From Streptomyces pactum (GTDB lineage: Bacteria > Actinomycetota > Actinomycetes > Streptomycetales > Streptomycetaceae): a DNA stretch of 64,000 nt. The first letter of the stretch is position 1. Every line of letters starts with the position of its first letter. Below the pieces are notes generated by a model. It was not told the origin of the DNA. It did no database searches and was given only the letters and a program-made list of their open reading frames with translations. Positions 1-64,000 of the stretch are shown here, piece by piece. The stretch covers positions 8,288,001 to 8,352,000 of the forward strand of contig NZ_CP019724.1 in the NCBI RefSeq assembly GCF_002005225.1. The letters run 5' to 3'. A program made the translations under genes and the position numbers.

Positions 1-570
1 CGTGCGGGCCAGGACGCCGACCAATGGCGCGCCGGCGAGGACGAATGCCGCGGACGCCAGCAGGGTGAGCACCGGATCGACGGCCACCATGGCTGCGAGG
101 GTGGCGATGGTCCCGAGTCCTGCCGCTGGGAGGTGCACTACAGCGGTCTCTGCCCAGGCGCGTACCTGAGCGGCGTCGGAGGTGATGCGGGTGTGGAGGT
201 CACCGCTGCCGCAGGCCCGGACCGCGGGCATGGGAAGGCGCAGGATGTGGTCCGTCACGTGGCGTCGCAGGTTGAGCAGCAGGCGTTCCCCGACCCGGGC
301 GAGCAGCCATCCGCAACCTGCCTGGCCCAGCGCTGTGGCCAGGGTCAGGGCGGTCAGCATGAGGAGCGGACGTGTGACCGGGCTTTGCTCGATCAGGGCT
401 CGTGTTACGTCCTGGACCAGCCACGGCAGGGTCAGTCCTGCCGCGGTCGAGGACCAGGCGAGGGTGACAGCACAAACCCAAGGGAAACGGTGGCTTTTCA
501 ACAGTTCGGACAGGCGTAGTTGCGGCTTCCGTCCCGCAGCCCGCCGGCGCTGCGGGAAGCGGACGCTCAT
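1..570 (-). CDS. ABC transporter, membrane-domain N-terminus (partial, runs off left edge)
   Basis: Reading the minus strand from the ATG at 570 gives about 190 residues that stay open to the window edge. The N-terminus is basic and is followed by several hydrophobic helices (for example WVCAVTLAWSSTAAGLTLPW and LLMLTALTLATALGQAG). A GERLLLNLRRHVTDHILRLP-type intracellular loop and a GDLHTRITSDAAQVR segment follow; both are characteristic of the type-1 exporter membrane domain (MsbA/LmrA class). The nucleotide-binding domain would lie outside the window. The ATG overlaps the stop codon of the upstream dehydrogenase (ATGA), so the two are probably translationally coupled. Inference: an exporter for the product of the neighbouring polyketide synthase, or self-resistance. 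The family is clear but the substrate is not. Confidence 0.8.
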   Translation of the reverse strand, partial: MSVRFPQRRRAAGRKPQLRLSELLKSHRFPWVCAVTLAWSSTAAGLTLPWLVQDVTRALIEQSPVTRPLLMLTALTLATALGQAGCGWLLARVGERLLLNLRRHVTDHILRLPMPAVRACGSGDLHTRITSDAAQVRAWAETAVVHLPAAGLGTIATLAAMVAVDPVLTLLASAAFVLAGAPLVGVLART

Positions 571-1370
571 GCGCGTGTTCCCGGTGGTTCGGCCGGCGCT
601 CCACGGCCGGTGCTGAAGTCCCAGCCCAGTGCGGCGGTCAGGCGGTGCGGGAGGTGGCGCATGCCCCAGACTGCGGCTTTGTACCGCCAGGACGGGATGC
701 TGACCAGTCGGCCTTGGGACAGGTCGCGCAGGGCGTCACTGGCGACCTGGTCGGCGCTCAGCCACATCCATGCCGGTAGGTGGTCGGTGCCCATACCAGC
801 CCGGGTGTGGAACGCCGTTCGGGTGTAGCCGGGGAGGACGGCCATGAGGTGAACACCGCTGCGTCGGACCGTCGCCGAGCGTGCGATGGATTCGGTGAAG
901 GAGAGCACCCAGGATTTGCTGGCCGGGTAGGTGCTGGCCAGCCAAGCGGGTCCGCAGGCAGCCACGGAGGTCACGTTGACGACCGCGCCGGTATTGCGAC
1001 GCAGCATGCCCGGAAGGGCCGCATGGGTGGTGCGCATGACGGCAACGACGTTCAGGCGCACCTGAGCCTCTTCGGCCGCCGCGTTCGTGAAGGGGAAGGC
1101 ACCCCCGAGCCCCATGCCCGCGCTGTTGATCAGGAGATCCGGCGTCCGGCTCTCCAGAGCTGCCGTGACCCGGTTGATGCCGGTGTCAGTGACCAGGTCG
1201 GCGGCCAGTACCCGTACCTGTCGTCCAGAACGTCGCAGCGCGGCAGCGGTCGGGTCGAGGCTGGCGGTGGTGCGAGCCACCAGCGTCAGGTCATAGCCCT
1301 GGGCGGCCAGTTGCCCGGCGAAGGCGCGGCCGATCCCGGAGCTGGCTCCGGTGATGAAGGCGGTGGGCAC
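567..1370 (-). CDS. Short-chain dehydrogenase/reductase (classical SDR)
   Basis: This 267-residue protein has the NAD(P)-binding TGASSGIG motif at residues 8-15 and an LINSAG motif near residue 83. The catalytic Ser...Tyr-x-x-x-Lys set is seen in VTSVAACGPAWLASTYPASK near 140-155. Length and motif order match classical SDRs of the fatty-acid reductase/DltE-like group. The GTG start at 1370 lies three bases after the stop of the upstream gene, and the stop overlaps the ABC transporter start, so all three minus-strand genes look like one operon diverging from the polyketide synthase. It probably reduces or oxidises a carbonyl or hydroxyl of the polyketide; the substrate cannot be told from sequence. 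Confidence 0.88.
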   Translation of the reverse strand: MPTAFITGASSGIGRAFAGQLAAQGYDLTLVARTTASLDPTAAALRRSGRQVRVLAADLVTDTGINRVTAALESRTPDLLINSAGMGLGGAFPFTNAAAEEAQVRLNVVAVMRTTHAALPGMLRRNTGAVVNVTSVAACGPAWLASTYPASKSWVLSFTESIARSATVRRSGVHLMAVLPGYTRTAFHTRAGMGTDHLPAWMWLSADQVASDALRDLSQGRLVSIPSWRYKAAVWGMRHLPHRLTAALGWDFSTGRGAPAEPPGTRA

Positions 1371-1373
1371 GGC

Positions 1374-2918
1374 TCACACCGGCTGGGGGACGTCATCCGG
1401 CGTGTACTTCACGGCTGTGCCGTACAGGTCCAGCAGGCCGGTGAACGACTCCTGGCGCAAGCCGGGCTTCCATAGTTCCACGGCCATCTCGCCGTGGTAG
1501 AGGAGTGGCCAGCGTACGAAGCGGCGGTGGTCGTCGGGGTCGTGCACGGCGGCGGAGCGGGTGATGGTCGTGCGGGCTACCTCCATGGTCAGGTCGGTGC
1601 CGCAGCCGAAGCCGTAGGGGAACTGTTGCCGGTCCGGCTCGATGGTCTCGATGACCGAATCGTCGCTCCCGGTGACGCCCACGTGCGCGTGGATGCCGGC
1701 CCGGATCATCGGAACCAGTCGTTCCCCGTTCGGGTCGAACCGCCATCGTCCTGCGTCGTCGCGGCTCACGCGCACCTTGGGTACTGCTTCCATCAGCGCG
1801 CAGATTTCCCATGTCTCCACGGATGGTTGCAGCGGGAGTGTGTCGTGTGGGGCCAGGACGCGCAGGCGCTGTCCGTTGACAAGGTGAGGGTCGACGGCCA
1901 CGATCTGCTCGCGCGTCAGGGCACGTTTGTCGACGTCCCAGCTACCGGAGCCGGTGACCATCAGGCAGTCGAGGTCGGGGTCGTACGCGAAGAGCATTCC
2001 TTCGCTGTAGCCGCGGACTCCCATGTAGAGCTCGTACATGTCTGCCAGTTGGGGGGAGACGAAATCCGCGACGCGCACCGGTGCGGTCAGCAGGCCCAGT
2101 TCTCCCATGCGGCGGCCGGCGGAGGCGATTGCCTCTGGAGTGGGGCTTGCCTGCCAGGCATCGGTGGGCAATGCGTCGCGGACGATGTCGTAGTGCTCGC
2201 CGACCTCTGTGGCGCAGGCGGCGGTGACCAGGCGGTCGCGCATGCGGTCGGCCACGTTGCGGTGCTCGGTGGGGTGGCCGCCCTCCATGGTGCACAACGT
2301 CGCCTCAGTGACCTGCCGAGGGGCGCTGCCGCGGGTGACGAACAGCACCTTGGCGGCTCCGAAGCGGCCCATGGCCGTGCGTGCGGCGGCGACTACCTCG
2401 GGGTGCGGCAAGCAACTGAGCCGTTCGGGCACTTCGACGACTGCCACCACATGCCGGGGTGTCCGACGTAGCTGGTGGCGTTGGCGAAGTGTGGCGCTCA
2501 GGGGCGGGTACCGCTCAGGAATGCGCTCATGCAGCGGCTGAGGACCGTCGGGAATGTGCCCGCACATCAGCAGCAGATCTACGTCGCCGTGCGAGCGGTC
2601 GACCACGCTGTGGCCCTGGAATTCGAAGGAAGCCGTCAAATGCTCCACGAACGCCTCGACCGCCGTCTGCTGTCCGGCCGGCACGTCGTCGATGACTTGC
2701 ACCGTGCACGGACGCCACCACTGACACATCGACAGGTCGGCGCAGGACTCGACAGGTGGGGACATGCTCACAGAAACCGTCCAGGACGTCAGCGGGAAAG
2801 ATGCCAGCGAAGCGCGACCCGGGCCCAGTGCGACGGCATTGCCCATGACCGCCGTCCCAGCCCTGAACGGAGCGGTGCTCTGTCCCACGAACCAGGCGTC
2901 GTCACGCAGCGCGGACAC
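1374..2918 (-). CDS. Unrecognised protein in the type I PKS locus
   Basis: The frame encodes up to 514 residues, but the true start is uncertain: the first 50 residues look less protein-like, and an internal ATG at 2765 or slightly downstream fits better. I recognise no family. The middle contains FVSPQLADMYELYMGVRGYS and a well-formed alpha/beta-looking C-terminal half with LLYHGEMAVELWKPG. No signal peptide, transmembrane segment or cofactor motif is evident. It is first in the operon with the SDR and ABC genes and diverges from the PKS over 361 bases, so it likely acts on the PKS product. The PKS lacks a thioesterase domain, so a release or acyl-transfer role is possible, but nothing in the sequence shows it. 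Confidence 0.6.
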   Translation of the reverse strand: MSALRDDAWFVGQSTAPFRAGTAVMGNAVALGPGRASLASFPLTSWTVSVSMSPPVESCADLSMCQWWRPCTVQVIDDVPAGQQTAVEAFVEHLTASFEFQGHSVVDRSHGDVDLLLMCGHIPDGPQPLHERIPERYPPLSATLRQRHQLRRTPRHVVAVVEVPERLSCLPHPEVVAAARTAMGRFGAAKVLFVTRGSAPRQVTEATLCTMEGGHPTEHRNVADRMRDRLVTAACATEVGEHYDIVRDALPTDAWQASPTPEAIASAGRRMGELGLLTAPVRVADFVSPQLADMYELYMGVRGYSEGMLFAYDPDLDCLMVTGSGSWDVDKRALTREQIVAVDPHLVNGQRLRVLAPHDTLPLQPSVETWEICALMEAVPKVRVSRDDAGRWRFDPNGERLVPMIRAGIHAHVGVTGSDDSVIETIEPDRQQFPYGFGCGTDLTMEVARTTITRSAAVHDPDDHRRFVRWPLLYHGEMAVELWKPGLRQESFTGLLDLYGTAVKYTPDDVPQPV

Positions 2919-3279
2919 TACCGGTCGCGGGCACTCGGGCTGGCATCAATCACCCGATCGCGTGAGCTCCCCTGTGCGGCGCTGCGCGGTGCCACGAGGA
3001 CAGGTGACGGTCGCATTCACCCGTGCTGGTGAACCCCAGGCGTGCGCTTCGGTGCCCGGATTTGCGGGTGGTTGGACCGGCTTCTGCAGGTCAGCAGCCG
3101 GTTACGCCGCCCCGTGTCGTCGCTCCACGGGGCGGCGCCTCATCGGCTGCGGTCTAACCCGCTTGTCATCCCTTTCTAAGATCCACTCGCTAACCGTCCC
3201 GCCGGGCGGGATTCCTTCAGCCTGACGGTGTCCGGACGATTCCTCTGGCGGCATCCGTACGACATCGGAGCGTGTACTC
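2919..3279. promoter_or_regulatory. Divergent intergenic region, unknown operon / PKS
   Basis: These 361 bases (a few more if the minus-strand gene starts internally) separate two divergent transcription units and must hold both promoters. A GGAG at 3267-3270 lies nine bases before the PKS GTG start. I see no convincing operator, terminator or small gene. Confidence 0.5.
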
Positions 3280-6200
3280 GTGGCCAGCACCACCGTGGAC
3301 CACGATGGCCAGGCTGTGGCCATCGTGGGCGTTTCCTGCCGACTGCCGGGTGACATCACCGGCCTGGACAGGCTGTGGGAAACGCTGGGTGAAGGCCGCG
3401 ACGAGGTGAGCAGCGTCCCCGCTGACCGGTTCGATGTCAGCCGCTTTGTCGACAGCCGCCGACGCAGGGGAGACCGCAGTTACACGTCATGCGGGGGGTT
3501 CCTGGGTGATATCGCCGGATTCGACACCGGATACTTCTCCAACATCTCGCCCCGCGAGGCCGGCCGCATGGACCCGCAGCACCGGTTGCTGTTGGAGATG
3601 GCGGTGGAAGCCCTGGATGACGCAGGGATCGACCAACATGTCGTCGCGGGATCGGACACGGCTGTATTCGTCGGCATCTCCAGCCGCGACTACGGCGACC
3701 TGCAGATGGTGGGCGGCAGTTCGTCCACCGCTTACACCATGGCGGGGGTGGCTTCGACCAATGCCGCCAACCGCATTTCCTATCTGTTCGACTGGAACGG
3801 CCCGAGCATGGCCGTCGACACCGCCTGCTCCTCCAGCCTGACCGCCCTGCACCAGGCATGTGAGGCACTGCGAGCCGGACGAAGCTCCATGGCACTGGTC
3901 GGCGGTGTCAACGTACTCCTCAACCCCATGGGGTTCGTCGGGTTCTCCGCCGCCTCCATGCTGTCGCCGACCGGACGCTGCCGACCGTTCTCTGCCGAAG
4001 CCGACGGCTACGTCCGCGCGGAAGGCGGCGGCGTCACCGTGTTGAAACGGCTGGCCGACGCTCTGGCGGACGGGGACCGCATCCACGGGATCATCCGCGC
4101 CAGCGGCGCCAACAGCGATGGCCGCACCGCCGGCCTGGCCATGCCCAGCGCCACCGCCCAGAGCAACCTGCTCGAGCAGGTCTACGCGAGTGCCGGCATG
4201 CACGCTGGCGAGCTGAACTACCTGGAAGCCCACGGCACCGGCACGCCGGCGGGCGACCCCGTCGAATGCCAGGCGATCGGGCGGGCACTGGGCAGGCACC
4301 GTACCAACGGCGCACTGCCGATCGGATCGGTCAAGTCCAATCTGGGGCATCTCGAAGCGGCCTCCGGCATGGCCGGTCTGCTCAAAGCTCTGCTGATCCT
4401 GCAGCGTCGGCATGTTCCTGCCACGCTGCACTCCGATACTCTCAACCCGGATATCGACTTCGCCGGGTTGGGCATCCAACCGTGCACAGCACCCCTGCCG
4501 CTTCCGGCCGAAGGCCCGCTGGCGGTGGGCGTGAACTCCTTCGGCTTCGGTGGCTCCAACGCTCACGTGATCCTGGGCAGCGCCCCTGCCCCTGCCCCAG
4601 CGCCGCGGCCGACGAGCTGGGACGGGCGTGCCACCTTTCCTGTGGTCATCTCCGCCCGCTCCGAGGAGGCTCTGGACGCGACGGCAGCCGCCATGGCCGA
4701 ACGTCTCCGGCAGGAGTCCGAGCGGGGCCTGTACGACGTGGCTTGGACTGCCGCACGTCGGCGCACCGCCCACCCGCACCGTGCGGTGGTGTTGGCGGGC
4801 ACCGCGGAGGAGGGCGCCAGGCTGTTGGAGGCGCTCAGCACACACGAGGGCGCGCCCCCGGCCGGCACCGCGACCGGGCAGGCACTGAACGACGGCCGGG
4901 TGGTGTTCGCCTTCGCGGGCAACGGCAGCCAGTGGGCGGGTATGGGCGCTGACCTCCTGCGTGAGGAGCCGGTCTTCCGCGGCGCAGTCGCCCGCGTCGA
5001 CGAGGCCCTCGAGCCGTACCTGGGCTGGTCCGTACAGCAGGAGATGGAGACGGCTGACGCCGGGCGGATGCAGGCCACGGAGGTCGCCCAACCGGTGCTG
5101 TTCGCCTTCCAGGTCGCTCTGGCCGAGCTGCTGGGGTCCAGGGGGATCCGCCCGGCCGCCGTCCTTGGGCACAGCGTCGGGGAGATCGCCGCCGCGTATG
5201 TGGCCGGGGCGCTGGATCTGCCGGCTGCGGCACTGGTGGTGGCCGAGCGCAGCCGCGCGCAGGCCGCCACCCGGGGAACCGGTCGCATGGCTGCCGTCAG
5301 CTCGTCCAGGGAGCAGACAGTCAAGGAGATCGCACCCTACGGCGGAGTATTGGAGATCGCCGCGGTCAACGGCGCCGACGACGTCACCATCTGCGGGCCC
5401 GGGCGGCGCCTTGCCCAGCTGGGGCAGGAGTTGGAAGCCCGTGGCGTGTTCTTCCGCCTGCTCGACCTCGACTACGCCTTCCACAGCCGGGCCATGGACC
5501 CGGTTCGCCAGGGTCTGACCTCTGCCCTGGCCAGCCTCCACGCCGGTGCGACGCGCGTTCCGCTCGTTTCCACGGTGACAGGACTGCCGGCCACTGGCCG
5601 GGAGCTGACCGCGGACTACTGGTGGCGCAACGTACGGGAGCCGGTCGCGTTCGGGCCCGCGCTCGAGCACCTCCTCACAGAGGGGTACGACACCTTCGTA
5701 GAAATTGGCCCCCACCCTGTGCTGCGGCCCTACCTTCGCAAAGCGATGCGGGCGGCCGAGCGGCCTTCGCTGATTCTGGCGCCGTGCGCCCGGGCCGTCG
5801 ACGCGCCGACCGCGGTGGCCACCGCGGTCGCCCAGCTCCTTGCTGTCGGTGCGCGGCCGGACTGGGAGACCATCTTCCGCGTGCCGGGCCGACTGGTTGC
5901 CCTGCCTTCCTACCGCTGGCAGCGTGAGCGGCAGTTCCACGGCGATCCGCAGTGGTGGCTGCGCAGCCTCGGCGAAACGGGACCCGTGCAGCATCCCCTC
6001 TTGGGGGTCGGTGTGCCGGTCAAACAGCCCACCTGGTCCACGCTCATCGAACCGGACCGGCTGCCGTGGCTGGCCGATCACCAGGTCACCGGCAGCGTGG
6101 TCATGCCGGCCACCGGCTATCTGGAGATGGCTCTGGCTGCCGGACGCCTCGTGCATGACGCACCGGTCGAAGTCGACAACCTGCTCATCCTCAGGGCGCT

Positions 6201-9200
6201 GGACGTGCCGTGGAACGACGACACGGCGGACGTACACGTCCAGGTCTCCTTGAGCGAGCAGGACCAGGCGCTCGAGATCGCGGCACGACCCAGCCCGTCG
6301 ACGGCATGGCAACTGCACGCCCGCGCCCGGGTACGGCGCCTCCTTGCGGACCGGCCCGAGCCCATGGACATCGACGCGATCCGCGCCCGGCTGCGGTCGA
6401 GCATGGCCGGCAGCGAGCACTACGCGCGTGCACAGCGGGCCGGCCTGTCGTACGGACCGGCCTTCCAGGTCCTCACCCACCTTGACTTCGGCCAGGACGA
6501 GGCTGTGGCCACCTACACGCAGACCGCTCCTGCGGACGGCTACCACGCTCACCCCGCGCTGCTCGACGGAGCCCTGCAGGCCGGAGCGGTCTTCACAGCC
6601 GTGGACGGTTTCTACCAGCCCTTCCTGCCGGTGGGAGTCGACGCGCTGCAGATCTGGCAGGAACTGCCGAACACCGGGCTGATCCATGTGCGGGCCCGTG
6701 AACGCGGTACCGGTGAACAGTGCTGGGACATCACCATCACCGATCCCGATGGGCAGGTCTGCGCCGTCATGGCCGGGGCCCGGCTGCGACGCCTGGCGGA
6801 CGCGGTCACCGATCCCGTCCAGCACCTTGTGAGCACCCTGCGTTCCGCTCCCACCACGGCCGATCGCAACCGCTCGGCCCCCCTCCCCTCGCCACACATC
6901 CTGGCCGAGGCCGTCCAACCGCATCAGCAGGTGCTGGAGGAGGCATGGCGGCGCGACGGCCACGACGCCGCGCTGAACAGCCTGCACCAGACGTGTGCGC
7001 ACCTGATTGCCGACGCCTTGGCTCATCTCCTGCCTCCCGGTGTCCAAGAGTTCAGCGTCGGTGACCTGGTGGACGCGGGAATGCTGCGTCAACATGCCCG
7101 GCTGGCCGAGCTGCTCGCCCGGGTCACAGCATGCGGCGTCATCGAGCCCGTCCCTGCTGAGCCGGCAGAGCCCCAGCGCTGGCGCTTGCCCGCTCAGCGC
7201 CGGTCCCTGGAGCACTTCCGCCAGACGATGTCCGCCTTTCCGCAGCATGTCGTGGAAGCGATTCTGTTCGGCCGATGCAGCCTGCACCTGGCCGAGGTGC
7301 TGCGCGGCGAACGGGATCCACTGCAATTGCTCTTCGACGAGCCCGACCGGCACCTGATCGAGTACTTCTACAGCGATGCCGCGCAGCCCAGGTTCCACAA
7401 TCAGTTGCTTCGCGGTCTCCTCCGGGAGATCGTGGCCGCCTGGCCTGCCGACCGACCACTGCGCATCCTGGAAGTAGGGGCCGGTACCGGTGGCAGTACC
7501 GCCGTGCTACTGGACGAACTGCCGCCGGAGCGCACCACCTACACGTTCACCGACCGCTCAGCCAGTTTCTTCCTCCACGCCCAGTCCCGCTTCGCAGACG
7601 CCGACTTCCTCACCTACCAGTGCCTGGATCTGGAGGAGGATCCAGCAGAACAGGGCTTCACCGAAGCCTCCTTCGACCTGGTGATCGCCACCAACGTCCT
7701 GCACGCCACCACCGATCTGCGTCAGACCCTTGCCAAGGTGTCGTGGCTGCTGGTTGACGATGGCCAACTGCTGGCTTTCGAAACCCACAACCCCGGTTTG
7801 CTCGCGCCCGTATTCGGGCCCCTCGAAGGGTTCTGGAACTTCACCGACACTTCGCTGCGTAAGTACTCCCCCTTGTTGGCGGCTGATGCCTGGGGGCCGC
7901 TGCTGCAGTCCTGCGGTTTCGGCGAGGTCGCCCAACTCGGCCACGACCACCCTGCCGACCAGCTCGACTACTCCGTCATCTGCGCCCAGCGAGCCGCCCG
8001 CACCGCACCGCTCGCCCTTCCCGGGCTCCCGGCGGTCGACACCACCCGCTGGATCGTGGCAGCCGAGAGCACGGACAGCCCTCTGGCCCGTCATCTGGCT
8101 GCCACACTCGCCCGGGCCGGCGCCGAAGTGCGCACGACCGTGTGCGCGAAGGCCGCAGAGCAGGCAGCCCGGTGGACCGAAGACCAGATTTCCGTCCACG
8201 TCGCCTTGATCTTCGACAGCGACCCCACAGGCGATCAGGCCACCGCCGTCACCGACCAGGCAACAGCACGGCTCGGCGCCTTGCGGGCACTGGCTACCGC
8301 CTGCTCCGACACCTCCCGCGCGGCGCCGGCCCAACTATGGGTCGTCACCCGGCCCAGCGGCCTGCACCCGGCCCCCGAAGTCCCTGCTCACCCTGAAGAT
8401 GCCGCATTGTGGGGGGCCACGCGCACGCTCGCCAACGAACACTCGCAACTCGCTGTGCGGCGCATCTCCCTTGAGCAAGGCCCGCGACCCGCGGACGACG
8501 CGGAGCGCCTGGCGGCCGAACTTCTCCACCCCAGCGATGAGGACGAAGTCGTCCTGACCCGCAACGGCCGCTTCGTGCCACGTGTGCGACCACAAGCACC
8601 CGCCGTCGCACGCCCCGCCGACACGGCTTCGACGGCGTACACGCTGCGGCTGGATCAGGCCGGGCTGAAGCCTCGACTGGCCTGGACCGCCACCGATCCT
8701 GCCGCGCCCGCGGACAACGAGGTCGTCATCGCCGTCGAGGCGGCAGCGCTGAACTACCGCGATGTCATGCTGGCGATCGGCCTCCTGCCGCCGGGCGCCG
8801 AAACACCGCTGCCGGGGGGCCCGGCCCTCGGACTGGAGTGCTCCGGCACCATCACCGCGGTCGGCCGGGGCGTCACCGCCTTCCGGCCGGGCGACCGGGT
8901 CTACGCCCTGGCACCAAGCAGCCTCAGCTCACACGTCACCGTGGACGCACGCCTGGTCGGCCCCGTCCCGGATGGGATGAGCTGCACCGAGGCCGCGACG
9001 CTGCCGGTGGTGTTCTTCACCGCCCATCACGCCCTCGAGCGTCTGGCCCGCCTCCAGCGCGACGAGACCGTCCTGATCCACGGCGCAGCCGGCGGCGTCG
9101 GACTGGCGGCCCTGCAACTGGCCCAAAGCCGTGGTGCACGCGTCATCGCCACCGCCGGCACACCGGCCAAGCGGGATCTGCTGCGGATGCTGGGCGTGTC

Positions 9201-10761
9201 GCACGTGCTCAACTCCCGCACGCTCGGCTTCGGCCAGCGGGTGTCGCAGCTCACCGGCGGCCAAGGCGTCGACGTCGTGCTCAACTCCCTGGCGGGGGAG
9301 GCCATTACCCGCAGCCTGGAATGCCTGCGCCCCGGAGGTCGGTTCCTCGAGCTCGGCAAACGCGACATCTACGCCTCCACCCCCTTGGGGCTTCGCCCCT
9401 TCAAGAACAACATCGCCTTCTACGGCATCGACGCCCATCAGATGATCTCCGAGTGCCTCCCCCAGGCCGAAGCGTGCTTCGAGGAGGTGGTGAACCGCGT
9501 CAGCACCGGCACGTACCGGCCGCTGCCGCATCTGACGTATCCGGCGGCAAGGGTGGACGAAGCCCTGCGCGTCCTGCAGCGCTCACGCCACATCGGCAAA
9601 ATCATCATTACCTTCGATGAGCCACCCTCCGTTGTGCAAGCAGCCGAACCGCTGCGGCTGTCCACGGACGGCTCGTACCTCGTCACCGGCGGGCTGGGCG
9701 GGCTGGGCGCCGTCGCCGCCCGCCGACTGGCCGATCACGGCGCCCGCCATCTGACACTGGTGAGCCGCCGCGGGGCCGGGGCACCCGAAGCTGCTGACCT
9801 CGCCGACTCGCTGGGCCGGCGCGGCGTACAGGTCACCGTGGTGGCCGCCGATGTCACCCAGGAAACGGATCTACGGCGGGTCCTGCAGACCATCGACACC
9901 AGCGGTCATCCCCTATCGGGTGTCGTCCACGCCGCGATGGGCATGGACGACGCCTCCCTCGTAGAACTGACTGATGAGCGCCTCCGTACCGTCCTGGAGC
10001 CCAAGATGCTGGGCGGCGCCCTCCTCCACCGGCTCACACACGACCGCGACCTGCGTCTGTTCGCAATGTGCTCATCGGTCACTGCCTGGGTCGGCAACGC
10101 CTACCAGGCCCACTACACAGCAGCCAACAGCTACCTGGAAGCACTGGCCCGCCACCGGCAAGCCACAGGACAAGCCGGAACCACGGTGGCCTGGGGCGCC
10201 GTCGACGAAGCCGGCTATGCCGCCCGCCACGGCATCACCGACCTGCTGAACCGACTGGGACTGAGCACCATCAGCCCCGACGAGGCATGCGCTGCTCTGG
10301 AACACGCCGCCGCCCGCGGCACCGCGGTCACCGCCGTCGGCCGCATCGACTGGAGGCGCATGCGCAGCATGCTGCCCGCGGTGCAGCACCCCCGCCTCGC
10401 CGGTCTCATCCCCGCCCACACCTCCGCGGAGGACCTCAGCGACCAGTTGCGTCACCAGCTCGCCACCGCCACCCCCGAAGAAGCACTCACGCTGGCCGCC
10501 GATGCCGTCACCGAGGTCCTCGCCGGAATCCTCCAGATCGACCCCAGCCGCCTGAACCGTGACCAGCGGCTCGACCAGCTCGGCCTGGACTCCCTGATGG
10601 CCGTCGAGGCGGTGATCGCCGCCCGTGACCGGCTGGGGTGCGAACTACCCACCCTGGAATTCCTCAACGCCCACGGCATCACCGACCTCGCCCGGCGCGC
10701 CCTCATCCGGCTCGGGCACCAGCCACCCAAGCGCACACACGGTCCCGCCCTGAGCAACTGA
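3280..10761 (+). CDS. Highly reducing type I polyketide synthase, KS-AT-DH-cMT-ER-KR-ACP
   Basis: One 2,493-residue protein carries a complete module. The KS (about 11-430) has active Cys183 in DTACSSSL, EAHGTGTPAGDP and KSNLGHLEAASG. The AT (540-830) has Ser632 in GHSVGE and YAFH at 732, a motif that does not separate malonyl from methylmalonyl cleanly. The DH (905-1190) has His934 (HQVTGSVVMP) and Asp1096 (DGALQ). The C-methyltransferase (about 1330-1540) has LEVGAGTGG near 1398 and the ER (1790-2105) has HGAAGGVGLAALQ. The KR (2130-2310) has GGLGGLG and Tyr2279 in YTAAN, and the ACP (2405-2475) has Ser2438 in GLDSLMAVE. All catalytic residues are present. There is no docking domain or thioesterase. 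The order matches fungal highly reducing iterative synthases, so an iterative, methylated, reduced acyl product is inferred. It starts at GTG with GGAG nine bases upstream. Confidence 0.95.
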   Translation: MASTTVDHDGQAVAIVGVSCRLPGDITGLDRLWETLGEGRDEVSSVPADRFDVSRFVDSRRRRGDRSYTSCGGFLGDIAGFDTGYFSNISPREAGRMDPQHRLLLEMAVEALDDAGIDQHVVAGSDTAVFVGISSRDYGDLQMVGGSSSTAYTMAGVASTNAANRISYLFDWNGPSMAVDTACSSSLTALHQACEALRAGRSSMALVGGVNVLLNPMGFVGFSAASMLSPTGRCRPFSAEADGYVRAEGGGVTVLKRLADALADGDRIHGIIRASGANSDGRTAGLAMPSATAQSNLLEQVYASAGMHAGELNYLEAHGTGTPAGDPVECQAIGRALGRHRTNGALPIGSVKSNLGHLEAASGMAGLLKALLILQRRHVPATLHSDTLNPDIDFAGLGIQPCTAPLPLPAEGPLAVGVNSFGFGGSNAHVILGSAPAPAPAPRPTSWDGRATFPVVISARSEEALDATAAAMAERLRQESERGLYDVAWTAARRRTAHPHRAVVLAGTAEEGARLLEALSTHEGAPPAGTATGQALNDGRVVFAFAGNGSQWAGMGADLLREEPVFRGAVARVDEALEPYLGWSVQQEMETADAGRMQATEVAQPVLFAFQVALAELLGSRGIRPAAVLGHSVGEIAAAYVAGALDLPAAALVVAERSRAQAATRGTGRMAAVSSSREQTVKEIAPYGGVLEIAAVNGADDVTICGPGRRLAQLGQELEARGVFFRLLDLDYAFHSRAMDPVRQGLTSALASLHAGATRVPLVSTVTGLPATGRELTADYWWRNVREPVAFGPALEHLLTEGYDTFVEIGPHPVLRPYLRKAMRAAERPSLILAPCARAVDAPTAVATAVAQLLAVGARPDWETIFRVPGRLVALPSYRWQRERQFHGDPQWWLRSLGETGPVQHPLLGVGVPVKQPTWSTLIEPDRLPWLADHQVTGSVVMPATGYLEMALAAGRLVHDAPVEVDNLLILRALDVPWNDDTADVHVQVSLSEQDQALEIAARPSPSTAWQLHARARVRRLLADRPEPMDIDAIRARLRSSMAGSEHYARAQRAGLSYGPAFQVLTHLDFGQDEAVATYTQTAPADGYHAHPALLDGALQAGAVFTAVDGFYQPFLPVGVDALQIWQELPNTGLIHVRARERGTGEQCWDITITDPDGQVCAVMAGARLRRLADAVTDPVQHLVSTLRSAPTTADRNRSAPLPSPHILAEAVQPHQQVLEEAWRRDGHDAALNSLHQTCAHLIADALAHLLPPGVQEFSVGDLVDAGMLRQHARLAELLARVTACGVIEPVPAEPAEPQRWRLPAQRRSLEHFRQTMSAFPQHVVEAILFGRCSLHLAEVLRGERDPLQLLFDEPDRHLIEYFYSDAAQPRFHNQLLRGLLREIVAAWPADRPLRILEVGAGTGGSTAVLLDELPPERTTYTFTDRSASFFLHAQSRFADADFLTYQCLDLEEDPAEQGFTEASFDLVIATNVLHATTDLRQTLAKVSWLLVDDGQLLAFETHNPGLLAPVFGPLEGFWNFTDTSLRKYSPLLAADAWGPLLQSCGFGEVAQLGHDHPADQLDYSVICAQRAARTAPLALPGLPAVDTTRWIVAAESTDSPLARHLAATLARAGAEVRTTVCAKAAEQAARWTEDQISVHVALIFDSDPTGDQATAVTDQATARLGALRALATACSDTSRAAPAQLWVVTRPSGLHPAPEVPAHPEDAALWGATRTLANEHSQLAVRRISLEQGPRPADDAERLAAELLHPSDEDEVVLTRNGRFVPRVRPQAPAVARPADTASTAYTLRLDQAGLKPRLAWTATDPAAPADNEVVIAVEAAALNYRDVMLAIGLLPPGAETPLPGGPALGLECSGTITAVGRGVTAFRPGDRVYALAPSSLSSHVTVDARLVGPVPDGMSCTEAATLPVVFFTAHHALERLARLQRDETVLIHGAAGGVGLAALQLAQSRGARVIATAGTPAKRDLLRMLGVSHVLNSRTLGFGQRVSQLTGGQGVDVVLNSLAGEAITRSLECLRPGGRFLELGKRDIYASTPLGLRPFKNNIAFYGIDAHQMISECLPQAEACFEEVVNRVSTGTYRPLPHLTYPAARVDEALRVLQRSRHIGKIIITFDEPPSVVQAAEPLRLSTDGSYLVTGGLGGLGAVAARRLADHGARHLTLVSRRGAGAPEAADLADSLGRRGVQVTVVAADVTQETDLRRVLQTIDTSGHPLSGVVHAAMGMDDASLVELTDERLRTVLEPKMLGGALLHRLTHDRDLRLFAMCSSVTAWVGNAYQAHYTAANSYLEALARHRQATGQAGTTVAWGAVDEAGYAARHGITDLLNRLGLSTISPDEACAALEHAAARGTAVTAVGRIDWRRMRSMLPAVQHPRLAGLIPAHTSAEDLSDQLRHQLATATPEEALTLAADAVTEVLAGILQIDPSRLNRDQRLDQLGLDSLMAVEAVIAARDRLGCELPTLEFLNAHGITDLARRALIRLGHQPPKRTHGPALSN

Positions 10762-10817
10762 ACCTATTCACCGGCCCACAGAGGCATCGGCCCCGATGCC
10801 CACAGGAGTGATCACTC

Positions 10818-13229
10818 ATGAGCGAGCAGCCGCGCCCCAGCACTCCCGGCTGCTCCGCCACACGAACGTCTTGGCTTGCCGTCCTGACGTTCTGGGCTGT
10901 CCGCAACCGACTGCGGATCCTGACCGCCACCGTCCTGTTCACCGCGGTCAGCGGCTTCCTCGCCATCGGCCTGCCCGCCCACTTGACCAACGGCGGATGG
11001 TTGACCGACAACACCGACTCCGCACGCACCCGCATCATCCTGCGTCACAGTACCCACGCAGGCACGCCGGAAGTGATGCTGCTGGCCACCAGCCGCGGCT
11101 CCGTGGACAACGCGGCCGCGCGGACGGCGGGCACCCGCCTCGTGGACCAGCTCCGCCACCTACCAGGCGTGCGCGGCGCCGACTCCTACTGGACCGGACC
11201 CATCGGCCCTGACCCAGCGTCGCTGCCTGCCCGGCCCGTCCCGGACCCGCTGCTGCGGTCCGCCGACAGCCACACCGCGCTGATCGCCCTGTGGCTCGAC
11301 GGTGACCAGCGCGCACAAAGCACCATCACCGACACCGTGCTGGCCACCGTCACCCGGTCCAGCGGGCCCCTGACGGTCCAAGCATCCGGGGAAGCGGTGG
11401 TCACCCGTGCACTGGAGCGGCACATCACACTGGACATGCTCCGCATGGAGGCATGGGCGCTACCCATCACCCTCCTGCTGCTGCTCGGTGTCTTCGGCAG
11501 TGTCCTGGCTGCCTGTCTCCCCGTGGCAGTCGGCGTCGTCGCCATCACCGGCACGGCCGCCATCCTGCGGGGCCTGACTGCCTTCACCCCCGTCTCGACC
11601 TTCGCTCTGAACCTCACCACAGCCGTCGGACTGGCTCTCGCGGTCGACTACAGCCTCTTTCTCGTCGCCCGCTACCGCGAGGAAACCGCCGCCGGGCACC
11701 CCCACACCCTGGCACTGGTGCGCGCCACCTGTGCCGCCGGACGCATCGTCGTCATCTCCGCAGCCACGGTGATCGCGTCCTTGCTCGGTCTGCTGCTCTT
11801 CCCGCTGTACTTCCTGCGGTCGTTCGCGCTCGCCGGGATCAGCGTCGTCCTGCTGGCCTCGCTGGCTTCCCTCATCGTCATCCCAGCGGCCCTGGCGTGC
11901 TGGGGGGAACGCCTGGCGCAACGGGACCTGCTCGCCCGGTGGCGCCGCAGTACAGCAACGACCGGTCGCTGGCACCGGCTGGCCACCACCGTCATGCGCC
12001 GTCCGCTCGTCGTCGTGACTGCCGTCACCGCTGTGCTGCTGCTCCTGGCGTTGCCGTTCCGGCATGCCGCATTCGGGTTCAGCGACGAGCGCGCTCTTCC
12101 CTCCCACGCCCCGGAGGTGCACGCCGCGCAAACCCTGCGCCACGACTTCCCGCAGTTCCGTACGCATATCGATGTCGTCCTGCGCGGCTGGCAGCCCGCC
12201 GGTGCTCAGCGAGTGAAGGACCTTGATGCCTATGCCCGTCGGCTGGCGGGTCTGCCGCACGTGCAGGGGCTGCGCACGGCCACCGGCACATACGCCGACG
12301 GAAAAGCCGTAGGAACCTCGTGCTCCGATTCGCCCACCCAAAGTGTCTGCTCCCCTGATGAGCGCTTCACCGTCGTCGGCGGTACGTGGCTGGCGATCAG
12401 CACCGCCTCCCTGCCCTACTCCAGCGACGCCACCGGTCTCGTGCGTGCAATCGAGGACGTGCCGGCGCCCGCACCCGTCATGGCCGGCGGCCCCACGAAG
12501 GAGTTCCTGGACTCGCAAGCAGCGGTCGCCCGGGCGCTGCCGGCAGCGGTGACTGTCATTGTCCTGGCCACGCTGCTGCTGCTGTTCTTCTTCACACGCA
12601 GCCTCTTCCTGCCCGTCAAGGCTCTCGTGGTCAACAGCCTCAGTCTCACCGCGACCTTCGGCGCCATGGTCTTCGTCTTCCAGGACGGCCACTTCACCTG
12701 GCTCGTCGGCCACGTCACGGCTACGGGCACCACAGACCTGATGCTTCCCCTGATCGCCTTCTTCCTGGCTTTCGGGTTGTCCATGGACTACGAAATCCTG
12801 CTGCTCGCTCGGATCACCGAGGCTCACCAGCGCACCCGCGACACTGTCCAGGCCACGGCACAGGGCCTCCAAAGCGCCGCGCCCTTGTTCGCTGCCTCAG
12901 CGGCGCTCGTCCTCGTGGTTCTTTTGGCCATGGCGGCAGCCGATCTGGCCACCATCAAGCTGATCGCGGTCACCGTTGCCCTGTCCGTATTCCTGGACGT
13001 CCTCATCATCCGGCCCCTGCTCGTACCGGCAGTCATGGCGCTGGCAGGCTCCTTCAACTGGTGGGTGCCCGCCACTCTGCGGCATCTCATCCCCTCGCCG
13101 TCGACTGCGGCCAACGTTCCCGAGGGCGGGCGGAAGCACGAGGGCCCCAGCTCTTCAGGGGCGCTCACGCCGGAGACTGACCGTGGAAACGGTTCGACAA
13201 GCGGGCGGACGCAGGCGACACCCCGGTGA
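10818..13229 (+). CDS. MMPL-family (RND superfamily) transporter
   Basis: This 803-residue protein has the duplicated MMPL architecture. One helix near residue 35 precedes a large extracytoplasmic loop and a five-helix block that contains the signature GLALAVDYSLFLVARYRE. A second helix (near 400), second loop and second five-helix block containing FGLSMDYEILLLARI follow. The hydrophilic tail after about residue 765 is rich in Ser/Gly/Thr. MMPL proteins export lipids and lipid-like polyketides across the membrane using proton motive force, as with mycobacterial PKS-linked lipids. It starts 56 bases after the PKS stop on the same strand, so co-transcription and export of the PKS product are the natural inference. 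It could instead provide self-resistance. Confidence 0.92.
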   Translation: MSEQPRPSTPGCSATRTSWLAVLTFWAVRNRLRILTATVLFTAVSGFLAIGLPAHLTNGGWLTDNTDSARTRIILRHSTHAGTPEVMLLATSRGSVDNAAARTAGTRLVDQLRHLPGVRGADSYWTGPIGPDPASLPARPVPDPLLRSADSHTALIALWLDGDQRAQSTITDTVLATVTRSSGPLTVQASGEAVVTRALERHITLDMLRMEAWALPITLLLLLGVFGSVLAACLPVAVGVVAITGTAAILRGLTAFTPVSTFALNLTTAVGLALAVDYSLFLVARYREETAAGHPHTLALVRATCAAGRIVVISAATVIASLLGLLLFPLYFLRSFALAGISVVLLASLASLIVIPAALACWGERLAQRDLLARWRRSTATTGRWHRLATTVMRRPLVVVTAVTAVLLLLALPFRHAAFGFSDERALPSHAPEVHAAQTLRHDFPQFRTHIDVVLRGWQPAGAQRVKDLDAYARRLAGLPHVQGLRTATGTYADGKAVGTSCSDSPTQSVCSPDERFTVVGGTWLAISTASLPYSSDATGLVRAIEDVPAPAPVMAGGPTKEFLDSQAAVARALPAAVTVIVLATLLLLFFFTRSLFLPVKALVVNSLSLTATFGAMVFVFQDGHFTWLVGHVTATGTTDLMLPLIAFFLAFGLSMDYEILLLARITEAHQRTRDTVQATAQGLQSAAPLFAASAALVLVVLLAMAAADLATIKLIAVTVALSVFLDVLIIRPLLVPAVMALAGSFNWWVPATLRHLIPSPSTAANVPEGGRKHEGPSSSGALTPETDRGNGSTSGRTQATPR

Positions 13230-13641
13230 GACGAAAGGTAGCCAAGAAGGTCTGGACCGAAGCCCTGACCAAGCTCTCCATCACCGCCCCGAGGGCACCT
13301 TCAGCACCTCCTACGACACCGCCGAGGCAACCATCCCGGCCGGCAAGCTGCTCCAAGAGCCGTGATGACGGTGCCGTGAGAACGTTCCCGTGGTGGCCGG
13401 TGATGGCACGGGAGCGTGGACGCGTCCGTCACTCCGCCGGCTCGTGCGGCGAATGAGGGGCGGGCGGACAGATGCTGCCTGCTGGACCGAAACGGATCAG
13501 GCCAACAGTCCGATGCCCCGCACGGCGCGGATGGGCGAGCCTCGCCGCCTCCTTCGCGCCCGCGGGGGACATCGGTCTGCCGTTTCACGGTTGCCCCTCT
13601 GTAGGGCCAGTGGCCGCAGGCGAGGTGCACACTGTCGTCGC
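13230..13641. other. Gene-free stretch after the MMPL gene
   Basis: I find no convincing gene here; open frames in this stretch lack ribosome sites and recognisable domains. It borders a transposase relic and is probably insertion-sequence debris. I see no clear terminator hairpin. Confidence 0.4.
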
Positions 13642-13924
13642 GGGCACAGGTTGCCAGACGAGGGTCCAGGCAGGCCAGGCCGATCTCGTTGAACCGGTGG
13701 AGCACGTCCCGGACGGTGCCCTCGTCGGCCTGCACCAGTTGGGCGATCACCGGAACCCGGTTCCCGCCGACCGAAGCCAGCAACATCACCGCGCGCCGAC
13801 GGCGCACCGAGCTGGTGCTGCCACGGCGCACGATCTTCTGCGGCTTCTGCCCCTCCTGGCCGGTCAGTCCCCGCACACGGACAGGCTCGGCCACCGCACC
13901 TCCGGCAGTCGGACCAGACGTCAC
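13642..13924 (-). pseudogene. IS630-family transposase relic (N-terminal HTH part only)
   Basis: About 94 residues match the N-terminal helix-turn-helix part of Streptomyces IS630-type transposases: a VAEPVRVRGLT-type start, RRRRAVMLLASVGGNRVPVI, then DEGTVRDVLHRFNEIGLACL and LDPRLA. After that the frame no longer resembles a transposase, and the DDE catalytic domain is missing. It is therefore a truncated, non-functional copy. It differs in sequence from the intact IS630-type element at 21-22 kb, so it records a separate insertion. Confidence 0.6.
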
Positions 13925-14012
13925 CGCACATATACTTCGTGCCGCAGCCGAAGCGGTGACGGGTGGAGCAGGTCAACGGCACCCTCATGCCGCGGCGGTG
14001 CCTGGCCCGCTG

Positions 14013-14585
14013 CTAGCGGGCTGGAATCGGCAAGGCCGACGGCCGCCACTCTCGCCTGATCAACCCGAACACCCACGTGTCGGACACCTCGCCGTTCACG
14101 ACGCACTCTTCCCGCAACGTCCCTTCCCGCACGAATCCGATCTTCTCCAGCACCCGGGCAGATGCCACGTTGCGCGTATCGGTCTCGGCCTGAACGCGAT
14201 TCAGGTCCAGTGTGTCGAATGCCCACCGAAGCAAGGCATGTGCGGCTTCCGTCGCGTAGCCGTGGCCCCACATCGCGTCGTCGAGGCAGTAGCCCAAGGA
14301 CGCGCTACGGCAGACCGGGTCCCATTCGGTCAGACCACACCAGCCGACGAACGCCCCGTCAGAAGCAAGGTCGATGGCCACCCGCGCCCCAGTGCCTTCG
14401 TCCGCCATCTTCCCGCACATCGCGACGAAGCGCTCGGCGCGAGCCCGTTCGTTCCACGGCGCGGAGTCCCAGTAGCGCATCACGTGGATGCTGCTGTGCA
14501 GCGCGAAGAGGAGGTCCGCGTCGGCGTCGGTGAAGGGCCGCAGCCGCAGGCGAGCGGTGTGCAGTACGGGAGTGGCCAAAGTCAT
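14013..14585 (-). CDS. GNAT acetyltransferase, RimJ/RimL type
   Basis: This protein of about 190 residues starts LxTARLRLRPFTDADAD, as RimJ/RimL-type acetyltransferases do. It continues with GWCGLTEWDP, LGYCLDDAMWGHGYATEA (the acetyl-CoA pyrophosphate-binding loop region) and ASARVLEKIGFVREGTLRE, the usual family C-terminus. I chose the ATG at 14585 because AGGA lies nine bases upstream; an in-frame ATG at 14594 is also possible. It is monocistronic between transposase relics. The substrate is unknown, perhaps a protein N-terminus or a small amine. Confidence 0.85.
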   Translation of the reverse strand: MTLATPVLHTARLRLRPFTDADADLLFALHSSIHVMRYWDSAPWNERARAERFVAMCGKMADEGTGARVAIDLASDGAFVGWCGLTEWDPVCRSASLGYCLDDAMWGHGYATEAAHALLRWAFDTLDLNRVQAETDTRNVASARVLEKIGFVREGTLREECVVNGEVSDTWVFGLIRREWRPSALPIPAR

Positions 14586-14689
14586 GCGCACCATCCTGCG
14601 GCCTCATGCGGCGGAGAGACCACCGAATATCCGATCCCGCTCCGGTCCAGCCGCCTCGGACGCCTTGCCCGCCAAGGCTTCCTGAACCA

Positions 14690-14752
14690 TCCCGGACAAC
14701 GGATGCGTAGGCGGCGGAAGCCGTGGAGCCAGGCGATCGTGCGCTCGACGAC
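14690..14752 (-). pseudogene. Short transposase C-terminal relic (IS5-like)
   Basis: The minus strand encodes VVERTIAWLHGFRRLRIR, the conserved C-terminal block of one IS5-subgroup transposase type, with no surrounding intact frame. It differs from the adjacent relic at 14772-15032, so at least two elements have decayed here. Confidence 0.5.
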
Positions 14753-14771
14753 TAGAGATCGTCTTCAAAGG

Positions 14772-15032
14772 TCAGATCCAGAGCAGGATTGAGGCGATGG
14801 CGACGGCGGCTTGGTAGGACTCGCGGGTCTCGTCGTAGCGAGTGGCCAGCCCGCGCCACTGCTTGAGGCGATTGAAGCAGCGTTCGACGACGTTGTGGTG
14901 GCGGTAGATGCCTCGGTCGAAGCCGGGTGGCCGGCCGCCGCGTATGCCGCGGTTCAGGCGGCCGAGGATCTGGTCGATGCGTTCAGGAATCGTGTGCGGG
15001 ATGCCACCAGCCCAACCCAAGAGACAGAACAA
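14772..15032 (-). pseudogene. IS5-family transposase relic (C-terminal part)
   Basis: The frame of 86 residues contains HTIPERIDQILGRLNRG, GGRPPGFDRGIYRHHNVVER and CFNRLKQWRGLATRYDE, then YQAAVAIASILLWI. This is the C-terminal end of IS5/IS4-group transposases common in Streptomyces, including the catalytic-glutamate region (VVERCFNRLKQWR). The upstream catalytic aspartates are absent, so it is truncated at its 5' end. It lies just downstream of the large TPR gene. Confidence 0.7.
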
Positions 15033-15047
15033 CCTAACGGAGTCCTA

Positions 15048-18000
15048 CTAGTCCGGGTCATCGCCGAGTAGCCGTGTGTAGGTGTCCAGGACTTGGGAGA
15101 GGCGTGGGGCGGCGAGTCCGGGTTCGTGCTGAGAGACGCCGCGCCAAAGGGTGAGAGCCTCCGCCACGGTCTCGCGGGCCTCGTCGTGGTGGACGTCCGC
15201 CAGGAGCCGGGCCTCGGCATGCGCGGAAAGCGCGTCGGCGAGGCGGATGTGGTGGGCGGTGGGGTCCGCGTCGGCCAGGCGGCGGCTGAGGTCAAGGGCC
15301 TCCGTAGTGATGCGAAGGGCCTCGGCATACTGTCCCGCTACGGCCGAGCGAAGGCCGTGGACGGCCAGCGCGTCGGCGAGAAGGGGTTCGTGCGCGGTGG
15401 CGTCCGCCCGCACCAGGCTGTCACAGATCTCCACCGCCTCTGCGGTTGCCCTGAGCGCTGCACGACTGCCCTCCTCGTCCCGTGGGGCGTAGCGGCCGAG
15501 GCTCCAAAGGGCGGACGCGAGGGCGGCTGCCTGGCCGGGATCCTCGGGGGTGGACCGGGCGACAGCGACCGCCTGCGTAAGGAGGGACATGGCCTGGGCG
15601 GTCTGCCCTTGTTCCCCGGCCCAGGTGCCCAGACCCATAAGGGCTCGGGTGAGGACGGGGCCTTGGACGGCCGGAGCGAGGGATTGTGCCATGTCGACGG
15701 CCTGCTGGAGGGCATGGCGTGCCTCCGCATGTCCCACGCAGTGCCTGAGCACACCGAGGAGGACCAGCGCGTCGGCGAACACCGGCCGCTGCGCCGGATC
15801 ATCCTGGTGCAGATCTCGCAGCAGCGTGACCGCTTCTTCGGCCGTCGGCAGCGCTTCGCGGCGCCGGCCTGCCTGTGTCATGACGGCGGTGAGAACGGCC
15901 GTGGACACGGCTAGCTGGAAGCGTTGCTGGTCCGGGTCGTGGTACGCGAGCTTGCGGCAGGTGGCCACGGCTTGCCTCAGGGCAGCCACCGCGGCGTCGT
16001 GACGGCCTGACGCGGAGCGATGGGTGCCCATCATGAGCAGTTCGTTGACGTAGTGGGGCCCATGGCCTGCGCTGTCGCGCGCCGCCAGGGGCTTTCGGAC
16101 TTTGACCAGCGCCTCCCAGCTGTCCAGCGCCTCGACTCTGTGCCCGGTGGTGGTGAGCACAGCCGCGAGGACGGACAAGGCGGTGGCGAGCTCCGGCTTG
16201 TACGCGTCCGGGTTGCTCCGGGACATGCGGCGGCGGAACAACTTCACCGCTTCCGTTGCCGGTTGGACGGCTGCTTCCCTCTGCCCCATGGCGAAGAGAC
16301 AACTGGCCTTGTTCACCAGGGCCATGGCCAGCGCGGTGTGAGTTGGGCCCGTCCGGCCGGCCGCGATGAGGCGACGCTGGATGCCGATCGCCTCGTCGAT
16401 GAGCGTGAGGGCCTTGTCGAGCCCGCCCATGGCTTTCCAGCGGAGGGAGAGGTTGTTGAGGCTCATCCCCAGGCCCGGGAGGAAGGCGTCGGATCGCCGC
16501 TCGTCCAGCCTTCGGTGAAGGGCAACCGCCTTCCGGGCGCTTGCGAGGGCTTCCTCGTACTGCCCGGTGGCGTCCTGCTGGCTGGACAGCGTGGTCAGGC
16601 TCATGGCGAGATCCGCCGTGAAGACACCCGGTTCCTTCCGGGCCAGGGACCGGTAGTGGTCGACCGCCTTTCCGGCGGCCTCGCATGCTTCCCGGTTCCT
16701 TCCCGCGGTGTTGAGCTGGTTGGCGTACGTGTTCAGGCTCGCGGCGAGCTCAGGGGTGTACACCGACGGTTCCCTGTCCGCCAGTTGCTCGTAGAGGTCC
16801 ACGGTCTCGGCAGCCGCCGGAAGGGCGTCGTCGTGTCGTCCTTCGTTGTCCAGGTTGATCGCAAGGGAGTTGAGGCTGAGTGCGAGGTCGGCGAGGTGGG
16901 CATTGGGGTTCTCGTCGGCCAGGCGGCGGCGGATGCGTACTGCTTCCTCGTTCGCCGCGAGCGCTTCGGTGTACCGGCCAGTGGCCGAGAGACAGTTGGC
17001 GTGTGTTCCCAAAGTCATGGCGAGCCGGGGGCGGAAGGCGTCCGGGCGCTCTTCGGCCAGCGCCTGGTACAGCGCCACGGCCTCTTGGCTCTTCCGCATG
17101 GCTTTCTCGGGGCGCCCTGATTCCTTCAACCAGATGGCCTGGTTGTTCAGCGCGTCGGCGAGGGCGGGCTTGTAGGTCTCGCCGTACTGCTCCAGCAGGT
17201 CGCGGCGGAGGCTGACGGCCTTGCCGATGTTCTCGAGCGCTTCGTGGAAGTGGCCCAGTTCCCCCTCGGCGGTCGAGACGGCGCTGAGTGCGTGGGACAG
17301 CTCGCTCAGGTGGACGGCAGATGGCGACGCGTCTGTTCCGTCGGTGAGCTGTTCGTATGCGCGCACCGCTGCGCGGGCGCGGCGGAGTGCCTTCTCCCGC
17401 TCCCCGAGGCGGCCGAGCATAACCGACACATTGATGAGGCTGGCCGCGTATTGGGGGAGGTAGGTACGGCCGTCCCTGTCGGCGAGTCGCGCGGCCAGTT
17501 CGCTGCTTTCCTCCGCAGCCGCCAAGGCTTCTCTGCGCCGTCCCAGGTCGCCGAGGCGGCCGGTGAGCCGCCGCATCGTCGTGGCAAGGTCCGCCAGGCG
17601 GGCCGGGTCCGCCTCGGTCTGCTCGCGGTGGATGGCCGCGAGCCGTTGCGTCACCTGGACGGCCAGCGGCCCCAGGCTGTGGGTGGGCCGCGGGAGGCGG
17701 TCGGCGAGGTCCGCGAGGTCCTGAGGAGTCGCGTCTGTGCGCTCGGCCAGCTCCTTCAGGGCGCACACAAGCGGTTCCGGGCGCTCCACCCGCGTGGCGA
17801 CGTCCACGGCCACCGGGAGCAGGATGTCCTTGCGGCGTACGCACAAGGCAGTGAGCTCGGCGTCGAGTAGTCCGCGGTGGGCGGGGTGAGCGGCGGCGCG
17901 GGCGTAGACGGTGAGCAGACGAGTGGTCTGCGTCATGGTCAGTCCACTGTCGGCGAACAGGTCGTCCACGAGGCCGGGATCGTCGCGGAGCTGCCGGCCG

Positions 18001-19727
18001 ACGAAGTACTCGGCCAACCGGTCCGGCCGGAGCTCTGCCCAGACTCTGCCGCCCTGGGGCGGGTAGAGGGCGCTGATCCAGTCCCTGACCGCGTAGCGGT
18101 GCCTGGTGCTCAGGTCGGACAGCACCGGCACCCCACGCAGCAGGGTGTCTGCCTGTCGGCCGTCGTCGGCGCCGCACAGGAACGCCGCGGCCAGCGCCTG
18201 TGGGAGGTCCTCCCGTCTCAGCCCCGTTCCGGAGCGATCGGCGGCGCTCTCCCAGTAGGCGATTTCGTGATCCAGCAGCCGCTCGTCCAACACTGGGCCG
18301 GGGGCGTCCACGTCATGGGCCGGGTCCGGCGTCCCGGCGTCCAGCAGATCGACGAGCGCCGTCATGTGCAGGGTGAGCGCCCCCTGAAGGTCTTCGGCGG
18401 AACGGAGGCGCTCCCGGCAGTTCTTCTTCAGATCCCTGGCGATGGTGGGCCAGTCGTCGTTCTGTCGGCCGTCCACTCCGTGCAGGGCGCGGGAGAGGCT
18501 GTCCACTGCCTGGCAGTATGCCTTCCGGATGTCGATGTCGTGCGACTGCAGCGGGGGTAGGGCGGTCACAGGCGCCGCCTCGACCACGTTCTGGACCGGA
18601 AGATGCGCGCGACGGGCGGCGTTCCACCAGTCTCCGCGGGTACGGGCTAGCAGGAGCATTTTGAACGGCGTGCTTCCTCGGTGTGCGGCGAGGGCCCGCA
18701 GCAGAACGGTGAGCCGGCCGAGGCGGGTCTCGGCGTGGTCCAGGATCACCAGGAGAGGCACAGCCGCGTCCGCCAGCTTCTGCACGGCGGCATCGTCGGC
18801 ATGGTCGGTGAGCCACACGACAGTCCAGCGTTTCGCTTCCAGCCGATCGGCCAACTCCAGGGCCAATCGCGTCTTGCCCTGCCCTCCGGGCGCGTGTACC
18901 AGGCGCACTCCGAGACCGGGTTGATCGCACCAGATGCCCAGTTCGTGCAGCAGTCGGGCCCGGCCCCGGAAGGGCACCACCGCCCTGTGGGCGTCCAGTA
19001 GCGCTGCGGGGGAGGTGAGCGGACCGCCGGGGAGCGGCGGCGCAGGCGGATCATACAGCCGCTGCCACTCCGCCGGCTCCATCCGTGTCGGCAGATGGTC
19101 CTCGGCCAGAACATCCTGGAACGCCGGATCATTCAGCAGGACGTAAGCGGGTGAGATCTCCAGACGGGTGTGCCCGAAGCCGGCGAAGTCGACGGCCACG
19201 ACACCGACGAGTACGTCATCGCAGAAGACTGCGGCTCCCGACAGGCCGCCCCAGGGGGAGCGCGTACGGTCTGAAGTGCCGCCGCCCTCGATGCGCTCCT
19301 CGACCCGCATCAGGTGGCGGTTGTTGGCGAAGCGGTCCGTGCGGTTGACCGTGCCTGTCACGCGGTACAGGTCGGCCGGCGGCTTGCGCTGGACGATGTT
19401 CGGCAGTCCTACGGTCTGGCACGGGACTTCGGGTTGGTGCGTCACCAGCCGGCCCCAGCGGACCGGTTTCCAGGACAACGCGGCCCCGTCCGGTCCCCGG
19501 TAGGCGTTCTCGGCCCGGAGAAGAGCCGCGTCGTCCTTGTCCATCGGTGTGCCGCGCCAGACGACCGTGGCGGTGTACTGCTCCTTCTCCCCGGGGTGGA
19601 AGAAGGTCACCTCCCCGCCTACGTCCGGCACGACGTGGGACGAGGTCAGCACAAGACTGCGGCTGATCGCAAAGCCCGACCCGGGGCCTCGCGGCCCGTC
19701 CACCCCGACCACACGTCCGTCGTCCAC
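15048..19727 (-). CDS. Trypsin-like protease / NTPase / TPR-repeat protein (conflict-system type)
   Basis: This 1,559-residue protein has three parts. Residues 1-200 form a trypsin-like serine protease: GSGFAISRSLVLTSSHV with His31, KDDAALL with Asp65/66 and GGLSGAAVF with Ser163. Residues 250-650 form a P-loop NTPase with Walker A GGQGKT (281-286) and Walker B VPLLVILDHAE (Asp330), of STAND-like character. From about 690 to the end, tetratricopeptide repeats are recognisable by the repeated pattern of ALxxxxEAVxLxRxLA and PxxAxxLNNLA. It starts at GTG, 45 bases after the small trypco2-like gene. Such proteases fused to STAND modules are proposed anti-phage or self/non-self response proteins: the repeats sense, the NTPase switches and the protease is the effector. 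The function here is inferred; all catalytic residues look present. Confidence 0.85.
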   Translation of the reverse strand: MDDGRVVGVDGPRGPGSGFAISRSLVLTSSHVVPDVGGEVTFFHPGEKEQYTATVVWRGTPMDKDDAALLRAENAYRGPDGAALSWKPVRWGRLVTHQPEVPCQTVGLPNIVQRKPPADLYRVTGTVNRTDRFANNRHLMRVEERIEGGGTSDRTRSPWGGLSGAAVFCDDVLVGVVAVDFAGFGHTRLEISPAYVLLNDPAFQDVLAEDHLPTRMEPAEWQRLYDPPAPPLPGGPLTSPAALLDAHRAVVPFRGRARLLHELGIWCDQPGLGVRLVHAPGGQGKTRLALELADRLEAKRWTVVWLTDHADDAAVQKLADAAVPLLVILDHAETRLGRLTVLLRALAAHRGSTPFKMLLLARTRGDWWNAARRAHLPVQNVVEAAPVTALPPLQSHDIDIRKAYCQAVDSLSRALHGVDGRQNDDWPTIARDLKKNCRERLRSAEDLQGALTLHMTALVDLLDAGTPDPAHDVDAPGPVLDERLLDHEIAYWESAADRSGTGLRREDLPQALAAAFLCGADDGRQADTLLRGVPVLSDLSTRHRYAVRDWISALYPPQGGRVWAELRPDRLAEYFVGRQLRDDPGLVDDLFADSGLTMTQTTRLLTVYARAAAHPAHRGLLDAELTALCVRRKDILLPVAVDVATRVERPEPLVCALKELAERTDATPQDLADLADRLPRPTHSLGPLAVQVTQRLAAIHREQTEADPARLADLATTMRRLTGRLGDLGRRREALAAAEESSELAARLADRDGRTYLPQYAASLINVSVMLGRLGEREKALRRARAAVRAYEQLTDGTDASPSAVHLSELSHALSAVSTAEGELGHFHEALENIGKAVSLRRDLLEQYGETYKPALADALNNQAIWLKESGRPEKAMRKSQEAVALYQALAEERPDAFRPRLAMTLGTHANCLSATGRYTEALAANEEAVRIRRRLADENPNAHLADLALSLNSLAINLDNEGRHDDALPAAAETVDLYEQLADREPSVYTPELAASLNTYANQLNTAGRNREACEAAGKAVDHYRSLARKEPGVFTADLAMSLTTLSSQQDATGQYEEALASARKAVALHRRLDERRSDAFLPGLGMSLNNLSLRWKAMGGLDKALTLIDEAIGIQRRLIAAGRTGPTHTALAMALVNKASCLFAMGQREAAVQPATEAVKLFRRRMSRSNPDAYKPELATALSVLAAVLTTTGHRVEALDSWEALVKVRKPLAARDSAGHGPHYVNELLMMGTHRSASGRHDAAVAALRQAVATCRKLAYHDPDQQRFQLAVSTAVLTAVMTQAGRRREALPTAEEAVTLLRDLHQDDPAQRPVFADALVLLGVLRHCVGHAEARHALQQAVDMAQSLAPAVQGPVLTRALMGLGTWAGEQGQTAQAMSLLTQAVAVARSTPEDPGQAAALASALWSLGRYAPRDEEGSRAALRATAEAVEICDSLVRADATAHEPLLADALAVHGLRSAVAGQYAEALRITTEALDLSRRLADADPTAHHIRLADALSAHAEARLLADVHHDEARETVAEALTLWRGVSQHEPGLAAPRLSQVLDTYTRLLGDDPD

Positions 19728-19772
19728 GCTCTGCCCCCGGATCCACCGTGTTCATCTGTCCGAGCAGTGGTG

Positions 19773-20111
19773 TCAGTTCCGGATGCGCCCGGATACGTCC
19801 CCCGGCCCTTTAGGCCGGTCGCGGGCGCCATGGATCAAGAGGTCCTCACCGTCCGCCCGCCGCGGGGTGAGCGTCACCGAGATCCGATGGGTGCGAGTCC
19901 GCCCGGCACTGGCCTCCCCGTCGGCGGTGACCACCCATGCCTTGAAGCCGCCCGTGGCTTTGGCGTCGTACCGCAGCTCCACCGCGAACTCCATCTCGAT
20001 GGACCCCACCTGGAACGCGACATCAGCCCCGGCCCCGCGTGCGGATGCTGCCAGGAGTTCATCGCGTAATGCCGCGACCGCGTCCGCCAGCTCGATCTTC
20101 ACGGAACCCAC
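19773..20111 (-). CDS. Trypco2-like small protein (trypsin co-occurring domain)
   Basis: About 112 residues are read from GTG at 20111, chosen because GGAGG (20118-20122) is six bases upstream. The protein starts KIELADAVAALRDELLAASA and continues with a beta-rich part (GSIEMEFAVELRYDAKATGG, then RISVTLTPRR). This matches the trypco2 domain described beside trypsin-like proteases in actinobacterial conflict systems. It precedes the protease-NTPase-TPR gene by 45 bases on the same strand, so the two probably form an operon and a physical partnership. It may regulate or tether the protease; its molecular role is not established. Confidence 0.75.
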   Translation of the reverse strand: MGSVKIELADAVAALRDELLAASARGAGADVAFQVGSIEMEFAVELRYDAKATGGFKAWVVTADGEASAGRTRTHRISVTLTPRRADGEDLLIHGARDRPKGPGDVSGRIRN

Positions 20112-20968
20112 CAGTGACCTCCCCCACCGCGCCATAGTGCGCGTCTGTCCATCGCACAGTACAGATGGCCGGCACGGCGTGGTGGTGGATTCGTCGAGTA
20201 CCGCCCGCATCGCATCGCAACCCGGGTGTCACCCGCCGAGGCGAACGACGGGCGTTCCATTCCCCTCGGGTGGTCAGACCGCCTCGGGAGCGTCCGAGGC
20301 CGGGACGGTGTGCCCCCGAGGCTGCTATATCGTGTCAAGCCGCTTGAGCGAGTTCTTCGACATTGTCGAGTCGGTTTCGGTCTGATCGCTCAAGGATCTT
20401 GAAGATCTGGCGGCAGATCACCCGCTTGAGGCATCGCTGGGCGTCCCGGGAGGTCTTTCCTTCGGTGATCTTGCGAGCGACGTACGTCTTCGTGGAGGGA
20501 TCAAGTCGCATCCTGATCAGGGTGATGGTGTGCATGGCCCGGTTGAGCTGCCGGTCGCCGTTGCGGTTGAGCCGGTGTCGGTTGGTCAGCCCGGACGAGG
20601 CAGGGATCGGCGAGACACCGGCGAAAGAGGCGAAGGCGGCTTCAGAGCGGAATCGCCCCTGGTGAGACCAGCTGACCAAGATCTGGGCGGCAGTGATCGG
20701 CCCGACTCCGAGCAAGCCGAGAAGCTCGGGGGCCTGCTGCCGCACCAGGGCGAGTATCTCGTTCTCGAGTTCCTTGGCCTCGGCCTGCAGGGCCTGGACG
20801 CGCTGGGCCGTGGACCGCATGGCCCGCACCGTCATCCGGTGCTCCAGGTCCTGGGCCGGGCGGTCGCGGAACTGAGCGCAGTAGGCGATCTGGGCGGGGC
20901 GCTTGAGCTTCCGCAGCTCTGCGCGGAGGTCGTCCGGGGCGGAGACGACCAGAGCCTTGAGCTGGTTA

Positions 20969-20991
20969 CTGACTTCGGCTCGCCAGGGTGA
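20969..20991 (+). repeat. Left terminal inverted repeat of the IS630 element
   Basis: This 23-base end pairs with the reverse complement of 22114-22136 with one mismatch and is preceded by target TA at 20967-20968. Confidence 0.9.
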
Positions 20992-21043
20992 ATCTTTGCG
21001 AAGTCCCTGATGGGTCTGGAGCGGTGGCTGTATTCCGTGGTGT

Positions 21044-22122
21044 GTGAGATATGCGGATGGGGGCGGGCTGACCGCTGCGGGACGTCGGCGCCGGGAGTCG
21101 GTGCGGATGCAGGCGGCCGAGCTGTTCGAGCAGGAGATCAAGCCGCCGGAGGTGGCACGGCGACTGCGGGTGAGCCTGAAATCGGCCTACCAGTGGCACC
21201 AGCTGTGGCGGGACGGTGGTCATGAGGCTCTGGCCTCCCGCGGCCCGAGCGGATCCCGTTGCCGGCTGTCCCCGCGCTGTCTGGAGAAACTGGCTGCGTA
21301 CCTCGATGAGGGCCCGGCCGCCCACGGCTGGGTGGAGGACCAGGTGTGGACCGCGGCGAGGGTGGCCACGCTGATCGGCCGGAAGTTCCACGTCTCCTAC
21401 AGCGTCTCCGGTGCCACGAGGCTGATGCACCGGCTCGGCTTCAGCCCGCAGGTCCCCGCACGGCGGGTCGCCGAGCGCGACGAGAGGGCCGTCACCGTGT
21501 GGAAGGAGGTGACCTGGGCGGAGGTAAAAGAGCCCGGGCGGCCTGCGGGGGCTACATCTGCTTCGAGGACGAAGCAGGGTTCACGCGGAAGCCGCCCCGG
21601 GGACGAACCTGGGGCCGGCGCGGGCACACCCCGGTCGTGACCGTCAGCGGGCGACGCTCGGGGCGGCTGTCGGTGGCCGGACTGATCGCCATGCGGCCCG
21701 GCTCCCGTACCCGGCTGTGCCACCGCCTGCGCGCCCACCGGGCGGGCAGAGGCAAACGCCGCAGCATGGGCGAGCGTGACTTCATCGCGCTCGTCGACGG
21801 CGTCCACCAGCTCCTCAAGGCACCTATCGTGCTGGTCTGGGACCGCCTCAACACCCACGTCTCTCACGCCATGCGCAAGTTGATCGCCGAGCGCGCATGG
21901 CTGACAGTGTTCCTGCTGCCCGCCTACTCACCCGACCTCAACCCCGTCGAATGGGTATGGGCACACATCAAACGCAGCCTGGCCAACCTCGCCGTCGTCG
22001 CGCTCGACCGGCTCGAAGCACTCGTCCGTAACCGACTCAAGCGCCTTCAGTACCGGCCCGGCACCCTCGACGGCTTCATAGCCGGCACCGGCCTGACTCT
22101 CGACGAACCTGCCTCACCCTGA
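21044..22122 (+). CDS. IS630-family transposase, probably made by -1 frameshift
   Basis: The first frame (from GTG 21044) gives the helix-turn-helix and linker part: PPEVARRLRVSLKSAYQWHQ and GWTxARV-like WTAARVATLIGRKF, then AVTVWKEVTWAEVK. The catalytic part continues in the -1 frame to 22122 with CFEDEAGF (Asp), LVWDRLNTH (Asp) and LNPVEWVWAHIKR (Glu), a full DDE set. The frames meet at GTAAAAGAG near 21526; slipping back one base on the A run gives VKRARAACGGYICFEDEAG, which reads as a normal family member. This suggests programmed -1 frameshifting rather than decay, though a simple mutation cannot be excluded. Confidence 0.85.
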
Positions 22123-22136
22123 CGAGCCGAAGTCAG
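22114..22136 (-). repeat. Right terminal inverted repeat of the IS630 element
   Basis: This is the partner of the repeat at 20969-20991 and is followed by target TA at 22137-22138. Confidence 0.9.
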
Positions 22137-22587
22137 TAATCGCGGCGGTGGAAGCGAGGACCGCACCGTGACGGGCGGCAAGCAGCACCCGCAGTGCCTC
22201 GCGTTCGCCGCGGAGGCGGGGCTGGATCAAGTGCTCGGTGGCCAGCGCCTCTTTGGCGGCCCGGATGGCGTCGAGCATGTCGGTTTTGCGGCCTCCGCGG
22301 TTGGCCGCTCGCTTCGGGCGGCAGACCTCGACGACCTGCTCGCCGGCTTGGTCCAGGAAGGCCGCGAGGCCGGCACCGTAGCTGCCGATGCCTTCCAGAG
22401 CCCAGCAGCGGCGGCCGGGAACCTGCTGGCGGGCGAAGTCCAGCAGGCGCCGGTAGCCGCGGGCGTTGGCCGGGGAATCGGTGCTGGCCAGCACGGCGCC
22501 GATGCGGCTGACGGCGGCCGCGGCGAGGGTGTCGCGGTGGGTGTCGACGCCGATGACGCCATCGACGTGTTCTGCGAGCATGGTCAT

Positions 22588-23194
22588 GCGGCTGTTCTCC
22601 TCCGGGCGGACGACCGTGACGGCGTCGGCCTGGGTGGAGTCACCACGTGGCGGAACTGTGATGAGTCACGCCGGAAGGCGGACAAGCTGCTGATCAAGCC
22701 AACGGGTGGGCCAGGCCGACGCCCGCGTCCGGCAGACATCTCGGGGGAACGGCAGCCCCTGACGGAACGCCAGTTATCTTGCGAGTCATGCCGGATCACG
22801 AGCGCCGAGCCTGGCAGCAACCCATCCCGGGCCGCAGAAGAACTCTCACAGTTACCTTCTTCCTTCGTGGCCTCGCGAGGAGGCTCCCGGCCTTCGGCCC
22901 GGTATGACTTGAGCCCCCAGTCAAGATGATCGAAAAGGTGGTGTCGCCGGTGCCGGAGGCATTGGCAGACCGCTGATCAGAGGCACCAGCGCCGATCTCT
23001 CAACCGGGTACGGCAGTCTTTTCGTCACGTGGATGCCGGCACGCTGATGCCGCAGGTGAGGCCGGGGAACAGACGAGGGCGGGAGCGACCTTGACCCTAG
23101 GGCCTGCCCGGCGGGTCGTGTGACTGACGAGCGGCTGGATCGGTCCGGCTGGTGTGGGGCGGATGATCCCGGTCGTGGAGCGTGTGCGCGTACT
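22588..23194. other. Gene-free stretch between IS110 and the GBL receptor gene
   Basis: About 600 bases show no gene I can support. GGAGGA for the IS110 start lies at its left end, and the rest is probably the 5' flank of the IS110 element plus spacer. It marks the border between the insertion-sequence zone and the angucycline cluster. Confidence 0.5.
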
Positions 23195-23254
23195 GGGGGG
23201 CGGGTGTGGTGGCGGGGGTTTGGTGGGGGGTTGGTGGGGTGGGGTGGGGGGGTG
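23195..23254 (+). repeat. G-rich tract, G-quadruplex-prone
   Basis: Sixty bases hold at least seven runs of three to seven G separated by short T/GT linkers on the plus strand. The tract lies directly 3' of the receptor gene stop on the opposite strand, so the receptor transcript would be C-rich here. It could affect transcription end or replication; that is inference only. Confidence 0.7.
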
Positions 23255-23255
23255 T

Positions 23256-23924
23256 TTATCTGACGGCGGTTGCCGGCTGGGGCTGGAGTTGGTGCCGGAT
23301 TTCGTCGTGGACGGTTTCGCCGCGTGTTTCGGTCAGGTCCAGGGAGGCGAGTACGGATGGCACGGCGATGCTGGGGAGGAGGTGGCGCAGCAGTGCGGAG
23401 GTCTGGAAGCGCAGGTTCTGGTAGTCGGTGGTGGTCTGGGACATGGACTGGACGCCCGCGAATGTGCTGACCATGATGTCGGCGGTGACGGATGGTATGA
23501 CGTGGGGCAGTAGTTCGCCCTGGGCTTGTGCTTGTTCCAGCAGTTGCCGGCATACGGTGCTCCAGCGCAGGAAGGGGCCGCTGCGGTCGAGGCCTTCGGC
23601 GTGCTGGTCCATGGTCAGCCGCACGCCTGCCCGTACCATCGGGTCGGACTGCAGGCGGTAGGCGTGCAGCAGGACGACGTCGGCGAGTTCCTGGACCTTG
23701 CAGGCGCGGTCGGGGATGACGAACCGCTGGTCCTGTTCGTGCAGGACGCCCTGGGCGAGCTGTTCCTTCGATTCGAAGTGGAAGTACAGCGCTCCCTTGG
23801 TCACGCCTGCGGTGCTGAGGATTTCGGCGATGGTGGCGGCCTGGTAGCCGCGTTCCTCGAAGATCTTTGCCGCTGCTTCGAGGATGTTCCTTCGTGTGCG
23901 GATGGCACGGTCCTGTTTCACCAC
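23256..23924 (-). CDS. Gamma-butyrolactone receptor, TetR family (ScbR/ArpA/AlpZ type)
   Basis: About 221 residues are read from GTG 23924, with GGAGG at 23932-23936 seven bases upstream. The N-terminus KQDRAIRTRRNILEAAAKIF and AGVTKGALYFHFESKEQLA is the hallmark DNA-binding region of GBL receptors, more specific than generic TetR. The C-terminal ligand domain has conserved Trp (FLRWSTVCRQ), as in the family. These proteins repress cluster regulators by binding ARE operators and release DNA when the lactone binds. An ARE-like site lies just upstream at 23985-24008, consistent with self-regulation. The AfsA-type synthase and reductase genes adjacent complete a local signalling circuit. Confidence 0.93.
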   Translation of the reverse strand: MVKQDRAIRTRRNILEAAAKIFEERGYQAATIAEILSTAGVTKGALYFHFESKEQLAQGVLHEQDQRFVIPDRACKVQELADVVLLHAYRLQSDPMVRAGVRLTMDQHAEGLDRSGPFLRWSTVCRQLLEQAQAQGELLPHVIPSVTADIMVSTFAGVQSMSQTTTDYQNLRFQTSALLRHLLPSIAVPSVLASLDLTETRGETVHDEIRHQLQPQPATAVR

Positions 23925-23984
23925 GTGGGGTCCTCCCTTTTCCTGGCGTTGGTTTCGGCGGACGGAGGCCCGGCCGACCCCACA

Positions 23985-24008
23985 AAAAAACCGCATAGTT
24001 TGTATCTT
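23985..24008. promoter_or_regulatory. ARE-like operator between receptor and NmrA-like gene
   Basis: AAACCGCATAGTTTGTATCT is A/T-rich against the GC-rich background and shares AAACCGCATAG with the site at 27407-27433. It lies in the divergent promoter region, so the receptor could control both genes. Confidence 0.7.
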
Positions 24009-24085
24009 ACATCCGGTGCCGGGCGCGGTCTCAGGACGCGGGTTCGGGCGGCGTGTGGGCCTGGTGCGGCGGAGGGAGGACATCG

Positions 24086-24958
24086 GTGATTCTCGTGACA
24101 GGCGCCACCGGGACCGTCGGGGGGGAGGTCCTGCGCCGGCTGCCCGCGCATCTCGCGGTGCGTGTCATGGCCAGGGACCCCTCGCGGGTGGCGCGTCCGG
24201 GTTGCCGGGCCGAGGTGGTGGCCGGTGACTATGGCGATCCGTGCTCGCTGGGGCGCGCTGTCGAGGGGGTGGGCCGCGCGCTGGTCCTCACCAGCCGTGT
24301 CGGCGGTGACGACGACGCGCGCTTCGTGGATGCCGCGCGTGCGGCGGGGGTGCGGCATCTGGTCAAGGTGTCCGCGGCGGCCGTCGCGGACAGCGGGGCG
24401 GACGATGTCCTCACCCGCTGGCAGCGCAGGAACGAGGACCTGTTGCTGGGTTCCGGTCTGCGGTGGACCGTGCTGCGCCCGCGGTCCTTCATGTCCAACA
24501 CGCTGTCCTGGGCGGTGTCCATCGCCGGTGAGCAGGTGGTGCGGGGTCTGTACGGCACCTCGCTCAACGCGTGCGTCGACCCGCGCGACGTCGCCGCCGC
24601 AGCCGTGTGCGCGCTGACCGAGGACGGGCACGAGGGGCGGATCCATACGCTGACCGGACCGGAGCCGATCAGCGCGGTCGAGCAGACGGCGCAGCTCGGC
24701 CGGCTGCTGGGCCGCCCGCTGCGCTTCGAGGAGTTGTCCCCCCGCCGGGCGCGTGTCCTGCTGCGCGAGCGGTATCCCGAGCCGGTCGTCGAGGCGTTGC
24801 TGGCCGGTGCGGAACGCCAGCGGGCCGGAGCCAAGGCGGGAGTCGAGGACACGGTCGGGCGGCTGACCGGGCGCGCGGCCCGGTCCTTTCGCACGTGGGC
24901 CGGGGATCACCTCGGGGCGTTCGGTGCCGTGCCGGGTGCGGCGGGGGCGGGGCGGTGA
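24086..24958 (+). CDS. NmrA-like NAD(P)-binding protein, likely GBL-pathway reductase
   Basis: About 290 residues from GTG 24086, preceded by GGAGGGAGGA at 24071-24080. The N-terminus VTGATGTVGGEVLRRL is an extended-SDR/NmrA Rossmann motif, followed by SRVGGDDDARFVDAARAAGV and LRPRSFMSNTLSW, usual for the NmrA/NAD-epimerase-like group. The C-terminus is Ala/Gly-rich and its last codons are copied in the repeat further downstream. Divergence from the receptor gene and closeness to the AfsA homologue suggest a role in making the signalling lactone, as with JadW2/ScbB-type genes. The length and NmrA fold fit; the exact reaction is inferred. Confidence 0.8.
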   Translation: MILVTGATGTVGGEVLRRLPAHLAVRVMARDPSRVARPGCRAEVVAGDYGDPCSLGRAVEGVGRALVLTSRVGGDDDARFVDAARAAGVRHLVKVSAAAVADSGADDVLTRWQRRNEDLLLGSGLRWTVLRPRSFMSNTLSWAVSIAGEQVVRGLYGTSLNACVDPRDVAAAAVCALTEDGHEGRIHTLTGPEPISAVEQTAQLGRLLGRPLRFEELSPRRARVLLRERYPEPVVEALLAGAERQRAGAKAGVEDTVGRLTGRAARSFRTWAGDHLGAFGAVPGAAGAGR

Positions 24959-25568
24959 GGGCTTGCCCGGAGCCTTCACGGGGTGTGAGGGCTCAGGGGG
25001 CGTAGGGGTGGTACGGCGGCCGTCAGGTCCGGTCGCCGCGGTCCCCGCCGCCCTTCCCCGGGCGGCGGCGCACCGCGCCGGACGGTGCGCCGCCGCCGGA
25101 CGGGGCGCCGTCGGGGACCGGGGCCGCCCCGTCCCGCGGGCGTGCCGGTGCCGTGCCGGGTGTGGCGGGGGCGGGGCGGCGGGGGGCTTGCCCGGAGCCT
25201 TCACGGGGTGTGGCGGGCCGGGCAAGGGGGTGCGGGTGCGTGGCCGTCAGGTGCGGTCGCCGCGCGGCCCTGCCGCCCCGGGCAGCGGCACGCCGCCGGA
25301 CGGCACGCCGCGCCGGACGGTGCGCCGCGTCGGACGGTGCGCCGCGTCGGACGGTACGCCGCGTCGGACGGTGCGCCGCCGCCGGACGGTGCGCCGCCGC
25401 CGGACGGTGCGCCGCCGCCGGACGGCATGCCGCGCCGGACGGTGCGCCGTTGTGGCTCGGGGCCGTCCCGTTTCATGGGCTGGCCCGTCCCGCGGGCCGC
25501 GGCGGGGGCTGCTCCCCGGGTGCGTGTGGTGTGTCCTGCGGTGTGGCGGTGTGTTGTGGGGTGTGCGG
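24959..25568. repeat. GC-rich repeat-filled intergenic region
   Basis: No gene is supported across 610 bases. Two structures are visible. The segment 24922-24988 (the end of the upstream gene plus flank) recurs at 25146-25213 as an almost exact direct copy sharing GCTTGCCCGGAGCCTTCACG. From about 25290 to 25450 there are 17-18-base tandem units of the type GCGCCGCCGCCGGACGGT. Long apparent open frames in every phase are by-products of the repeats. The region lies between convergent genes, so no promoter is needed here. Confidence 0.75.
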
Positions 25569-26558
25569 TCAGTCCTGTGGGGCGGCGGTCACGGTCGCGC
25601 TGAACACGGGGTGGCCGTCCTGGTGGCCGGTGACCAGGACTGTGTCCGGGTCGCCGGGGGCGGTGCGGGGCAGGTGCAGGGCGTCGATCAGACAGGGCAG
25701 GTCCAGCTCCGCGTATTTCGTGAACGCGCATGTGAGGCCGGCCGGCAGGAGGGAGGGTCTGTGCAGGACCGCGGTCGCTGCCTGGCGGGCGGCCTCGAGC
25801 AGCACCATGCCCGGAACGTGGTCGACCTGGTGGTCGAAGAGGACCGGGTGCCGGGTGTCCACTCGCAGTTGCCAGCGGTCCGGGTCGCCGGTGGGGGAGA
25901 GCACCACGTCGGCGGGTGAGAGGCGTCCCACGCTCTGCGGCGCCACCGGAGCCGTCAGGGGGATCGGACGGTGTCCGGCGCTGAAGACGTGCTCTGGACG
26001 CAGCCGGCGGTAGACGGCGGGAGCGAGGGCGGTGAAGGAGATCTGTCCCGTCGCGGCGGGCCGTCCCTCGCGCAGGATCGTCGTCTCGTACCGCAGGCCG
26101 GACAGCCGGCGGCCGCGTGTCCTGACCTCCGTGCAGGTGACGTCGAGGTCCAGCGCGGCGGGTGCCCGGCCGGTCCGCACCTGCTCGGGACGGACCGTGA
26201 GGGTGAGTTCCTCCATCAGGAACTGGTGGCCGAAGGGGACGCCGAACTCGGCGTGGGCGAGCAGGGCACCGATCTGACGGATCGTTTCAGCGGCGATCAG
26301 CGGGTCGTGGTGGACTCCCACGGGGGTGAAGAAGCTGTGGCTGCGCGGCCACTGCGCGGCCATCGCGAAGTGGGTGTCGTCCAGGCGCTTCCAGTCGGTG
26401 AGCATGACCTCGGCGACGGCTGCGCGGTGCACCAGTTCCCTGGGGACCGTCGTGGTCAAAGGCCCGTGACGCAGCGCTGCCCGGGAGGCCGGCAGGGCGG
26501 TTCCCGCCGGCGCCTGCTCGATCGACGGACCTTCGAACCGGAACGTGCTCGCGGTCAT
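25569..26558 (-). CDS. AfsA/ScbA-type gamma-butyrolactone (butenolide) synthase
   Basis: This 329-residue protein has the two hot-dog (AfsA) repeats. The first includes VHRAAVAEVMLTDWKRLDD, FTPVGVHHDPLIAAETIRQI and FGVPFGHQFLMEELTLTV. The second includes RVDTRHPVLFDHQVDHVPGM and LLEAARQAA. AfsA-family enzymes condense a beta-ketoacyl thioester with dihydroxyacetone phosphate to start GBL or butenolide synthesis. Start ATG 26558 has AGGGGGAG just upstream. The 5' flank holds an ARE-like operator at 26601-26626, so the receptor likely controls signal synthesis. Length and motifs are normal for the family. Confidence 0.95.
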   Translation of the reverse strand: MTASTFRFEGPSIEQAPAGTALPASRAALRHGPLTTTVPRELVHRAAVAEVMLTDWKRLDDTHFAMAAQWPRSHSFFTPVGVHHDPLIAAETIRQIGALLAHAEFGVPFGHQFLMEELTLTVRPEQVRTGRAPAALDLDVTCTEVRTRGRRLSGLRYETTILREGRPAATGQISFTALAPAVYRRLRPEHVFSAGHRPIPLTAPVAPQSVGRLSPADVVLSPTGDPDRWQLRVDTRHPVLFDHQVDHVPGMVLLEAARQAATAVLHRPSLLPAGLTCAFTKYAELDLPCLIDALHLPRTAPGDPDTVLVTGHQDGHPVFSATVTAAPQD

Positions 26559-26600
26559 CGCTCCCCCTGAGTGGGATCGGAGATGTGCTGCAGAGGGCAT

Positions 26601-26626
26601 AAAAGTAGAGACCACCCGGTTTGATT
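26601..26626. promoter_or_regulatory. ARE-like operator upstream of the AfsA-type gene
   Basis: GAGACCACCCGGTTTGATTT forms an imperfect A/T-edged palindrome about 45 bases upstream of the AfsA start, as expected for a GBL-receptor-controlled promoter. CCGGTTTG matches half of the 27407-27433 site. Confidence 0.6.
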
Positions 26627-26780
26627 TCCAGAGGAACCGCAGCTTCCGCGCAGGTTCGTCCCGGGGCGTCCTGGGGGCGGGACGGGAGAGTTCTGCCGGG
26701 CCGGTCCCTTCTCCGGTGTTTGTCCAGCTCATGGCTGACGGGGCCGCCGCAGGGCCGCTGTGCCGCCTCCGGCCGACCGC

Positions 26781-26798
26781 CCGAGCGTTTCTCGAGCG
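26781..26798 (+). promoter_or_regulatory. Candidate SARP-binding heptamer repeat upstream of carboxylase genes
   Basis: CCGAGCG (26781-26787) and TCGAGCG (26792-26798) are spaced exactly 11 bases start to start, one helical turn, as SARP sites are. They lie about 60 bases before the epsilon-subunit ATG, and CGAGCGTTTCTCGAGC is shared with the site at 60061-60078. Confidence 0.65.
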
Positions 26799-26857
26799 GT
26801 GCTGAGGCGCCTTTGTAGTGCGGTGCCGCACGGTGGCCGGGGTGGAGAGGAGCCGAC

Positions 26858-27076
26858 ATGGGTGAACCCGGCGTCATGGGGCCCGCGTTGCGCATAGAAC
26901 GCGGCCGGGCCGACGCGGACGAACTGGCCGCGCTGACCGTCGTGCTGTGCTCGGTTGTGGCCGGGCGGGCGGCGGACGGCGCACCGGAGCCCCCCGCCCC
27001 CGCCCCTGCGCCTGCGCCGTGGCGGCGGGCGGACCGGACCGGCTCGGCCTACCGCTCGCCGTACTGCTGGCGGTAA
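26858..27076 (+). CDS. Acyl-CoA carboxylase epsilon subunit
   Basis: This 72-residue protein has the typical epsilon-subunit layout: PALRIERGRADADELAALTV at the start, an Ala/Pro-rich linker, then WRRADRTGSAYRSPYCWR at the C-terminus. These small proteins bind the beta subunit of actinobacterial acetyl-/propionyl-CoA carboxylases. ATG 26858 has GGAGAGGAG just upstream. The carboxyltransferase beta gene follows after a 400-base repeat-filled gap, so the pair probably works together to supply malonyl-CoA or act on the polyketide. No biotin carboxylase alpha gene is present here. Confidence 0.85.
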   Translation: MGEPGVMGPALRIERGRADADELAALTVVLCSVVAGRAADGAPEPPAPAPAPAPWRRADRTGSAYRSPYCWR

Positions 27077-27078
27077 CG

Positions 27079-27345
27079 CCCCACCGCCCAACCGGCCACC
27101 GCCCAACGGTCGGCCGGCCACCGGCCACCGGGCCACCGGCAACCGCCCAACTGGCTACCGGCTACCGGGCCACCGCCCAACGGTCGGCCGGCCACCGGCT
27201 ACCGGGCCACCGGCCAACCGGCCACCGCCCAACGGTCGGCCGGCCACCGGCCAACCGGCCACCGCCCAACGGCCGGCCGGCTACCGGCCACCGGCTACCG
27301 GCTACCGGCTACCGGGTCACCGGCTACCGGGCCGCCGGCCGCCCG
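27079..27345 (+). repeat. Tandem CCACCG/CTACCGG repeat array
   Basis: About 265 bases consist of imperfect copies of a roughly 14-28-base unit built from CCACCGG, CTACCGG, CCAACCGG and CAACGGTCGGCCGG. It begins right after the epsilon-subunit stop and ends 60 bases before the ARE upstream of the beta gene. Apparent frames through it are repeat artefacts. Confidence 0.85.
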
Positions 27346-27406
27346 GGCGGTGGCCGGGCGGGCGGCACTTACCAGGGCTTTTTCATGCGTGGGCCACACA
27401 ACCCCC

Positions 27407-27433
27407 TTATAAACCGCATAGACGGTTTGTTAG
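27407..27433. promoter_or_regulatory. ARE operator upstream of carboxylase beta gene
   Basis: AAACCGCATAGACGGTTT is a near-perfect palindrome with A/T flanks, the best ARE match in the window. It lies 44-70 bases before the beta-subunit GTG and probably overlaps its promoter. Confidence 0.8.
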
Positions 27434-27476
27434 CCTGGGGTTCCGTGCCGGCCGCGTTCAGGAGGGAGGAGGCAGC

Positions 27477-29069
27477 GTGACAGTCCTCAATGACGTCGCT
27501 CAGGTGTCCGCGCGTCTGTCGGGCGGCCGCGGGTGCGTGGCCGAACTGCGCGGGATCCGGGCGCGGGCGCTGGCCGGGCCGGGTGGGGAGGCGACGGCGG
27601 CGCAGCATGCCAGGGGCAAGCTGACGGCGCGGGAGCGTATCGGGCTGCTGTTGGACCCGGAGTCCTTTTGTGAGGTCGGGCAGCTGCGCCGGCACCGGGC
27701 CACCGGGTTCGGCCTGGAGGCCAAAAGGCCGTACACCGACGGTGTCGTCACCGGCTGGGGCACGGTGGAGGGCCGTACGGTCTTCGTCTACGCGCACGAC
27801 TTCCGGATCTTCGGCGGGGCGCTGGGCGAGGCCCACGCCGCGAAGATCCACAAGATCATGGATATGGCCATCGCGGCGGGTGCGCCGCTGGTCTCCCTCA
27901 ACGACGGTGCCGGCGCGCGGATCCAGGAGGGTGTCTGCGCGCTGGCCGGGTACGGCGGCATCTTCCAGCGCAACACCCGGGCGTCCGGGGTCATCCCGCA
28001 GATCAGCGTGATGCTCGGCCCGTGCGCGGGCGGCGCCGCCTACAGTCCCGCCCTCACGGACTTCGTGTTCATGGTCCGCGACACCTCGCAGATGTTCATC
28101 ACCGGCCCGGACGTGGTCAGGGCCGTCACCGGCGAGGAGGTCACCCACAACGGCCTCGGCGGCGCCGGCGTGCACGCCGAGACGTCCGGCGTCTGCCACT
28201 TCGCCTACGACGACGAGGAGACCTGCCTCGCCGAGGTCCGCTACCTCCTGTCCCTCCTCCCGCCGAACAACCGGCAGTTCCCGCCGCGCGTGCGGTGTGC
28301 CGATCCGCACACCCGCCGTTCGAAGGTGCTGGCGGACCTGGTGCCGGCGGACGGCAGCCGCCCCTACGACATGGCCAGGGTCGTCGAGGAACTCGTCGAC
28401 GACGGCGAGTACCTGGAGGTCCACGAGCGCTGGGCGCGCAACATCATCTGCGCCCTGGCCCGGCTGGACGGCCAGGTCGTCGGCATCGTCGCCAACCAGC
28501 CGCAGGTCCTGGCCGGTGTCCTGGACATCGGGGCCAGCGAGAAGGCCGCACGGTTCGTCCAGATGTGCGACGCCTTCAACATCGCGCTCATCACCCTCCT
28601 GGACGTACCCGGGTTCCTGCCGGGTGTGGACCAGGAGCACGGCGGGATCATCCGCCACGGCGCCAAGCTGCTCTACGCCTACTGCAACGCGAGCGTGCCC
28701 CGGATCTCGCTCGTCCTGCGCAAGGCGTACGGGGGCGCCTACATCGTCATGGACAGCCAGTCCATCGGCGCCGACCTCACCTACGCCTGGCCCGCCAACG
28801 AGATCGCCGTGATGGGCGCCGAGGGCGCGGCCGACGTCGTCTTCCGCCGTCAGATCGCCGACGCCGAGGACCCCGAAGCCATGCGGGCGCGCATGGTCAA
28901 GGAGTACAGGGCCGAGCTGATGCACCCCTACTACGCGGCCGAGCGCGGTCTGGTCGACGACGTCATCGACCCCGCCGAGACCCGCGAGGTGCTCGTCAGA
29001 TCCCTGGCGATGCTCCAGGCCAAGAACGCCGACCTGCCCTCCCGCAAGCACGGCAACCCGCCGCAGTAA
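27477..29069 (+). CDS. Acyl-CoA carboxylase carboxyltransferase (beta) subunit, AlpX/JadN-like
   Basis: This 530-residue protein begins at GTG 27477 behind GGAGGGAGGA. It has the two crotonase-fold halves of PccB/AccB proteins: HARGKLTARERIGLLLD, MDMAIAAGAPLVSLNDGAG, the oxyanion-hole region GPCAGGAAYSPALTDF, and in the C-half DVPGFLPGVDQEHGGIIRHG and KAYGGAYIVMDSQ. Homologues stand beside kinamycin and jadomycin PKS genes, where malonyl-CoA supply or decarboxylation of an acyl intermediate has been proposed. The 3' neighbour, a TetR-type gene, follows after 13 bases and is probably co-transcribed. The biotinylated alpha subunit must come from elsewhere. Confidence 0.93.
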   Translation: MTVLNDVAQVSARLSGGRGCVAELRGIRARALAGPGGEATAAQHARGKLTARERIGLLLDPESFCEVGQLRRHRATGFGLEAKRPYTDGVVTGWGTVEGRTVFVYAHDFRIFGGALGEAHAAKIHKIMDMAIAAGAPLVSLNDGAGARIQEGVCALAGYGGIFQRNTRASGVIPQISVMLGPCAGGAAYSPALTDFVFMVRDTSQMFITGPDVVRAVTGEEVTHNGLGGAGVHAETSGVCHFAYDDEETCLAEVRYLLSLLPPNNRQFPPRVRCADPHTRRSKVLADLVPADGSRPYDMARVVEELVDDGEYLEVHERWARNIICALARLDGQVVGIVANQPQVLAGVLDIGASEKAARFVQMCDAFNIALITLLDVPGFLPGVDQEHGGIIRHGAKLLYAYCNASVPRISLVLRKAYGGAYIVMDSQSIGADLTYAWPANEIAVMGAEGAADVVFRRQIADAEDPEAMRARMVKEYRAELMHPYYAAERGLVDDVIDPAETREVLVRSLAMLQAKNADLPSRKHGNPPQ

Positions 29070-29082
29070 CGGAGCATTCCCC

Positions 29083-29700
29083 ATGGTCAAACAGGAGCGA
29101 GCGCGGCGTACCCGCGAGGCGCTGATCAAGTCGGCCGCCACGGTCTTCGACCGCGACGGCTTCAGCGTGGCCTCTCTCACGGCGATCAGCTCGCTGGCCG
29201 GAGTGAGCAACGGCGCGCTCCACTTCCACTTCGCGAGCAAGGCGGCTCTGGCCGACTCGGTGGAAGAGGCCGCGGCGCAGCGGCTGGAGCGCATCGTCAC
29301 GGCCCCGGAGGGCGCGGCCGGCAACGCCCTGCAGATGCTGGTGGACACCTCGCACGAGCTGGCCCGCCGGCTCACCGAGGACGTGGTGCTGCGCGCCGGG
29401 TTCGAGCTGAGCCGGGACCAGGTCCGCCGAAGGGGGCCCGGCCTGTACCGCCAGTGGCACCGGTGGGTCGAGGGGGCGCTGAAGCGCGCCGCCGGCGAGG
29501 GCGTGCTCAACCAGGTCACGCCCGAGGACGCGGCGGCCTCCGTGGTGGCGGCGACCACCGGCTTCGAGGTGCTGGGCCCGCAGGACCCGCAATGGCTCTC
29601 GCACCAGACGGTCACCAGGTTCTGGCAACTGCTGCTGCCGCGGCTGGCCGAGGCCTCCGCCCTCGGCGGTCTCGTGGCGGCCGGCAGCCGCCCCCGGTGA
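29083..29700 (+). CDS. Pseudo-gamma-butyrolactone receptor, TetR family (AlpW/JadR2 type)
   Basis: About 205 residues. The start KQERARRTREALIKSAATVF and AGVSNGALHFHFASKAALAD is of the ArpA/ScbR2 class but diverged from the receptor at 23.3 kb. This is the pattern of pseudo-receptors, which bind the antibiotic or an intermediate instead of the lactone and shut the cluster down. It follows the carboxylase gene by 13 bases, as AlpW-type genes do. A symmetric operator with GACCACGCGGTC lies downstream at 29756-29777, before the SARP gene, and may be its target. The ligand is unknown. Confidence 0.88.
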   Translation: MVKQERARRTREALIKSAATVFDRDGFSVASLTAISSLAGVSNGALHFHFASKAALADSVEEAAAQRLERIVTAPEGAAGNALQMLVDTSHELARRLTEDVVLRAGFELSRDQVRRRGPGLYRQWHRWVEGALKRAAGEGVLNQVTPEDAAASVVAATTGFEVLGPQDPQWLSHQTVTRFWQLLLPRLAEASALGGLVAAGSRPR

Positions 29701-29755
29701 GGACGACAGGCCACACCGGCACCCGCAGAGGGGAGACGGCCCGAAGGGAGAGCAT

Positions 29756-29777
29756 AACAGACCACGCGGTCTGATAA
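29756..29777. promoter_or_regulatory. Palindromic operator upstream of SARP gene
   Basis: ACAGACCACGCGGTCTGA is an exact palindrome apart from its outermost bases. It lies about 380 bases before the SARP start, in a 458-base gap with no gene, and resembles an ARE variant for a TetR-type regulator. Confidence 0.65.
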
Positions 29778-30023
29778 GCGGGTTGATTATCCTTTTTGTC
29801 TCCACCTACTTGAGCGTGCGGGCACCACGGCGGCGCCCGGCCGCACGGCTCCCCGCACGCCGCCCCGCTCCGTGCGCCGGCCCGCCGCCGCACCCGCACC
29901 CCGGCCGCCCGGGGGTCAACGGCGCCCATCCGCCGGGGTTCCGGGCCTCCCGCCGCCCTCGTCCGGACGAGGCCGCCACCAGCGGCGGGGCAACGCGTGC
30001 GAGTCTGCACATCTCCTCCCCAT

Positions 30024-30049
30024 TGACAAACCGACTGTGCTGTTTTTTT
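30024..30049. promoter_or_regulatory. ARE-like operator upstream of the first SARP gene
   Basis: TTGACAAACCGACTGTGCTG followed by a T run contains a TTGACA -35-like hexamer and an AAACCGACTGTGCTGTTTT ARE-like palindrome. It lies about 110 bases before the SARP GTG. The site could let either TetR-type regulator repress the activator. Confidence 0.65.
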
Positions 30050-30158
30050 AATCGTGTTCTAGCCGGAGTCGTCGAGCGCCGTCCAGGCGCACCAGCGACG
30101 GCCCTCGCGGTAGGGATCCGTATGCAACCCGGCATGGAACAAAAAGGGGGAAAAGACA

Positions 30159-30986
30159 GTGGACATCGAAGTTCTGGGCGCCCTGTCAGTACGCGAGCAC
30201 GGCACCTCGATCACACCGACGGCCCCGAAGCCGCGGCAGGTGCTGGCACTGCTCGCGCTGCAGGCCGACCGCGTGGTCCAGGTCTCTTCCCTGATCGAGG
30301 AGTTGTGGGACGACGAGCCGCCGCGCAGTGCACGCACCACCCTGCAGACCTACGTGCTCCAGTTGCGGGAGCTCATCGGCGAGGCGCTGGCCAAGTCCGG
30401 CGAGGAAGACGTCACCGCCAAGGACATCCTGGTCACCCTCCCCGGCGGCTACCGCCTGGACACCCGGGGCGGCCGGGTCGATTTCCGTGAGTTCGAGCAG
30501 CAGGCCGGAGCGGGCTACCGGGCCATGGACGCCGAGGACTTCACCAGCGCCGCACGGCGGCTGCGGGAGGCGCTGTCGCTGTGGACCGGCTCCGCGCTCG
30601 CCGACGTGACCGCCGGCAGCCGCATCGGCCTCGAGGTCAAGCGCCTGGAGGAGACCCGGCTGTGCGCGCTGGACCAGCGCATCGAGGCCGATCTGCGGCT
30701 CGGCCGCCACCGCGAGCTGCTGTCCGAACTGACCGTCCTCGTCAACCGGCACCAGATGCACGAGAGCCTGCACGGCCAGTTCATGGTGGCCCTGCACCGC
30801 TCCGGCCGGCGCGGCGAGGCGCTCAGCGTCTACCAGCGGCTGCGCACCACCCTCGTACGCGAGCTGGGCCTGGAGCCGTCGGCGATGATGAGCCGGCTGC
30901 AGCGCTCCATCCTGACGGCCGCCCCGGAGACCGCCGGGACCCGCAGCCCGGAGGCCACCGGCCGGACCGTGGCCCGGGTGGGCTGA
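30159..30986 (+). CDS. SARP-family transcriptional activator (AlpV-like)
   Basis: The 275-residue protein has the SARP layout. An OmpR-type winged helix (residues 1-95) carries IEVLGALSVREHG, PKPRQVLALLALQADRVVQV and SLIEELWDDEPPRSARTTLQ. A bacterial transcriptional activation domain (about 100-255) carries YRAMDAEDFTSAARRLREAL and SEL-type LLSELTVLVNRHQMHESLHG. SARPs activate antibiotic genes by binding heptameric direct repeats at about 11-base spacing, which occur at several promoters in this cluster. Start GTG 30159 has AAGGGGG upstream. Control by the ARE-like sites in its 5' flank would couple it to lactone signalling. Confidence 0.93.
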   Translation: MDIEVLGALSVREHGTSITPTAPKPRQVLALLALQADRVVQVSSLIEELWDDEPPRSARTTLQTYVLQLRELIGEALAKSGEEDVTAKDILVTLPGGYRLDTRGGRVDFREFEQQAGAGYRAMDAEDFTSAARRLREALSLWTGSALADVTAGSRIGLEVKRLEETRLCALDQRIEADLRLGRHRELLSELTVLVNRHQMHESLHGQFMVALHRSGRRGEALSVYQRLRTTLVRELGLEPSAMMSRLQRSILTAAPETAGTRSPEATGRTVARVG

Positions 30987-31570
30987 CCCCGCCCCCGCGC
31001 CCGGCCGCCGCGTCCGCGCCCGGCCGCCGCGCCCGCGTCCGCGCCCGGCTGCCGGGACCGCGCCCGGCCCCGCGTCCGCGGCCGGCCCCGCGCCCGCGGC
31101 CGGCCGCCGGGCCGTGCCGGCCGTGCCCCCGGCCCGGGGGCGGGCGGGCTCGTGTACCCGGGATGCCCGCGCAGGTGCCAAGCGGCCGTGAGGCCCTCTG
31201 CGCAGCTCGCCGCCGGCGGCCTGCCCGCCCGGCTGCCCCCGTTCCGGTACCACCGCATCGGCTTTCCCGGCCGCTACGCCTTCACCCGGCCGGCCGGCCG
31301 TGCCGGGGCGGCGGCAGCCGCGCGACCCGCACCGCGCGCGTCCCGGTGCGGCAGGCGGCCGCAGGCCTGGCCGGCCTCGACCGGGACGGTGCCGGCCTCG
31401 CGGTCCGGGGCGACGGACTTCGCCACCGGTGACCGGGACGAGCACGGCGGGCAGGACGGGCCCCGCCCGGCCGGCGGACCCCGGGCAGCAGGCGCGCCAC
31501 CGCTCGCGTCGGCCGCTGCGCGGCGGCCCCGCCGGTATGCGGCAGGTGTGGTCGCGCACGATCACGCCCC
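30987..31570. other. Low-complexity intergenic stretch after SARP gene
   Basis: 584 bases without a supported gene. From about 30995 to 31130 the sequence is a low-complexity run of CGCCCGCG/CCGCGCCCGGC blocks. The remainder has open frames without ribosome sites or known domains. Confidence 0.5.
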
Positions 31571-32461
31571 TCACCCGGCCTCGGGCGCGCCGCGGGAGAA
31601 CCGGTACCCGGCGAAGCCGGCGACACGGACGTATCCCAGGCGCTGGTAGAGGGCGTTGCTGGTGGGGTTGTCCGGGTCCGTGAACAGGACGACGCCCGTC
31701 GCCCCCGCGGCCAGCGCGGCCCTGCTCGCCTCGGCCGTCACGGCTCCCGCGTAGCCGCGGCCGCGGAGGCGGGCGGGAGTGTAGACGGGGTCCACCCGGA
31801 CCATGCCGCCGACGACCGGCGTCGAGGCCGCCATCGAGACAGGGGTGCCCTCCGGCGTCCGCCAGAACGTGAAGTGCCGGTCGCCGAAACGCGATTCCTC
31901 CCAGGAGCCGGCATCGATCACGTCGATGGAGGACTGCTCCCCGACGTCGGCGCAGAACTCACGGCACCAGCGCACCACGTGCGCACGGTCCTCACCGCCC
32001 GCGGGGCGCCCCTGGCCCGGCGGGCGCGGCTGCGGCGGGGTGAGCGTGCCGAGACGGTACAGATGCGTCCGCCAGAAGAGTGCCGGCGCCGCGCCCGTGG
32101 CCCGCTGCCAGGACCGGGCGAAGGCACCGGCGGTGTCGTGGTCCGCGATGACGGTGGCGGGAAAGTGGCCGAGGCCGGCCAGGTGAGCGGCGAGGGTATC
32201 GCTCTGCTCGGCACTCAGGGGCGTGAGGCCCAGGCGTCCGCGGGAAGTGAGACAGAAGATCGCGCGGACCTCGCCCCGTGACTGCAGTCGGCCGAAAACG
32301 GCGGCGGCTTCGGCGCCGGGATCGGCCGCCTTGCGTCGGCGCAGCTTCTCGATGTCTGTCAGCGGCGTGTTGTGCAGCGCGGCGCGCGAGCACAGGAAGT
32401 CCCCGGCCCGGGCCAGGAAGTCGTCGACGTCTTGGGTGAGGTGCCAGTCATCCGGGAGCAT
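31571..32461 (-). CDS. GNAT-fold acetyltransferase, two-domain
   Basis: This 296-residue protein has a C-terminal GNAT domain with VRVDPVYTPARLRGRGYAGA (acetyl-CoA loop) and GVVLFTDPDNPTSNALYQRL, then GYVRVAGFAGYRF. The N-terminal 150 residues look like a degenerate second GNAT-like unit, as in many actinobacterial two-domain members. It starts at ATG 32461. It sits between the two SARP genes together with a DHFR-like gene and transposase debris, so this block may be a later insertion rather than part of the biosynthetic pathway. The substrate is unknown. Confidence 0.85.
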   Translation of the reverse strand: MLPDDWHLTQDVDDFLARAGDFLCSRAALHNTPLTDIEKLRRRKAADPGAEAAAVFGRLQSRGEVRAIFCLTSRGRLGLTPLSAEQSDTLAAHLAGLGHFPATVIADHDTAGAFARSWQRATGAAPALFWRTHLYRLGTLTPPQPRPPGQGRPAGGEDRAHVVRWCREFCADVGEQSSIDVIDAGSWEESRFGDRHFTFWRTPEGTPVSMAASTPVVGGMVRVDPVYTPARLRGRGYAGAVTAEASRAALAAGATGVVLFTDPDNPTSNALYQRLGYVRVAGFAGYRFSRGAPEAG

Positions 32462-32930
32462 GCTTCATGATCCCGGATGGCCCGGGCCCGGGGATTTTAC
32501 CCAACGACTGTCAGCCACCCGACCGACTGCCCCCGTTCAGCCGCCGGCCCGTGAGCGAGGCGGGGAAACACCGCCTTCCGGGGGCGCGGCGTACCTGGCC
32601 GCCTCCGCAGTGGCGTCCTGGACGTCAGCCGGGGCGGGCCGGCCCGGGACCGGACGCCGGTGCGGCGCGCCTGCGACACGCACCTCGCCTCTCGCGGTCG
32701 AGCACCCCGGGAAAAAGAGCCCGCCGGCGCGCAAGGACGGCGGCACGCTCGTCACGCAGGCCGTGCTGTGCGCCGTACCCGGGCACGTTCTTGACGCTGC
32801 GCGACCAGCACATCCGGATGCCGGCTGTCCGCGTCGGGCCACCGCGGACACGCATACGGCTCATCGCCGCCCGCCCCGCCGGCCGCACTATGATGCGGCC
32901 CCGGGCCTGCAGAATCCTTGGAGAAGACGC
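32462..32930. other. Gene-free divergent region
   Basis: About 470 bases between the divergent acetyltransferase and DHFR-like genes. I see no operator, repeat or small gene beyond a GGAG for the downstream gene. Confidence 0.4.
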
Positions 32931-33473
32931 ATGAGCGATGTGGGCATCGGCACCGGCAATGTGGTCGTGAACAGGGCGATGTCGCTGGACGGGTTCATCG
33001 CCGGTCCCGGCCACGCGATGGACTGGATCGCCGAGTACCTGACCGCGGATACGTTCCCGGAGGTTATGGCGGCCACGGGCGCCATGCTCGTCGGCCGGGG
33101 CACGTACGAGGTCGCCAAGCGGATGGCCGACCAGGACACCGCCTACGACGGGGGAGCACAGTTCGTCCTCACCCACGAGCCTCCCGACGAGCCGGACCCC
33201 GCCGTCACGTTCCTCACCTGCGACATCGAGGAAGCCGTTGCCACAGCACGCAGCGCCGCGGGCGGCAGGAACCTGGAGATCCTCGGTGCTGACACGGCCG
33301 CCCAGTGCCTGCGGCGCGGGCTCGTCGACGAGATCCTGGTGTATGTACTGCCGGTACTGCTCGGCGACGGTGTCCGCTTCTCGCCCCCGAGCCTCGGCAG
33401 GATCGACCTGGAACCGTTCAGCACCACCCAGTCGGGCGCCGTCACGATGCTCCGCTTCCGCGTGCGTAAGTAG
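32931..33473 (+). CDS. Dihydrofolate reductase-like protein (RibD C-terminal type)
   Basis: 180 residues from ATG 32931, with GGAG upstream. The start NVVVNRAMSLDGFIAGPG, the segment GAMLVGRGTYEVAKRM and the tail DEILVYVLPVLLGDGVRF are diagnostic of the RibD-C/YyaP-like dihydrofolate reductase superfamily. Such proteins bind NADPH, but most bacterial stand-alone members have no known substrate. No obvious link to angucycline chemistry; it may be cargo of the acetyltransferase block. Confidence 0.88.
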   Translation: MSDVGIGTGNVVVNRAMSLDGFIAGPGHAMDWIAEYLTADTFPEVMAATGAMLVGRGTYEVAKRMADQDTAYDGGAQFVLTHEPPDEPDPAVTFLTCDIEEAVATARSAAGGRNLEILGADTAAQCLRRGLVDEILVYVLPVLLGDGVRFSPPSLGRIDLEPFSTTQSGAVTMLRFRVRK

Positions 33474-33554
33474 GCGCAGCCCTCCAGGAGCCGACACCGC
33501 CGGCACCGGAACGCGCCGACACCGCCCGGGGCGACGGCGGCTGCGCCAGCGTCA

Positions 33555-33861
33555 GCAGGCGTGCAGGTCACGGGCGAGGGCGGGGTGGTCGGGCGGGTCG
33601 CTGTCGCCCAGGACGAAGCCGCGCAGCGGCCCGAAGCGGCGGTTCGACGGAGTCGGCCCAGGACGCGTGGGCCGGGGTGAAGCACGGCTCGGTCTGGTGC
33701 CGGGCGGACCAGGTGCGGATCGTCGCGGTTTGTTGCCGGACCAGTTGTCGGGGATGACGCAGAGGGGGGCGCCATCGGGCCGGGCGGCGCGGATGCTCTG
33801 CACCCGGTGGAGGGCTGAGGCAGTCGGCGAGCTTGCGCAGACTCCAGTGGGTCAACGGCAT
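33555..33861 (-). pseudogene. Decayed IS630-type transposase fragment
   Basis: Pieces of an IS630-type transposase occur in two phases on the minus strand. One carries MPLTHWSLRKLADCL and IRTWSARHQTEPCFTPAHAS; the other carries APLCVIPDNWSGNK and FGPLRGFVLGDSDPPDHPAL. Frame changes and missing segments make it non-functional. Confidence 0.65.
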
Positions 33862-34087
33862 TGCGCATCACCGGAAACCGAGATCACCACACCCCCACCC
33901 GGCCGACGTCCGCGGTCAACGCACCAGCCGCTCCGGCCCCCGTGACCCGGACCGGCGACCGAGGACCGGGGAGCAGGGACCGGGGACCTGGGGCCTGGGA
34001 CCGGAAAAGCGTGCGAGACGATTTCCATGAACGGCTCCATCGGTGATCCGAACCCGGCCGCCCGGAAATGGAAGGCTCAATTCCCGG

Positions 34088-34519
34088 CTATCGCACCCAT
34101 CGCGGTGCGCGTGAATGACGGGATCGGCTCGAGTGCGGCTCCAGCGTTTTTCCGGAACCCTGGAGCTTATACCGCGCGGCGTTCGCGATGGCAGGAGCAC
34201 GGCGGCCTCTGGCGGCCAGGAACGGGGGCGCCATCAGTTCCGGGAAACCGGTCTCGATACCGCGCCGGTGCCAGGCGGAGACGAGTTCCATGGCCGTGAT
34301 CGAATCCAGGACGTGACCCGCCCCCTCGTCGCGGCCCGCCAGGGGCACGGGCCCGTCCTGCTCGGCGCAGCGGGCGGCCATGAGCCGCAGCAACTGCCGC
34401 AGCAGCGGGTCCGCGCCCGGCGGCGGCACCTGCCCGTCACCCCGCCCGGTACTTTCGGTGCCCCCCACGGCACGGAAATCCACAGGGTGGAGCGAGCCGC
34501 AAAAGACGATCGACGGCAT
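34088..34519 (-). CDS. Possible stand-alone carrier-protein-like ORF
   Basis: The 143-codon frame contains DPLLRQLLRLMAARCAEQDG and then VLDSITAMELVSAWHRRG and FPELMAPPFLAARG. The second block resembles the helix around the phosphopantetheine serine (DS motif) of aryl/peptidyl carrier proteins. The N-terminal 35 and C-terminal 40 residues look unstructured, and no ribosome site precedes the ATG, so the real borders are unclear. It lies just upstream of, and divergent from, the second SARP gene. It could be a free-standing carrier, a remnant of one, or chance. Confidence 0.35.
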   Translation of the reverse strand: MPSIVFCGSLHPVDFRAVGGTESTGRGDGQVPPPGADPLLRQLLRLMAARCAEQDGPVPLAGRDEGAGHVLDSITAMELVSAWHRRGIETGFPELMAPPFLAARGRRAPAIANAARYKLQGSGKTLEPHSSRSRHSRAPRWVR

Positions 34520-34773
34520 TCATTTCGCAACGGCCGGCCGCACGTCACAGACCTGTCAGGAACAACGGGACGCGACGGCGCAACAAAACGGCTCAAAGAT
34601 TCCTCGACCACTTCCGAGAGCGGGGTCGTGGCGGGATACGGCACGCCTCGTGCATACGTCGCGGGGTAAGGACACCGGGCCCCCGCCTGGCGCAATATCG
34701 ACGAGCCTCGGGCGCCGATTCGCACACCGGCTCGGAAGACGAGTCCAGCCGTCGAGGTACAGGGAGGGAAACC

Positions 34774-35595
34774 ATGAAGATTCGTGTTCTGGGTCCACTG
34801 AGTGCCGACGTCAACGGGATGTCGATCGTTCCGACGGCCGGGAAACCGCGCCAGATCCTGGCCCTGCTCGCCCTCTACCCGGGCAGAGTCATGCCCGTGC
34901 CCACGCTGATGGAGGAGATCTGGGGCACCGAACTGCCCCAGAGCGCCCTCACCACGCTGCAGACCTACATACTCCAGCTGCGGCGCCGGCTCGGTACCGC
35001 CATGGGGCCCGGCGCCCCCGGCACCGCCAAGGACGTGCTCGCCACCCGGCACGGCGGCTACCTGCTGCAGATACCGGCCGACGCGGTCGACGTCCACGAG
35101 TACGAGCGCCTCGTCCTCGAGGGCCAGCAGGCCTTCGAGGACGGCGACGACCAGCGGTCCGCCCACGCCTACCGCAAGGCGCTGAGCCTGTGGCAGGGGC
35201 CCGCCCTGGTCGACGTACCCGTCGGCCCGGTCCTGGAGATAGAGGCGATGCGGCTGGAGGAGAGCCGGCTTGTCACGCGGGAGCGCCGCATCGACGCCGA
35301 CCTCAGGATCGGCCGGCACGCCGAGGTCACCGCCGAACTGATGGACCTGACCGCCCGGCACCCCGAGCACGAGGGACTGCACTCGCAGGCCATGGTGGCG
35401 CTGTACCGCTCCGGTCGGCAGGCCGGAGCGCTTGACGTCTACCACCGGCTGCGCCGCCGCCTGGTCGACGAGCTGGGTGTGGAGCCCTCACCGCAGTTGC
35501 AGCGACTGCACCAGGCGATCCTCGCCGTCGACCCTCAGTTGGACCTGGCGTCCGGGCCCCGGCGCAGCTCCACCTTCGACCTGTACGCGGCCTGA
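34774..35595 (+). CDS. SARP-family transcriptional activator (second copy)
   Basis: 273 residues from ATG 34774, with AGGGAGGG upstream. The winged-helix part has IRVLGPLSADVNGMSIVPTA, GKPRQILALLALYPGRVMPV and EEIWGTELPQSALTTLQTYI. The activation domain follows with YRKALSLWQGPALVDVPVGP and HPEHEGLHSQAMVALYRSGR. It is clearly paralogous to the SARP at 30.2 kb. Kinamycin-type clusters carry several SARPs, so duplication is expected. Its promoter region lacks an ARE that I can see, so it may be downstream of the first SARP in the cascade. Confidence 0.93.
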   Translation: MKIRVLGPLSADVNGMSIVPTAGKPRQILALLALYPGRVMPVPTLMEEIWGTELPQSALTTLQTYILQLRRRLGTAMGPGAPGTAKDVLATRHGGYLLQIPADAVDVHEYERLVLEGQQAFEDGDDQRSAHAYRKALSLWQGPALVDVPVGPVLEIEAMRLEESRLVTRERRIDADLRIGRHAEVTAELMDLTARHPEHEGLHSQAMVALYRSGRQAGALDVYHRLRRRLVDELGVEPSPQLQRLHQAILAVDPQLDLASGPRRSSTFDLYAA

Positions 35596-35596
35596 C

Positions 35597-35672
35597 ACCG
35601 CGGCCTGGCACGCGGCCTGGCACCGCGGCCTGGCACCGCGGCCTGGCACCGCGGGCTGGCACCGCGGCCCGG
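35597..35672 (+). repeat. Tandem GCGGCCTGGCACC repeats
   Basis: Five or six imperfect 13-15-base copies follow the SARP stop directly. They separate convergent genes and encode nothing recognisable. Confidence 0.8.
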
Positions 35673-35683
35673 CCCGCCGGCCG

Positions 35684-35908
35684 TCAGCCCGCCGGGCCGA
35701 TGTCCTTCAGCAGGGCGCGCTCCAGCGCGGTCAGGGGCAGGTCGGGGCGCAGGCGTTCGGGATGGCCCGGCGCAGGCGCGTCCACCAGGCGGGTGTCGGC
35801 CCGGGCCGTCTCGCCCGCGAGCTGGACGGCGCCGACAGCGACCAGGCACTGCCAGACGTCGGCCACCAGGGCACGGGTGAACCGCCGCACGCGCCGGGCG
35901 AACGTCAT
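35684..35908 (-). CDS. Small DUF6059-like protein
   Basis: The 74-residue protein is basic at its N-terminus (MTFARRVRRFTRALVAD) and ends with PAPGHPERLRPDLPLTALER and ALLKDIGPAG. The GHPERLRPD-LTALERAL signature is one I associate with small streptomycete proteins near SARP genes (DUF6059 type). ATG 35908 has AAGGAGG five bases upstream, which strongly supports translation. A SARP-type heptamer pair lies about 80 bases upstream at 35991-36008. Function unknown. Confidence 0.65.
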   Translation of the reverse strand: MTFARRVRRFTRALVADVWQCLVAVGAVQLAGETARADTRLVDAPAPGHPERLRPDLPLTALERALLKDIGPAG

Positions 35909-35990
35909 CAGGCCTCCTTCGGACCGCGGATCGGCATCCCGTCCCCCGGCCAGGCTGGGCGGGCTCGCTCGAGAACCGCCCGACGTCCCC

Positions 35991-36008
35991 TCGAGCCCGG
36001 GTCGAGCG
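35991..36008 (+). promoter_or_regulatory. Candidate SARP-binding heptamer repeat
   Basis: TCGAGCC (35991-35997) and TCGAGCG (36002-36008) are 11 bases apart start to start. They lie upstream of the DUF6059-like gene on the minus strand. Confidence 0.6.
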
Positions 36009-36537
36009 GACTGACGGCCGACCCCCGGGGCGCGCGGGGGCCCGGGGGCCTGAGCCGAGCGGACCGGGCGAGCCGGCGGCCGACGCCAGGCGGCCCGCGG
36101 CGAGGCACTGGCGGCGACGCCCGGGGCCCAATACCCACCCGGGGGCTTGAGGGCTTGAGGCTTGAGGGTTTGGGGGCTCGGGGGCTCGGGGGCTCGGGTC
36201 GAGCGGGCCGACGCCGGGACGCGGCCGGGCGGGCGGATCCGGCCGCGCCCCGAGTCGGCACACCGCGCCCCGGACGGGCCAGGACGGGCTGGACCGCGCC
36301 TGGACGGACATGGACGGACCTGGACGGGTCGCTGTCCCGGACCACTGGCGCGGTTCCTCGGCCGCGTCACCGGCCCGGATGGGGCCCGGCGTCCCACGCG
36401 TACCTGCGACCACGGGCTGCCGACCCCTTTGAAAGCAGCGGGTCCCGACGAAGCTGCCCGGCCGGCCTGTGGCGCGGGCGCGCCGGGCCGAGCACGGCTC
36501 CGGCGCGCCGCACCTCCCGCACCGGTTTCGACAACAG

Positions 36538-36731
36538 TGTCCGCCCACCGGGCTGTTCGTCCGTCGTGGTGTCCGCCCACCGGGCTGTTCGTCCGTCGTG
36601 GTGTCCGCCCACCGGGCTGTTCGTCCGTCGTGGTGTCCGGCGCCGGGCTGTTCGTCCGTCGTGGTGTCCGGCGCCGGGCTGTTCGTCCGTCGTGGTGTCC
36701 GGCGCCGGGCTGTTCGTCCGACGTGGTGTCC
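36538..36731 (+). repeat. Six-copy 31/32-base tandem repeat
   Basis: Units contain GGGCTGTTCGTCCGTCGTGG and alternate between two linker forms, CCGCCCACC (three copies, 32 bases) and CCGGCGCC (three copies, 31 bases). Copies abut without unique spacers, so this is a minisatellite, not a CRISPR array. The unit length is not a multiple of three, so it is not coding. Confidence 0.9.
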
Positions 36732-37020
36732 GGCACTGGGCCGTCCGAGCGCCGGAGTCGCGCGCAGTGGTCGTGCGACCGGGCGGCACCCGGGTTCCGC
36801 TCCCGCCCGGCCCCTTCCGGACAGCCGGCCGGGCCCGGGGCGCGCACCCGGGTGAGGGCCTCGCGCCGCCCCCTGGGTCCCGGTGCCGATGCGCGGGCCC
36901 GTGCCGGGCGGTCCGGGCCCGGGCGCGCACGCACGGGTGCGGTGGCGCGTACGCCCGGATCCGCCCCCCGGGTGTCCGGCGCGGCGGCCCGCAGGGTCGG
37001 GCAGGGCGGTCGGGCCCGGG

Positions 37021-37096
37021 TCGAGCCGGCGTCGAGTGCGCTCGCCCTCCGCGCGGGCGCGCCGCACTCCGCTGCGGATTCGAGCGGCGTTCGAGG
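37021..37096 (+). promoter_or_regulatory. Two candidate SARP heptamer pairs before the aromatase/cyclase gene
   Basis: TCGAGCC (37021-37027) with TCGAGTG (37032-37038), and TTCGAGC (37079-37085) with TTCGAGG (37090-37096); each pair is exactly 11 bases apart. They lie 130-200 bases upstream of the start and suit SARP activation of this operon. Confidence 0.65.
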
Positions 37097-37226
37097 AACG
37101 GGCGAGCCGTTCTCCACCGGATCAGGACACCGTCCGTGGTGAGCCTGTACGGGCCGGCGGGCCGCGGCCTCCCATGGCCTGCCGCCCGCCTTCCGGACGA
37201 CGTCTGAGACGAGAGGGGTGTGCTGG

Positions 37227-38205
37227 ATGTATCTCGCGCCCGTGCACCGTATGGCCCAGCACACGGAGGTGGACGCACCGGCCGGGGTGCTCTACGGCCT
37301 GATCGCCGACGCGTTGCGCTGGCCCGTCTTCCTGCCGCCCACCGTCCACGTCGAACAGCTCGAGTTCGACGGCGAGTCGGAACGGCTGCGGATGTGGGTC
37401 ACCGCCAACGGCGAGATCAAGTCCTGGACGACACGGCGCGTCCTCGACCCCGTGGCACACCGCGTCGACTTCCGCCAGGAGGTCCTGCCCCGGCCCGTGA
37501 CCTCCATGGGCGGCAGTTGGACCGTCGAGCCGCGGGGCCCCGAGCGCTCCCTGGTCACCCTCCGCAACGACTTCTCCGTCGACGGCAACGCGCGCACCGA
37601 CGTCGACTGGGTGAAGCGGGCCACCACCGCCAACAGCCACGCCGCCCTCACCAACCTCCGTCGGCTCGCCGAGCGCTGGCGCCGCCTCGACGACCTCGTC
37701 CTGTCCTTCGAGGACACGGCTCTCCTCGACGCGCCCGTCGAGCCGGTCTACGACTTCCTGCACCGGTTCGGCGACCGCCCCGACGCGGTGCCCGGCGCCA
37801 CCGGGATCGACATCACCGAGCGCGGGCCCGGGGTGCAGCTCATGACCGTGGAGCTGGCCGGCCCCGACGGCACGGCGCGGACGACCGAATCGGTCAGGAT
37901 CGGCTTCCCGCACGCCGGACGCATCGTCTACAAGGACATCCGGGACACCGAACAGCCCGCACTGCTGGCGGCGCACACGGGGGAGTGGTCCGGTCGACCC
38001 CAACGCCTGGGGCACGGGCGTCACCGTCACCGCGCGACACCACGCGGTGCTCGACGAGGACGGCGTACGCGAGCGGTACGGCGACGGCGCGGACGCGGTG
38101 CGGCTCGCGCGGCAGGCGCTGCGCTCGCGGCTCGTGCGGGAGAGCGGCCTCGCGCTGCGGCTGGCCGGGGAGCACGTCGCCGGCGCACCGGCCCGCGGAG
38201 CCTGA
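37227..38205 (+). pseudogene. Aromatase/cyclase (two START-like domains) with a frameshift
   Basis: The first 254 residues are a good type II PKS aromatase/cyclase: HTEVDAPAGVLYGLIADALR, WPVFLPPTVHVEQLEFDG and FRQEVLPRPVTSMGGSW, then a second domain with APVEPVYDFLHRFGDRPDAV. At 37990-37991 one extra C shifts the frame after HTGEW. Ignoring it restores a normal C-terminus (SVDPNAWGTGVTVTARHHAV and onward) ending at TGA 38203-38205. ATG 37227 has AGAGG upstream. The gene is a paralogue of the intact aromatase at 46.4 kb and is damaged, unless this is a sequencing error. Confidence 0.8.
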
Positions 38206-38298
38206 GCCGCGCCGCCGCCCGGCCGCCCGAAACCCCGTGCCCATGTGCCGAACGCGCCCGTCCGCGCCCGCCGGACGGGCTGAAGCCGGAGGTCCCAC

Positions 38299-40112
38299 GT
38301 GAACCACAGCCTGACCGCGGGTGCCGGCACGTCCGGGGCCGCAAAAACGCCCGCGCCCCCCGCGCCCTCCAGGTGTCCGGTGACGGGTCCGCACGCGCCC
38401 AGTACGTCGAGGACCTGCTCGGTGACCCCTTCGCCGCCGGCAACCCGCACGGCCAGCAGGCGCTGCTCGCCGCCGACGAACGGCGCGAGGCCCCCGCGGC
38501 CACCGAGGAACTGCTCCATCGCTTCGGCCTCGCCGCCGAGTTCGTGCCGAAGGCCCTGGGCGGCCGCCTCACCGGCGTCGAAGGGCTCGCCCAGGTGCTG
38601 CGGCCGGTCTTCCGGCGGGACGTGGCGCTCGGCTTCGGCGCCGGGATGACCGCCCTGTTCGCCGCGTCCGCGGTGTGGACCGCCGGCGACGAACGGCAGC
38701 GCCAGGACACCGCGCGGCGGCTGCTCGGCGGCGGCCGCCTCACCATCCTGCACCGCGAGTTCGCGCACGCCAACGCGATCCTGCGCGGCGAGTACACCGC
38801 GCGCCCGCACCCGGCGGCGGCTATGTGGTGGACGGCCGCAAGGAAGTCGTCATCAACGCCGACCGCGCCGACACCTTCGTCTCCTACGTCCGCACCGCGC
38901 CCGGCGACGGCCCGGAACAGCCACTCCGTGTTCCTGCTCGAGACCGGCCGGCTCCCCGCGCACGCCGTGCACCGGCTGCCCCGCGCCCGCACCCACGGCA
39001 TGCGCGGCGCCCACTACGCCGGACTCGAACTCGCGCACTGCCCCGTGCCCGCCGACGCCCTCGTCGGACAGGTGGGCCAGGGCGTCTCCCTGGCCCTGCG
39101 CACCTTCCAGGTCAGCCGGGCGCTGGTGTCCGGCGGCGCCCTGGTCGGCGGGATGGACAGCGCACTGCGCTACGCCGTCCGGGCCGTCGGCGAGTCCCGC
39201 CGCGGCCTGGAACCGCACGGCCGCCGCGGCCGGGTGCTCGCCGGGGTCTTCGCCGACCTGCTCGCCTGCGACAGCCTGGCCGTCGCCGGGCTGCGGCTGC
39301 TCGACCTGGCGCCCGAGCACGCCCTGGTCCCCTCCGCGGCCGTCAAGTACGCCGTGTCCGCGCTGCTCCACGAGGACCTCGACGAACTCGCCGCGGTGCT
39401 CGGCGCCCGCGGCTACGACCGCGGCCCCACCTACGGCGGCTTCCAGAAGCTGGTGCGCGACCTGCCGGTGGCCGGGCTCGGACACGCCGGCACCGCCGAC
39501 ACCCAGGCCGTCCTCGTCCCCCACCTGCGCACCCTCGCCCACGCCACCTGGCGCGGCGAGGCCGGACACGAAGCGCCCGCCGCGCTCTTCACCCCCGGCG
39601 CCGGGGACACCGCCCTCGACTTCCGGCGGCTGGACGCCGAGCCCCGCGACCCGCACCACGGCTGCGACGGACTGCTCGCCGCGCTGCTCGGCGCCGCCGC
39701 CCGGCTCGACGGCAAGCGCGAACGCGGCCCCAGGTGGGCGGCGCTCGCCGACCTCGCCCGTGCCTTCGCCGCCGAGGTGCGCCGGCTCGCCGAGCGGTGC
39801 GCCACGCTCCTGGGGCGCCCGGCCGCCGGGGCGCTCGCCCCGGCCGCCTACGTCCTCGTCGACCGCTACTGCCTGCTGATCGCCGCCGCCTCCTGCCTCG
39901 CCGTCTGCGAGAACGCCGATCCCGGCGCTGTGGACGGGGGCCTGCTCGCCGAACCCGACTGGGCGCTGCTCGCCCTGACCCGGTTCGGCCGCCGGCTCGG
40001 CCTGGAGGTCCCCGGCCTGCCCGACGGCCTCACGCGGGACCTCGCGGCCCGGCTCGTGGACCGCTACCGCAGCGGACGGAGCTTCGACCTCTACGGGATG
40101 CGGCTCGCGTGA
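38299..40112 (+). pseudogene. Acyl-CoA dehydrogenase-like protein with three apparent frameshifts
   Basis: About 600 residues of acyl-CoA dehydrogenase type: ELLHRFGLAAEFVPKALGGR, VALGFGAGMTALFAASAVW, GRLTILHREFAHANAIL and ALRTFQVSRALVSGGALVGG. Starting from GTG 38299 (GGAGG upstream), the reading frame must change near 38340-38375, again near 38812 (one base missing) and back near 38921 (one extra C). Between the last two, the alternative phase gives GGGYVVDGRKEVVINADRAD, a proper family segment. A shorter in-frame start at GTG 38373 would avoid the first change. The role in angucycline tailoring is unknown, perhaps desaturation. Confidence 0.75.
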
Positions 40113-40211
40113 GCCGCGGCCCCGGCAGAAACGGTTCGGCCCGGCCGGGGGCGGACCGGCCGTCCAGGGGACACGGCCCGGACCGCAGGACGACGCAAGG
40201 AGGCGAACGCC

Positions 40212-41402
40212 ATGCACCACAGTGAGCCCGCACCCGCACCCGCACCCGCACCCGCACCCGAGCCCGCGCCCGCGCCCGCACCCGCACCCGCACCCGCACC
40301 CGAGCCCGCACCCGAGCCCGAGCCCGCACCCGCACCCGAGCCCGCACCCGAGCCCGCACCCGTGCCCGCACCCGTGCCCGCACCCGTGCCCGCGCCCGAG
40401 CCCGTGCCCGAGCCCGTGCCCGTGCCCGCGCCCGAGCCCGCACCCGAGCCCGTGCCCGTACCCGTGCGCAAGGGCGGCGGCCGCGTCACGGACGACATCG
40501 ACGCCCGCGACGCCGTCGGTGTCCTCGACACCCTGCGGCGCCTGGGCGCCCTGGGCGCCCTCGCCGTCACGCACGGCTCCGCCGTCCCGCCGCCCGTGCA
40601 CATTCCGCGTCCGGACAGCTCGTGGCTGCGGGTCCGCGAGGACCTCGCGGACCGCGGCGTCACGGTGGCGTACGCGACCTGGACCGAGTGGTTCCCCGCG
40701 GTGCTCACCACGCCGCGCCTCAAGCCCCTGCTCGGCGGGGACTGGAACCGCTACGCCGGGACCCACGACCCCGCCGTCCGCTGCCGGTTCGCCGCGTCCC
40801 GGCTGCTCGTCAAGTACACCGCGGCGGCCGCGCTCGGCATCGGGCCGGAGGACATCGACATCGCCTACCGGCTCGGTGGCCGCCCCTACCTGCGCGGCCT
40901 CGACCAGATCGAGGTGGGCCTGACGCACACCGGTGAGCTGATGGCCGTGGGGATCAGCCGGGTGGGCCGCATCGGCCTGGACGCCGAGTGCGCGGACCGG
41001 CGCTTCGACCTGGGCCTGATGCGCAACCGGATGTGCACCCCGGCCGAGGCCGCCGAACTGGACGCGCTGTCCCCGGACCAGCAGGCGGCGTGCGTGCTGC
41101 GGCTGTGGACGCTGAAGGAGGCGTACACCAAGGCGCTCGGGCAGGGCATGCGGCTCGCCTTCACCGAGTTCGGCTTCGGCCTCGCTCTCGGCGGCCTGCG
41201 CACCCCCGACGGCGCCGCCGCCCTCGGCGAGGAGTGGGCGTTCGCCACGCACCCGGTGCTCGGCCGCTACCTGGTCAGCGCGGCGTGCCACGACGCCGGA
41301 CTCGACCCGGCCGGGGACACCTCGGTCGGCACCATGCTGGACCGGCGGCTGCTCACGGCGATGACCCCGCCCGCGGACCAGGACCCGGCCGTCGACATCT
41401 GA
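40212..41402 (+). CDS. 4'-phosphopantetheinyl transferase, Sfp type, with Ala/Pro/Glu repeat N-terminus
   Basis: Residues from about 90 on form a Sfp-type transferase: RFAASRLLVKYTAAAALGIG, the Mg-binding VGRIGLDAECADR, and LWTLKEAYTKALGQGMRLAF. It would attach phosphopantetheine to the ACP at 45.3 kb. The first 85 or so residues are almost pure Ala-Pro and Glu-Pro dipeptides encoded by about forty hexanucleotide repeats. Start ATG 40212 has GGAGG upstream; a GTG near 40463, just after the repeat, would give a protein of normal size. Whether the tail is translated is uncertain, but the frame stays open throughout. Confidence 0.9.
   Translation: MHHSEPAPAPAPAPAPEPAPAPAPAPAPAPEPAPEPEPAPAPEPAPEPAPVPAPVPAPVPAPEPVPEPVPVPAPEPAPEPVPVPVRKGGGRVTDDIDARDAVGVLDTLRRLGALGALAVTHGSAVPPPVHIPRPDSSWLRVREDLADRGVTVAYATWTEWFPAVLTTPRLKPLLGGDWNRYAGTHDPAVRCRFAASRLLVKYTAAAALGIGPEDIDIAYRLGGRPYLRGLDQIEVGLTHTGELMAVGISRVGRIGLDAECADRRFDLGLMRNRMCTPAEAAELDALSPDQQAACVLRLWTLKEAYTKALGQGMRLAFTEFGFGLALGGLRTPDGAAALGEEWAFATHPVLGRYLVSAACHDAGLDPAGDTSVGTMLDRRLLTAMTPPADQDPAVDI
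40222..40470 (+). repeat. Hexanucleotide array (CCCGCA/CCCGAG) in the PPTase gene
   Basis: Roughly forty six-base units CCCGCA, CCCGAG, CCCGCG and CCCGTG. The period keeps the PPTase frame, encoding (Ala/Glu/Val)-Pro repeats. Confidence 0.95.
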
Positions 41403-41584
41403 GCACCTCCGGCCCCGAGCACCTCCCGCCCCGAGCACCTCCCGCCCCCGCGCGCTCCGGCCCCGCGCGCTCCGGCCCCGCGCGCTCCGGGCCCGAGCAC
41501 CTCCGGGTCCCGCTCGCGCTCGGTCCCGCTTGCGCTCGGTCCTGCTCGTGTCCGGTCCCGCTGGTGTCCGGTCCCGGCTGGTGT
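41403..41584. repeat. Short tandem repeats between convergent genes
   Basis: Copies of GAGCACCTCC(C/G)GCCCC, then CGCGCTCCGGCCC, then CGGTCCCGCTTGCGCT-like units, fill the gap. No gene or clear hairpin. Confidence 0.7.
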
Positions 41585-42052
41585 TCAGCCCCGCTTCGGG
41601 GGCTCTCCCTCGGTGAACAGGACCCGGAACGCCAGCTCGCCCATCCGCCACCCGGCGGCTGTCCTGCGGGCCTCGCCGGAGGCGAGCGTGCCCGCGCGGA
41701 ACAGCGGCGGCCGGTCCCCGCCGGGATGGTGGACGTGCGTGGTCAGCACGTTGGCGCGGAACACGGCCCGGTCCCCCGTGACGGTCACCACCGCCGGCGA
41801 GCCCAGGTGCTGGGTGCACGCGAACGCCGCCAGCGAGGCACGGTGCCACTCGGCGAGCCCGGCGCGCCCCTGGTGACGGCTCACCGGGAAGGTGACGACC
41901 GCGTCCTCGGTGAACAGGCTCCGGGCCCATGCGTCATCGGGCTCCTCGTCGTCGAGCGTGACCAGATAGCGGCCCAGGAGTTCCGCGACCAGGGCGGCGT
42001 CGGCGGAATCGGTGACCGGGGCCGAAACGGCGGGCAAAGGGTTGGAAGTCAC
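41585..42052 (-). CDS. SnoaL-like polyketide-cyclase-fold protein
   Basis: About 155 residues from GTG 42052. The middle shows the SnoaL/NTF2-like pattern ALVAELLGRYLVTLDDEEPD, DAWARSLFTEDAVVTFPVSR and HQGRAGLAEWHRASL, with the family's strands after (GWRMGELAFRVLF). Such proteins act as cyclases, isomerases or accessory hydroxylases in aromatic polyketide clusters. It is convergent with the PPTase gene and divergent from the first FAD monooxygenase. The start is not secured by a good ribosome site. Its step in this pathway is not known to me. Confidence 0.78.
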   Translation of the reverse strand: MTSNPLPAVSAPVTDSADAALVAELLGRYLVTLDDEEPDDAWARSLFTEDAVVTFPVSRHQGRAGLAEWHRASLAAFACTQHLGSPAVVTVTGDRAVFRANVLTTHVHHPGGDRPPLFRAGTLASGEARRTAAGWRMGELAFRVLFTEGEPPKRG

Positions 42053-42217
42053 CGCCCGAGCATGGCGCCGACCGCCTCCCCGAGACCAGATTCCTGCCAG
42101 AGATCTGACATTACCGGCAGAGTTCTGTAGTGGATTGCGCAAAGCCTGTACCGCACTCGCTTTACCGTTTCTCCGTGGTCCGGCGATACTCATCAAACAC
42201 CAGTCGGAAGAGGGCAG

Positions 42218-43705
42218 ATGGATACCTTTGACGCGGACGTGATCATAGTAGGAGCAGGGCCCACCGGACTCATGCTCGCGGGCGAGTTGAGTCTCAACGG
42301 AGTCTCCGCCCTGGTCGTGGAACGGCTTGCCGAACCCATCAGGGAATCTCGCGCCCTCGGCTTCTCCGCGCGCACGATCGAGGAATTCGCGCAGCGCGGA
42401 CTTATTTCCCGGCTCGGTGACGTCGACGTCATTCCGTTCGGTCATTTCGGCGGTGTGCCGCTCGACTACCGGGTCCTTCCCAATGGTTCGTACGGCGCCC
42501 GCGGCATCCCCCAGTCGCGGACCGAGGCCATGCTCGCCGGCTGGATCGCGGAGCACGGCGTCGAGGTGCGCCGCGGCGTCGAGGTCACCGGCGTCGAGCA
42601 GGACGACGACGGGGCCGGCGTCCGCACAGCCACCGCGGACGGCACCCGCACCCTCCGTGCCCGCCACGTCGTGGGCTGCGACGGCGCCCGCAGCGTCGTC
42701 CGCACCAGCGCCGGGATCGACTTCCCCGGCACCGCGCCCACCGTCGAACTGCGCTTCGCCGACGTCACCGGCGTGCAACTGCGCCCCCGCTTCAGCGGCG
42801 AGCCGGTGCCCGGCGGCATGGTCATGGTGCTGCCGCTCGGCCCGGACCGCAGCCGCGTCATCTACTACGACCGCGCGCAGCCGATGCGCACCAGCCCGGA
42901 CCCGATCACCTTCGAGGAGGTCGCCGAGGCGTTCCAGCGGCTGTCCGGCGAGGACATCAGCGGTGCCACACCGCTGTGGGTCTCCTCCACCACCGACGTC
43001 AGCCGCCAGGCCGCCCAGTACCGCAAGGGCCGCGTCTTCGTCGCCGGCGACGCCGCCCACATCCACCTGCCGATCGGCGCCCAGGGCATGAGCGCCGGCA
43101 TCCAGGACGCCGTCAACCTCGGCTGGAAGCTCGCCCTCGACATCAAGGGCCAAGCCCCCCAGGGGCTGCTCGACACCTACCACGCCGAGCGTCACCCGGT
43201 CGGCGCCCGCATCCTCGCCAACACCCTCGCCCAGCGCACCCTCTACCTCGGCGGTGACGAAACCGGGCCGCTGCGCCAGGTGTTCACCGAGCTGGTGCGG
43301 CACGAGGAGGTGCAGCGCCACCTGGTGGGCATGGTCACCGGGCTCGACATCCGCCACGACGTCGGCTGCGAGGGCCACCCGCTGCTCGGCCGCCGCCTGG
43401 AGGACAAGCAGGTCACCCGCGACGGCGTGAAGCAGAGCGTCTTGAGCCTCCTGGAGCCGGGACGCGGCCTGCTGCTCGACCTCGCCGGCAGCGCCGAGCT
43501 GCGCGCCGCGGGCCGGGGCTGGTCCGACCGGGTCGACACCGTCACCGTGCAGGGCACCGACGGCGGCTGGGGCCTGGGCGGCATCCTCGTCCGCCCCGAC
43601 GGCTACGTCGCCTGGGCGGGCGCCCCGGGGGACGGCCCCGCCGCCGGCGCCACGGGCATGCCGCTCACCGACGCGCTCGCCCGCTGGTTCGGCCCCGCCC
43701 GCTGA
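42218..43705 (+). CDS. FAD-dependent aromatic polyketide monooxygenase (AlpK-position)
   Basis: 495 residues of the PgaE/RdmE/JadH-type class. The dinucleotide motif is VIIVGAGPTGLMLAGELS, the DG motif is VVGCDGARSVVR and the FAD-ribityl motif is VFVAGDAAHIHLPIGAQG. The C-terminal thioredoxin-like segment ends near VRPDGYVAWAG. These enzymes hydroxylate angucyclinone rings with NAD(P)H and O2. It stands directly before the AlpJ/JadG-type ring-cleavage oxygenase, the place AlpK holds in kinamycin clusters as I remember them, and AlpK/AlpJ act together in B-ring contraction. Assignment to that role is by synteny. Confidence 0.9.
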   Translation: MDTFDADVIIVGAGPTGLMLAGELSLNGVSALVVERLAEPIRESRALGFSARTIEEFAQRGLISRLGDVDVIPFGHFGGVPLDYRVLPNGSYGARGIPQSRTEAMLAGWIAEHGVEVRRGVEVTGVEQDDDGAGVRTATADGTRTLRARHVVGCDGARSVVRTSAGIDFPGTAPTVELRFADVTGVQLRPRFSGEPVPGGMVMVLPLGPDRSRVIYYDRAQPMRTSPDPITFEEVAEAFQRLSGEDISGATPLWVSSTTDVSRQAAQYRKGRVFVAGDAAHIHLPIGAQGMSAGIQDAVNLGWKLALDIKGQAPQGLLDTYHAERHPVGARILANTLAQRTLYLGGDETGPLRQVFTELVRHEEVQRHLVGMVTGLDIRHDVGCEGHPLLGRRLEDKQVTRDGVKQSVLSLLEPGRGLLLDLAGSAELRAAGRGWSDRVDTVTVQGTDGGWGLGGILVRPDGYVAWAGAPGDGPAAGATGMPLTDALARWFGPAR

Positions 43706-43764
43706 CCAAGGGCCCGGCCCGGCCGCACGCCCACCACCGAGGACTTCGAGGAAGCGAGAAGACC

Positions 43765-44460
43765 ATGCCGATCATCTGTGCCGAGGACAACTACCTGACC
43801 GTCCTCAACCTGTTCACCACCGACACCCCCGAGCACCAGGAGCAACTGCTCACCGAGATGGGGAAGATCGTCGACGCGGCCGCCTACGAGGGATGGATCT
43901 CCTCCACCGTGCACGCCGGGCAGGACGTCCCCGGGACCGCCAACCTCATCCAGTGGCGCAGCGGCGAGGATTTGGAAAAGCGTTACGCCGGTGAGGAGTT
44001 CAAGCACCGCACGCTGCCCGTCTTCCGCGAGATCACCACGGCCATCCGGCTGCTGCAGAACGAGATCGTCTTCTCCCAGACCCACCCCTCGCTCGAAGGG
44101 CGCGTCCAGGTCTCGCCGGACCGTGACGACTACACGGCCATCGAGGTCCACCGGGTCGGCGAGGCCGACCAGGCCGAACTGGTCAAGCTCCTGGGCGAGG
44201 GCCAGGACTGGCTCGTGAACGTCCCCGGCTACCGCTCGCACAGCGTCTTCAAGGGCCTGCGCGCCATGTTCGTCGAGGGCGCCTTCGCCGTCGTCTACTC
44301 GCAGTGGGACAGCAAGGAGAGCTACGAGGCCTTCCGCGACCTGCCGCACGCGCGCAAGCCCAGGCCCCGCCGCACCAACGACGAGCGCATCGCCGAGCTG
44401 AGGACCGAGTACGACGCGAACACCTACCGCGTCGTGCACACGCGCGCCGCGGGCGAGTAA
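43765..44460 (+). CDS. Angucycline B-ring-cleaving oxygenase, AlpJ/JadG/GilOII-like
   Basis: This 231-residue protein has two ABM-type ferredoxin-like domains. The first includes YLTVLNLFTTDTPEHQEQLL and DAAAYEGWISSTVHAG; the second includes DYTAIEVHRVGEADQAELV and NVPGYRSHSVFKGLRAMFVE. AlpJ/JadG/GilOII enzymes open the angucycline B ring, the step that leads to benzofluorenes such as kinamycin or to jadomycin and gilvocarcin. ATG 43765 has GAGGAAGCG upstream. It forms a unit with the preceding FAD monooxygenase. This gene is the main evidence that the pathway goes beyond a plain angucycline. Confidence 0.92.
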   Translation: MPIICAEDNYLTVLNLFTTDTPEHQEQLLTEMGKIVDAAAYEGWISSTVHAGQDVPGTANLIQWRSGEDLEKRYAGEEFKHRTLPVFREITTAIRLLQNEIVFSQTHPSLEGRVQVSPDRDDYTAIEVHRVGEADQAELVKLLGEGQDWLVNVPGYRSHSVFKGLRAMFVEGAFAVVYSQWDSKESYEAFRDLPHARKPRPRRTNDERIAELRTEYDANTYRVVHTRAAGE

Positions 44461-44862
44461 CCCCGCCCGCGCCGAGCACCGGCCCGCCCGCGCCGAGCAC
44501 CGGCCCGCCCGCGCCGAGCACCGGCCCGCCCGCGCCGAGCACCGGCCCGCCCGCGCCGAGCACCGGCCCGCCCGCGCCGAGCACCGGCCCGTCCGGCCCG
44601 TCCGGCCCGTCCGGCCCGTCCGGCCCGTCCGGCCCGTCCGGCCCGTCCGGCCCGTCCGGCCCGTCCGGCCCGTCCGGCCCGTCCGGCCCGTCCGGCCCGG
44701 CCGTGCCGCACGCGCCCTCCGCCCTCCCACCGCCCCCCACCGCAGCCACCGGCCCCCTCCGCCCCCACCGCAGTCACCGGACCCCCCACCGCAGCCACCG
44801 GCCCCCCCACCGCAGTCACCGGACCCCTCCGCCCCCACCGGACCGCCAAGGAGCGAAACCCT
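44461..44862 (+). repeat. Three adjacent tandem repeat arrays in a 402-base gap
   Basis: Six copies of a 21-base unit (CCGAGCACCGGCCCGCCCGC and one more base) run from 44464 to about 44590. About twelve copies of TCCGGCCCG follow to about 44700. Imperfect CACCGCAGCCACCGGCCCCC units end near 44830. Units of 21 and 9 keep one frame open, but no start site or domain supports a protein. AAGGAGCG for the downstream cyclase ends the region. Confidence 0.92.
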
Positions 44863-45192
44863 ATGCACAGCACGCTGATCGTGGCCCGTATGGCGCCCGG
44901 TGCGGGTGCGGACGTCGCCAAGCTGTTCGCCGAGTTCGACGCGACGGACATGCCGCACCGCATGGGCACCCGGCGGCGCCAGTTGTTCGCCTTCAACGGC
45001 CTGTACTTCCACCTGCAGGACTTCGACGAGGACAACGGCGGCGAGCTGATCCAGGGCGCCAAGGACGACCCGCGCTTCGTGCGGATCAGCGACGACCTCG
45101 CACCGTTCATCGCCCCCTACGACCCGGCGACCTGGCGCTCCCCGGCCGACGCCATGGCACAGCGCTTCTACCGGTGGGAGGCGTCCGCCTGA
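44863..45192 (+). CDS. TcmI/JadI-type polyketide cyclase
   Basis: The 109-residue protein starts HSTLIVARMAPGAGADVAKL and continues FDATDMPHRMGTRRRQLFAF and NGLYFHLQDFDEDNG, the compact dimeric fold of TcmI-family cyclases. It should close later rings (third/fourth) of the polyketide. AAGGAGCG precedes ATG 44863. In related clusters this gene sits immediately before KS-alpha; here the next gene is the ACP. Confidence 0.93.
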   Translation: MHSTLIVARMAPGAGADVAKLFAEFDATDMPHRMGTRRRQLFAFNGLYFHLQDFDEDNGGELIQGAKDDPRFVRISDDLAPFIAPYDPATWRSPADAMAQRFYRWEASA

Positions 45193-45287
45193 GCGGACGG
45201 CGTGCCGTCCACGGCGGACCGAGCCCGCGGCCCCGCCACAAACGATCAGCCTGGGCGCAACCGCCCCGAGAACCGAAGGAAGTACCC
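45193..45287. other. Cyclase-ACP junction where KS-alpha and KS-beta are missing
   Basis: Only 95 bases separate the cyclase stop and ACP start. In angucycline clusters the two ketosynthase genes (about 2.5 kb) stand here. I see no recognisable remnant of either gene; the last bases carry a normal AAGGAAG ribosome site for the ACP. Confidence 0.85.
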
Positions 45288-45563
45288 ATGGCCAGTATCC
45301 AGTTCACCCTCGACGACCTCAGGCGGATCCTCCTCGAGGCCGCGGGCGCGGACGAGAACGTCGACCTCGCCGGAGACATCCTGGACACCACGTTCGAGGT
45401 GCTCGGCTACGAGTCCATCGCGCTGCTGGAGACCGGCGGCCGCATCGAACGCGAGTACGGCATCGTCCTGGACGACGACGACCTCGGCGACGACATCACC
45501 CCGCGCGACCTGATCGACGTCGTCAACGCCCAGTTGCCCCTGTCCGGAACCCGGGCCGCCTGA
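45288..45563 (+). CDS. Type II PKS acyl carrier protein
   Basis: A 91-residue ACP: FTLDDLRRILLEAAGADENV at the start, FEVLGYESIALLETGGRIER with the phosphopantetheine Ser, and DDDLGDDITPRDLIDVVNAQ at the end. The motif GYESIALLE is usual for aromatic-polyketide ACPs. It is followed after 13 bases by the ketoreductase and shares its operon. The KS pair it must serve is not in this window. Confidence 0.95.
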   Translation: MASIQFTLDDLRRILLEAAGADENVDLAGDILDTTFEVLGYESIALLETGGRIEREYGIVLDDDDLGDDITPRDLIDVVNAQLPLSGTRAA

Positions 45564-45576
45564 GAGGAGCACCCCC

Positions 45577-46362
45577 ATGTCCGACACCACCCGCAGGGTC
45601 GCCCTCGTCACCGGCGCGACCAGCGGCATCGGCCTGGAGACCGCCCGCCTGCTGGCGCGGCAGGGGCACCGGGTCTTCATCGGCGCACGCGACGCGGACA
45701 ACGTCGCCCACACCGCCAAGGCACTGCGCGAGGAGGGCCTGGACGTCGACGGCCGGCCGCTCGACGTCCGCGACGCCGCCTCCGTCAAGGAGTTCGTCGA
45801 CGGCGCCGTCGCCGCCTTCGGCACCGTCGACGTACTCGTCAACAACGCCGGACGCTCCGGCGGCGGCCCCACCGCGGACCTCACCGACGCGCTGTGGGAC
45901 GACGTCATCGACACCAACCTCAACAGCGTCTTCCGGATGACCCGCGAGGTCCTCACCACCGGCGGCATGCGCGCCAAGGACCGCGGCCGGATCATCAACA
46001 TCGCCTCCACCGCCGGCAAGCAGGGCGTCGTCCTCGGCGCCCCCTACTCGGCCTCCAAACACGGCGTCGTCGGCTTCACCAAGGCCCTCGGCAACGAACT
46101 GGCACCGACCGGCATCACCGTCAACGCCGTCTGCCCCGGCTACGTCGAGACGCCGATGGCCCAGCGGGTACGGCAGGGCTACGCCGCGGCCTACGACACG
46201 AGCGAGGACGAGATCCTCAAGAAGTTCCAGGCCAAGATCCCCCTGGGCCGCTACTCCACCCCCCAGGAGGTCGCGGGCCTGGTCGGCTACCTCGCGTCCG
46301 ACACCGCCGCCTCCATCACCTCCCAGGCCCTCAACGTCTGCGGTGGCCTCGGCAACTTCTAG
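45577..46362 (+). CDS. Type II PKS ketoreductase (C-9 ketoreductase type)
   Basis: 261 residues, ActIII-like SDR: ALVTGATSGIGLETARLLAR, DVLVNNAGRSGGGPTADLTD, IINIASTAGKQGVVLGAPYS and ASKHGVVGFTKALGNELAPT. The catalytic Ser-Tyr-Lys are in place. It reduces the nascent polyketide, usually at C-9, before first-ring closure. ATG 45577 has GAGAGGAG upstream. Neighbours on both sides are core PKS genes. Confidence 0.96.
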   Translation: MSDTTRRVALVTGATSGIGLETARLLARQGHRVFIGARDADNVAHTAKALREEGLDVDGRPLDVRDAASVKEFVDGAVAAFGTVDVLVNNAGRSGGGPTADLTDALWDDVIDTNLNSVFRMTREVLTTGGMRAKDRGRIINIASTAGKQGVVLGAPYSASKHGVVGFTKALGNELAPTGITVNAVCPGYVETPMAQRVRQGYAAAYDTSEDEILKKFQAKIPLGRYSTPQEVAGLVGYLASDTAASITSQALNVCGGLGNF

Positions 46363-46436
46363 CACCGCCCGCCCCCCCCCGGGGGAGTGTTGCTCCCCGC
46401 CGCCCGCACAGCCCGTACCACCGAGGAGAAGCCGTC

Positions 46437-47381
46437 ATGACGACTCGTGAGGTCGAGCACGAGATCACCATCAGCGCGCCCGCCGCCGCCGTCTACCGCC
46501 TCCTCGCCGAGGTGCCCAACTGGCCGCGGATCTTCCCGCCCACCATCCACGTCGACCGCGAGGAGAGCGAGGGGAACCAGGAGCGCATCCGCATCTGGGC
46601 CACCGCCAACGGCGAGCCCAAGACCTGGACCTCGCGCCGCACCCTCGACCCCGGGGCCCTGCGCATCACCTTCCGCCAGGAAGTGCCGGCACCACCGGTC
46701 GCGGCGATGGGCGGCACCTGGATCGTCGAACCCCTCGACGAGGGCACCTGCCGCGTCCGGCTCGCGCACGACTACCGGGCCCTCGGCGACGACCCGCACG
46801 ACCTGCTGTGGATCGAGCGGGCCGTGGACAAGAACAGCACCGGCGAACTCGCCGCCCTCAAGGAGAACGTCGAGCAGGCGCACGCCGCCGAGACACAGGA
46901 ACTGACCTTCTCCTTCACCGACACGGTGACGATCGACGGCTCGGCCAAGGACGCCTTCGACTTCGTCAACGAGGCCGGGCTGTGGCCCGAGCGGCTCCCG
47001 CACGTGGCCCGCGTCCGCTTCACCGAGGACACCCCCGGCCTGCAGGAGCTGGAGATGGACACCCGCGCCCAGGACGGCTCCACACACACCACCAAGTCCT
47101 ACCGGGTCGTCCTGGGCCACCACCGCATCGCCTACAAGCAGGTCACCCTGCCGGCACTGATGACCCTGCACACCGGCGTGTGGACCTTCCAGGAGAGCGA
47201 CGAGGCGGGCACGACGGCCAGCTCCCAGCACACCGTCACCCTCAACACCGCCAACATCGCCCGCGTCCTGGGCCCTAAGGCCACCGTCGCCGACGCCCGC
47301 GCCTACGTGCACGGCGCGCTGAGCACCAACAGCCTCGCCACCCTCGGCCACGCCAAGGACTACGCCCAGCGGAACCGCTGA
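46437..47381 (+). CDS. Bifunctional aromatase/cyclase (two START-like domains), intact
   Basis: 314 residues: first domain EHEITISAPAAAVYRLLAEV, WPRIFPPTIHVDREESEG and FRQEVPAPPVAAMGGTW; second domain beginning around TFSFTDTVTIDGSAKDAFDF. This is the ActVII/JadD-type first-ring aromatase/cyclase. GAGGAGAAG lies before ATG 46437. It is the intact paralogue of the broken gene at 37.2 kb; their gene ends align closely, so duplication or parallel recruitment occurred. The stop is one base before the next ATG, implying coupling. Confidence 0.95.
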   Translation: MTTREVEHEITISAPAAAVYRLLAEVPNWPRIFPPTIHVDREESEGNQERIRIWATANGEPKTWTSRRTLDPGALRITFRQEVPAPPVAAMGGTWIVEPLDEGTCRVRLAHDYRALGDDPHDLLWIERAVDKNSTGELAALKENVEQAHAAETQELTFSFTDTVTIDGSAKDAFDFVNEAGLWPERLPHVARVRFTEDTPGLQELEMDTRAQDGSTHTTKSYRVVLGHHRIAYKQVTLPALMTLHTGVWTFQESDEAGTTASSQHTVTLNTANIARVLGPKATVADARAYVHGALSTNSLATLGHAKDYAQRNR

Positions 47382-47382
47382 C

Positions 47383-48888
47383 ATGGCCGGCGCCCCGCAC
47401 CCGCACGCCCCCACGCCGCGCACCTCGCCCGCGAAGACGGCCGACACCCAGGTGATCGTCGTCGGTGCGGGCCCGGCCGGCCTGCTCCTCGCCGGTGAAC
47501 TGGCCCTGCGCGGCATCCAGGTGACCCTCCTCGAGCGGCGCCACGGCCCCACCACCGAGTCCCGCGCCTCCACGCTGCACGCCCGCACCATGGAACTGCT
47601 CGACAGCCGCGGCCTGCTCGCGGACCTCGGCAGCCCGCCGTGCGAGCCGCGCGGCCACTTCGGCGGCATCCCCCTGGACCTGACCCTGCCCGGCCCCTAC
47701 CCCGGGCAGTGGAAGGTCCCCCAGACCAGGACCGAGTCCGTCCTGGAGGAGTGGGCCCTGGGGCTCGGCGCCGACCTCAGGTGCGGCCACACCCTGCACG
47801 CCGTGGCAGACCGCGGCACCCACGTCGAGGCCGCCGCCACCAGCCGCCACGGACAACACGTCACACTGCGCGCCGCCCACCTCGTCGCCTGCGACGGCCA
47901 GGACTCCACGGTGCGCCGCCTGCTCGGCGCCGACTTCCCCGGCACCCCGGCCACCCGGGAACTGCTGCGCGCCGACGTCGAGGGCATCGACATCCCCGAC
48001 CGGCGCTTCGAACGGCTCCCCGGCGGCCTCGCCGTCGCCGCCCGCAACCCGGCGGGCGTGACCCGGGTCATGGTGCACGAGTTCGGCGCCGCGGTCCGCG
48101 AACGCGCCGGCGACCCGCACTTCGACGAGATCGCCGCCGCCTGGAAGCGCGTCACCGGCGAGGACATCACCGGCGGCACCCCGCTGTGGGTCAACCACTT
48201 CGACGACGAGAACCGGCGCCTGGCCCGTTACCGGCACGGCCGCGTCCTGTTCGCCGGGGACGCCGCCCACCGCCAGATGCCCATCGGCGGCCAGGCCCTC
48301 AACCTCGGCCTCCAGGACGCCTACAACCTCGGCTGGAAGCTCGCCGCCGCCGTCGACGGCACCGCACCCGCCGGACTCCTGGACACCTACGGCACCGAAC
48401 GCGCCGCCGTCGGCGCCGCCGTCCTCGGCAACATCCGCGCCCAGGCCCTGCTGCTGCTGGGCGGCCCCGAGACCGAGCCGCTGCGCACCGTCCTGGCCGA
48501 ACTCGTCGCCCACGACGACGTACGCCGCCACCTCGCCGCGATGATCAGCGGCCTCGACGTGCGCTACGACGTCGGCGGCCCCGAGCACCCGCTGCGCGGC
48601 GCCCGCCTGCCGCACCTGCGGCTGCGCACCGGCGCAAGCGTCTGCAGCACGGCCGAACTGCTGCGCTCCGGGCGCGGGCTGCTCCTGGGGCTGGGCGCCC
48701 CGCCGCCGCCGGCCGGCACCGCCCTGGCCGACCGTATCGACACGGTCACCGCGCGCCCGGCCCCGGGCTCACCGCTCGCGGACACGCCCGCCGTCCTGGT
48801 CCGGCCCGACGGCCACGTCGTCTGGACCGGCGGCAGGGACGGCGACGGGCTCGCCCAGGCGGTCGCACGGTGGTTCGGTCCCCCCTGA
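47383..48888 (+). CDS. FAD-dependent aromatic polyketide monooxygenase, second
   Basis: 501 residues with VIVVGAGPAGLLLAGELALR, LVACDGQDSTVRRLL and VLFAGDAAHRQMPIGGQALN. The N-terminal 20 residues before the Rossmann motif are longer than in its neighbours and Pro/Thr-rich. It starts one base after the aromatase stop with no strong ribosome site, so translational coupling is likely. It belongs to the angucycline hydroxylase class (JadF/JadH/AlpF/AlpG group); the exact position attacked cannot be told. It is preceded and followed by core and tailoring genes in one operon. Confidence 0.9.
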   Translation: MAGAPHPHAPTPRTSPAKTADTQVIVVGAGPAGLLLAGELALRGIQVTLLERRHGPTTESRASTLHARTMELLDSRGLLADLGSPPCEPRGHFGGIPLDLTLPGPYPGQWKVPQTRTESVLEEWALGLGADLRCGHTLHAVADRGTHVEAAATSRHGQHVTLRAAHLVACDGQDSTVRRLLGADFPGTPATRELLRADVEGIDIPDRRFERLPGGLAVAARNPAGVTRVMVHEFGAAVRERAGDPHFDEIAAAWKRVTGEDITGGTPLWVNHFDDENRRLARYRHGRVLFAGDAAHRQMPIGGQALNLGLQDAYNLGWKLAAAVDGTAPAGLLDTYGTERAAVGAAVLGNIRAQALLLLGGPETEPLRTVLAELVAHDDVRRHLAAMISGLDVRYDVGGPEHPLRGARLPHLRLRTGASVCSTAELLRSGRGLLLGLGAPPPPAGTALADRIDTVTARPAPGSPLADTPAVLVRPDGHVVWTGGRDGDGLAQAVARWFGPP

Positions 48889-48987
48889 GAAGCCGCTGCC
48901 GGCCCGCGCGGCGGGCCGCCCCGGCACCGCCAGCCCCCGGCCCGTACCGAGCACGGACCACTGATGACTGAGAGGGATCCCACGACC

Positions 48988-50580
48988 ATGCAGGACACCA
49001 CGATGGACGCCGACGTCATCGTCGTAGGCGCAGGCCCGACCGGACTGATGCTCGCGGGCGAACTCCGCCTGGGCGGAGCCGAAGTGATCGTGCTCGACAA
49101 ACTGGCCGAGCCCACCGGCCAGTCCCGGGGCCTGGGCTTCACCGCCCGCGCCATGGAGGTCTTCGACCAGCGCGGACTCCTGCCCCGCTTCGGGCAGGGC
49201 GAGAGCCTGGAGGTCAGCCCCGTCGGCCACTTCGGCGGAGTCCAGTTCGACTTCACCGCCCTGGAAGGCGCCCACTTCGGCGCCCGCGGCATCCCGCAGA
49301 GCCAGACCGAGGCGGTCCTCGCCGCGTGGGCCGCCGACCTCGGCGCCGACATCCGCCGCGGCTGCGAGTTGCTCGCCCTCGCCGACGGCTTCCTCGACGG
49401 CGACCACGTCGAGGTCACCGTGGCGACCACGGACGGCGTACGGCGGCTGCGCGCCTCCCACCTGGTGGGCTGCGACGGCGGCAAGAGCACGGTGCGCAAG
49501 CTCGCCGGCATCGGCTTCCCCGGCACCGAGGCGACCCGCGCGATGTTCCTCGCCGACGTCACCGGCTGCGACCTCAAGCCCCGCTACCTCGGCGAGACCC
49601 TCCCCAACGGCATGGTGATGGCCGCCCCCCTCAAGGAGGGCGTGCACCGCGTCATCGTCTGCCCGCACGGCGCCGCCGCCCGCAGCGCCGACGACACCGT
49701 CACCTTCGAAGAGGTCGCCAAGGCCTGGGAGCACATCACCGGCGAGGACATCAGCGGCGGCGGCGCCGAGTGGGTCAGCTTCTTCAGCGACGCCACCCGC
49801 CAGGCCGCCGAGTACCGGCGCGGCCGGGTGCTGCTCGCCGGGGACGCCGCCCACATCCACCTGCCCGCCGGCGGGCAGGGCCTGAGCACCGGCGTGCAGG
49901 ACGCCGCCAACCTCGGCTGGAAACTCGCCGCCGTCGTCACCGGCCGGGCCGGCGAGGACCTCCTGGCCACCTACCACGCCGAGCGTCACCCGGTGGGCCG
50001 CCGCCTGCTGATGAACACCCGCGCCCAGGGCATGGTCTTCCTCGGCGGCGACCAGGCCGAGCCGCTGCGCCGGATCCTCACCGAACTCACCGGCTACGAC
50101 ACGGTCCGCCGCCACCTCGCGGGCATCGTCTCCCACCTCGACATCCGCTACGACATCACCGCCACCGCCACCGCCACCGGCGCCGATGCCGCCACCGGCG
50201 CCGATGCCGATGCCGATGCCGGTGCCGGTGCCGGTGCCGGTGCCGGTGCCGGCCATCCGCTGCTCGGCCGCCGCCTGGGCAAGCTCCCGCTGACCGGACC
50301 CGGCGGCGAGAGCGACACCTTCCGGCTGCTGCACGCCGGACGCGGCGTCCTGCTCGACCTCGCCGACGACCCCGGCGTGCGCGCGGCCGCCGCAGCCTGG
50401 ACCGGCCGCGTCGACGTCGTGACGGCCACCGCCCGCACGGCCGACCGCGGCGCCGTGTTCGCGGGCGCCGAGGCGGTGCTCATCCGCCCCGACGGCCACG
50501 TCGCCTGGACCGGCACCGGCGGCGCCGCCGGCCTGGGGACCGCCCTCGCCCGCTGGTTCGGCACGCCCGCCCGGGCATGA
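48988..50580 (+). CDS. FAD-dependent aromatic polyketide monooxygenase, third, with repeat insertion
   Basis: About 530 residues: VIVVGAGPTGLMLAGELRLG, LVGCDGGKSTVRKLAGIGF and VLLAGDAAHIHLPAGGQGLS. ATG 48988 is chosen because AGAGGG lies upstream; an ATG at 48964 is also in frame but lacks a ribosome site. Near the boundary between the FAD/substrate part and the C-terminal domain, residues (Ala/Thr/Gly/Asp)n are inserted before GHPLLGRR, where the first FAD enzyme has only a short linker. The insert is encoded by GCCACCGGCGCCGAT-type repeats at 50155-50252. Probable angucycline hydroxylase. Confidence 0.9.
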   Translation: MQDTTMDADVIVVGAGPTGLMLAGELRLGGAEVIVLDKLAEPTGQSRGLGFTARAMEVFDQRGLLPRFGQGESLEVSPVGHFGGVQFDFTALEGAHFGARGIPQSQTEAVLAAWAADLGADIRRGCELLALADGFLDGDHVEVTVATTDGVRRLRASHLVGCDGGKSTVRKLAGIGFPGTEATRAMFLADVTGCDLKPRYLGETLPNGMVMAAPLKEGVHRVIVCPHGAAARSADDTVTFEEVAKAWEHITGEDISGGGAEWVSFFSDATRQAAEYRRGRVLLAGDAAHIHLPAGGQGLSTGVQDAANLGWKLAAVVTGRAGEDLLATYHAERHPVGRRLLMNTRAQGMVFLGGDQAEPLRRILTELTGYDTVRRHLAGIVSHLDIRYDITATATATGADAATGADADADAGAGAGAGAGAGHPLLGRRLGKLPLTGPGGESDTFRLLHAGRGVLLDLADDPGVRAAAAAWTGRVDVVTATARTADRGAVFAGAEAVLIRPDGHVAWTGTGGAAGLGTALARWFGTPARA

Positions 50581-50589
50581 CGCACGCGC

Positions 50590-50625
50590 CAGGGGTGCCG
50601 CCCGGTGGCCCGGGCGGCACCCCTG
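50590..50625. terminator. Bidirectional hairpin between convergent genes
   Basis: Perfect 15-base arms CAGGGGTGCCGCCCG / CGGGCGGCACCCCTG with a six-base loop separate the third monooxygenase and the methyltransferase-like gene. Confidence 0.8.
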
Positions 50626-50642
50626 ACACGTTGTCCGGGCGC

Positions 50643-51725
50643 CTACCGCGGGCTCGCCTCCACGACCGAGATCGCACCCGGCGTCTGCACGATGCGCTCC
50701 AGCCGGAAGCCCGCCCGGGCCAGCAGCTTTCCGTACTGGGCCCCCGTGCGCTCCTTGCCGCCCACGAGCAGCATCAGCCACAGGTCGACCAGCTTCGAGG
50801 GGTGGGCGGCGTTCGGCTTGTCCGGCACGACCATCTCCATCAGCAGCAGCCGCCCGCCCGGCCGCATCGCGGCCCGCACGTTGCGCAGGATCTCCAGGGC
50901 CTGCTCCTCGGGCCAGTCGTGCACGATGTGCTTGAGGACGTAGGCGTCCCCGCCCCCGGGCACCGGCCCGAACAGATCGGCGGCCACCACCCGACAGCGG
51001 TCGGCGACCCCCTGCTCGGCCAGGTAGTCCGCCGCCCCGTTCGCACCCGCCCGGGGATCGGAGAGGATCCCCCGCACGCCCGGCGACTTCCGCAGGATCC
51101 CGGCGAGCAGCTCGCCGCGGCCCGCGCAGAAGTCGACGACCGTGCCGAACCGCGAGAAGTCGTACGCCGCCAGGACCGGCTCGCTCTCGGTGGCGGACAT
51201 GGCGCCCATGCCCTTCATGAACACCTCGCCGTACTCCGGCTCGGCCTCCAGGAACTCGAAGGCCGTCATGCCGCGCAGCTTGGGCAGGCTCGGCTCGCCG
51301 GTACGCACCGCGTCCACGAAGTGCGACCAGTCCTCCCAGTGGACCGGGTGGCCCATCAGCACCGCGATGCCGCGCATCGACACCGGCGCGTCCTCGAGCA
51401 GCGCGGCCCCCATCGCGGACAGGGCGAAGTCGCCGTTCCCGCGTTCGGCGAAGACGCCGTTCGAGGCGAGCAGCCGCATCAGCCGGTGCAGCGTCTCCGG
51501 GTGGGCACCGACACGCTCGGCGAGCCGTTCGGCGGGCAGCGGACCGTCCCTCAGCGCCTCGGCGACGCGCAGCTCCGCGGCGGCGTAGACGGCCTGGCTG
51601 AGCATGGCGCCCTGGACCATCTCGAGCAGCGAGAACGGTGCGGGGGCCAGCCTCCGTGCCAGCCGCTGCAGACCGGTACGCACGCCTTCGACGGCCCGCA
51701 CGACGCGGGCGGGCGGCAGGGGCAT
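50643..51725 (-). CDS. O-methyltransferase-like protein (AlpH-like)
   Basis: 360 residues with the class I plant-type O-methyltransferase fold: an N-terminal dimerisation part (SLLEMVQGAMLSQAVYAAAE, LRVAEALRDGPLPAERLAER) and a Rossmann domain with DAYVLKHIVHDWPEEQALEI. The SAM glycine motif reads VVDFCAGRGELLAG, unlike the usual DVGGGxG. ATG 51725 has GGAGGA upstream. AlpH in kinamycin clusters holds this place beside the diazo cassette; my recollection is that AlpH acts in attaching the hydrazine unit to the polyketide without using SAM. The altered motif fits that idea but does not prove it; ordinary O-methylation remains possible. Confidence 0.85.
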   Translation of the reverse strand: MPLPPARVVRAVEGVRTGLQRLARRLAPAPFSLLEMVQGAMLSQAVYAAAELRVAEALRDGPLPAERLAERVGAHPETLHRLMRLLASNGVFAERGNGDFALSAMGAALLEDAPVSMRGIAVLMGHPVHWEDWSHFVDAVRTGEPSLPKLRGMTAFEFLEAEPEYGEVFMKGMGAMSATESEPVLAAYDFSRFGTVVDFCAGRGELLAGILRKSPGVRGILSDPRAGANGAADYLAEQGVADRCRVVAADLFGPVPGGGDAYVLKHIVHDWPEEQALEILRNVRAAMRPGGRLLLMEMVVPDKPNAAHPSKLVDLWLMLLVGGKERTGAQYGKLLARAGFRLERIVQTPGAISVVEASPR

Positions 51726-51853
51726 GGGTTCCTCCGTGGTGGACGGCGGGCGGCCGGGTGGCTTGCCCGCGGGCGGGCAGGGCGGCGCGTACCCGGCTCA
51801 CGATCCCGGGCGCGCCCTGGACACCCACGGTCCGGTGCCTCGGACGGGCCGCG

Positions 51854-51871
51854 CTCGCAGCCGACTCGAGC
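51854..51871 (+). promoter_or_regulatory. Possible SARP-binding pair, divergent region
   Basis: CTCGCAG (51854-51860) and CTCGAGC (51865-51871) are 11 bases apart. The first is a weak match. They lie between the methyltransferase-like and ferredoxin genes, where a promoter for the diazo cassette is needed. Confidence 0.4.
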
Positions 51872-51996
51872 GGGCGCCGGCAGGAGGCTCCAGCCGGTCC
51901 CCACCCGCGCTCCGGGGGCGGTCGAGGCCACCCGGTGACGATCGGGACCGTCCGTCTCGGCCATGGCCGACAAGAGTCCCGGAGGGGGCCGATCCC

Positions 51997-52326
51997 GTGA
52001 AGAAGCTTGCCTCGTCTGCCGCACTGTCGGAACGCGCCGACCGCATCGCCCAGCGCTCCCGCGCCGACAACTGGAAGAAACCCCCGCGGCGCATCGAGTC
52101 GTCCGAGTGCATCACCTGCGACAGTTGCCTGCGCGGCTGTCCCGCGGAGTTCGGCGCCATCTTCGACCGGGGCCTGGACGTGGTGATCGTCCCCGAACTC
52201 TGCTCGGGCTGCCCCGCCTGCGTGCTCGAGTGCCCGGTCGACTGCATCTACGTCGACGAGGACTGGTCCCCGACCGACGACGCGATGTGGAACCACATCG
52301 AACTCACCGCCGAGAGGGCCGCATGA
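51997..52326 (+). CDS. 2[4Fe-4S] ferredoxin of the diazo cassette (KinI-like)
   Basis: 109 residues with two classic clusters, CITCDSCLRGCP and CSGCPACVLECP, each CxxCxxCxxxCP. It ends with DCIYVDEDW, also ferredoxin-like. The N-terminal 45 residues are an extra basic extension. GTG 51997 follows GGAGGGGG. The stop overlaps the next ATG (ATGA), so it is tightly coupled to the 696-residue unknown and most likely its electron donor. By synteny with the kinamycin genes it is the KinI-type ferredoxin. Confidence 0.93.
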   Translation: MKKLASSAALSERADRIAQRSRADNWKKPPRRIESSECITCDSCLRGCPAEFGAIFDRGLDVVIVPELCSGCPACVLECPVDCIYVDEDWSPTDDAMWNHIELTAERAA

Positions 52327-54413
52327 AGGAACCCGCGGGGCGCCACGAATCCCGCCGCGCCGTCAACGCCAGAAAGCGGATCAGCCGCCGTCCCAGCAGG
52401 CTCGGCACCCCCGCCGGCAGCACCGCCAAACCGGACCGCGTCGGTGACCTCGACGCCGGATTCCCCGGACTGCTGGGGCACGTGTGGCGGCGGGCACGGG
52501 AGGCCGAGGACCTGCGCACCACTGTCGACGTGCTGCTCACCCTCGACGGGCACGTCCCCGGCGACATCCAGTTGCGGGCCCTGAACTCCACGGAGCAGGC
52601 CGCCCTGACCGCCCTGTGCGGCCTGAGCTGGCGCGATCCGGACGACGCGGACGGCGGCGTCACCGACGCGGCGGCCCCCGCGCCGGCGGACCCCGACGCG
52701 GCGGGCCCCAGGCCGGCGGACCCCGACGCGGCGGACCCCGCGCCGGCGGACCCCGACGCGGCGGACCCCGGGCCGGCGGACCCCGACGCGGCGGGCCCCA
52801 GGCCGGCGGAGCCCAGGCCGGCCCCCGGCACGCCCCAGCCCCCCGCCTTCCTCGGCGAGATCGGCCTCAGCACCACGGGCCGCATCGCCCTGCGCGTCCC
52901 CGGCGCCCGCCCCCTCGACCCCCGCACCCTGGTCGGCGGTGTGCGCCGCGTGCCGTACGACCGCGCCGCTCTCGCCGCCTACCGGCGGGAACTCGACCAC
53001 GCCCGGGAACGGAACGCCGCCCGCGCCGCCGACTGCCGCGCCTGGCTCGCCGGGCAGGGACCCCAGGGCCGCCGCGCGCTGCTCTCCCAGGCCCGCGAGG
53101 CGGCCGTGCGCACCGCCCCGTTCGTCCTCTACCAGGAGGACACGCAGTACACGAACTTCCGCGACCACAACACCCTGACCGGCAAGACCCTGTGGCCCGG
53201 CCACCCGCACTGCGCCCTCAGCGCGCTCGAGGACCTGCCGTTCGACCTGTGGTCGGACCAGGACACCCAGGTACTGGTCTGCCTCACCCTGCTCATCCGC
53301 TCGGCCGGCTTCGGACGGATCGAGGAGGCCAACGGCACCCAGCTCACCGTCGACCACGTCGCCCACACGCTGGAGCGGGTACGCCGCGCCTACCGTGCCG
53401 TACCCGGCGTCGAACCGGTGCCCGCCGCCGCCTCGCACCGCGTCGCCGACCTCGACCGGCTCGCCGTCGCACTGCGCGAGCGCCGCCGGGAGGTGGGCCG
53501 GCACGCCCAGTTGTACCGCGAGATCCACGGGCCGCTGATGCACAAGGTGGAACGGGTGGCCGCCGCTGCCGGCCCCACCGCCCGGGCCCGCCAGGACGCC
53601 GTCGCCGAACGCCTGCGCACCAGGCTGGCGCTGGCCGGCGCCACGCTCGCCGACCTCGGCCGGACCCTGGCCGCCGCGCCCGGCTGGCTCGCCGAACCCC
53701 ACGGCGCCTTCGGCACCGGCCTGGAGTCGCTGGTGCACGAGACCGTGGCCGCGACCGCCGACGTCTTCGGCGCCGACTTCGCGATGAGCCGCGGCATGCG
53801 CTCGCTGCCCGACCTGGTACGGGCCCTGCGCGGTGAGAACTGGGCGGCGATCTGCGACTGGGACATCACGCACTTCTTCTGCTGCGTGGTGCCGCGGCCC
53901 GAAGCGGCCGCCCACTTCGGCGGCTCCCAAACCGCGCTCGCCGACGCGGCCTGGGCGATGTCCTCGCGCATGCAGTACAACTCCTGGCACTTCGTCGCCG
54001 GCAACCTGCCGCGAAAGCCCGAGGTGCTGGCCCGCGACCACTTCGTGCCGCCCGTCATCCCGGACCTCGCCTACTTCTCGGACCAGCACCACCACGGGCA
54101 CGTCAGCAACAACGTGCGCTTCTCCATCCGTTCCCCGCAGGCCGTCGAGGTCGACGGACGCCGCTTCGACGGCTTCATGGACCTCAGACTGCTGCGCTGC
54201 GCCGGCGACCCGTTCGGCGAACAGGACCTGCTCGCCGCCCACCAGGTGTCCGGATTCATCGCCCGCGCCACCTCGCTCGCCGCCTCGCTCGCCGCCGCCG
54301 GCACCACACTGGAGGTCACCGCGTTCGACTCCGGCTGGCACTGGACGGCCGTCACCGGCCAGGGGCCCGCGGCACCCGGAGCCCTGGCCGGCCAGATCCG
54401 CCGAGCGTCGTGA
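52323..54413 (+). CDS. Large unrecognised protein of the diazo cassette (KinJ-position)
   Basis: 696 residues with no family I can name. The N-terminus is basic (residues 1-40). A four-copy ten-residue repeat (PADPDAAGPR type) fills about 120-165. Conserved-looking blocks follow: QYTNFRDHNTLTGKTLWPGH, WAAICDWDITHFFCCVV and DLAYFSDQHHHGHVSNNVRF. The clustered His, Asp and Cys residues could hold a metal. It is coupled to the ferredoxin by ATGA overlap and followed by the amidase. Position and partner suggest the redox enzyme that makes the N-N bond or prepares its substrate; this is inference, as no motif proves it. No frameshift is seen. Confidence 0.8.
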   Translation: MKEPAGRHESRRAVNARKRISRRPSRLGTPAGSTAKPDRVGDLDAGFPGLLGHVWRRAREAEDLRTTVDVLLTLDGHVPGDIQLRALNSTEQAALTALCGLSWRDPDDADGGVTDAAAPAPADPDAAGPRPADPDAADPAPADPDAADPGPADPDAAGPRPAEPRPAPGTPQPPAFLGEIGLSTTGRIALRVPGARPLDPRTLVGGVRRVPYDRAALAAYRRELDHARERNAARAADCRAWLAGQGPQGRRALLSQAREAAVRTAPFVLYQEDTQYTNFRDHNTLTGKTLWPGHPHCALSALEDLPFDLWSDQDTQVLVCLTLLIRSAGFGRIEEANGTQLTVDHVAHTLERVRRAYRAVPGVEPVPAAASHRVADLDRLAVALRERRREVGRHAQLYREIHGPLMHKVERVAAAAGPTARARQDAVAERLRTRLALAGATLADLGRTLAAAPGWLAEPHGAFGTGLESLVHETVAATADVFGADFAMSRGMRSLPDLVRALRGENWAAICDWDITHFFCCVVPRPEAAAHFGGSQTALADAAWAMSSRMQYNSWHFVAGNLPRKPEVLARDHFVPPVIPDLAYFSDQHHHGHVSNNVRFSIRSPQAVEVDGRRFDGFMDLRLLRCAGDPFGEQDLLAAHQVSGFIARATSLAASLAAAGTTLEVTAFDSGWHWTAVTGQGPAAPGALAGQIRRAS

Positions 54414-54424
54414 AAGGAGAGGCG

Positions 54425-55813
54425 ATGACCGCCCGCGGCGTCAGCCACACCGGACAACTCCTGCGACGGGGCGAGCTGTCCGCCCTCGAACACACCACCG
54501 CCGTCCTGGACGCCATCCGCGAACAGGACACCCTCGACGCCTACGTGTCCGTCGCGGGCGAGGAGGCACTGCGCGCGGCCGAACGCGCGGACGCCCGGAT
54601 CCGCAAACTGGGCGCCGACGCCTGGCGGACCATGCCGCTGCTCGGCGTCACCGTCTCCGTCAAGGACCTGCTGCAGACCCACGACCTGCCCACCGCACGC
54701 GGCTCGCTGCTGCCCAACGACCGGCCCCGCCGGGACACGCCCGCCGTGGCCCGGCTGCGCGCCGCCGGGGCCGTCGTCGTCGGCAAGACCGCCACCTCCG
54801 AATACGGCTGGAGCGCCTCGACCGTCAGCCGGGCCGCCCCGCCCACCCGCAACCCCTACGACCCGCGCCTGAGCGCGGGCGGCTCCAGCGGCGGCGCCGC
54901 GGCCGCGGTGGCCACGGGCCTGTGCGACGGCGCCCTGGGCACCGACGGATCCGGATCGATCCGGATCCCCGCCGCGTTCTGCGGCGTCGTCGGCTACAAA
55001 CCGTCCCTGGGCCGCATCCCGTACGTCCCCAACAGCGCCGACCGGCTCGCCCACCAGGGCCCCCTCGCCCGTACCGTCGCCGACGCCGCGCTGCTCGCCA
55101 CGGTCATGGCGGGCCCGCACCCGGCCGACCCCGACTCCGGCCTCGGCTCCCTGGACGCGCCGCGCACCAAACGGGTACTGAGGATCGGCTGGATCGAGTA
55201 CGAGGGCACCGCCGACGAGGTCCGCCACGTCACCGAACCCGCCCGCCTGGCCCTGCGGGCACAGGGCCACCTGGTCGAGGACGTCGAGGTGCGCTGCGCC
55301 CGCCTGTACCCCGCCCTCGTCGACCTCCTCGCCGCCTTCGAGGCGGCCGGGGCCCGCCCCGAGGACGACGAACGGGCCGACCCCGGCCGCCTGGAGGTGA
55401 TCCGGCACGGGCGCACGCTCGGCGGCGCCGACGTGATCCGGGCCGAGGAGGTCCGCCAGGGCCTGCGCGCCACCCTGCGCACCGTCATGGACCACTACGA
55501 CGTCCTCGCCATGGCCACCGTGCCCGTCGAGCCGTTCGCCACCGGCGCCTTCGCCCCGCCCTGGGCGGCCGACGCCCGGGACCTGCAGTGGCTGGCCTGG
55601 GCGCCCGCCTCGTACCCCTTCAACATGACCGGCCAGCCGGCCCTGTCGCTGCCCGCCGGCCTCACCCGCTCCGGCCTGCCGGTGGGCCTGCAACTGGTCG
55701 GGCCCGTCGGCGCCGACGACCTGGTCCTCCGGCTCGCCGGGCACCTGGAGTCGGACCTCGGCACACCGGTGCCGCCCCACCCGCGCGTTCTGCAGCCCGC
55801 GGCCGCCCGGTAA
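54425..55813 (+). CDS. Amidase-signature enzyme of the diazo cassette (KinK/FzmO-like)
   Basis: 462 residues. The Ser-Ser-Lys triad is present: GVTVSVKDLLQTHDLP (Lys), LSAGGSSGGAAAAVATGL (Ser) and GTDGSGSIRIPAAF (nucleophile Ser). Start ATG 54425 lies behind AAAGGAG, 11 bases after the preceding stop. In fosfazinomycin and kinamycin pathways, homologous amidases cleave or transfer the hydrazide from a glutamyl-hydrazine carrier. Gene order here (amidase, ligase, lyase, acetyltransferase) matches that cassette, so the role is assigned by family plus synteny. Confidence 0.93.
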   Translation: MTARGVSHTGQLLRRGELSALEHTTAVLDAIREQDTLDAYVSVAGEEALRAAERADARIRKLGADAWRTMPLLGVTVSVKDLLQTHDLPTARGSLLPNDRPRRDTPAVARLRAAGAVVVGKTATSEYGWSASTVSRAAPPTRNPYDPRLSAGGSSGGAAAAVATGLCDGALGTDGSGSIRIPAAFCGVVGYKPSLGRIPYVPNSADRLAHQGPLARTVADAALLATVMAGPHPADPDSGLGSLDAPRTKRVLRIGWIEYEGTADEVRHVTEPARLALRAQGHLVEDVEVRCARLYPALVDLLAAFEAAGARPEDDERADPGRLEVIRHGRTLGGADVIRAEEVRQGLRATLRTVMDHYDVLAMATVPVEPFATGAFAPPWAADARDLQWLAWAPASYPFNMTGQPALSLPAGLTRSGLPVGLQLVGPVGADDLVLRLAGHLESDLGTPVPPHPRVLQPAAAR

Positions 55814-55839
55814 CCCACGCCCGAGGAAAGGACGTTCCC

Positions 55840-57351
55840 ATGTACGCCAGGTCATGGTCCTCGCCCGCCGCGCAGGGCAGCGTCGGGCGGCCCTCGTTCG
55901 TGGCCGGTCACGGGCTGTGGGACCAAGCCCGCATCGCCGCCGCCGAGCTGATCGAGGCGAGCCTCGCCGACCTCGACCTCGTGCGCCTCGTCTTCGGCGA
56001 CCCCCACGGTCTGGCCCGCTCCAAGACCCTCACCGCCGAGGCGTTTCGCGGCGTGCTGCGCAACGGCATGAACTTCAGTCCCGGGCCGTACCTCTTCGAC
56101 ACCGGCCACGCCGTCGCCGTCGACTTCCTCGGCGAGCACGGCATCGGCGTCGACGAGATCGCCGGCGCCGGGAACTTCATCCTGGTCCCGGACCCCCTCA
56201 CCTTCCACGAGCTGCCCGGCGGCGACGCCCGCACCGCCTGGGTGATCGGCGACGAGTACCTGCGCGACGGCAGCCCCCACCCGCTCTCGTCACGGGCCGT
56301 GCTGCGCCACGTCGTCGACCGCTACACCGAGCGGGACCTCGCCCCCGTCCTCGGCCTCGAAGTCGAGTGGTACCTCACCCGCCGCCTCGACGACGCTCCC
56401 GGCAACACGGGCAACGGCTTCGGACTGCAGGGCCGGCCACCGCGCGTGGCCGCCCTGAACGCCGGCTACCAGTTCAACCTCGACGGCCACTACGACACCG
56501 TCGCCCCCCTCACCGACCCGCTCGCCCTGCACCTGCTCGCCCTCGGGCTGCCGCTGCGGTCGATGGAGCACGAGTCGGGGCCCGGGCAGGTCGAGACGAC
56601 GTTCAGCCCGATGTCCGCGCTGGACACCGCCGACGCGATGCTGCTCTTCCGCACGGTCACCAAGAGCTGGTGCGCCCGGCGCGGGCACCACGCCTCCTTC
56701 ATGTCGCAGCCGCTCCTGGACGCCGCCGACCCCAGCGGCTGGCACCTCAACCAGTCCGTCGCACACCTCGCCTCCGGCAGCAACCTGTTCGGCACCGAGG
56801 ACCCCTCGGACGGCCTGTCCCCGCACGGCAAGGCGTACGCGGAGGGACTGCTGAACTGGGCCCGCGACCTGTTCCTGCTCTCGGTGCCCACCGTCAACGG
56901 CTACCGTCGCCTGGCCCCCGAACACACCCTCGCACCCACCCGGCTCGGCTGGAGCCAGGAAGACCGCAGCGCGATGGTCCGCGTCGTCGGCCACGGCGCC
57001 GGCGCCCACCTCGAGAACCGGATCGGCGAGCCGTGCGCCAACCCCTACCTCGCCATCGCCGCCCAGCTGTTCGCGGGCCTGGAGGGCCTCACCGCCCCGG
57101 CCGCACCCGCGGACGCCACCGGTGCCGCGCCCTGCCACGGCACCGGCGGCGTACCGCGGCACCTGCGCGAGGCCCTCGACGCCTTCCGCGCCGGCCGCGC
57201 CGCCCAACTGCTCGGCGAGCCGCTCACCGCCTGCCTCACCAAACTCAAGGAGAGCGAACTGCGCCGCTACGAGGCCTGGTGCCTGCAGGCCGCACCCGCG
57301 CCCGGACGGGTCACCGAGTGGGAGCAGCGGGAGTACTTCGGCGCCTACTGA
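55840..57351 (+). CDS. Glutamine synthetase-like ligase (glutamyl-hydrazine synthetase, KinL/FzmN-like)
   Basis: 503 residues of the glutamine synthetase fold, slightly longer than usual: GLEVEWYL (metal ligand), SMEHESGPGQVETTFSPMSA, RRGHHASFMSQPLLDAA and ENRIGEPCANPYLAIAAQLF. Active-site positions equivalent to GS are recognisable, so it should form a gamma-glutamyl-phosphate and couple an amine-type nucleophile. Homologues in fosfazinomycin/kinamycin clusters use hydrazine to form glutamylhydrazine. ATG 55840 has GAGGAAAGGA upstream; 26 bases separate it from the amidase. The nucleophile is inferred from synteny. Confidence 0.92.
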   Translation: MYARSWSSPAAQGSVGRPSFVAGHGLWDQARIAAAELIEASLADLDLVRLVFGDPHGLARSKTLTAEAFRGVLRNGMNFSPGPYLFDTGHAVAVDFLGEHGIGVDEIAGAGNFILVPDPLTFHELPGGDARTAWVIGDEYLRDGSPHPLSSRAVLRHVVDRYTERDLAPVLGLEVEWYLTRRLDDAPGNTGNGFGLQGRPPRVAALNAGYQFNLDGHYDTVAPLTDPLALHLLALGLPLRSMEHESGPGQVETTFSPMSALDTADAMLLFRTVTKSWCARRGHHASFMSQPLLDAADPSGWHLNQSVAHLASGSNLFGTEDPSDGLSPHGKAYAEGLLNWARDLFLLSVPTVNGYRRLAPEHTLAPTRLGWSQEDRSAMVRVVGHGAGAHLENRIGEPCANPYLAIAAQLFAGLEGLTAPAAPADATGAAPCHGTGGVPRHLREALDAFRAGRAAQLLGEPLTACLTKLKESELRRYEAWCLQAAPAPGRVTEWEQREYFGAY

Positions 57352-57412
57352 CCCCGCCGGACCACAGCTTCCCCCCCCCAACCCTCCCCGCCCCTCCTGA
57401 CGAAGGCCTCGC

Positions 57413-58699
57413 ATGCTTGCCCGATACACGCTGCCCGAGATGGCCCACCTCTTCACCGACCGCTCCCGCTACGCCACCTGGGTGCGGGTGGAGATCCTCG
57501 CCTCCCAGGCGCAGGCCGCCCTGGGCCGCGTACCGCACGAGGCGGTCGAGGACATGCGCCGCGCCCGCGTCCCGGACCCCGAGCGGGTCGCCGAGATCGA
57601 ACGGGAACGCGACCACGAGGTGCTCTCCTTCCTCGCCGCCTACTGCGAGGACATCCCCGCCTCCTCCGCGTGCTGGGTGCACCACGGCATGACCAGCTAC
57701 GACCTCGTCGACACCGCCCTGGGCCACACCCTGGCCCGCGCCACCGACCTGCTCACCGGCGCCACCCGGCGGCTGCGCCGGGTGCTGACCGAACGGGCCC
57801 TGGAGCACTGGGACACCGTCATGGTGGGCCGCACCCACGGCGTGCACGCCGAGCCCACCACCTTCGGGCACAAACTCGCCGGCCACGCCTTCGCCGTGGA
57901 CCGCTCGCTCGGCCGGCTCGCCGCCGCCCGCGAGGCCGTCGCCGTCGGCACCGTCTCCGGCTCCGTCGGCACCTACGCGCTGATCGACCCGCGCGTCGAG
58001 GAGCACGTCCTGGCCGCCCTGGGCCTGGCCGCCGAGCCCGCGCCCAGCCAGGTCGTCGCCCGGGACCGGCACGCCCAGCTCCTGCAGGCCGTGGCCACAC
58101 TGGGCGCCTGCGTGGAACAGATCGCCCTGGAACTGCGGCTGCTGCAGCGCACCGAGGTCCGCGAGGTCGAGGAACGGCGCACCGGCGCCTACCAGGGCTC
58201 CAGCGCCATGCCCCACAAACGCAACCCCACCACGAGCGAACGCCTGTGCGGGCTGGCCCGCCTGCTGCGCGGCTACGCCGACACCGCGGTGGAGAACGTG
58301 GCGCTCTGGCACGAACGCGACCTCGCCCACCAGTGCGTGGAGCGGGTGATCCTGCCCGACAGCCTCTGCGCCGGCCACTTCCAGGTCACCAGGGCCGCCG
58401 ACCTGGTGGCCTCGCTCACCGTCGACGCCGACCGGATGCGCGCACACATCGACCAGACCGACGGCCTCGTCCACAGCTCCGCGGTCCTCGCCGACCTCCT
58501 CGGCGAGGGCATGGAGCGCGAACACGCCTACCGCAGCGTGCAGGCCGCGGCCGGCCACACCCTGGCGACGGGCGAGCACTTCGGCGCGGCCCTGGCCAAG
58601 GAGGGCATCGGCCCGGCCCCCCTCGGTGCCGAGCGCTTCCTCGTCCACCACGATGTGATCCGCACCCGTCTGGAGAAACTGCATGAACTGGAAGACTGA
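57413..58699 (+). CDS. Adenylosuccinate lyase-like enzyme (hydrazinosuccinate lyase, KinM/FzmR-like)
   Basis: 428 residues of the fumarase/aspartase superfamily. Diagnostic blocks are HHGMTSYDLVDTALGHTL, MVGRTHGVHAEPTTFGHKLA and the signature GSSAMPHKRNPTTSERL. In fosfazinomycin and kinamycin pathways the homologue splits N-amino-aspartate (hydrazinosuccinate) into fumarate and hydrazine. The chain length is shorter than housekeeping PurB by a few dozen residues. The gene has a weak ribosome site and overlaps the following acetyltransferase by 17 bases. A housekeeping role is unlikely in this context. Confidence 0.92.
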   Translation: MLARYTLPEMAHLFTDRSRYATWVRVEILASQAQAALGRVPHEAVEDMRRARVPDPERVAEIERERDHEVLSFLAAYCEDIPASSACWVHHGMTSYDLVDTALGHTLARATDLLTGATRRLRRVLTERALEHWDTVMVGRTHGVHAEPTTFGHKLAGHAFAVDRSLGRLAAAREAVAVGTVSGSVGTYALIDPRVEEHVLAALGLAAEPAPSQVVARDRHAQLLQAVATLGACVEQIALELRLLQRTEVREVEERRTGAYQGSSAMPHKRNPTTSERLCGLARLLRGYADTAVENVALWHERDLAHQCVERVILPDSLCAGHFQVTRAADLVASLTVDADRMRAHIDQTDGLVHSSAVLADLLGEGMEREHAYRSVQAAAGHTLATGEHFGAALAKEGIGPAPLGAERFLVHHDVIRTRLEKLHELED

Positions 58700-59087
58700 C
58701 CGCGTCGAGGGGGCCGCCCTCGACCCGGCCGAAGTCCTCGCCGTCTACCACGCCTCCGGCCTCGCCGAGCGGCGCCCGGTCGAGGACCCAGAACGGTTCG
58801 CCGCCATGGTCGCGAACGCCAACCTCGTCCTGGCCGCCCGCGACGAGGAGGGCACGCTCCTGGGCATCGTGCGCGCCATGTCCGACTTCTCCTACGTCAC
58901 CTACGTCTGCGACATCGCCGTCGTACGGGAGCGCCAGCGCTCCGGCATCGGCCGCGCCCTGATCGACGCCACGCGGGAGGCGGCACCGGCCGCCAAACTG
59001 GTCCTCCTGTCCGCGCCCGCGGCCGTCGACTACTACCCGCACATCGGGTTCACGCGCCACGCGTCGGCCTGGGTCCTCAACCCGTAG
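58683..59087 (+). CDS. GNAT N-acetyltransferase of the diazo cassette (KinN/FzmQ-like)
   Basis: 134 residues with the GNAT core: VLAARDEEGTLLGIVRAMSD, YVCDIAVVRERQRSGIGRAL (acetyl-CoA loop QRSGIG) and VDYYPHIGFTRHASAWVL. It starts inside the lyase gene (ATG 58683, overlap 17 bases), so coupled translation is expected. FzmQ and KinN acetylate the distal nitrogen of glutamylhydrazine, which protects it before transfer. The very small size and place at the end of the cassette agree with those proteins. Confidence 0.92.
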   Translation: MNWKTDRVEGAALDPAEVLAVYHASGLAERRPVEDPERFAAMVANANLVLAARDEEGTLLGIVRAMSDFSYVTYVCDIAVVRERQRSGIGRALIDATREAAPAAKLVLLSAPAAVDYYPHIGFTRHASAWVLNP

Positions 59088-59252
59088 CACCCGGCTCCCA
59101 CCGGGTCAGCGGGGCTGTACCGGGGCTCGACCGCGCCCTTTTAGATTCACGGTCGGGGCGGGCCCCGTGCCCGCGGCGCCACGGGCGGCCCGCACCCCGT
59201 GCCGCCCGCCGCCGCACACGCCCCGCGCACCGCACCGGACCCCGGGGGAGGC

Positions 59253-60041
59253 ATGACCCACACATCGGCACAGGCGCTGCTCGACACCCGCCCGCCCGCC
59301 GGCCCCGCCCCGGCCCTCCCACGGCCCGCGCAGGAGCACGAGCCGGCCGCCACCGGCCCCGGCGCGGCCGTATCGATGCCCTCCGGGCGGCGCGTCCTCG
59401 TCGTCGACGCCGACACCGCCTGCGCCGACTCCCTGGTCACCCAGTTGCGCCGGCACGGCCACGAGGCCCTCGGCGTCCGGCGCGGCCAGGACGTGCTGCG
59501 CGCCCACGAGGACGCCGACCTGGTCCTCCTCGACCTCGAGCTGCCCGACCTGGACGGCCTGGAGGTCTGCCGCGCCCTGCGCGCCGTCAGCCGGGTGCCG
59601 GTCATCATCGTCACCGCCCGCGCCTCCGAACTGGACTGCGTCCTCGGCCTGCAGGCGGGCGCCGACGACTACGTCGCCAAGCCGTACGGCCTGCGCGAGC
59701 TGATGGCCCGGATCGAGGCGGTGATGCGGCGGGCCGCATGGCAGCCCGCCGCCGCCCGCGAGCTGCGGCACGGCCGGCTGCACATCGACGTGGGCTCCCG
59801 CGAGGTCCTGGTCGGCGGCGAGGAGGTCGCCCTGACCCGCAAGGAGTTCGACCTCCTGTGCCTGCTCGCCTCGCACCCGGACACAGTCATCCCGCGCAAG
59901 CAGCTCCTCCAGCGGGTCTGGGGCGACTCGTGGTCCCGCCGCACCGTCGACACCCACGTCAGCAGCCTCCGCGGCAAGCTGGGCGACAGCGGCTGGATCG
60001 TGACGGTGCGCGGTGTGGGCTTCATGCTGGGCAAGCCCTGA
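59253..60041 (+). CDS. OmpR-family response regulator, JadR1-like
   Basis: 262 residues: a Pro/Ala-rich 45-residue leader, a receiver domain (RRVLVVDADTACADSLVTQL, LVLLDLELPDLDGLEVCRAL, VTARAS, YVAKPYG) and a winged helix (EVALTRKEFDLLCLLASHPD, WSRRTVDTHVSSLRGKL). The phospho-acceptor Asp, Thr and Lys are present, but the acidic pair reads VDAD, with one acid replaced by Ala. No sensor kinase gene is nearby. JadR1 of jadomycin is such an atypical regulator, answering to the end product rather than to a kinase; this may be similar. ATG 59253 has GGGGGAGG upstream. Confidence 0.9.
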   Translation: MTHTSAQALLDTRPPAGPAPALPRPAQEHEPAATGPGAAVSMPSGRRVLVVDADTACADSLVTQLRRHGHEALGVRRGQDVLRAHEDADLVLLDLELPDLDGLEVCRALRAVSRVPVIIVTARASELDCVLGLQAGADDYVAKPYGLRELMARIEAVMRRAAWQPAAARELRHGRLHIDVGSREVLVGGEEVALTRKEFDLLCLLASHPDTVIPRKQLLQRVWGDSWSRRTVDTHVSSLRGKLGDSGWIVTVRGVGFMLGKP

Positions 60042-60060
60042 CGGCCCTCCGCACAGGACG

Positions 60061-60078
60061 TTCGAGCGTTTCTCGAGC
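60061..60078 (+). promoter_or_regulatory. Candidate SARP-binding heptamer repeat before the secreted-protein gene
   Basis: TTCGAGC (60061-60067) and CTCGAGC (60072-60078), 11 bases apart, about 85 bases before the ATG. CGAGCGTTTCTCGAGC is identical to the site before the carboxylase genes. Confidence 0.7.
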
Positions 60079-60160
60079 CGGTCTCATGCGCTCCGGCCGA
60101 CTCTGGGTGAGGCGTGATCACCTGAACGCGCCGTTCCGCTTACCCGATGGGGAGACGAAC

Positions 60161-60577
60161 ATGCAGATCCGCTCGCGTCTGACCAAGTCCGGCCTGCTGG
60201 GCGCCGCCGCCGTGGCCGCCCTCGCCTTCTCGGCAGCCCCGGCCTCCGCGGCGCCGGCGGTGACCGCCTCGCCCGGCAGCGGCCTGTCCGACGGCCAGTC
60301 CGTGACCGTGACCGGCACCGGCTTCCCGGCGGGCGCCGAGGTCGCCGTGGCGCAGTGCCGGGAGAACACCACGTGCACCGACACGCTGACGAGGGCCACC
60401 GTCGGCGCCGACGGCGGCTTCACCGCCCCCTACACGGTGCGCGAGCAGTTCACGGCCACCGACTGGAGCACCGGCACCGGCACCCCCGTGACCGTGGACT
60501 GCGGCACGCAGCAGTGCCAGTTGGTCGCCTACCAGGAGAGCACCGGTCCGGTCGGCACCGGCATCTCCTTCGGCTGA
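60161..60577 (+). CDS. Secreted neocarzinostatin-family apoprotein-like protein
   Basis: 138 residues with a Sec signal peptide (SRLTKSGLLGAAAVAALAFS, then AAPASAAPA as likely cleavage site). The mature part, VTASPGSGLSDGQSVTVTGT then GFPAGAEVAVAQC, is the immunoglobulin-like fold of neocarzinostatin-type apoproteins. The two Cys pairs sit as expected: QCRENTTC and VDCGTQQCQ. Such proteins bind reactive chromophores, but relatives without a known ligand are widespread in Streptomyces. Control by the upstream SARP-type site would link it to the diazo product, suggesting sequestration or carriage outside the cell. ATG 60161 follows GGGGAGA. Confidence 0.85.
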   Translation: MQIRSRLTKSGLLGAAAVAALAFSAAPASAAPAVTASPGSGLSDGQSVTVTGTGFPAGAEVAVAQCRENTTCTDTLTRATVGADGGFTAPYTVREQFTATDWSTGTGTPVTVDCGTQQCQLVAYQESTGPVGTGISFG

Positions 60578-60593
60578 GCCGGCCCGCCGGGCC

Positions 60594-60640
60594 CGAGCCC
60601 ACCGCGCGGTGCCCGCGACCGGCACCGCGCGGTGGGCTCG
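60594..60640. terminator. Strong bidirectional hairpin at cluster right border
   Basis: A perfect 20-base inverted repeat, CGAGCCCACCGCGCGGTGCC with its complement, and a seven-base loop. It separates the secreted-protein gene from the convergent VOC gene. Confidence 0.9.
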
Positions 60641-60698
60641 CTCGTGTCCCGCCGCGCCGGCACGGGGCGCCGCGGATCCCGGCGAGGACACGTCCCGC

Positions 60699-61331
60699 CT
60701 AGGCGGACGCGGACGTCACCGGCGCGGGCTCCCAGGCGAACCCGTCCGGGTCGGTGAAGGCCCCGGTGGTGCCGCCGAGCACGATCCGGTGCGAGCCGCT
60801 GCCGTCCTCGGTCACGCCGACGTCCTTGGCCAGGCCCCGGCGCTTGTACAGTGCCAGCTTGACGGGGCTGGAGTCCTCGGAGGCGAACTCGACGTACTTG
60901 CCGCCGAAGCTCTTCGCCACGGTGAGCCCCTGCTCGACGTAGAACTGCTTGCTCGCCTTGACGTCCTCGGCGCCCAGCAGGAGCACGAGGTCGTCGACCT
61001 TCCGGGTGGCGGGGCCGGTGTTCTTCTTCGACGAGGTCGCCACCTTCCAGATCGTGCCGTCCGGGGCCTGCACGACGCCGCCGTAGCCCCACAGGGACTT
61101 CGCGGCCGGCTTCAGCGTCGTGGCGCCGGCCTCGAGGGCGGAGCCGAGGAAGCTGTCGACGTCGGCCGGCTGGGACACCGTGATCGACATCGTGAACCCG
61201 CGAAAGCCCGTCGTCGGCGCGTCGCCGGCCCGCAGACGCACCCGCGGCCCCAGGGCGAAGGCGGCGGTGTAGAAGTGGTCGGCGGCCGTGAGGTCGGCCA
61301 CCTCGAGGGTGACGCAGGTGAGGGAAGTCAT
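60699..61331 (-). CDS. VOC/glyoxalase-fold protein, two-module
   Basis: 210 residues with two VOC modules: CVTLEVADLTAADHFYTAAF, GFRGFTMSITVSQPADVDSF and GYGGVVQAPDGTIWKVATSS, then KVDDLVLLLGAEDVKASKQF and FTDPDGFAWEPAP. Members range from glyoxalases to bleomycin/mitomycin-binding resistance proteins. ATG 61331 has no good ribosome site, so it may be leaderless or coupled to the upstream AraC-type gene, whose stop lies 10 bases before. Drug binding is possible but not shown. Confidence 0.85.
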   Translation of the reverse strand: MTSLTCVTLEVADLTAADHFYTAAFALGPRVRLRAGDAPTTGFRGFTMSITVSQPADVDSFLGSALEAGATTLKPAAKSLWGYGGVVQAPDGTIWKVATSSKKNTGPATRKVDDLVLLLGAEDVKASKQFYVEQGLTVAKSFGGKYVEFASEDSSPVKLALYKRRGLAKDVGVTEDGSGSHRIVLGGTTGAFTDPDGFAWEPAPVTSASA

Positions 61332-61341
61332 GACAGTCACG

Positions 61342-61800
61342 CTAGCCGCGGAGCACCCGCCGGGCTTCTTCATTCCTGCTCGATGACGCCCCCGGCGCCG
61401 TCACCCGCCACGGCAGCCCCGCGCCGCCGGCCGCCGCGCGGCGCCGGTAGACACCGGGCGGCATGCCGGCCAGCTCCGTGAAGCGGGTGACGAGCGCGGC
61501 CGTCGACGGGCAGCCGACCGCGAGGCGGAGCTCGCCCGGAGCGTGGTCGCCGTGCCGCAGCAGCACCATCGCGTGCTCGACGCGGCGCGCCGTCAGATAG
61601 GCGTACGGCGACTGGCCGTAGGCCTCCCGGAACTGCCGGGCGAGCTGCCCGGGCGGCATGCCCGCGTCGCGGGCGAGCGCCTCGACGTCCAGCGGCCGCG
61701 CGAACTCCCGGTCGATCCGGTCGCGGACGCGGCGCAGGCGCGCGAGATCGAGCAGACGCTGCGCGGCGATCAGCGCCTGCCTCCATGCGGGGTGGCACAC
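61342..61800 (-). CDS. AraC-family regulator, short
   Basis: About 152 residues, mainly the double helix-turn-helix: RRVRDRIDREFARPLDVEAL, ARDAGMPPGQLARQFREAYG and QSPYAYLTARRVEHAMVLLR, then VGCPSTAALVTRFTELAGMP. The start GTG 61800 with GAGAGGGG upstream leaves no ligand domain, typical for small stand-alone AraC types. It lies between two VOC genes in one apparent operon and probably controls them. Confidence 0.85.
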   Translation of the reverse strand: MCHPAWRQALIAAQRLLDLARLRRVRDRIDREFARPLDVEALARDAGMPPGQLARQFREAYGQSPYAYLTARRVEHAMVLLRHGDHAPGELRLAVGCPSTAALVTRFTELAGMPPGVYRRRAAAGGAGLPWRVTAPGASSSRNEEARRVLRG

Positions 61801-61813
61801 GGCAAAGCCCCTC

Positions 61814-62236
61814 TCAGCCGAGGTCGCGGCGCAGTTCCCGGATGCGGACCAGGTTGCCCGCGGGGTCACGGAACGCGCAGTCGCGCACGCCGTACGGCTG
61901 GAGGACCGGCTCCTGGACGACCTCGGCGTCGGCCGCCTGCACCTTTTCGAACGTGGCGTCGAGGTCCCCGGTGGCGAGCATGACCCAGCCGTAGGTGCCC
62001 TTGGCCATCATCTCCAGGACGGTGCCGCGTTCCGACTCGGTGACCGAGGGGTCGGCGGCCACCGGCGCCAGCAGGAGGGCGGTGTCCGGCCGGCCGGCGG
62101 GGCCGACCGTGATCCAGCGCGTCCTGCCGTGCCCCACGTCGCTGCGGACTTCGAAGCCGAGGACGTCGCGGTAGAAGGCCAGGGCGGCGTCCGGGTCGTC
62201 GTGCGGCAGGGAACTCGTATGAAGGGTGAGGTCCAT
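61814..62236 (-). CDS. VOC/glyoxalase-fold protein, single module pair
   Basis: 140 residues: LHTSSLPHDDPDAALAFYRD, VLGFEVRSDVGHGRTRWITV, LEMMAKGTYGWVMLATGDLD and FRDPAGNLVRIREL, the usual VOC layout with possible metal ligands (His, Glu). It starts the three-gene VOC-AraC-VOC unit. The substrate is unknown; glyoxalase-like or antibiotic-binding roles are both possible. Confidence 0.88.
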   Translation of the reverse strand: MDLTLHTSSLPHDDPDAALAFYRDVLGFEVRSDVGHGRTRWITVGPAGRPDTALLLAPVAADPSVTESERGTVLEMMAKGTYGWVMLATGDLDATFEKVQAADAEVVQEPVLQPYGVRDCAFRDPAGNLVRIRELRRDLG

Positions 62237-62306
62237 GGACGCACGCTAGCCGCGGGCCGGTGCCGGGAGCTTCTCCGTTCCTGATCCCTTCCGGGCGGCG
62301 CCCTGG

Positions 62307-62396
62307 ACCGGGACCCGAGCGGGACCCGATCGGGACCCGAGCGGGGCCCGAGCGGGGCCCGAGCGGGACTTGAGCGGGGCCCGAGCGGGACTTGAG
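62307..62396 (-). repeat. Tandem GGGACCCGAGC-type repeats
   Basis: About seven imperfect 11-14-base copies (GGGACCCGAGCGGGACCCGA, GGGGCCCGAGC, GGGACTTGAGC) fill the divergent gap between a VOC gene and an AraC-type gene. Confidence 0.8.
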
Positions 62397-62454
62397 CGGA
62401 CCGCGATGGCCGCGCGCCACGCTGTCGAGTGGACCGACACGTGGTGAGGTGGCT

Positions 62455-63294
62455 ATGGACGCGGCAGTGGAAAGGGCGGTCGAGTACATTCGCGAGCGGT
62501 TCGGCGATCCGCTGACCGTCGCGGACATCGCGGAAAGGGCCCGGCTCGGCCTTTTCCCTTTCTCGCGCCTGTTCAAGGAGGAGACCGGGGCGAGTCCCGG
62601 AAGGTTTCTCGCCGCGGTACGTATCCACGAGGCCAAGCGGCTGATCGACCGTTTCTCCATGAGCATGGCCGAGATCTCCGCCGCGGTCGGATACGGCAGC
62701 CTGGAATCGTTCACCGAGTCCTTCACGGCCGGTGTCGGGCTGCCTCCCGCCGGCTTCCGCCGGCTGTGCCGCGGCGCGGGGCAGGCACCGCCGGAGCCCC
62801 GGCCGGGCCCGCGGCCGGCAGCCGGCGCGGTCGCGGGCACGATCACGCTGCCGGAGGGGCACGGGAACGCGCGCGTGTACCTGGGTGCCTTCGCCACACC
62901 CCTCGTCCAGTACCCGGCCGTCGCCGCGGCCCTCGTCGACGTGCCGGGCGACCGTCCGTCCTGCTACCGCCTGCCCGGCGTTCCCGAGGGGAGCTGGCAC
63001 CTGCTCGCGGTGGCGGTGGCCGCCGGCACCGGCCACGATCCGCACGCCGGGCGGAGCACGCTCGTCGGGGGCCACCGCGCCGGGGCCGTGACGGTGAACG
63101 CCGCCACCGTCACCAGCGCGGCGGTGCGGCTGCGCCCGCAACGCCCCGCCGATCCACCGGTCCTGCTCGCCCTGCCCGAACTGCGGCCCGCGCGCACCGT
63201 CGTGGCGCACCCCGGGTGCGCCGCCGCCCCGGGCCCGCGCCCCGCCGGCCGGCCGCGGACGGTGCCCGCCGCGCCGGAGCCGTCAGGGGCCTGA
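62455..63294 (+). CDS. AraC-family regulator with C-terminal extension
   Basis: 279 residues. The AraC DNA-binding domain is N-terminal: VEYIRERFGDPLTVADIAER, ARLGLFPFSRLFKEETGASP and GRFLAAVRIHEAKRLIDRFS, then AAVGYGSLESFTESFTAGVG. Residues 120-279 form a Gly/Pro/Ala-rich part with a carboxypeptidase-regulatory-like beta pattern (YLGAFATPLVQYPAVAAALV, YRLPGVPEGSWHLLAVAVAA). Such N-terminal HTH plus effector-like tails occur in actinobacteria. ATG 62455 follows GAGGTGG. Its end overlaps the convergent gene by 12 bases. Confidence 0.85.
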   Translation: MDAAVERAVEYIRERFGDPLTVADIAERARLGLFPFSRLFKEETGASPGRFLAAVRIHEAKRLIDRFSMSMAEISAAVGYGSLESFTESFTAGVGLPPAGFRRLCRGAGQAPPEPRPGPRPAAGAVAGTITLPEGHGNARVYLGAFATPLVQYPAVAAALVDVPGDRPSCYRLPGVPEGSWHLLAVAVAAGTGHDPHAGRSTLVGGHRAGAVTVNAATVTSAAVRLRPQRPADPPVLLALPELRPARTVVAHPGCAAAPGPRPAGRPRTVPAAPEPSGA

Positions 63295-64000
63295 GGGCGG
63301 CGGATTGCGGCACAGCTCCTGCCGGGCCTTCAGCCGTTCGGCCAGCAGGCACCACTCCCTGCCGATGTGCTCGGCCATCGGGGCGATGACGCCCAGCCAG
63401 TGCGGCGGCACGGCGTCGACGAGCCGCCGCGAGTCCTCACCGGGCGCGAGGGCGTGCGACTGCATCCAGCGCAGGAGCTCCCGGCCGTCCGCGGTGTAGC
63501 GGATGGCGGGGTCGGCGGCCATCTTGGCCGCCACCACCGCCCACGTGGGCGGGGTGTCGGTGTGGTTCCTGCGCTGCGGCGGCGCGGCGTCGACGCTCCC
63601 GGCCACCCGCAGCGGCGCCCGGCGGGCGCCGTCGGCGACCGTCCCGGCCGGCTGGGCCGGCTCGCCGGGCGGCGCCGCGCACGGCACGGGCCGCACGTGC
63701 TGCGGGCGTACGGCATGCGGCTGGCGCCCGTTGCGTTCGGGCCCCTCGCCGCGCCGGAGCCGCGCGCTGACGTCGTGCACCGTGCCCAGCGACACGTCGG
63801 CCGCCCGGGCGACCTGGCGCAGCGGGGCGTCCGGGTGGGCGGCGATGTACTCGGCGGCCCGCCGCCTGCCCTCGCCCGCGTCCACCGGCCGCCGCCTGCC
63901 GTCCTGCCCCATGCGCTTGCCGCCCAGCGGCGTCGCGATCGCCGACCGGCCGCGCAGCGACGCGACGGTCTTCGCGCTCAGCCCGGTGACGCCGGCGACG
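63283..64000 (-). CDS. StrR/ParB-like pathway regulator (partial, runs off right edge)
   Basis: The frame is open to the window edge: VAGVTGLSAKTVASLRGRSA then IATPLGGKR, followed by RRRAAEYIAAHPDAPLRQVA and RAADVSLGTVHDVSARLRRG. The GLSAKTVASLR helix-turn-helix and the second HTH resemble the StrR/NovG/KasT-type ParB-related regulators of Streptomyces antibiotic clusters. The tail has KMAADPAIRYTADGRELLRW. The ParB-like N-terminus would lie outside. It may control genes of this cluster that continue past the right edge. Confidence 0.7.
   Translation of the reverse strand, partial: VAGVTGLSAKTVASLRGRSAIATPLGGKRMGQDGRRRPVDAGEGRRRAAEYIAAHPDAPLRQVARAADVSLGTVHDVSARLRRGEGPERNGRQPHAVRPQHVRPVPCAAPPGEPAQPAGTVADGARRAPLRVAGSVDAAPPQRRNHTDTPPTWAVVAAKMAADPAIRYTADGRELLRWMQSHALAPGEDSRRLVDAVPPHWLGVIAPMAEHIGREWCLLAERLKARQELCRNPPPSGP

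What the first reader, a model, noticed from the sequence alone, without database searches (positions are those of the whole stretch)
45193..45287. Ketosynthase pair missing from an otherwise complete angucycline core
The order cyclase - ACP - ketoreductase - aromatase is seen, but KS-alpha and KS-beta, which in angucycline clusters stand between cyclase and ACP, are absent; only 95 bases remain with no visible remnant. No other frame in the window shows type II ketosynthase motifs. Either the genes have moved (perhaps past the right edge), a ketosynthase pair elsewhere serves in trans, or they were lost and the cluster is silent. An assembly collapse between two similar clusters is a further option.
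Basis: partly seen in the sequence, partly recalled or inferred. Interest (0 to 1): 0.85.

Follow-up and report, generated by a model that had tools for sequence, protein, structure and literature searches.

The report
Kinamycin-type cluster with swapped, distant ketosynthases
The antibiotic-type gene cluster lacks its core chain-building enzymes at the usual place because, in the ancestor of about a dozen Streptomyces species, they were deleted and their job appears to have passed to a foreign enzyme pair encoded about 67,000 bases away at the far end of the same cluster.

Summary
In detail: 95 bp (45193-45287) separate cyclase and ACP and no type II ketosynthase (KS) gene lies in the window. 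It is not an assembly fault: 12 of 12 KS-less cores (10 loci, G122, own) share this junction and form one clade (100/98.5), sister to a locus with the KS pair in place; their last ~50 bp before the ACP match that locus's KSbeta-ACP spacer, a deletion scar. A KS pair exists past the right edge, 66.7 kb from the ACP (window frame 111985-114494), at the end of a syntenic ~80-kb block, with no ACP found beside it. Its KSalpha is 93-98% identical in the 11 other KS-less genomes; the best match in 5 KS-bearing controls is 75%. It is not the relocated original: trees place it with stand-alone TE-KSalpha-KSbeta-ACP clusters and reject union with in-place angucycline KSs (p 9e-8, 3e-5). Best reading: a foreign KS pair displaced the native one while ACP, ketoreductase, aromatase and cyclase stayed. 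Auricin (PMC10409956) is the experimental precedent: a distant ACP-less KS pair is essential, the in-place pair inactive. Here the old pair is gone. New variant of a known kind; function inferred, not shown.

The parts
44863..45192 (+). polyketide cyclase (PF04673), gene left of the junction
45193..45287 (+). junction from which the KSalpha-KSbeta pair is missing; its last ~50 bp match the old KSbeta-ACP spacer. The KS pair thought to serve this core lies beyond the right edge of the window: in the window frame continued, thioesterase frame 110976-111974, KSalpha 111985-113250 (421 aa; L026:7985-9250), KSbeta 113247-114494 (415 aa; L026:9247-10494), all + strand
   Evidence: junction; KS pair; thioesterase: and Pfam on its counterpart in L135
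45288..45563 (+). acyl carrier protein, 91 aa
45577..46362 (+). ketoreductase
45894..47381 (+). open frame holding the aromatase/cyclase (true start later, about 46.4 kb, judged from relatives)
42218..43705 (+). FAD monooxygenase upstream of the core
43765..44460 (+). ABM-domain protein; position and domain fit a B-ring-opening oxygenase of the AlpJ/JadG kind (name from recall)
40212..41402 (+). 4'-phosphopantetheinyl transferase domain protein, candidate activator of the ACP
47383..48888 (+). FAD monooxygenase
48964..50580 (+). FAD monooxygenase
50643..51725 (-). AlpH-like protein (diazo-installing enzyme of kinamycin)
54410..55813 (+). amidase
57413..58699 (+). lyase family protein
58683..59087 (+). 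GNAT acetyltransferase

Best explanation
This is a kinamycin-type angucycline cluster whose minimal polyketide synthase is split and hybrid. Shown by sequence: the KS pair that stood between cyclase and ACP was deleted once, in the common ancestor of this clade, leaving the KSbeta-ACP spacer; a KSalpha-KSbeta pair of a different type II PKS lineage, with a thioesterase but without an ACP, ends the same ~80-kb block and occurs together with the KS-less core. Inferred: that remote pair condenses malonyl units on the core's own ACP (45288-45563), activated by the phosphopantetheinyl transferase at 40212; the core's ketoreductase, aromatase and cyclase then make the angucyclinone, which the neighbouring oxygenases and the AlpH-like enzyme tailor. 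The likely order (inferred) is gain of the foreign pair, then loss of the redundant in-place pair.
For: Same junction in 10 of 32 loci, plus G122 and own; these 12 form one clade on 8 core genes, 100/98.5. Scar: 12 of 12 junctions score best against L046's spacer among 22 KS-bearing spacers, 23-38, highest mononucleotide shuffle 16-22 of 300 each. KSalpha 93-98% identical in 10 of 10 KS-less genomes, at most 75% in 5 of 5 KS-bearing controls; G122 97%. In 392 genus genomes KSalpha of 97% or more occurs in 3 (G000, G175, G122), the same 3 that hold the KS-less cyclase-ACP junction (G175 repeats G006). Order largely kept from w34774 to KSbeta in G004 and G005; contig ends abut in that order in G006 and G122. 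No ACP near the remote pair in 10 of 12 KS-less genomes looked at, nor near the second pair of G014/G015, with three ACP queries, while the donor ACP query finds one in 12 of 12 stand-alone clusters, its own included. KS phylogeny: AU p 8.8e-8 (KSalpha), 2.7e-5 (KSbeta) against union with in-place KSs. KSalpha catalytic motifs intact; mean dN/dS 0.13 and 0.23. Precedent: Aur2AB in auricin.
Against: No product, expression or mutant data. Only 3 of 12 genomes show core and pair on one contig or scaffold at 67-77 kb; 2 more by abutting contig ends; 6 are on unlinked contigs; in S. mexicanus the pair is at the other end of a scaffold with N gaps. In G010 no KSbeta was found beside KSalpha. Synteny is not perfect: G004 lacks w97330 and w101615-w106997, and two single genes (w31571, w174580) have matches in G005 beyond KSbeta. 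A smaller core tree (4 genes, 34 rows) did not recover the KS-less loci as one clade: L071 joined L046 weakly (84/78), and L047/L048, for which a wrong aromatase match was probably taken, sat apart. The ACP shows no extra divergence that would mark adaptation to a new partner. CreE and CreD, which stand beside the pair in relatives, are deleted here, so part of the cluster may be decaying. Four further KS-type frames of this genome (369168, 500982, 8455766 with its TIR copy, 5953582) were not examined as possible partners.
Confidence: 0.85

Rival explanations
1. The core is served in trans by the other type II KS pair of the genome (2987917/2989233, spore-pigment type by recall, with its own cyclase), and the pair at 112 kb makes something else.
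For: That pair is present without stops and has a homologous cyclase nearby (55%).
Against: A KSalpha of the same tree group is also held by KS-bearing genomes (G014 and G015, 2 of 5 controls), so its presence does not track loss of the in-place pair, while the 112-kb pair does. The 112-kb pair has no ACP of its own nearby.
Confidence: 0.05
2. The cluster is dead or silent; the KS pair at 112 kb belongs to the adjoining NRPS-like cluster.
For: NRPS-like frames follow KSbeta in this genome (read from the translation; no family search was run on them); CreE and CreD beside the pair are reduced to remnants.
Against: The large frames after KSbeta (w118752, w132725) have no counterpart in the ~10 kb (G004) and ~25 kb (G005) that I held beyond KSbeta. 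KS genes are under purifying selection in the clade; cyclase, ACP, ketoreductase and aromatase are 82-97% identical to the window's across it, where present.
Confidence: 0.08
3. The original angucycline KS pair was simply moved within the cluster.
For: The pair is in the same conserved block.
Against: Sister locus L046 has cyclase 90% and ketoreductase 88% identical to the window, but its KSalpha is only 70% and KSbeta 63% identical to the remote pair. AU test of remote KSalphas plus L046 as one clade: p 4e-56.
Confidence: 0.02
4. Assembly collapse between two similar clusters removed 2.5 kb.
For: The region lies in a terminal inverted repeat, where assemblers can err.
Against: The same junction, with differing spacer sequence and length (77-206 bp), is in 11 other genome assemblies.
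Confidence: 0.01

Closest known systems
Auricin aur1/aur2 system of Streptomyces lavendulae CCM 3239 (PMC10409956; I read the abstract, sections 19 and 20 and the discussion)
   Same: A distant KSalpha-KSbeta pair without ACP, of another clade (the authors: aureolic acid clade), is essential and works with the angucycline-type ACP in the core; with that ACP and its PPTase it gave rabelomycin in S. coelicolor M1146.
   Different: In auricin the in-place pair (aur1DE) is still present but inactive and the product is griseusin-like. Here the in-place pair is deleted with a scar, the core is kinamycin-type, and the state is shared by 12 genomes, taken from collections that hold one genome per species. 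That the remote pair belongs to the same clade as Aur2AB was not tested.
Kinamycin alp cluster of S. ambofaciens (PMC7343708, passages; AlpH: PMC10477347, passages)
   Same: Cyclase-ACP-KR core, AlpH-like enzyme, location in the terminal inverted repeats.
   Different: In alpIABCD the minimal PKS genes alpA, alpB, alpC stand together between alpI and alpD; here the KS pair is absent there and lies 67 kb away. (That alpI is the cyclase and alpD the ketoreductase is from recall.)
S. coelicoflavus NBRC 15399 cluster 't2pks-iii' (PMC5932044, passages and rows of Table 5)
   Same: Lists a KS pair of 421 and 415 aa with no ACP, product unknown; the sizes match the pair found here in the same strain, so I take them to be the same genes.
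   Different: In the passages seen, the paper does not link that pair to an ACP or to an angucycline core; I did not match its ORF numbers to coordinates.
Daunorubicin dps genes (PMC6560455, one passage; separation of dpsG from dpsA/dpsB is from recall)
   Same: ACP not next to the KS pair.
   Different: From recall the distance is only several kb and no KS replacement is involved.

Membership tests
Angucycline type II PKS cluster, kinamycin type | cyclase-KSalpha-KSbeta-ACP-KR order as in alpIABCD | tested here: not met
   KS pair absent between cyclase and ACP; alpIABCD with alpABC as minimal PKS from PMC7343708
Angucycline type II PKS cluster, kinamycin type | AlpH-like diazo-installing enzyme | tested here: met
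   window 50643-51725 vs PDB 8h3t AlpH, E 8.7e-153, 512 bits; next best MmcR 252 bits
Angucycline type II PKS cluster, kinamycin type | nitrous-acid genes CreE/CreD (Alp2F/Alp2G) | tested here: not met
   deleted to remnants in this genome; best other CreE relative 37%; CreE-like frame without stops on the KS contig in G001, G004, G006, G009, G122; CreD identity of the neighbouring lyase by PDB 5xny, E 1e-167; the CreE name rests on its place beside CreD and PF13454 and on recall
Angucycline type II PKS cluster, kinamycin type | B-ring-opening AlpJ-family oxygenase | tested here: inconclusive
   ABM domain at 43765-44460; no AlpJ sequence compared
Auricin-type split minimal PKS | KSalpha-KSbeta pair far from the core and without its own ACP | tested here: met
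   66.7 kb away; no ACP found near it
Auricin-type split minimal PKS | remote pair from another clade than the angucycline KSs | tested here: met
Auricin-type split minimal PKS | remote pair belongs to the aureolic acid (MtmP/MtmK) clade | not tested
Auricin-type split minimal PKS | in-place angucycline KS pair still present (inactive) | tested here: not met
   absent in 12 of 12
Auricin-type split minimal PKS | remote pair genetically required for the product | not testable with these tools
   needs knockout

The most novel reading that the evidence does not exclude
Aromatic polyketide clusters repeatedly exchange their ketosynthase engine by one route: a foreign KS pair enters without its ACP, both pairs coexist (clusters like G014, G015, G053, G377, G243, G071, G111), the native pair decays (auricin) and is finally deleted (this clade; perhaps independently G356), while ACP, ketoreductase, aromatase and cyclase persist. 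KS-CLF and ACP would then be separable evolutionary modules, and this clade a natural, 12-genome set of non-cognate minimal PKSs.
Probability: 0.5. Interest if true: 0.7.

Novelty: new variant of a known kind. Interest (0 to 1): 0.58.

Why it matters
How a KS-CLF recognises its ACP in type II systems is treated as still to be worked out in PMC7949117 (passages seen), and engineered hybrids depend on it. Here evolution appears to have made and kept a hybrid: a KS-CLF of one lineage with the ACP of another, with a KS-bearing sister (L046) as control. The case also warns that genome mining can list one pathway as separate or incomplete clusters, as seems to have happened for S. coelicoflavus (PMC5932044), and that a missing minimal-PKS gene does not mean a dead cluster.

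Tried and rejected
Relocation of the native pair: rejected by AU tests. Coding remnant of KS in the junction: a permissive tblastn (E up to 10) of KS proteins from KS-bearing loci gave, in the part of the output I printed (first 3,000 characters), only scattered short matches on both strands, best E 0.003 in the repeat-rich spacer of L045. Rapid ACP adaptation: not seen; ACP/(cyclase+KR) divergence ratio median 1.59 for KS-less vs L046 (12 pairs), 1.49 among KS-bearing (28), 1.80 within KS-less (66). Change of chain length: not indicated; the chain-length-factor gate region reads GGFEFGQREL in 11 of 11 remote KSbetas, and begins GGFEFGQ in 20 of 22 in-place ones, L046 and L069 differing by one residue (meaning of the gate from recall). 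Single origin with the second pair of G014/G015: neither shown nor rejected (p 0.21). Arrangement unique to this clade: rejected; of 102 ACP loci 95 have a KS next to them and 7 do not, of which 4 (G282, G404, G356, G352) are outside the clade. KS pair on the opposite chromosome arm in S. mexicanus: seen on the scaffold but not relied on, because of N gaps. Literature: in the listings (two returned nothing) and the passages I opened I saw no description of this cluster as a split PKS; the library holds open-licence papers only. The protein search gave only generic names among the 120 rows shown. Stretches around the KS-type frames at 369168 and 500982 were fetched but not analysed.

Rows dropped: the KSalpha tree kept hits over 55% identity and left out 2 duplicates (74 rows); the AU run used 59 of those 74; the KSbeta tree used 59 rows, hits of 52% or more less 3 duplicates; the 8-gene core tree used 20 of the 34 loci, among them 8 of 22 KS-bearing ones; controls were 5 of 22 KS-bearing loci. 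Stop signs, where a tblastn match had any, were taken out of rows before trees were built.

Full report
Observation. A PF00109 scan of the whole genome gave 86 matches; the only one inside the window is in a 2511-aa frame, so a type I KS domain, at window ~3.3-4.1 kb. The window is G000:C1:8288001-8352000 of an 8.55-Mb single contig, and from about 23-24 kb onward it lies in a terminal inverted repeat (TIR) reaching about 239 kb from the left end; I compared the two copies base by base only from 160 kb inward.

Where the ketosynthases are. The scan showed a KSalpha-KSbeta pair at 8399985 and 8401310, i.e. window frame 111985-114494, 66.7 kb from the ACP, with its TIR copy at 150063/148777. KSalpha best matches the actinorhodin KS and KSbeta the actinorhodin chain length factor among solved structures. 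A thioesterase frame ends 10 bp before KSalpha; NRPS-like frames follow KSbeta, judged from the translation only. No ACP was found near the pair: three ACP queries found none in stretches of 12-60 kb around it in 10 of the 12 KS-less genomes, nor near the second pair of G014 and G015, while the donor ACP query found an ACP in 12 of 12 stand-alone clusters, its own included. G008 and G010 were not in that test.

Same junction elsewhere. A scan of genome contigs with the ACP gave 32 loci. In 10 of 32 cyclase and ACP are adjacent with no KS; in 22 of 32 the KS pair stands between them. G122 adds another KS-less core. With the window that is 12 genomes, junction lengths 77-206 bp. An assembly collapse is therefore excluded. 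On 8 core genes (2527 columns, 20 loci) the 12 KS-less loci form one clade, support 100/98.5, with KS-bearing L046 as sister. A smaller 4-gene tree had placed L071 with L046 (84/78) and set L047/L048 apart, probably because a wrong aromatase match was taken for them.

A scar. The ~50 bp before the ACP in all 12 KS-less junctions match the KSbeta-ACP spacer of L046, better than any of the other 21 KS-bearing spacers and better than 300 mononucleotide shuffles each (scores 23-38; highest shuffle 16-22). So a KS pair once stood here and was cut out between the cyclase and the old spacer.

Co-inheritance and synteny. The remote KSalpha has a 93-98% identical counterpart in 10 of 10 KS-less genomes (in G010 over residues 1-406) and none above 75% in 5 of 5 KS-bearing controls, chosen from 22; G122 has one of 97%. 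In 392 genomes of the genus KSalpha of 97% or more is in 3 (G000, G175, G122) and these are the 3 with the KS-less cyclase-ACP junction; G175 has the same contig coordinates as G006 and is taken as the same genome. Nineteen other genomes of the 392 hold a KSalpha of 82-92%. Gene order from the regulator at 34774 to KSbeta at 114494 is largely kept in G004 and G005; G004 lacks w97330 and w101615-w106997 and has only a weak match for w74311. Beyond KSbeta (about 10 kb held in G004, 25 kb in G005) no further gene of my ORF list matched, save w31571 and w174580 in G005 (the list was made by a codon-composition rule and is not complete). Distances ACP to KSalpha are 66.7, 77.0 and 71.0 kb. In G006 and G122 core and KS pair are on separate contigs whose ends abut in this order; w104638 and w106065 were not seen in G122. 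Six others are unlinked because contigs are short. In S. mexicanus (G007) the pair is near the other end of a scaffold with N gaps. In G010 no KSbeta was found next to KSalpha.

Origin of the pair. KSalpha tree (74 rows): the 12 remote KSalphas group with KSs of stand-alone TE-KSalpha-KSbeta-ACP clusters G144, G189, G176 (95), within a 33-row clade (98) separate from the 22 in-place angucycline KSalphas. Holding remote and in-place KSalphas together is rejected, p 8.8e-8; remote plus L046, p 4e-56 (59 rows). KSbeta agrees: p 2.7e-5 (59 rows). The ACPs of these three stand-alone clusters are only 48-55% identical to the window ACP, whereas L046's ACP is 79%. So the KS pair was replaced and the ACP was not. 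Both KS genes look functional: no stops, KSalpha catalytic motifs present (S. mexicanus has GCAS for GCTS, cysteine kept), mean dN/dS 0.13 for 12 KSalphas and 0.23 for 11 KSbetas.

How rare. Of 102 angucycline-type ACP loci (all rows, the own TIR copy counted once), 95 have a KS within 3.5 kb upstream and 7 do not: own, G175, G122, and G282, G404, G356, G352 (loci L149-L177 reach only 1.5 kb upstream). In G282 and G404 a KSalpha (74-75%) lies 13 and 31 kb away, in G356 one of 86% 31 kb away; in G352 none reached 1e-100 and the ACP is near a contig end. Seven genomes carry an in-place pair and a second pair of the remote kind with no ACP found next to it: G014, G015, G053, G377, G243, G071, G111 (in G111 only about 1 kb beyond that KSbeta was held). 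Of the 19 genomes with 82-92% KSalphas, 12 have an ACP right after KSbeta, 6 (G053, G377, G243, G071, G111 and G356) do not, and in G324 no KSbeta was found.

Mechanism and precedent. In auricin the distant, ACP-less aur2AB is essential, aur1DE in the core is dispensable and gave no or only traces of product when expressed, and aur2AB works with lanC or aur1F ACP to give rabelomycin; aur1L PPTase with aur1M raises it about 31-fold (PMC10409956, sections 19-21 read). The authors call it, to their knowledge, the first example of two clusters interacting in this way. The present cluster fits the same logic with the old pair gone: remote KS pair plus core ACP (PPTase gene at 40212), then KR, aromatase, cyclase, oxygenases and the AlpH-like enzyme. 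This step is inference; no product is known to me.

State of the diazo branch. In G004, G006 and G122 a CreE-like and a CreD-like gene stand between a condensation-domain gene and the thioesterase-KS pair (CreD by PDB 5xny, E 1e-167). In this genome they are reduced to remnants (110641-111025), the next best CreD-like copy (56%, at 1.35 Mb) has 2 in-frame stops, and the best CreE relative is 37%. Of 12 genomes searched for the CreE-like protein, G003 and G005 had no match at 1e-40. So this strain may make a non-diazo benzofluorene, or get nitrite elsewhere (inference).

Verdict. Real, explained, not an artefact: a kinamycin-type cluster whose native ketosynthases were displaced by a distant foreign pair. 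New variant of the auricin-type split PKS.

Noticed in passing
window frame 110641-111025 (L026); S. coelicoflavus L108: CreE/CreD-like genes beside the remote KS pair are deleted to remnants in this genome; S. coelicoflavus has a different deletion at the same place (breakpoints differ), suggesting repeated loss of the nitrous-acid step.
   Followed up: partly
window 30001-43993 vs left arm 218801-232793: The two TIR copies agree with no mismatch but 9 gap openings over 14 kb, so small indels or base-calling errors may shift frames between copies.
   Followed up: partly
window frame 90827-91489 and 101615-106997 (L025, L026): A sulfotransferase-domain gene, ABC transporter genes, a PAPS-reductase-domain gene and an EF-Tu-type GTPase (fits sulfate adenylyltransferase subunits, from recall) inside the block suggest a sulfated product; the genes at 101615-106997 were not found in G004.
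   Followed up: no
L047 and L126-L128 (S. mexicanus, G007): The core here looks rearranged: the genes w47383-w58683, including the AlpH-like gene, amidase and lyase, and the aromatase were not found after the ketoreductase; later cluster genes follow in inverted order. An N gap lies right after the ketoreductase, so scaffolding may be the cause.
   Followed up: partly
G356:C1:468973-502743 (L182, L183, L184): A second kind of KS-less core: ACP-KR-aromatase with no KS or cyclase found in 27 kb upstream and a remote-type KS pair (86% KSalpha) 31 kb away; possibly an independent swap.
   Followed up: partly
L113/L114 (G014) and L115 (G015): KS-bearing kinamycin-like clusters with a second thioesterase-KSalpha-KSbeta set without ACP 12-17 kb away, on a long branch, catalytic motifs kept with variation.
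   Followed up: partly
window frame 108719-110539 (L026:4719-6539): A gene with an AMP-binding C-terminal domain followed by a condensation domain is conserved near the KS pair; role unknown.
   Followed up: no
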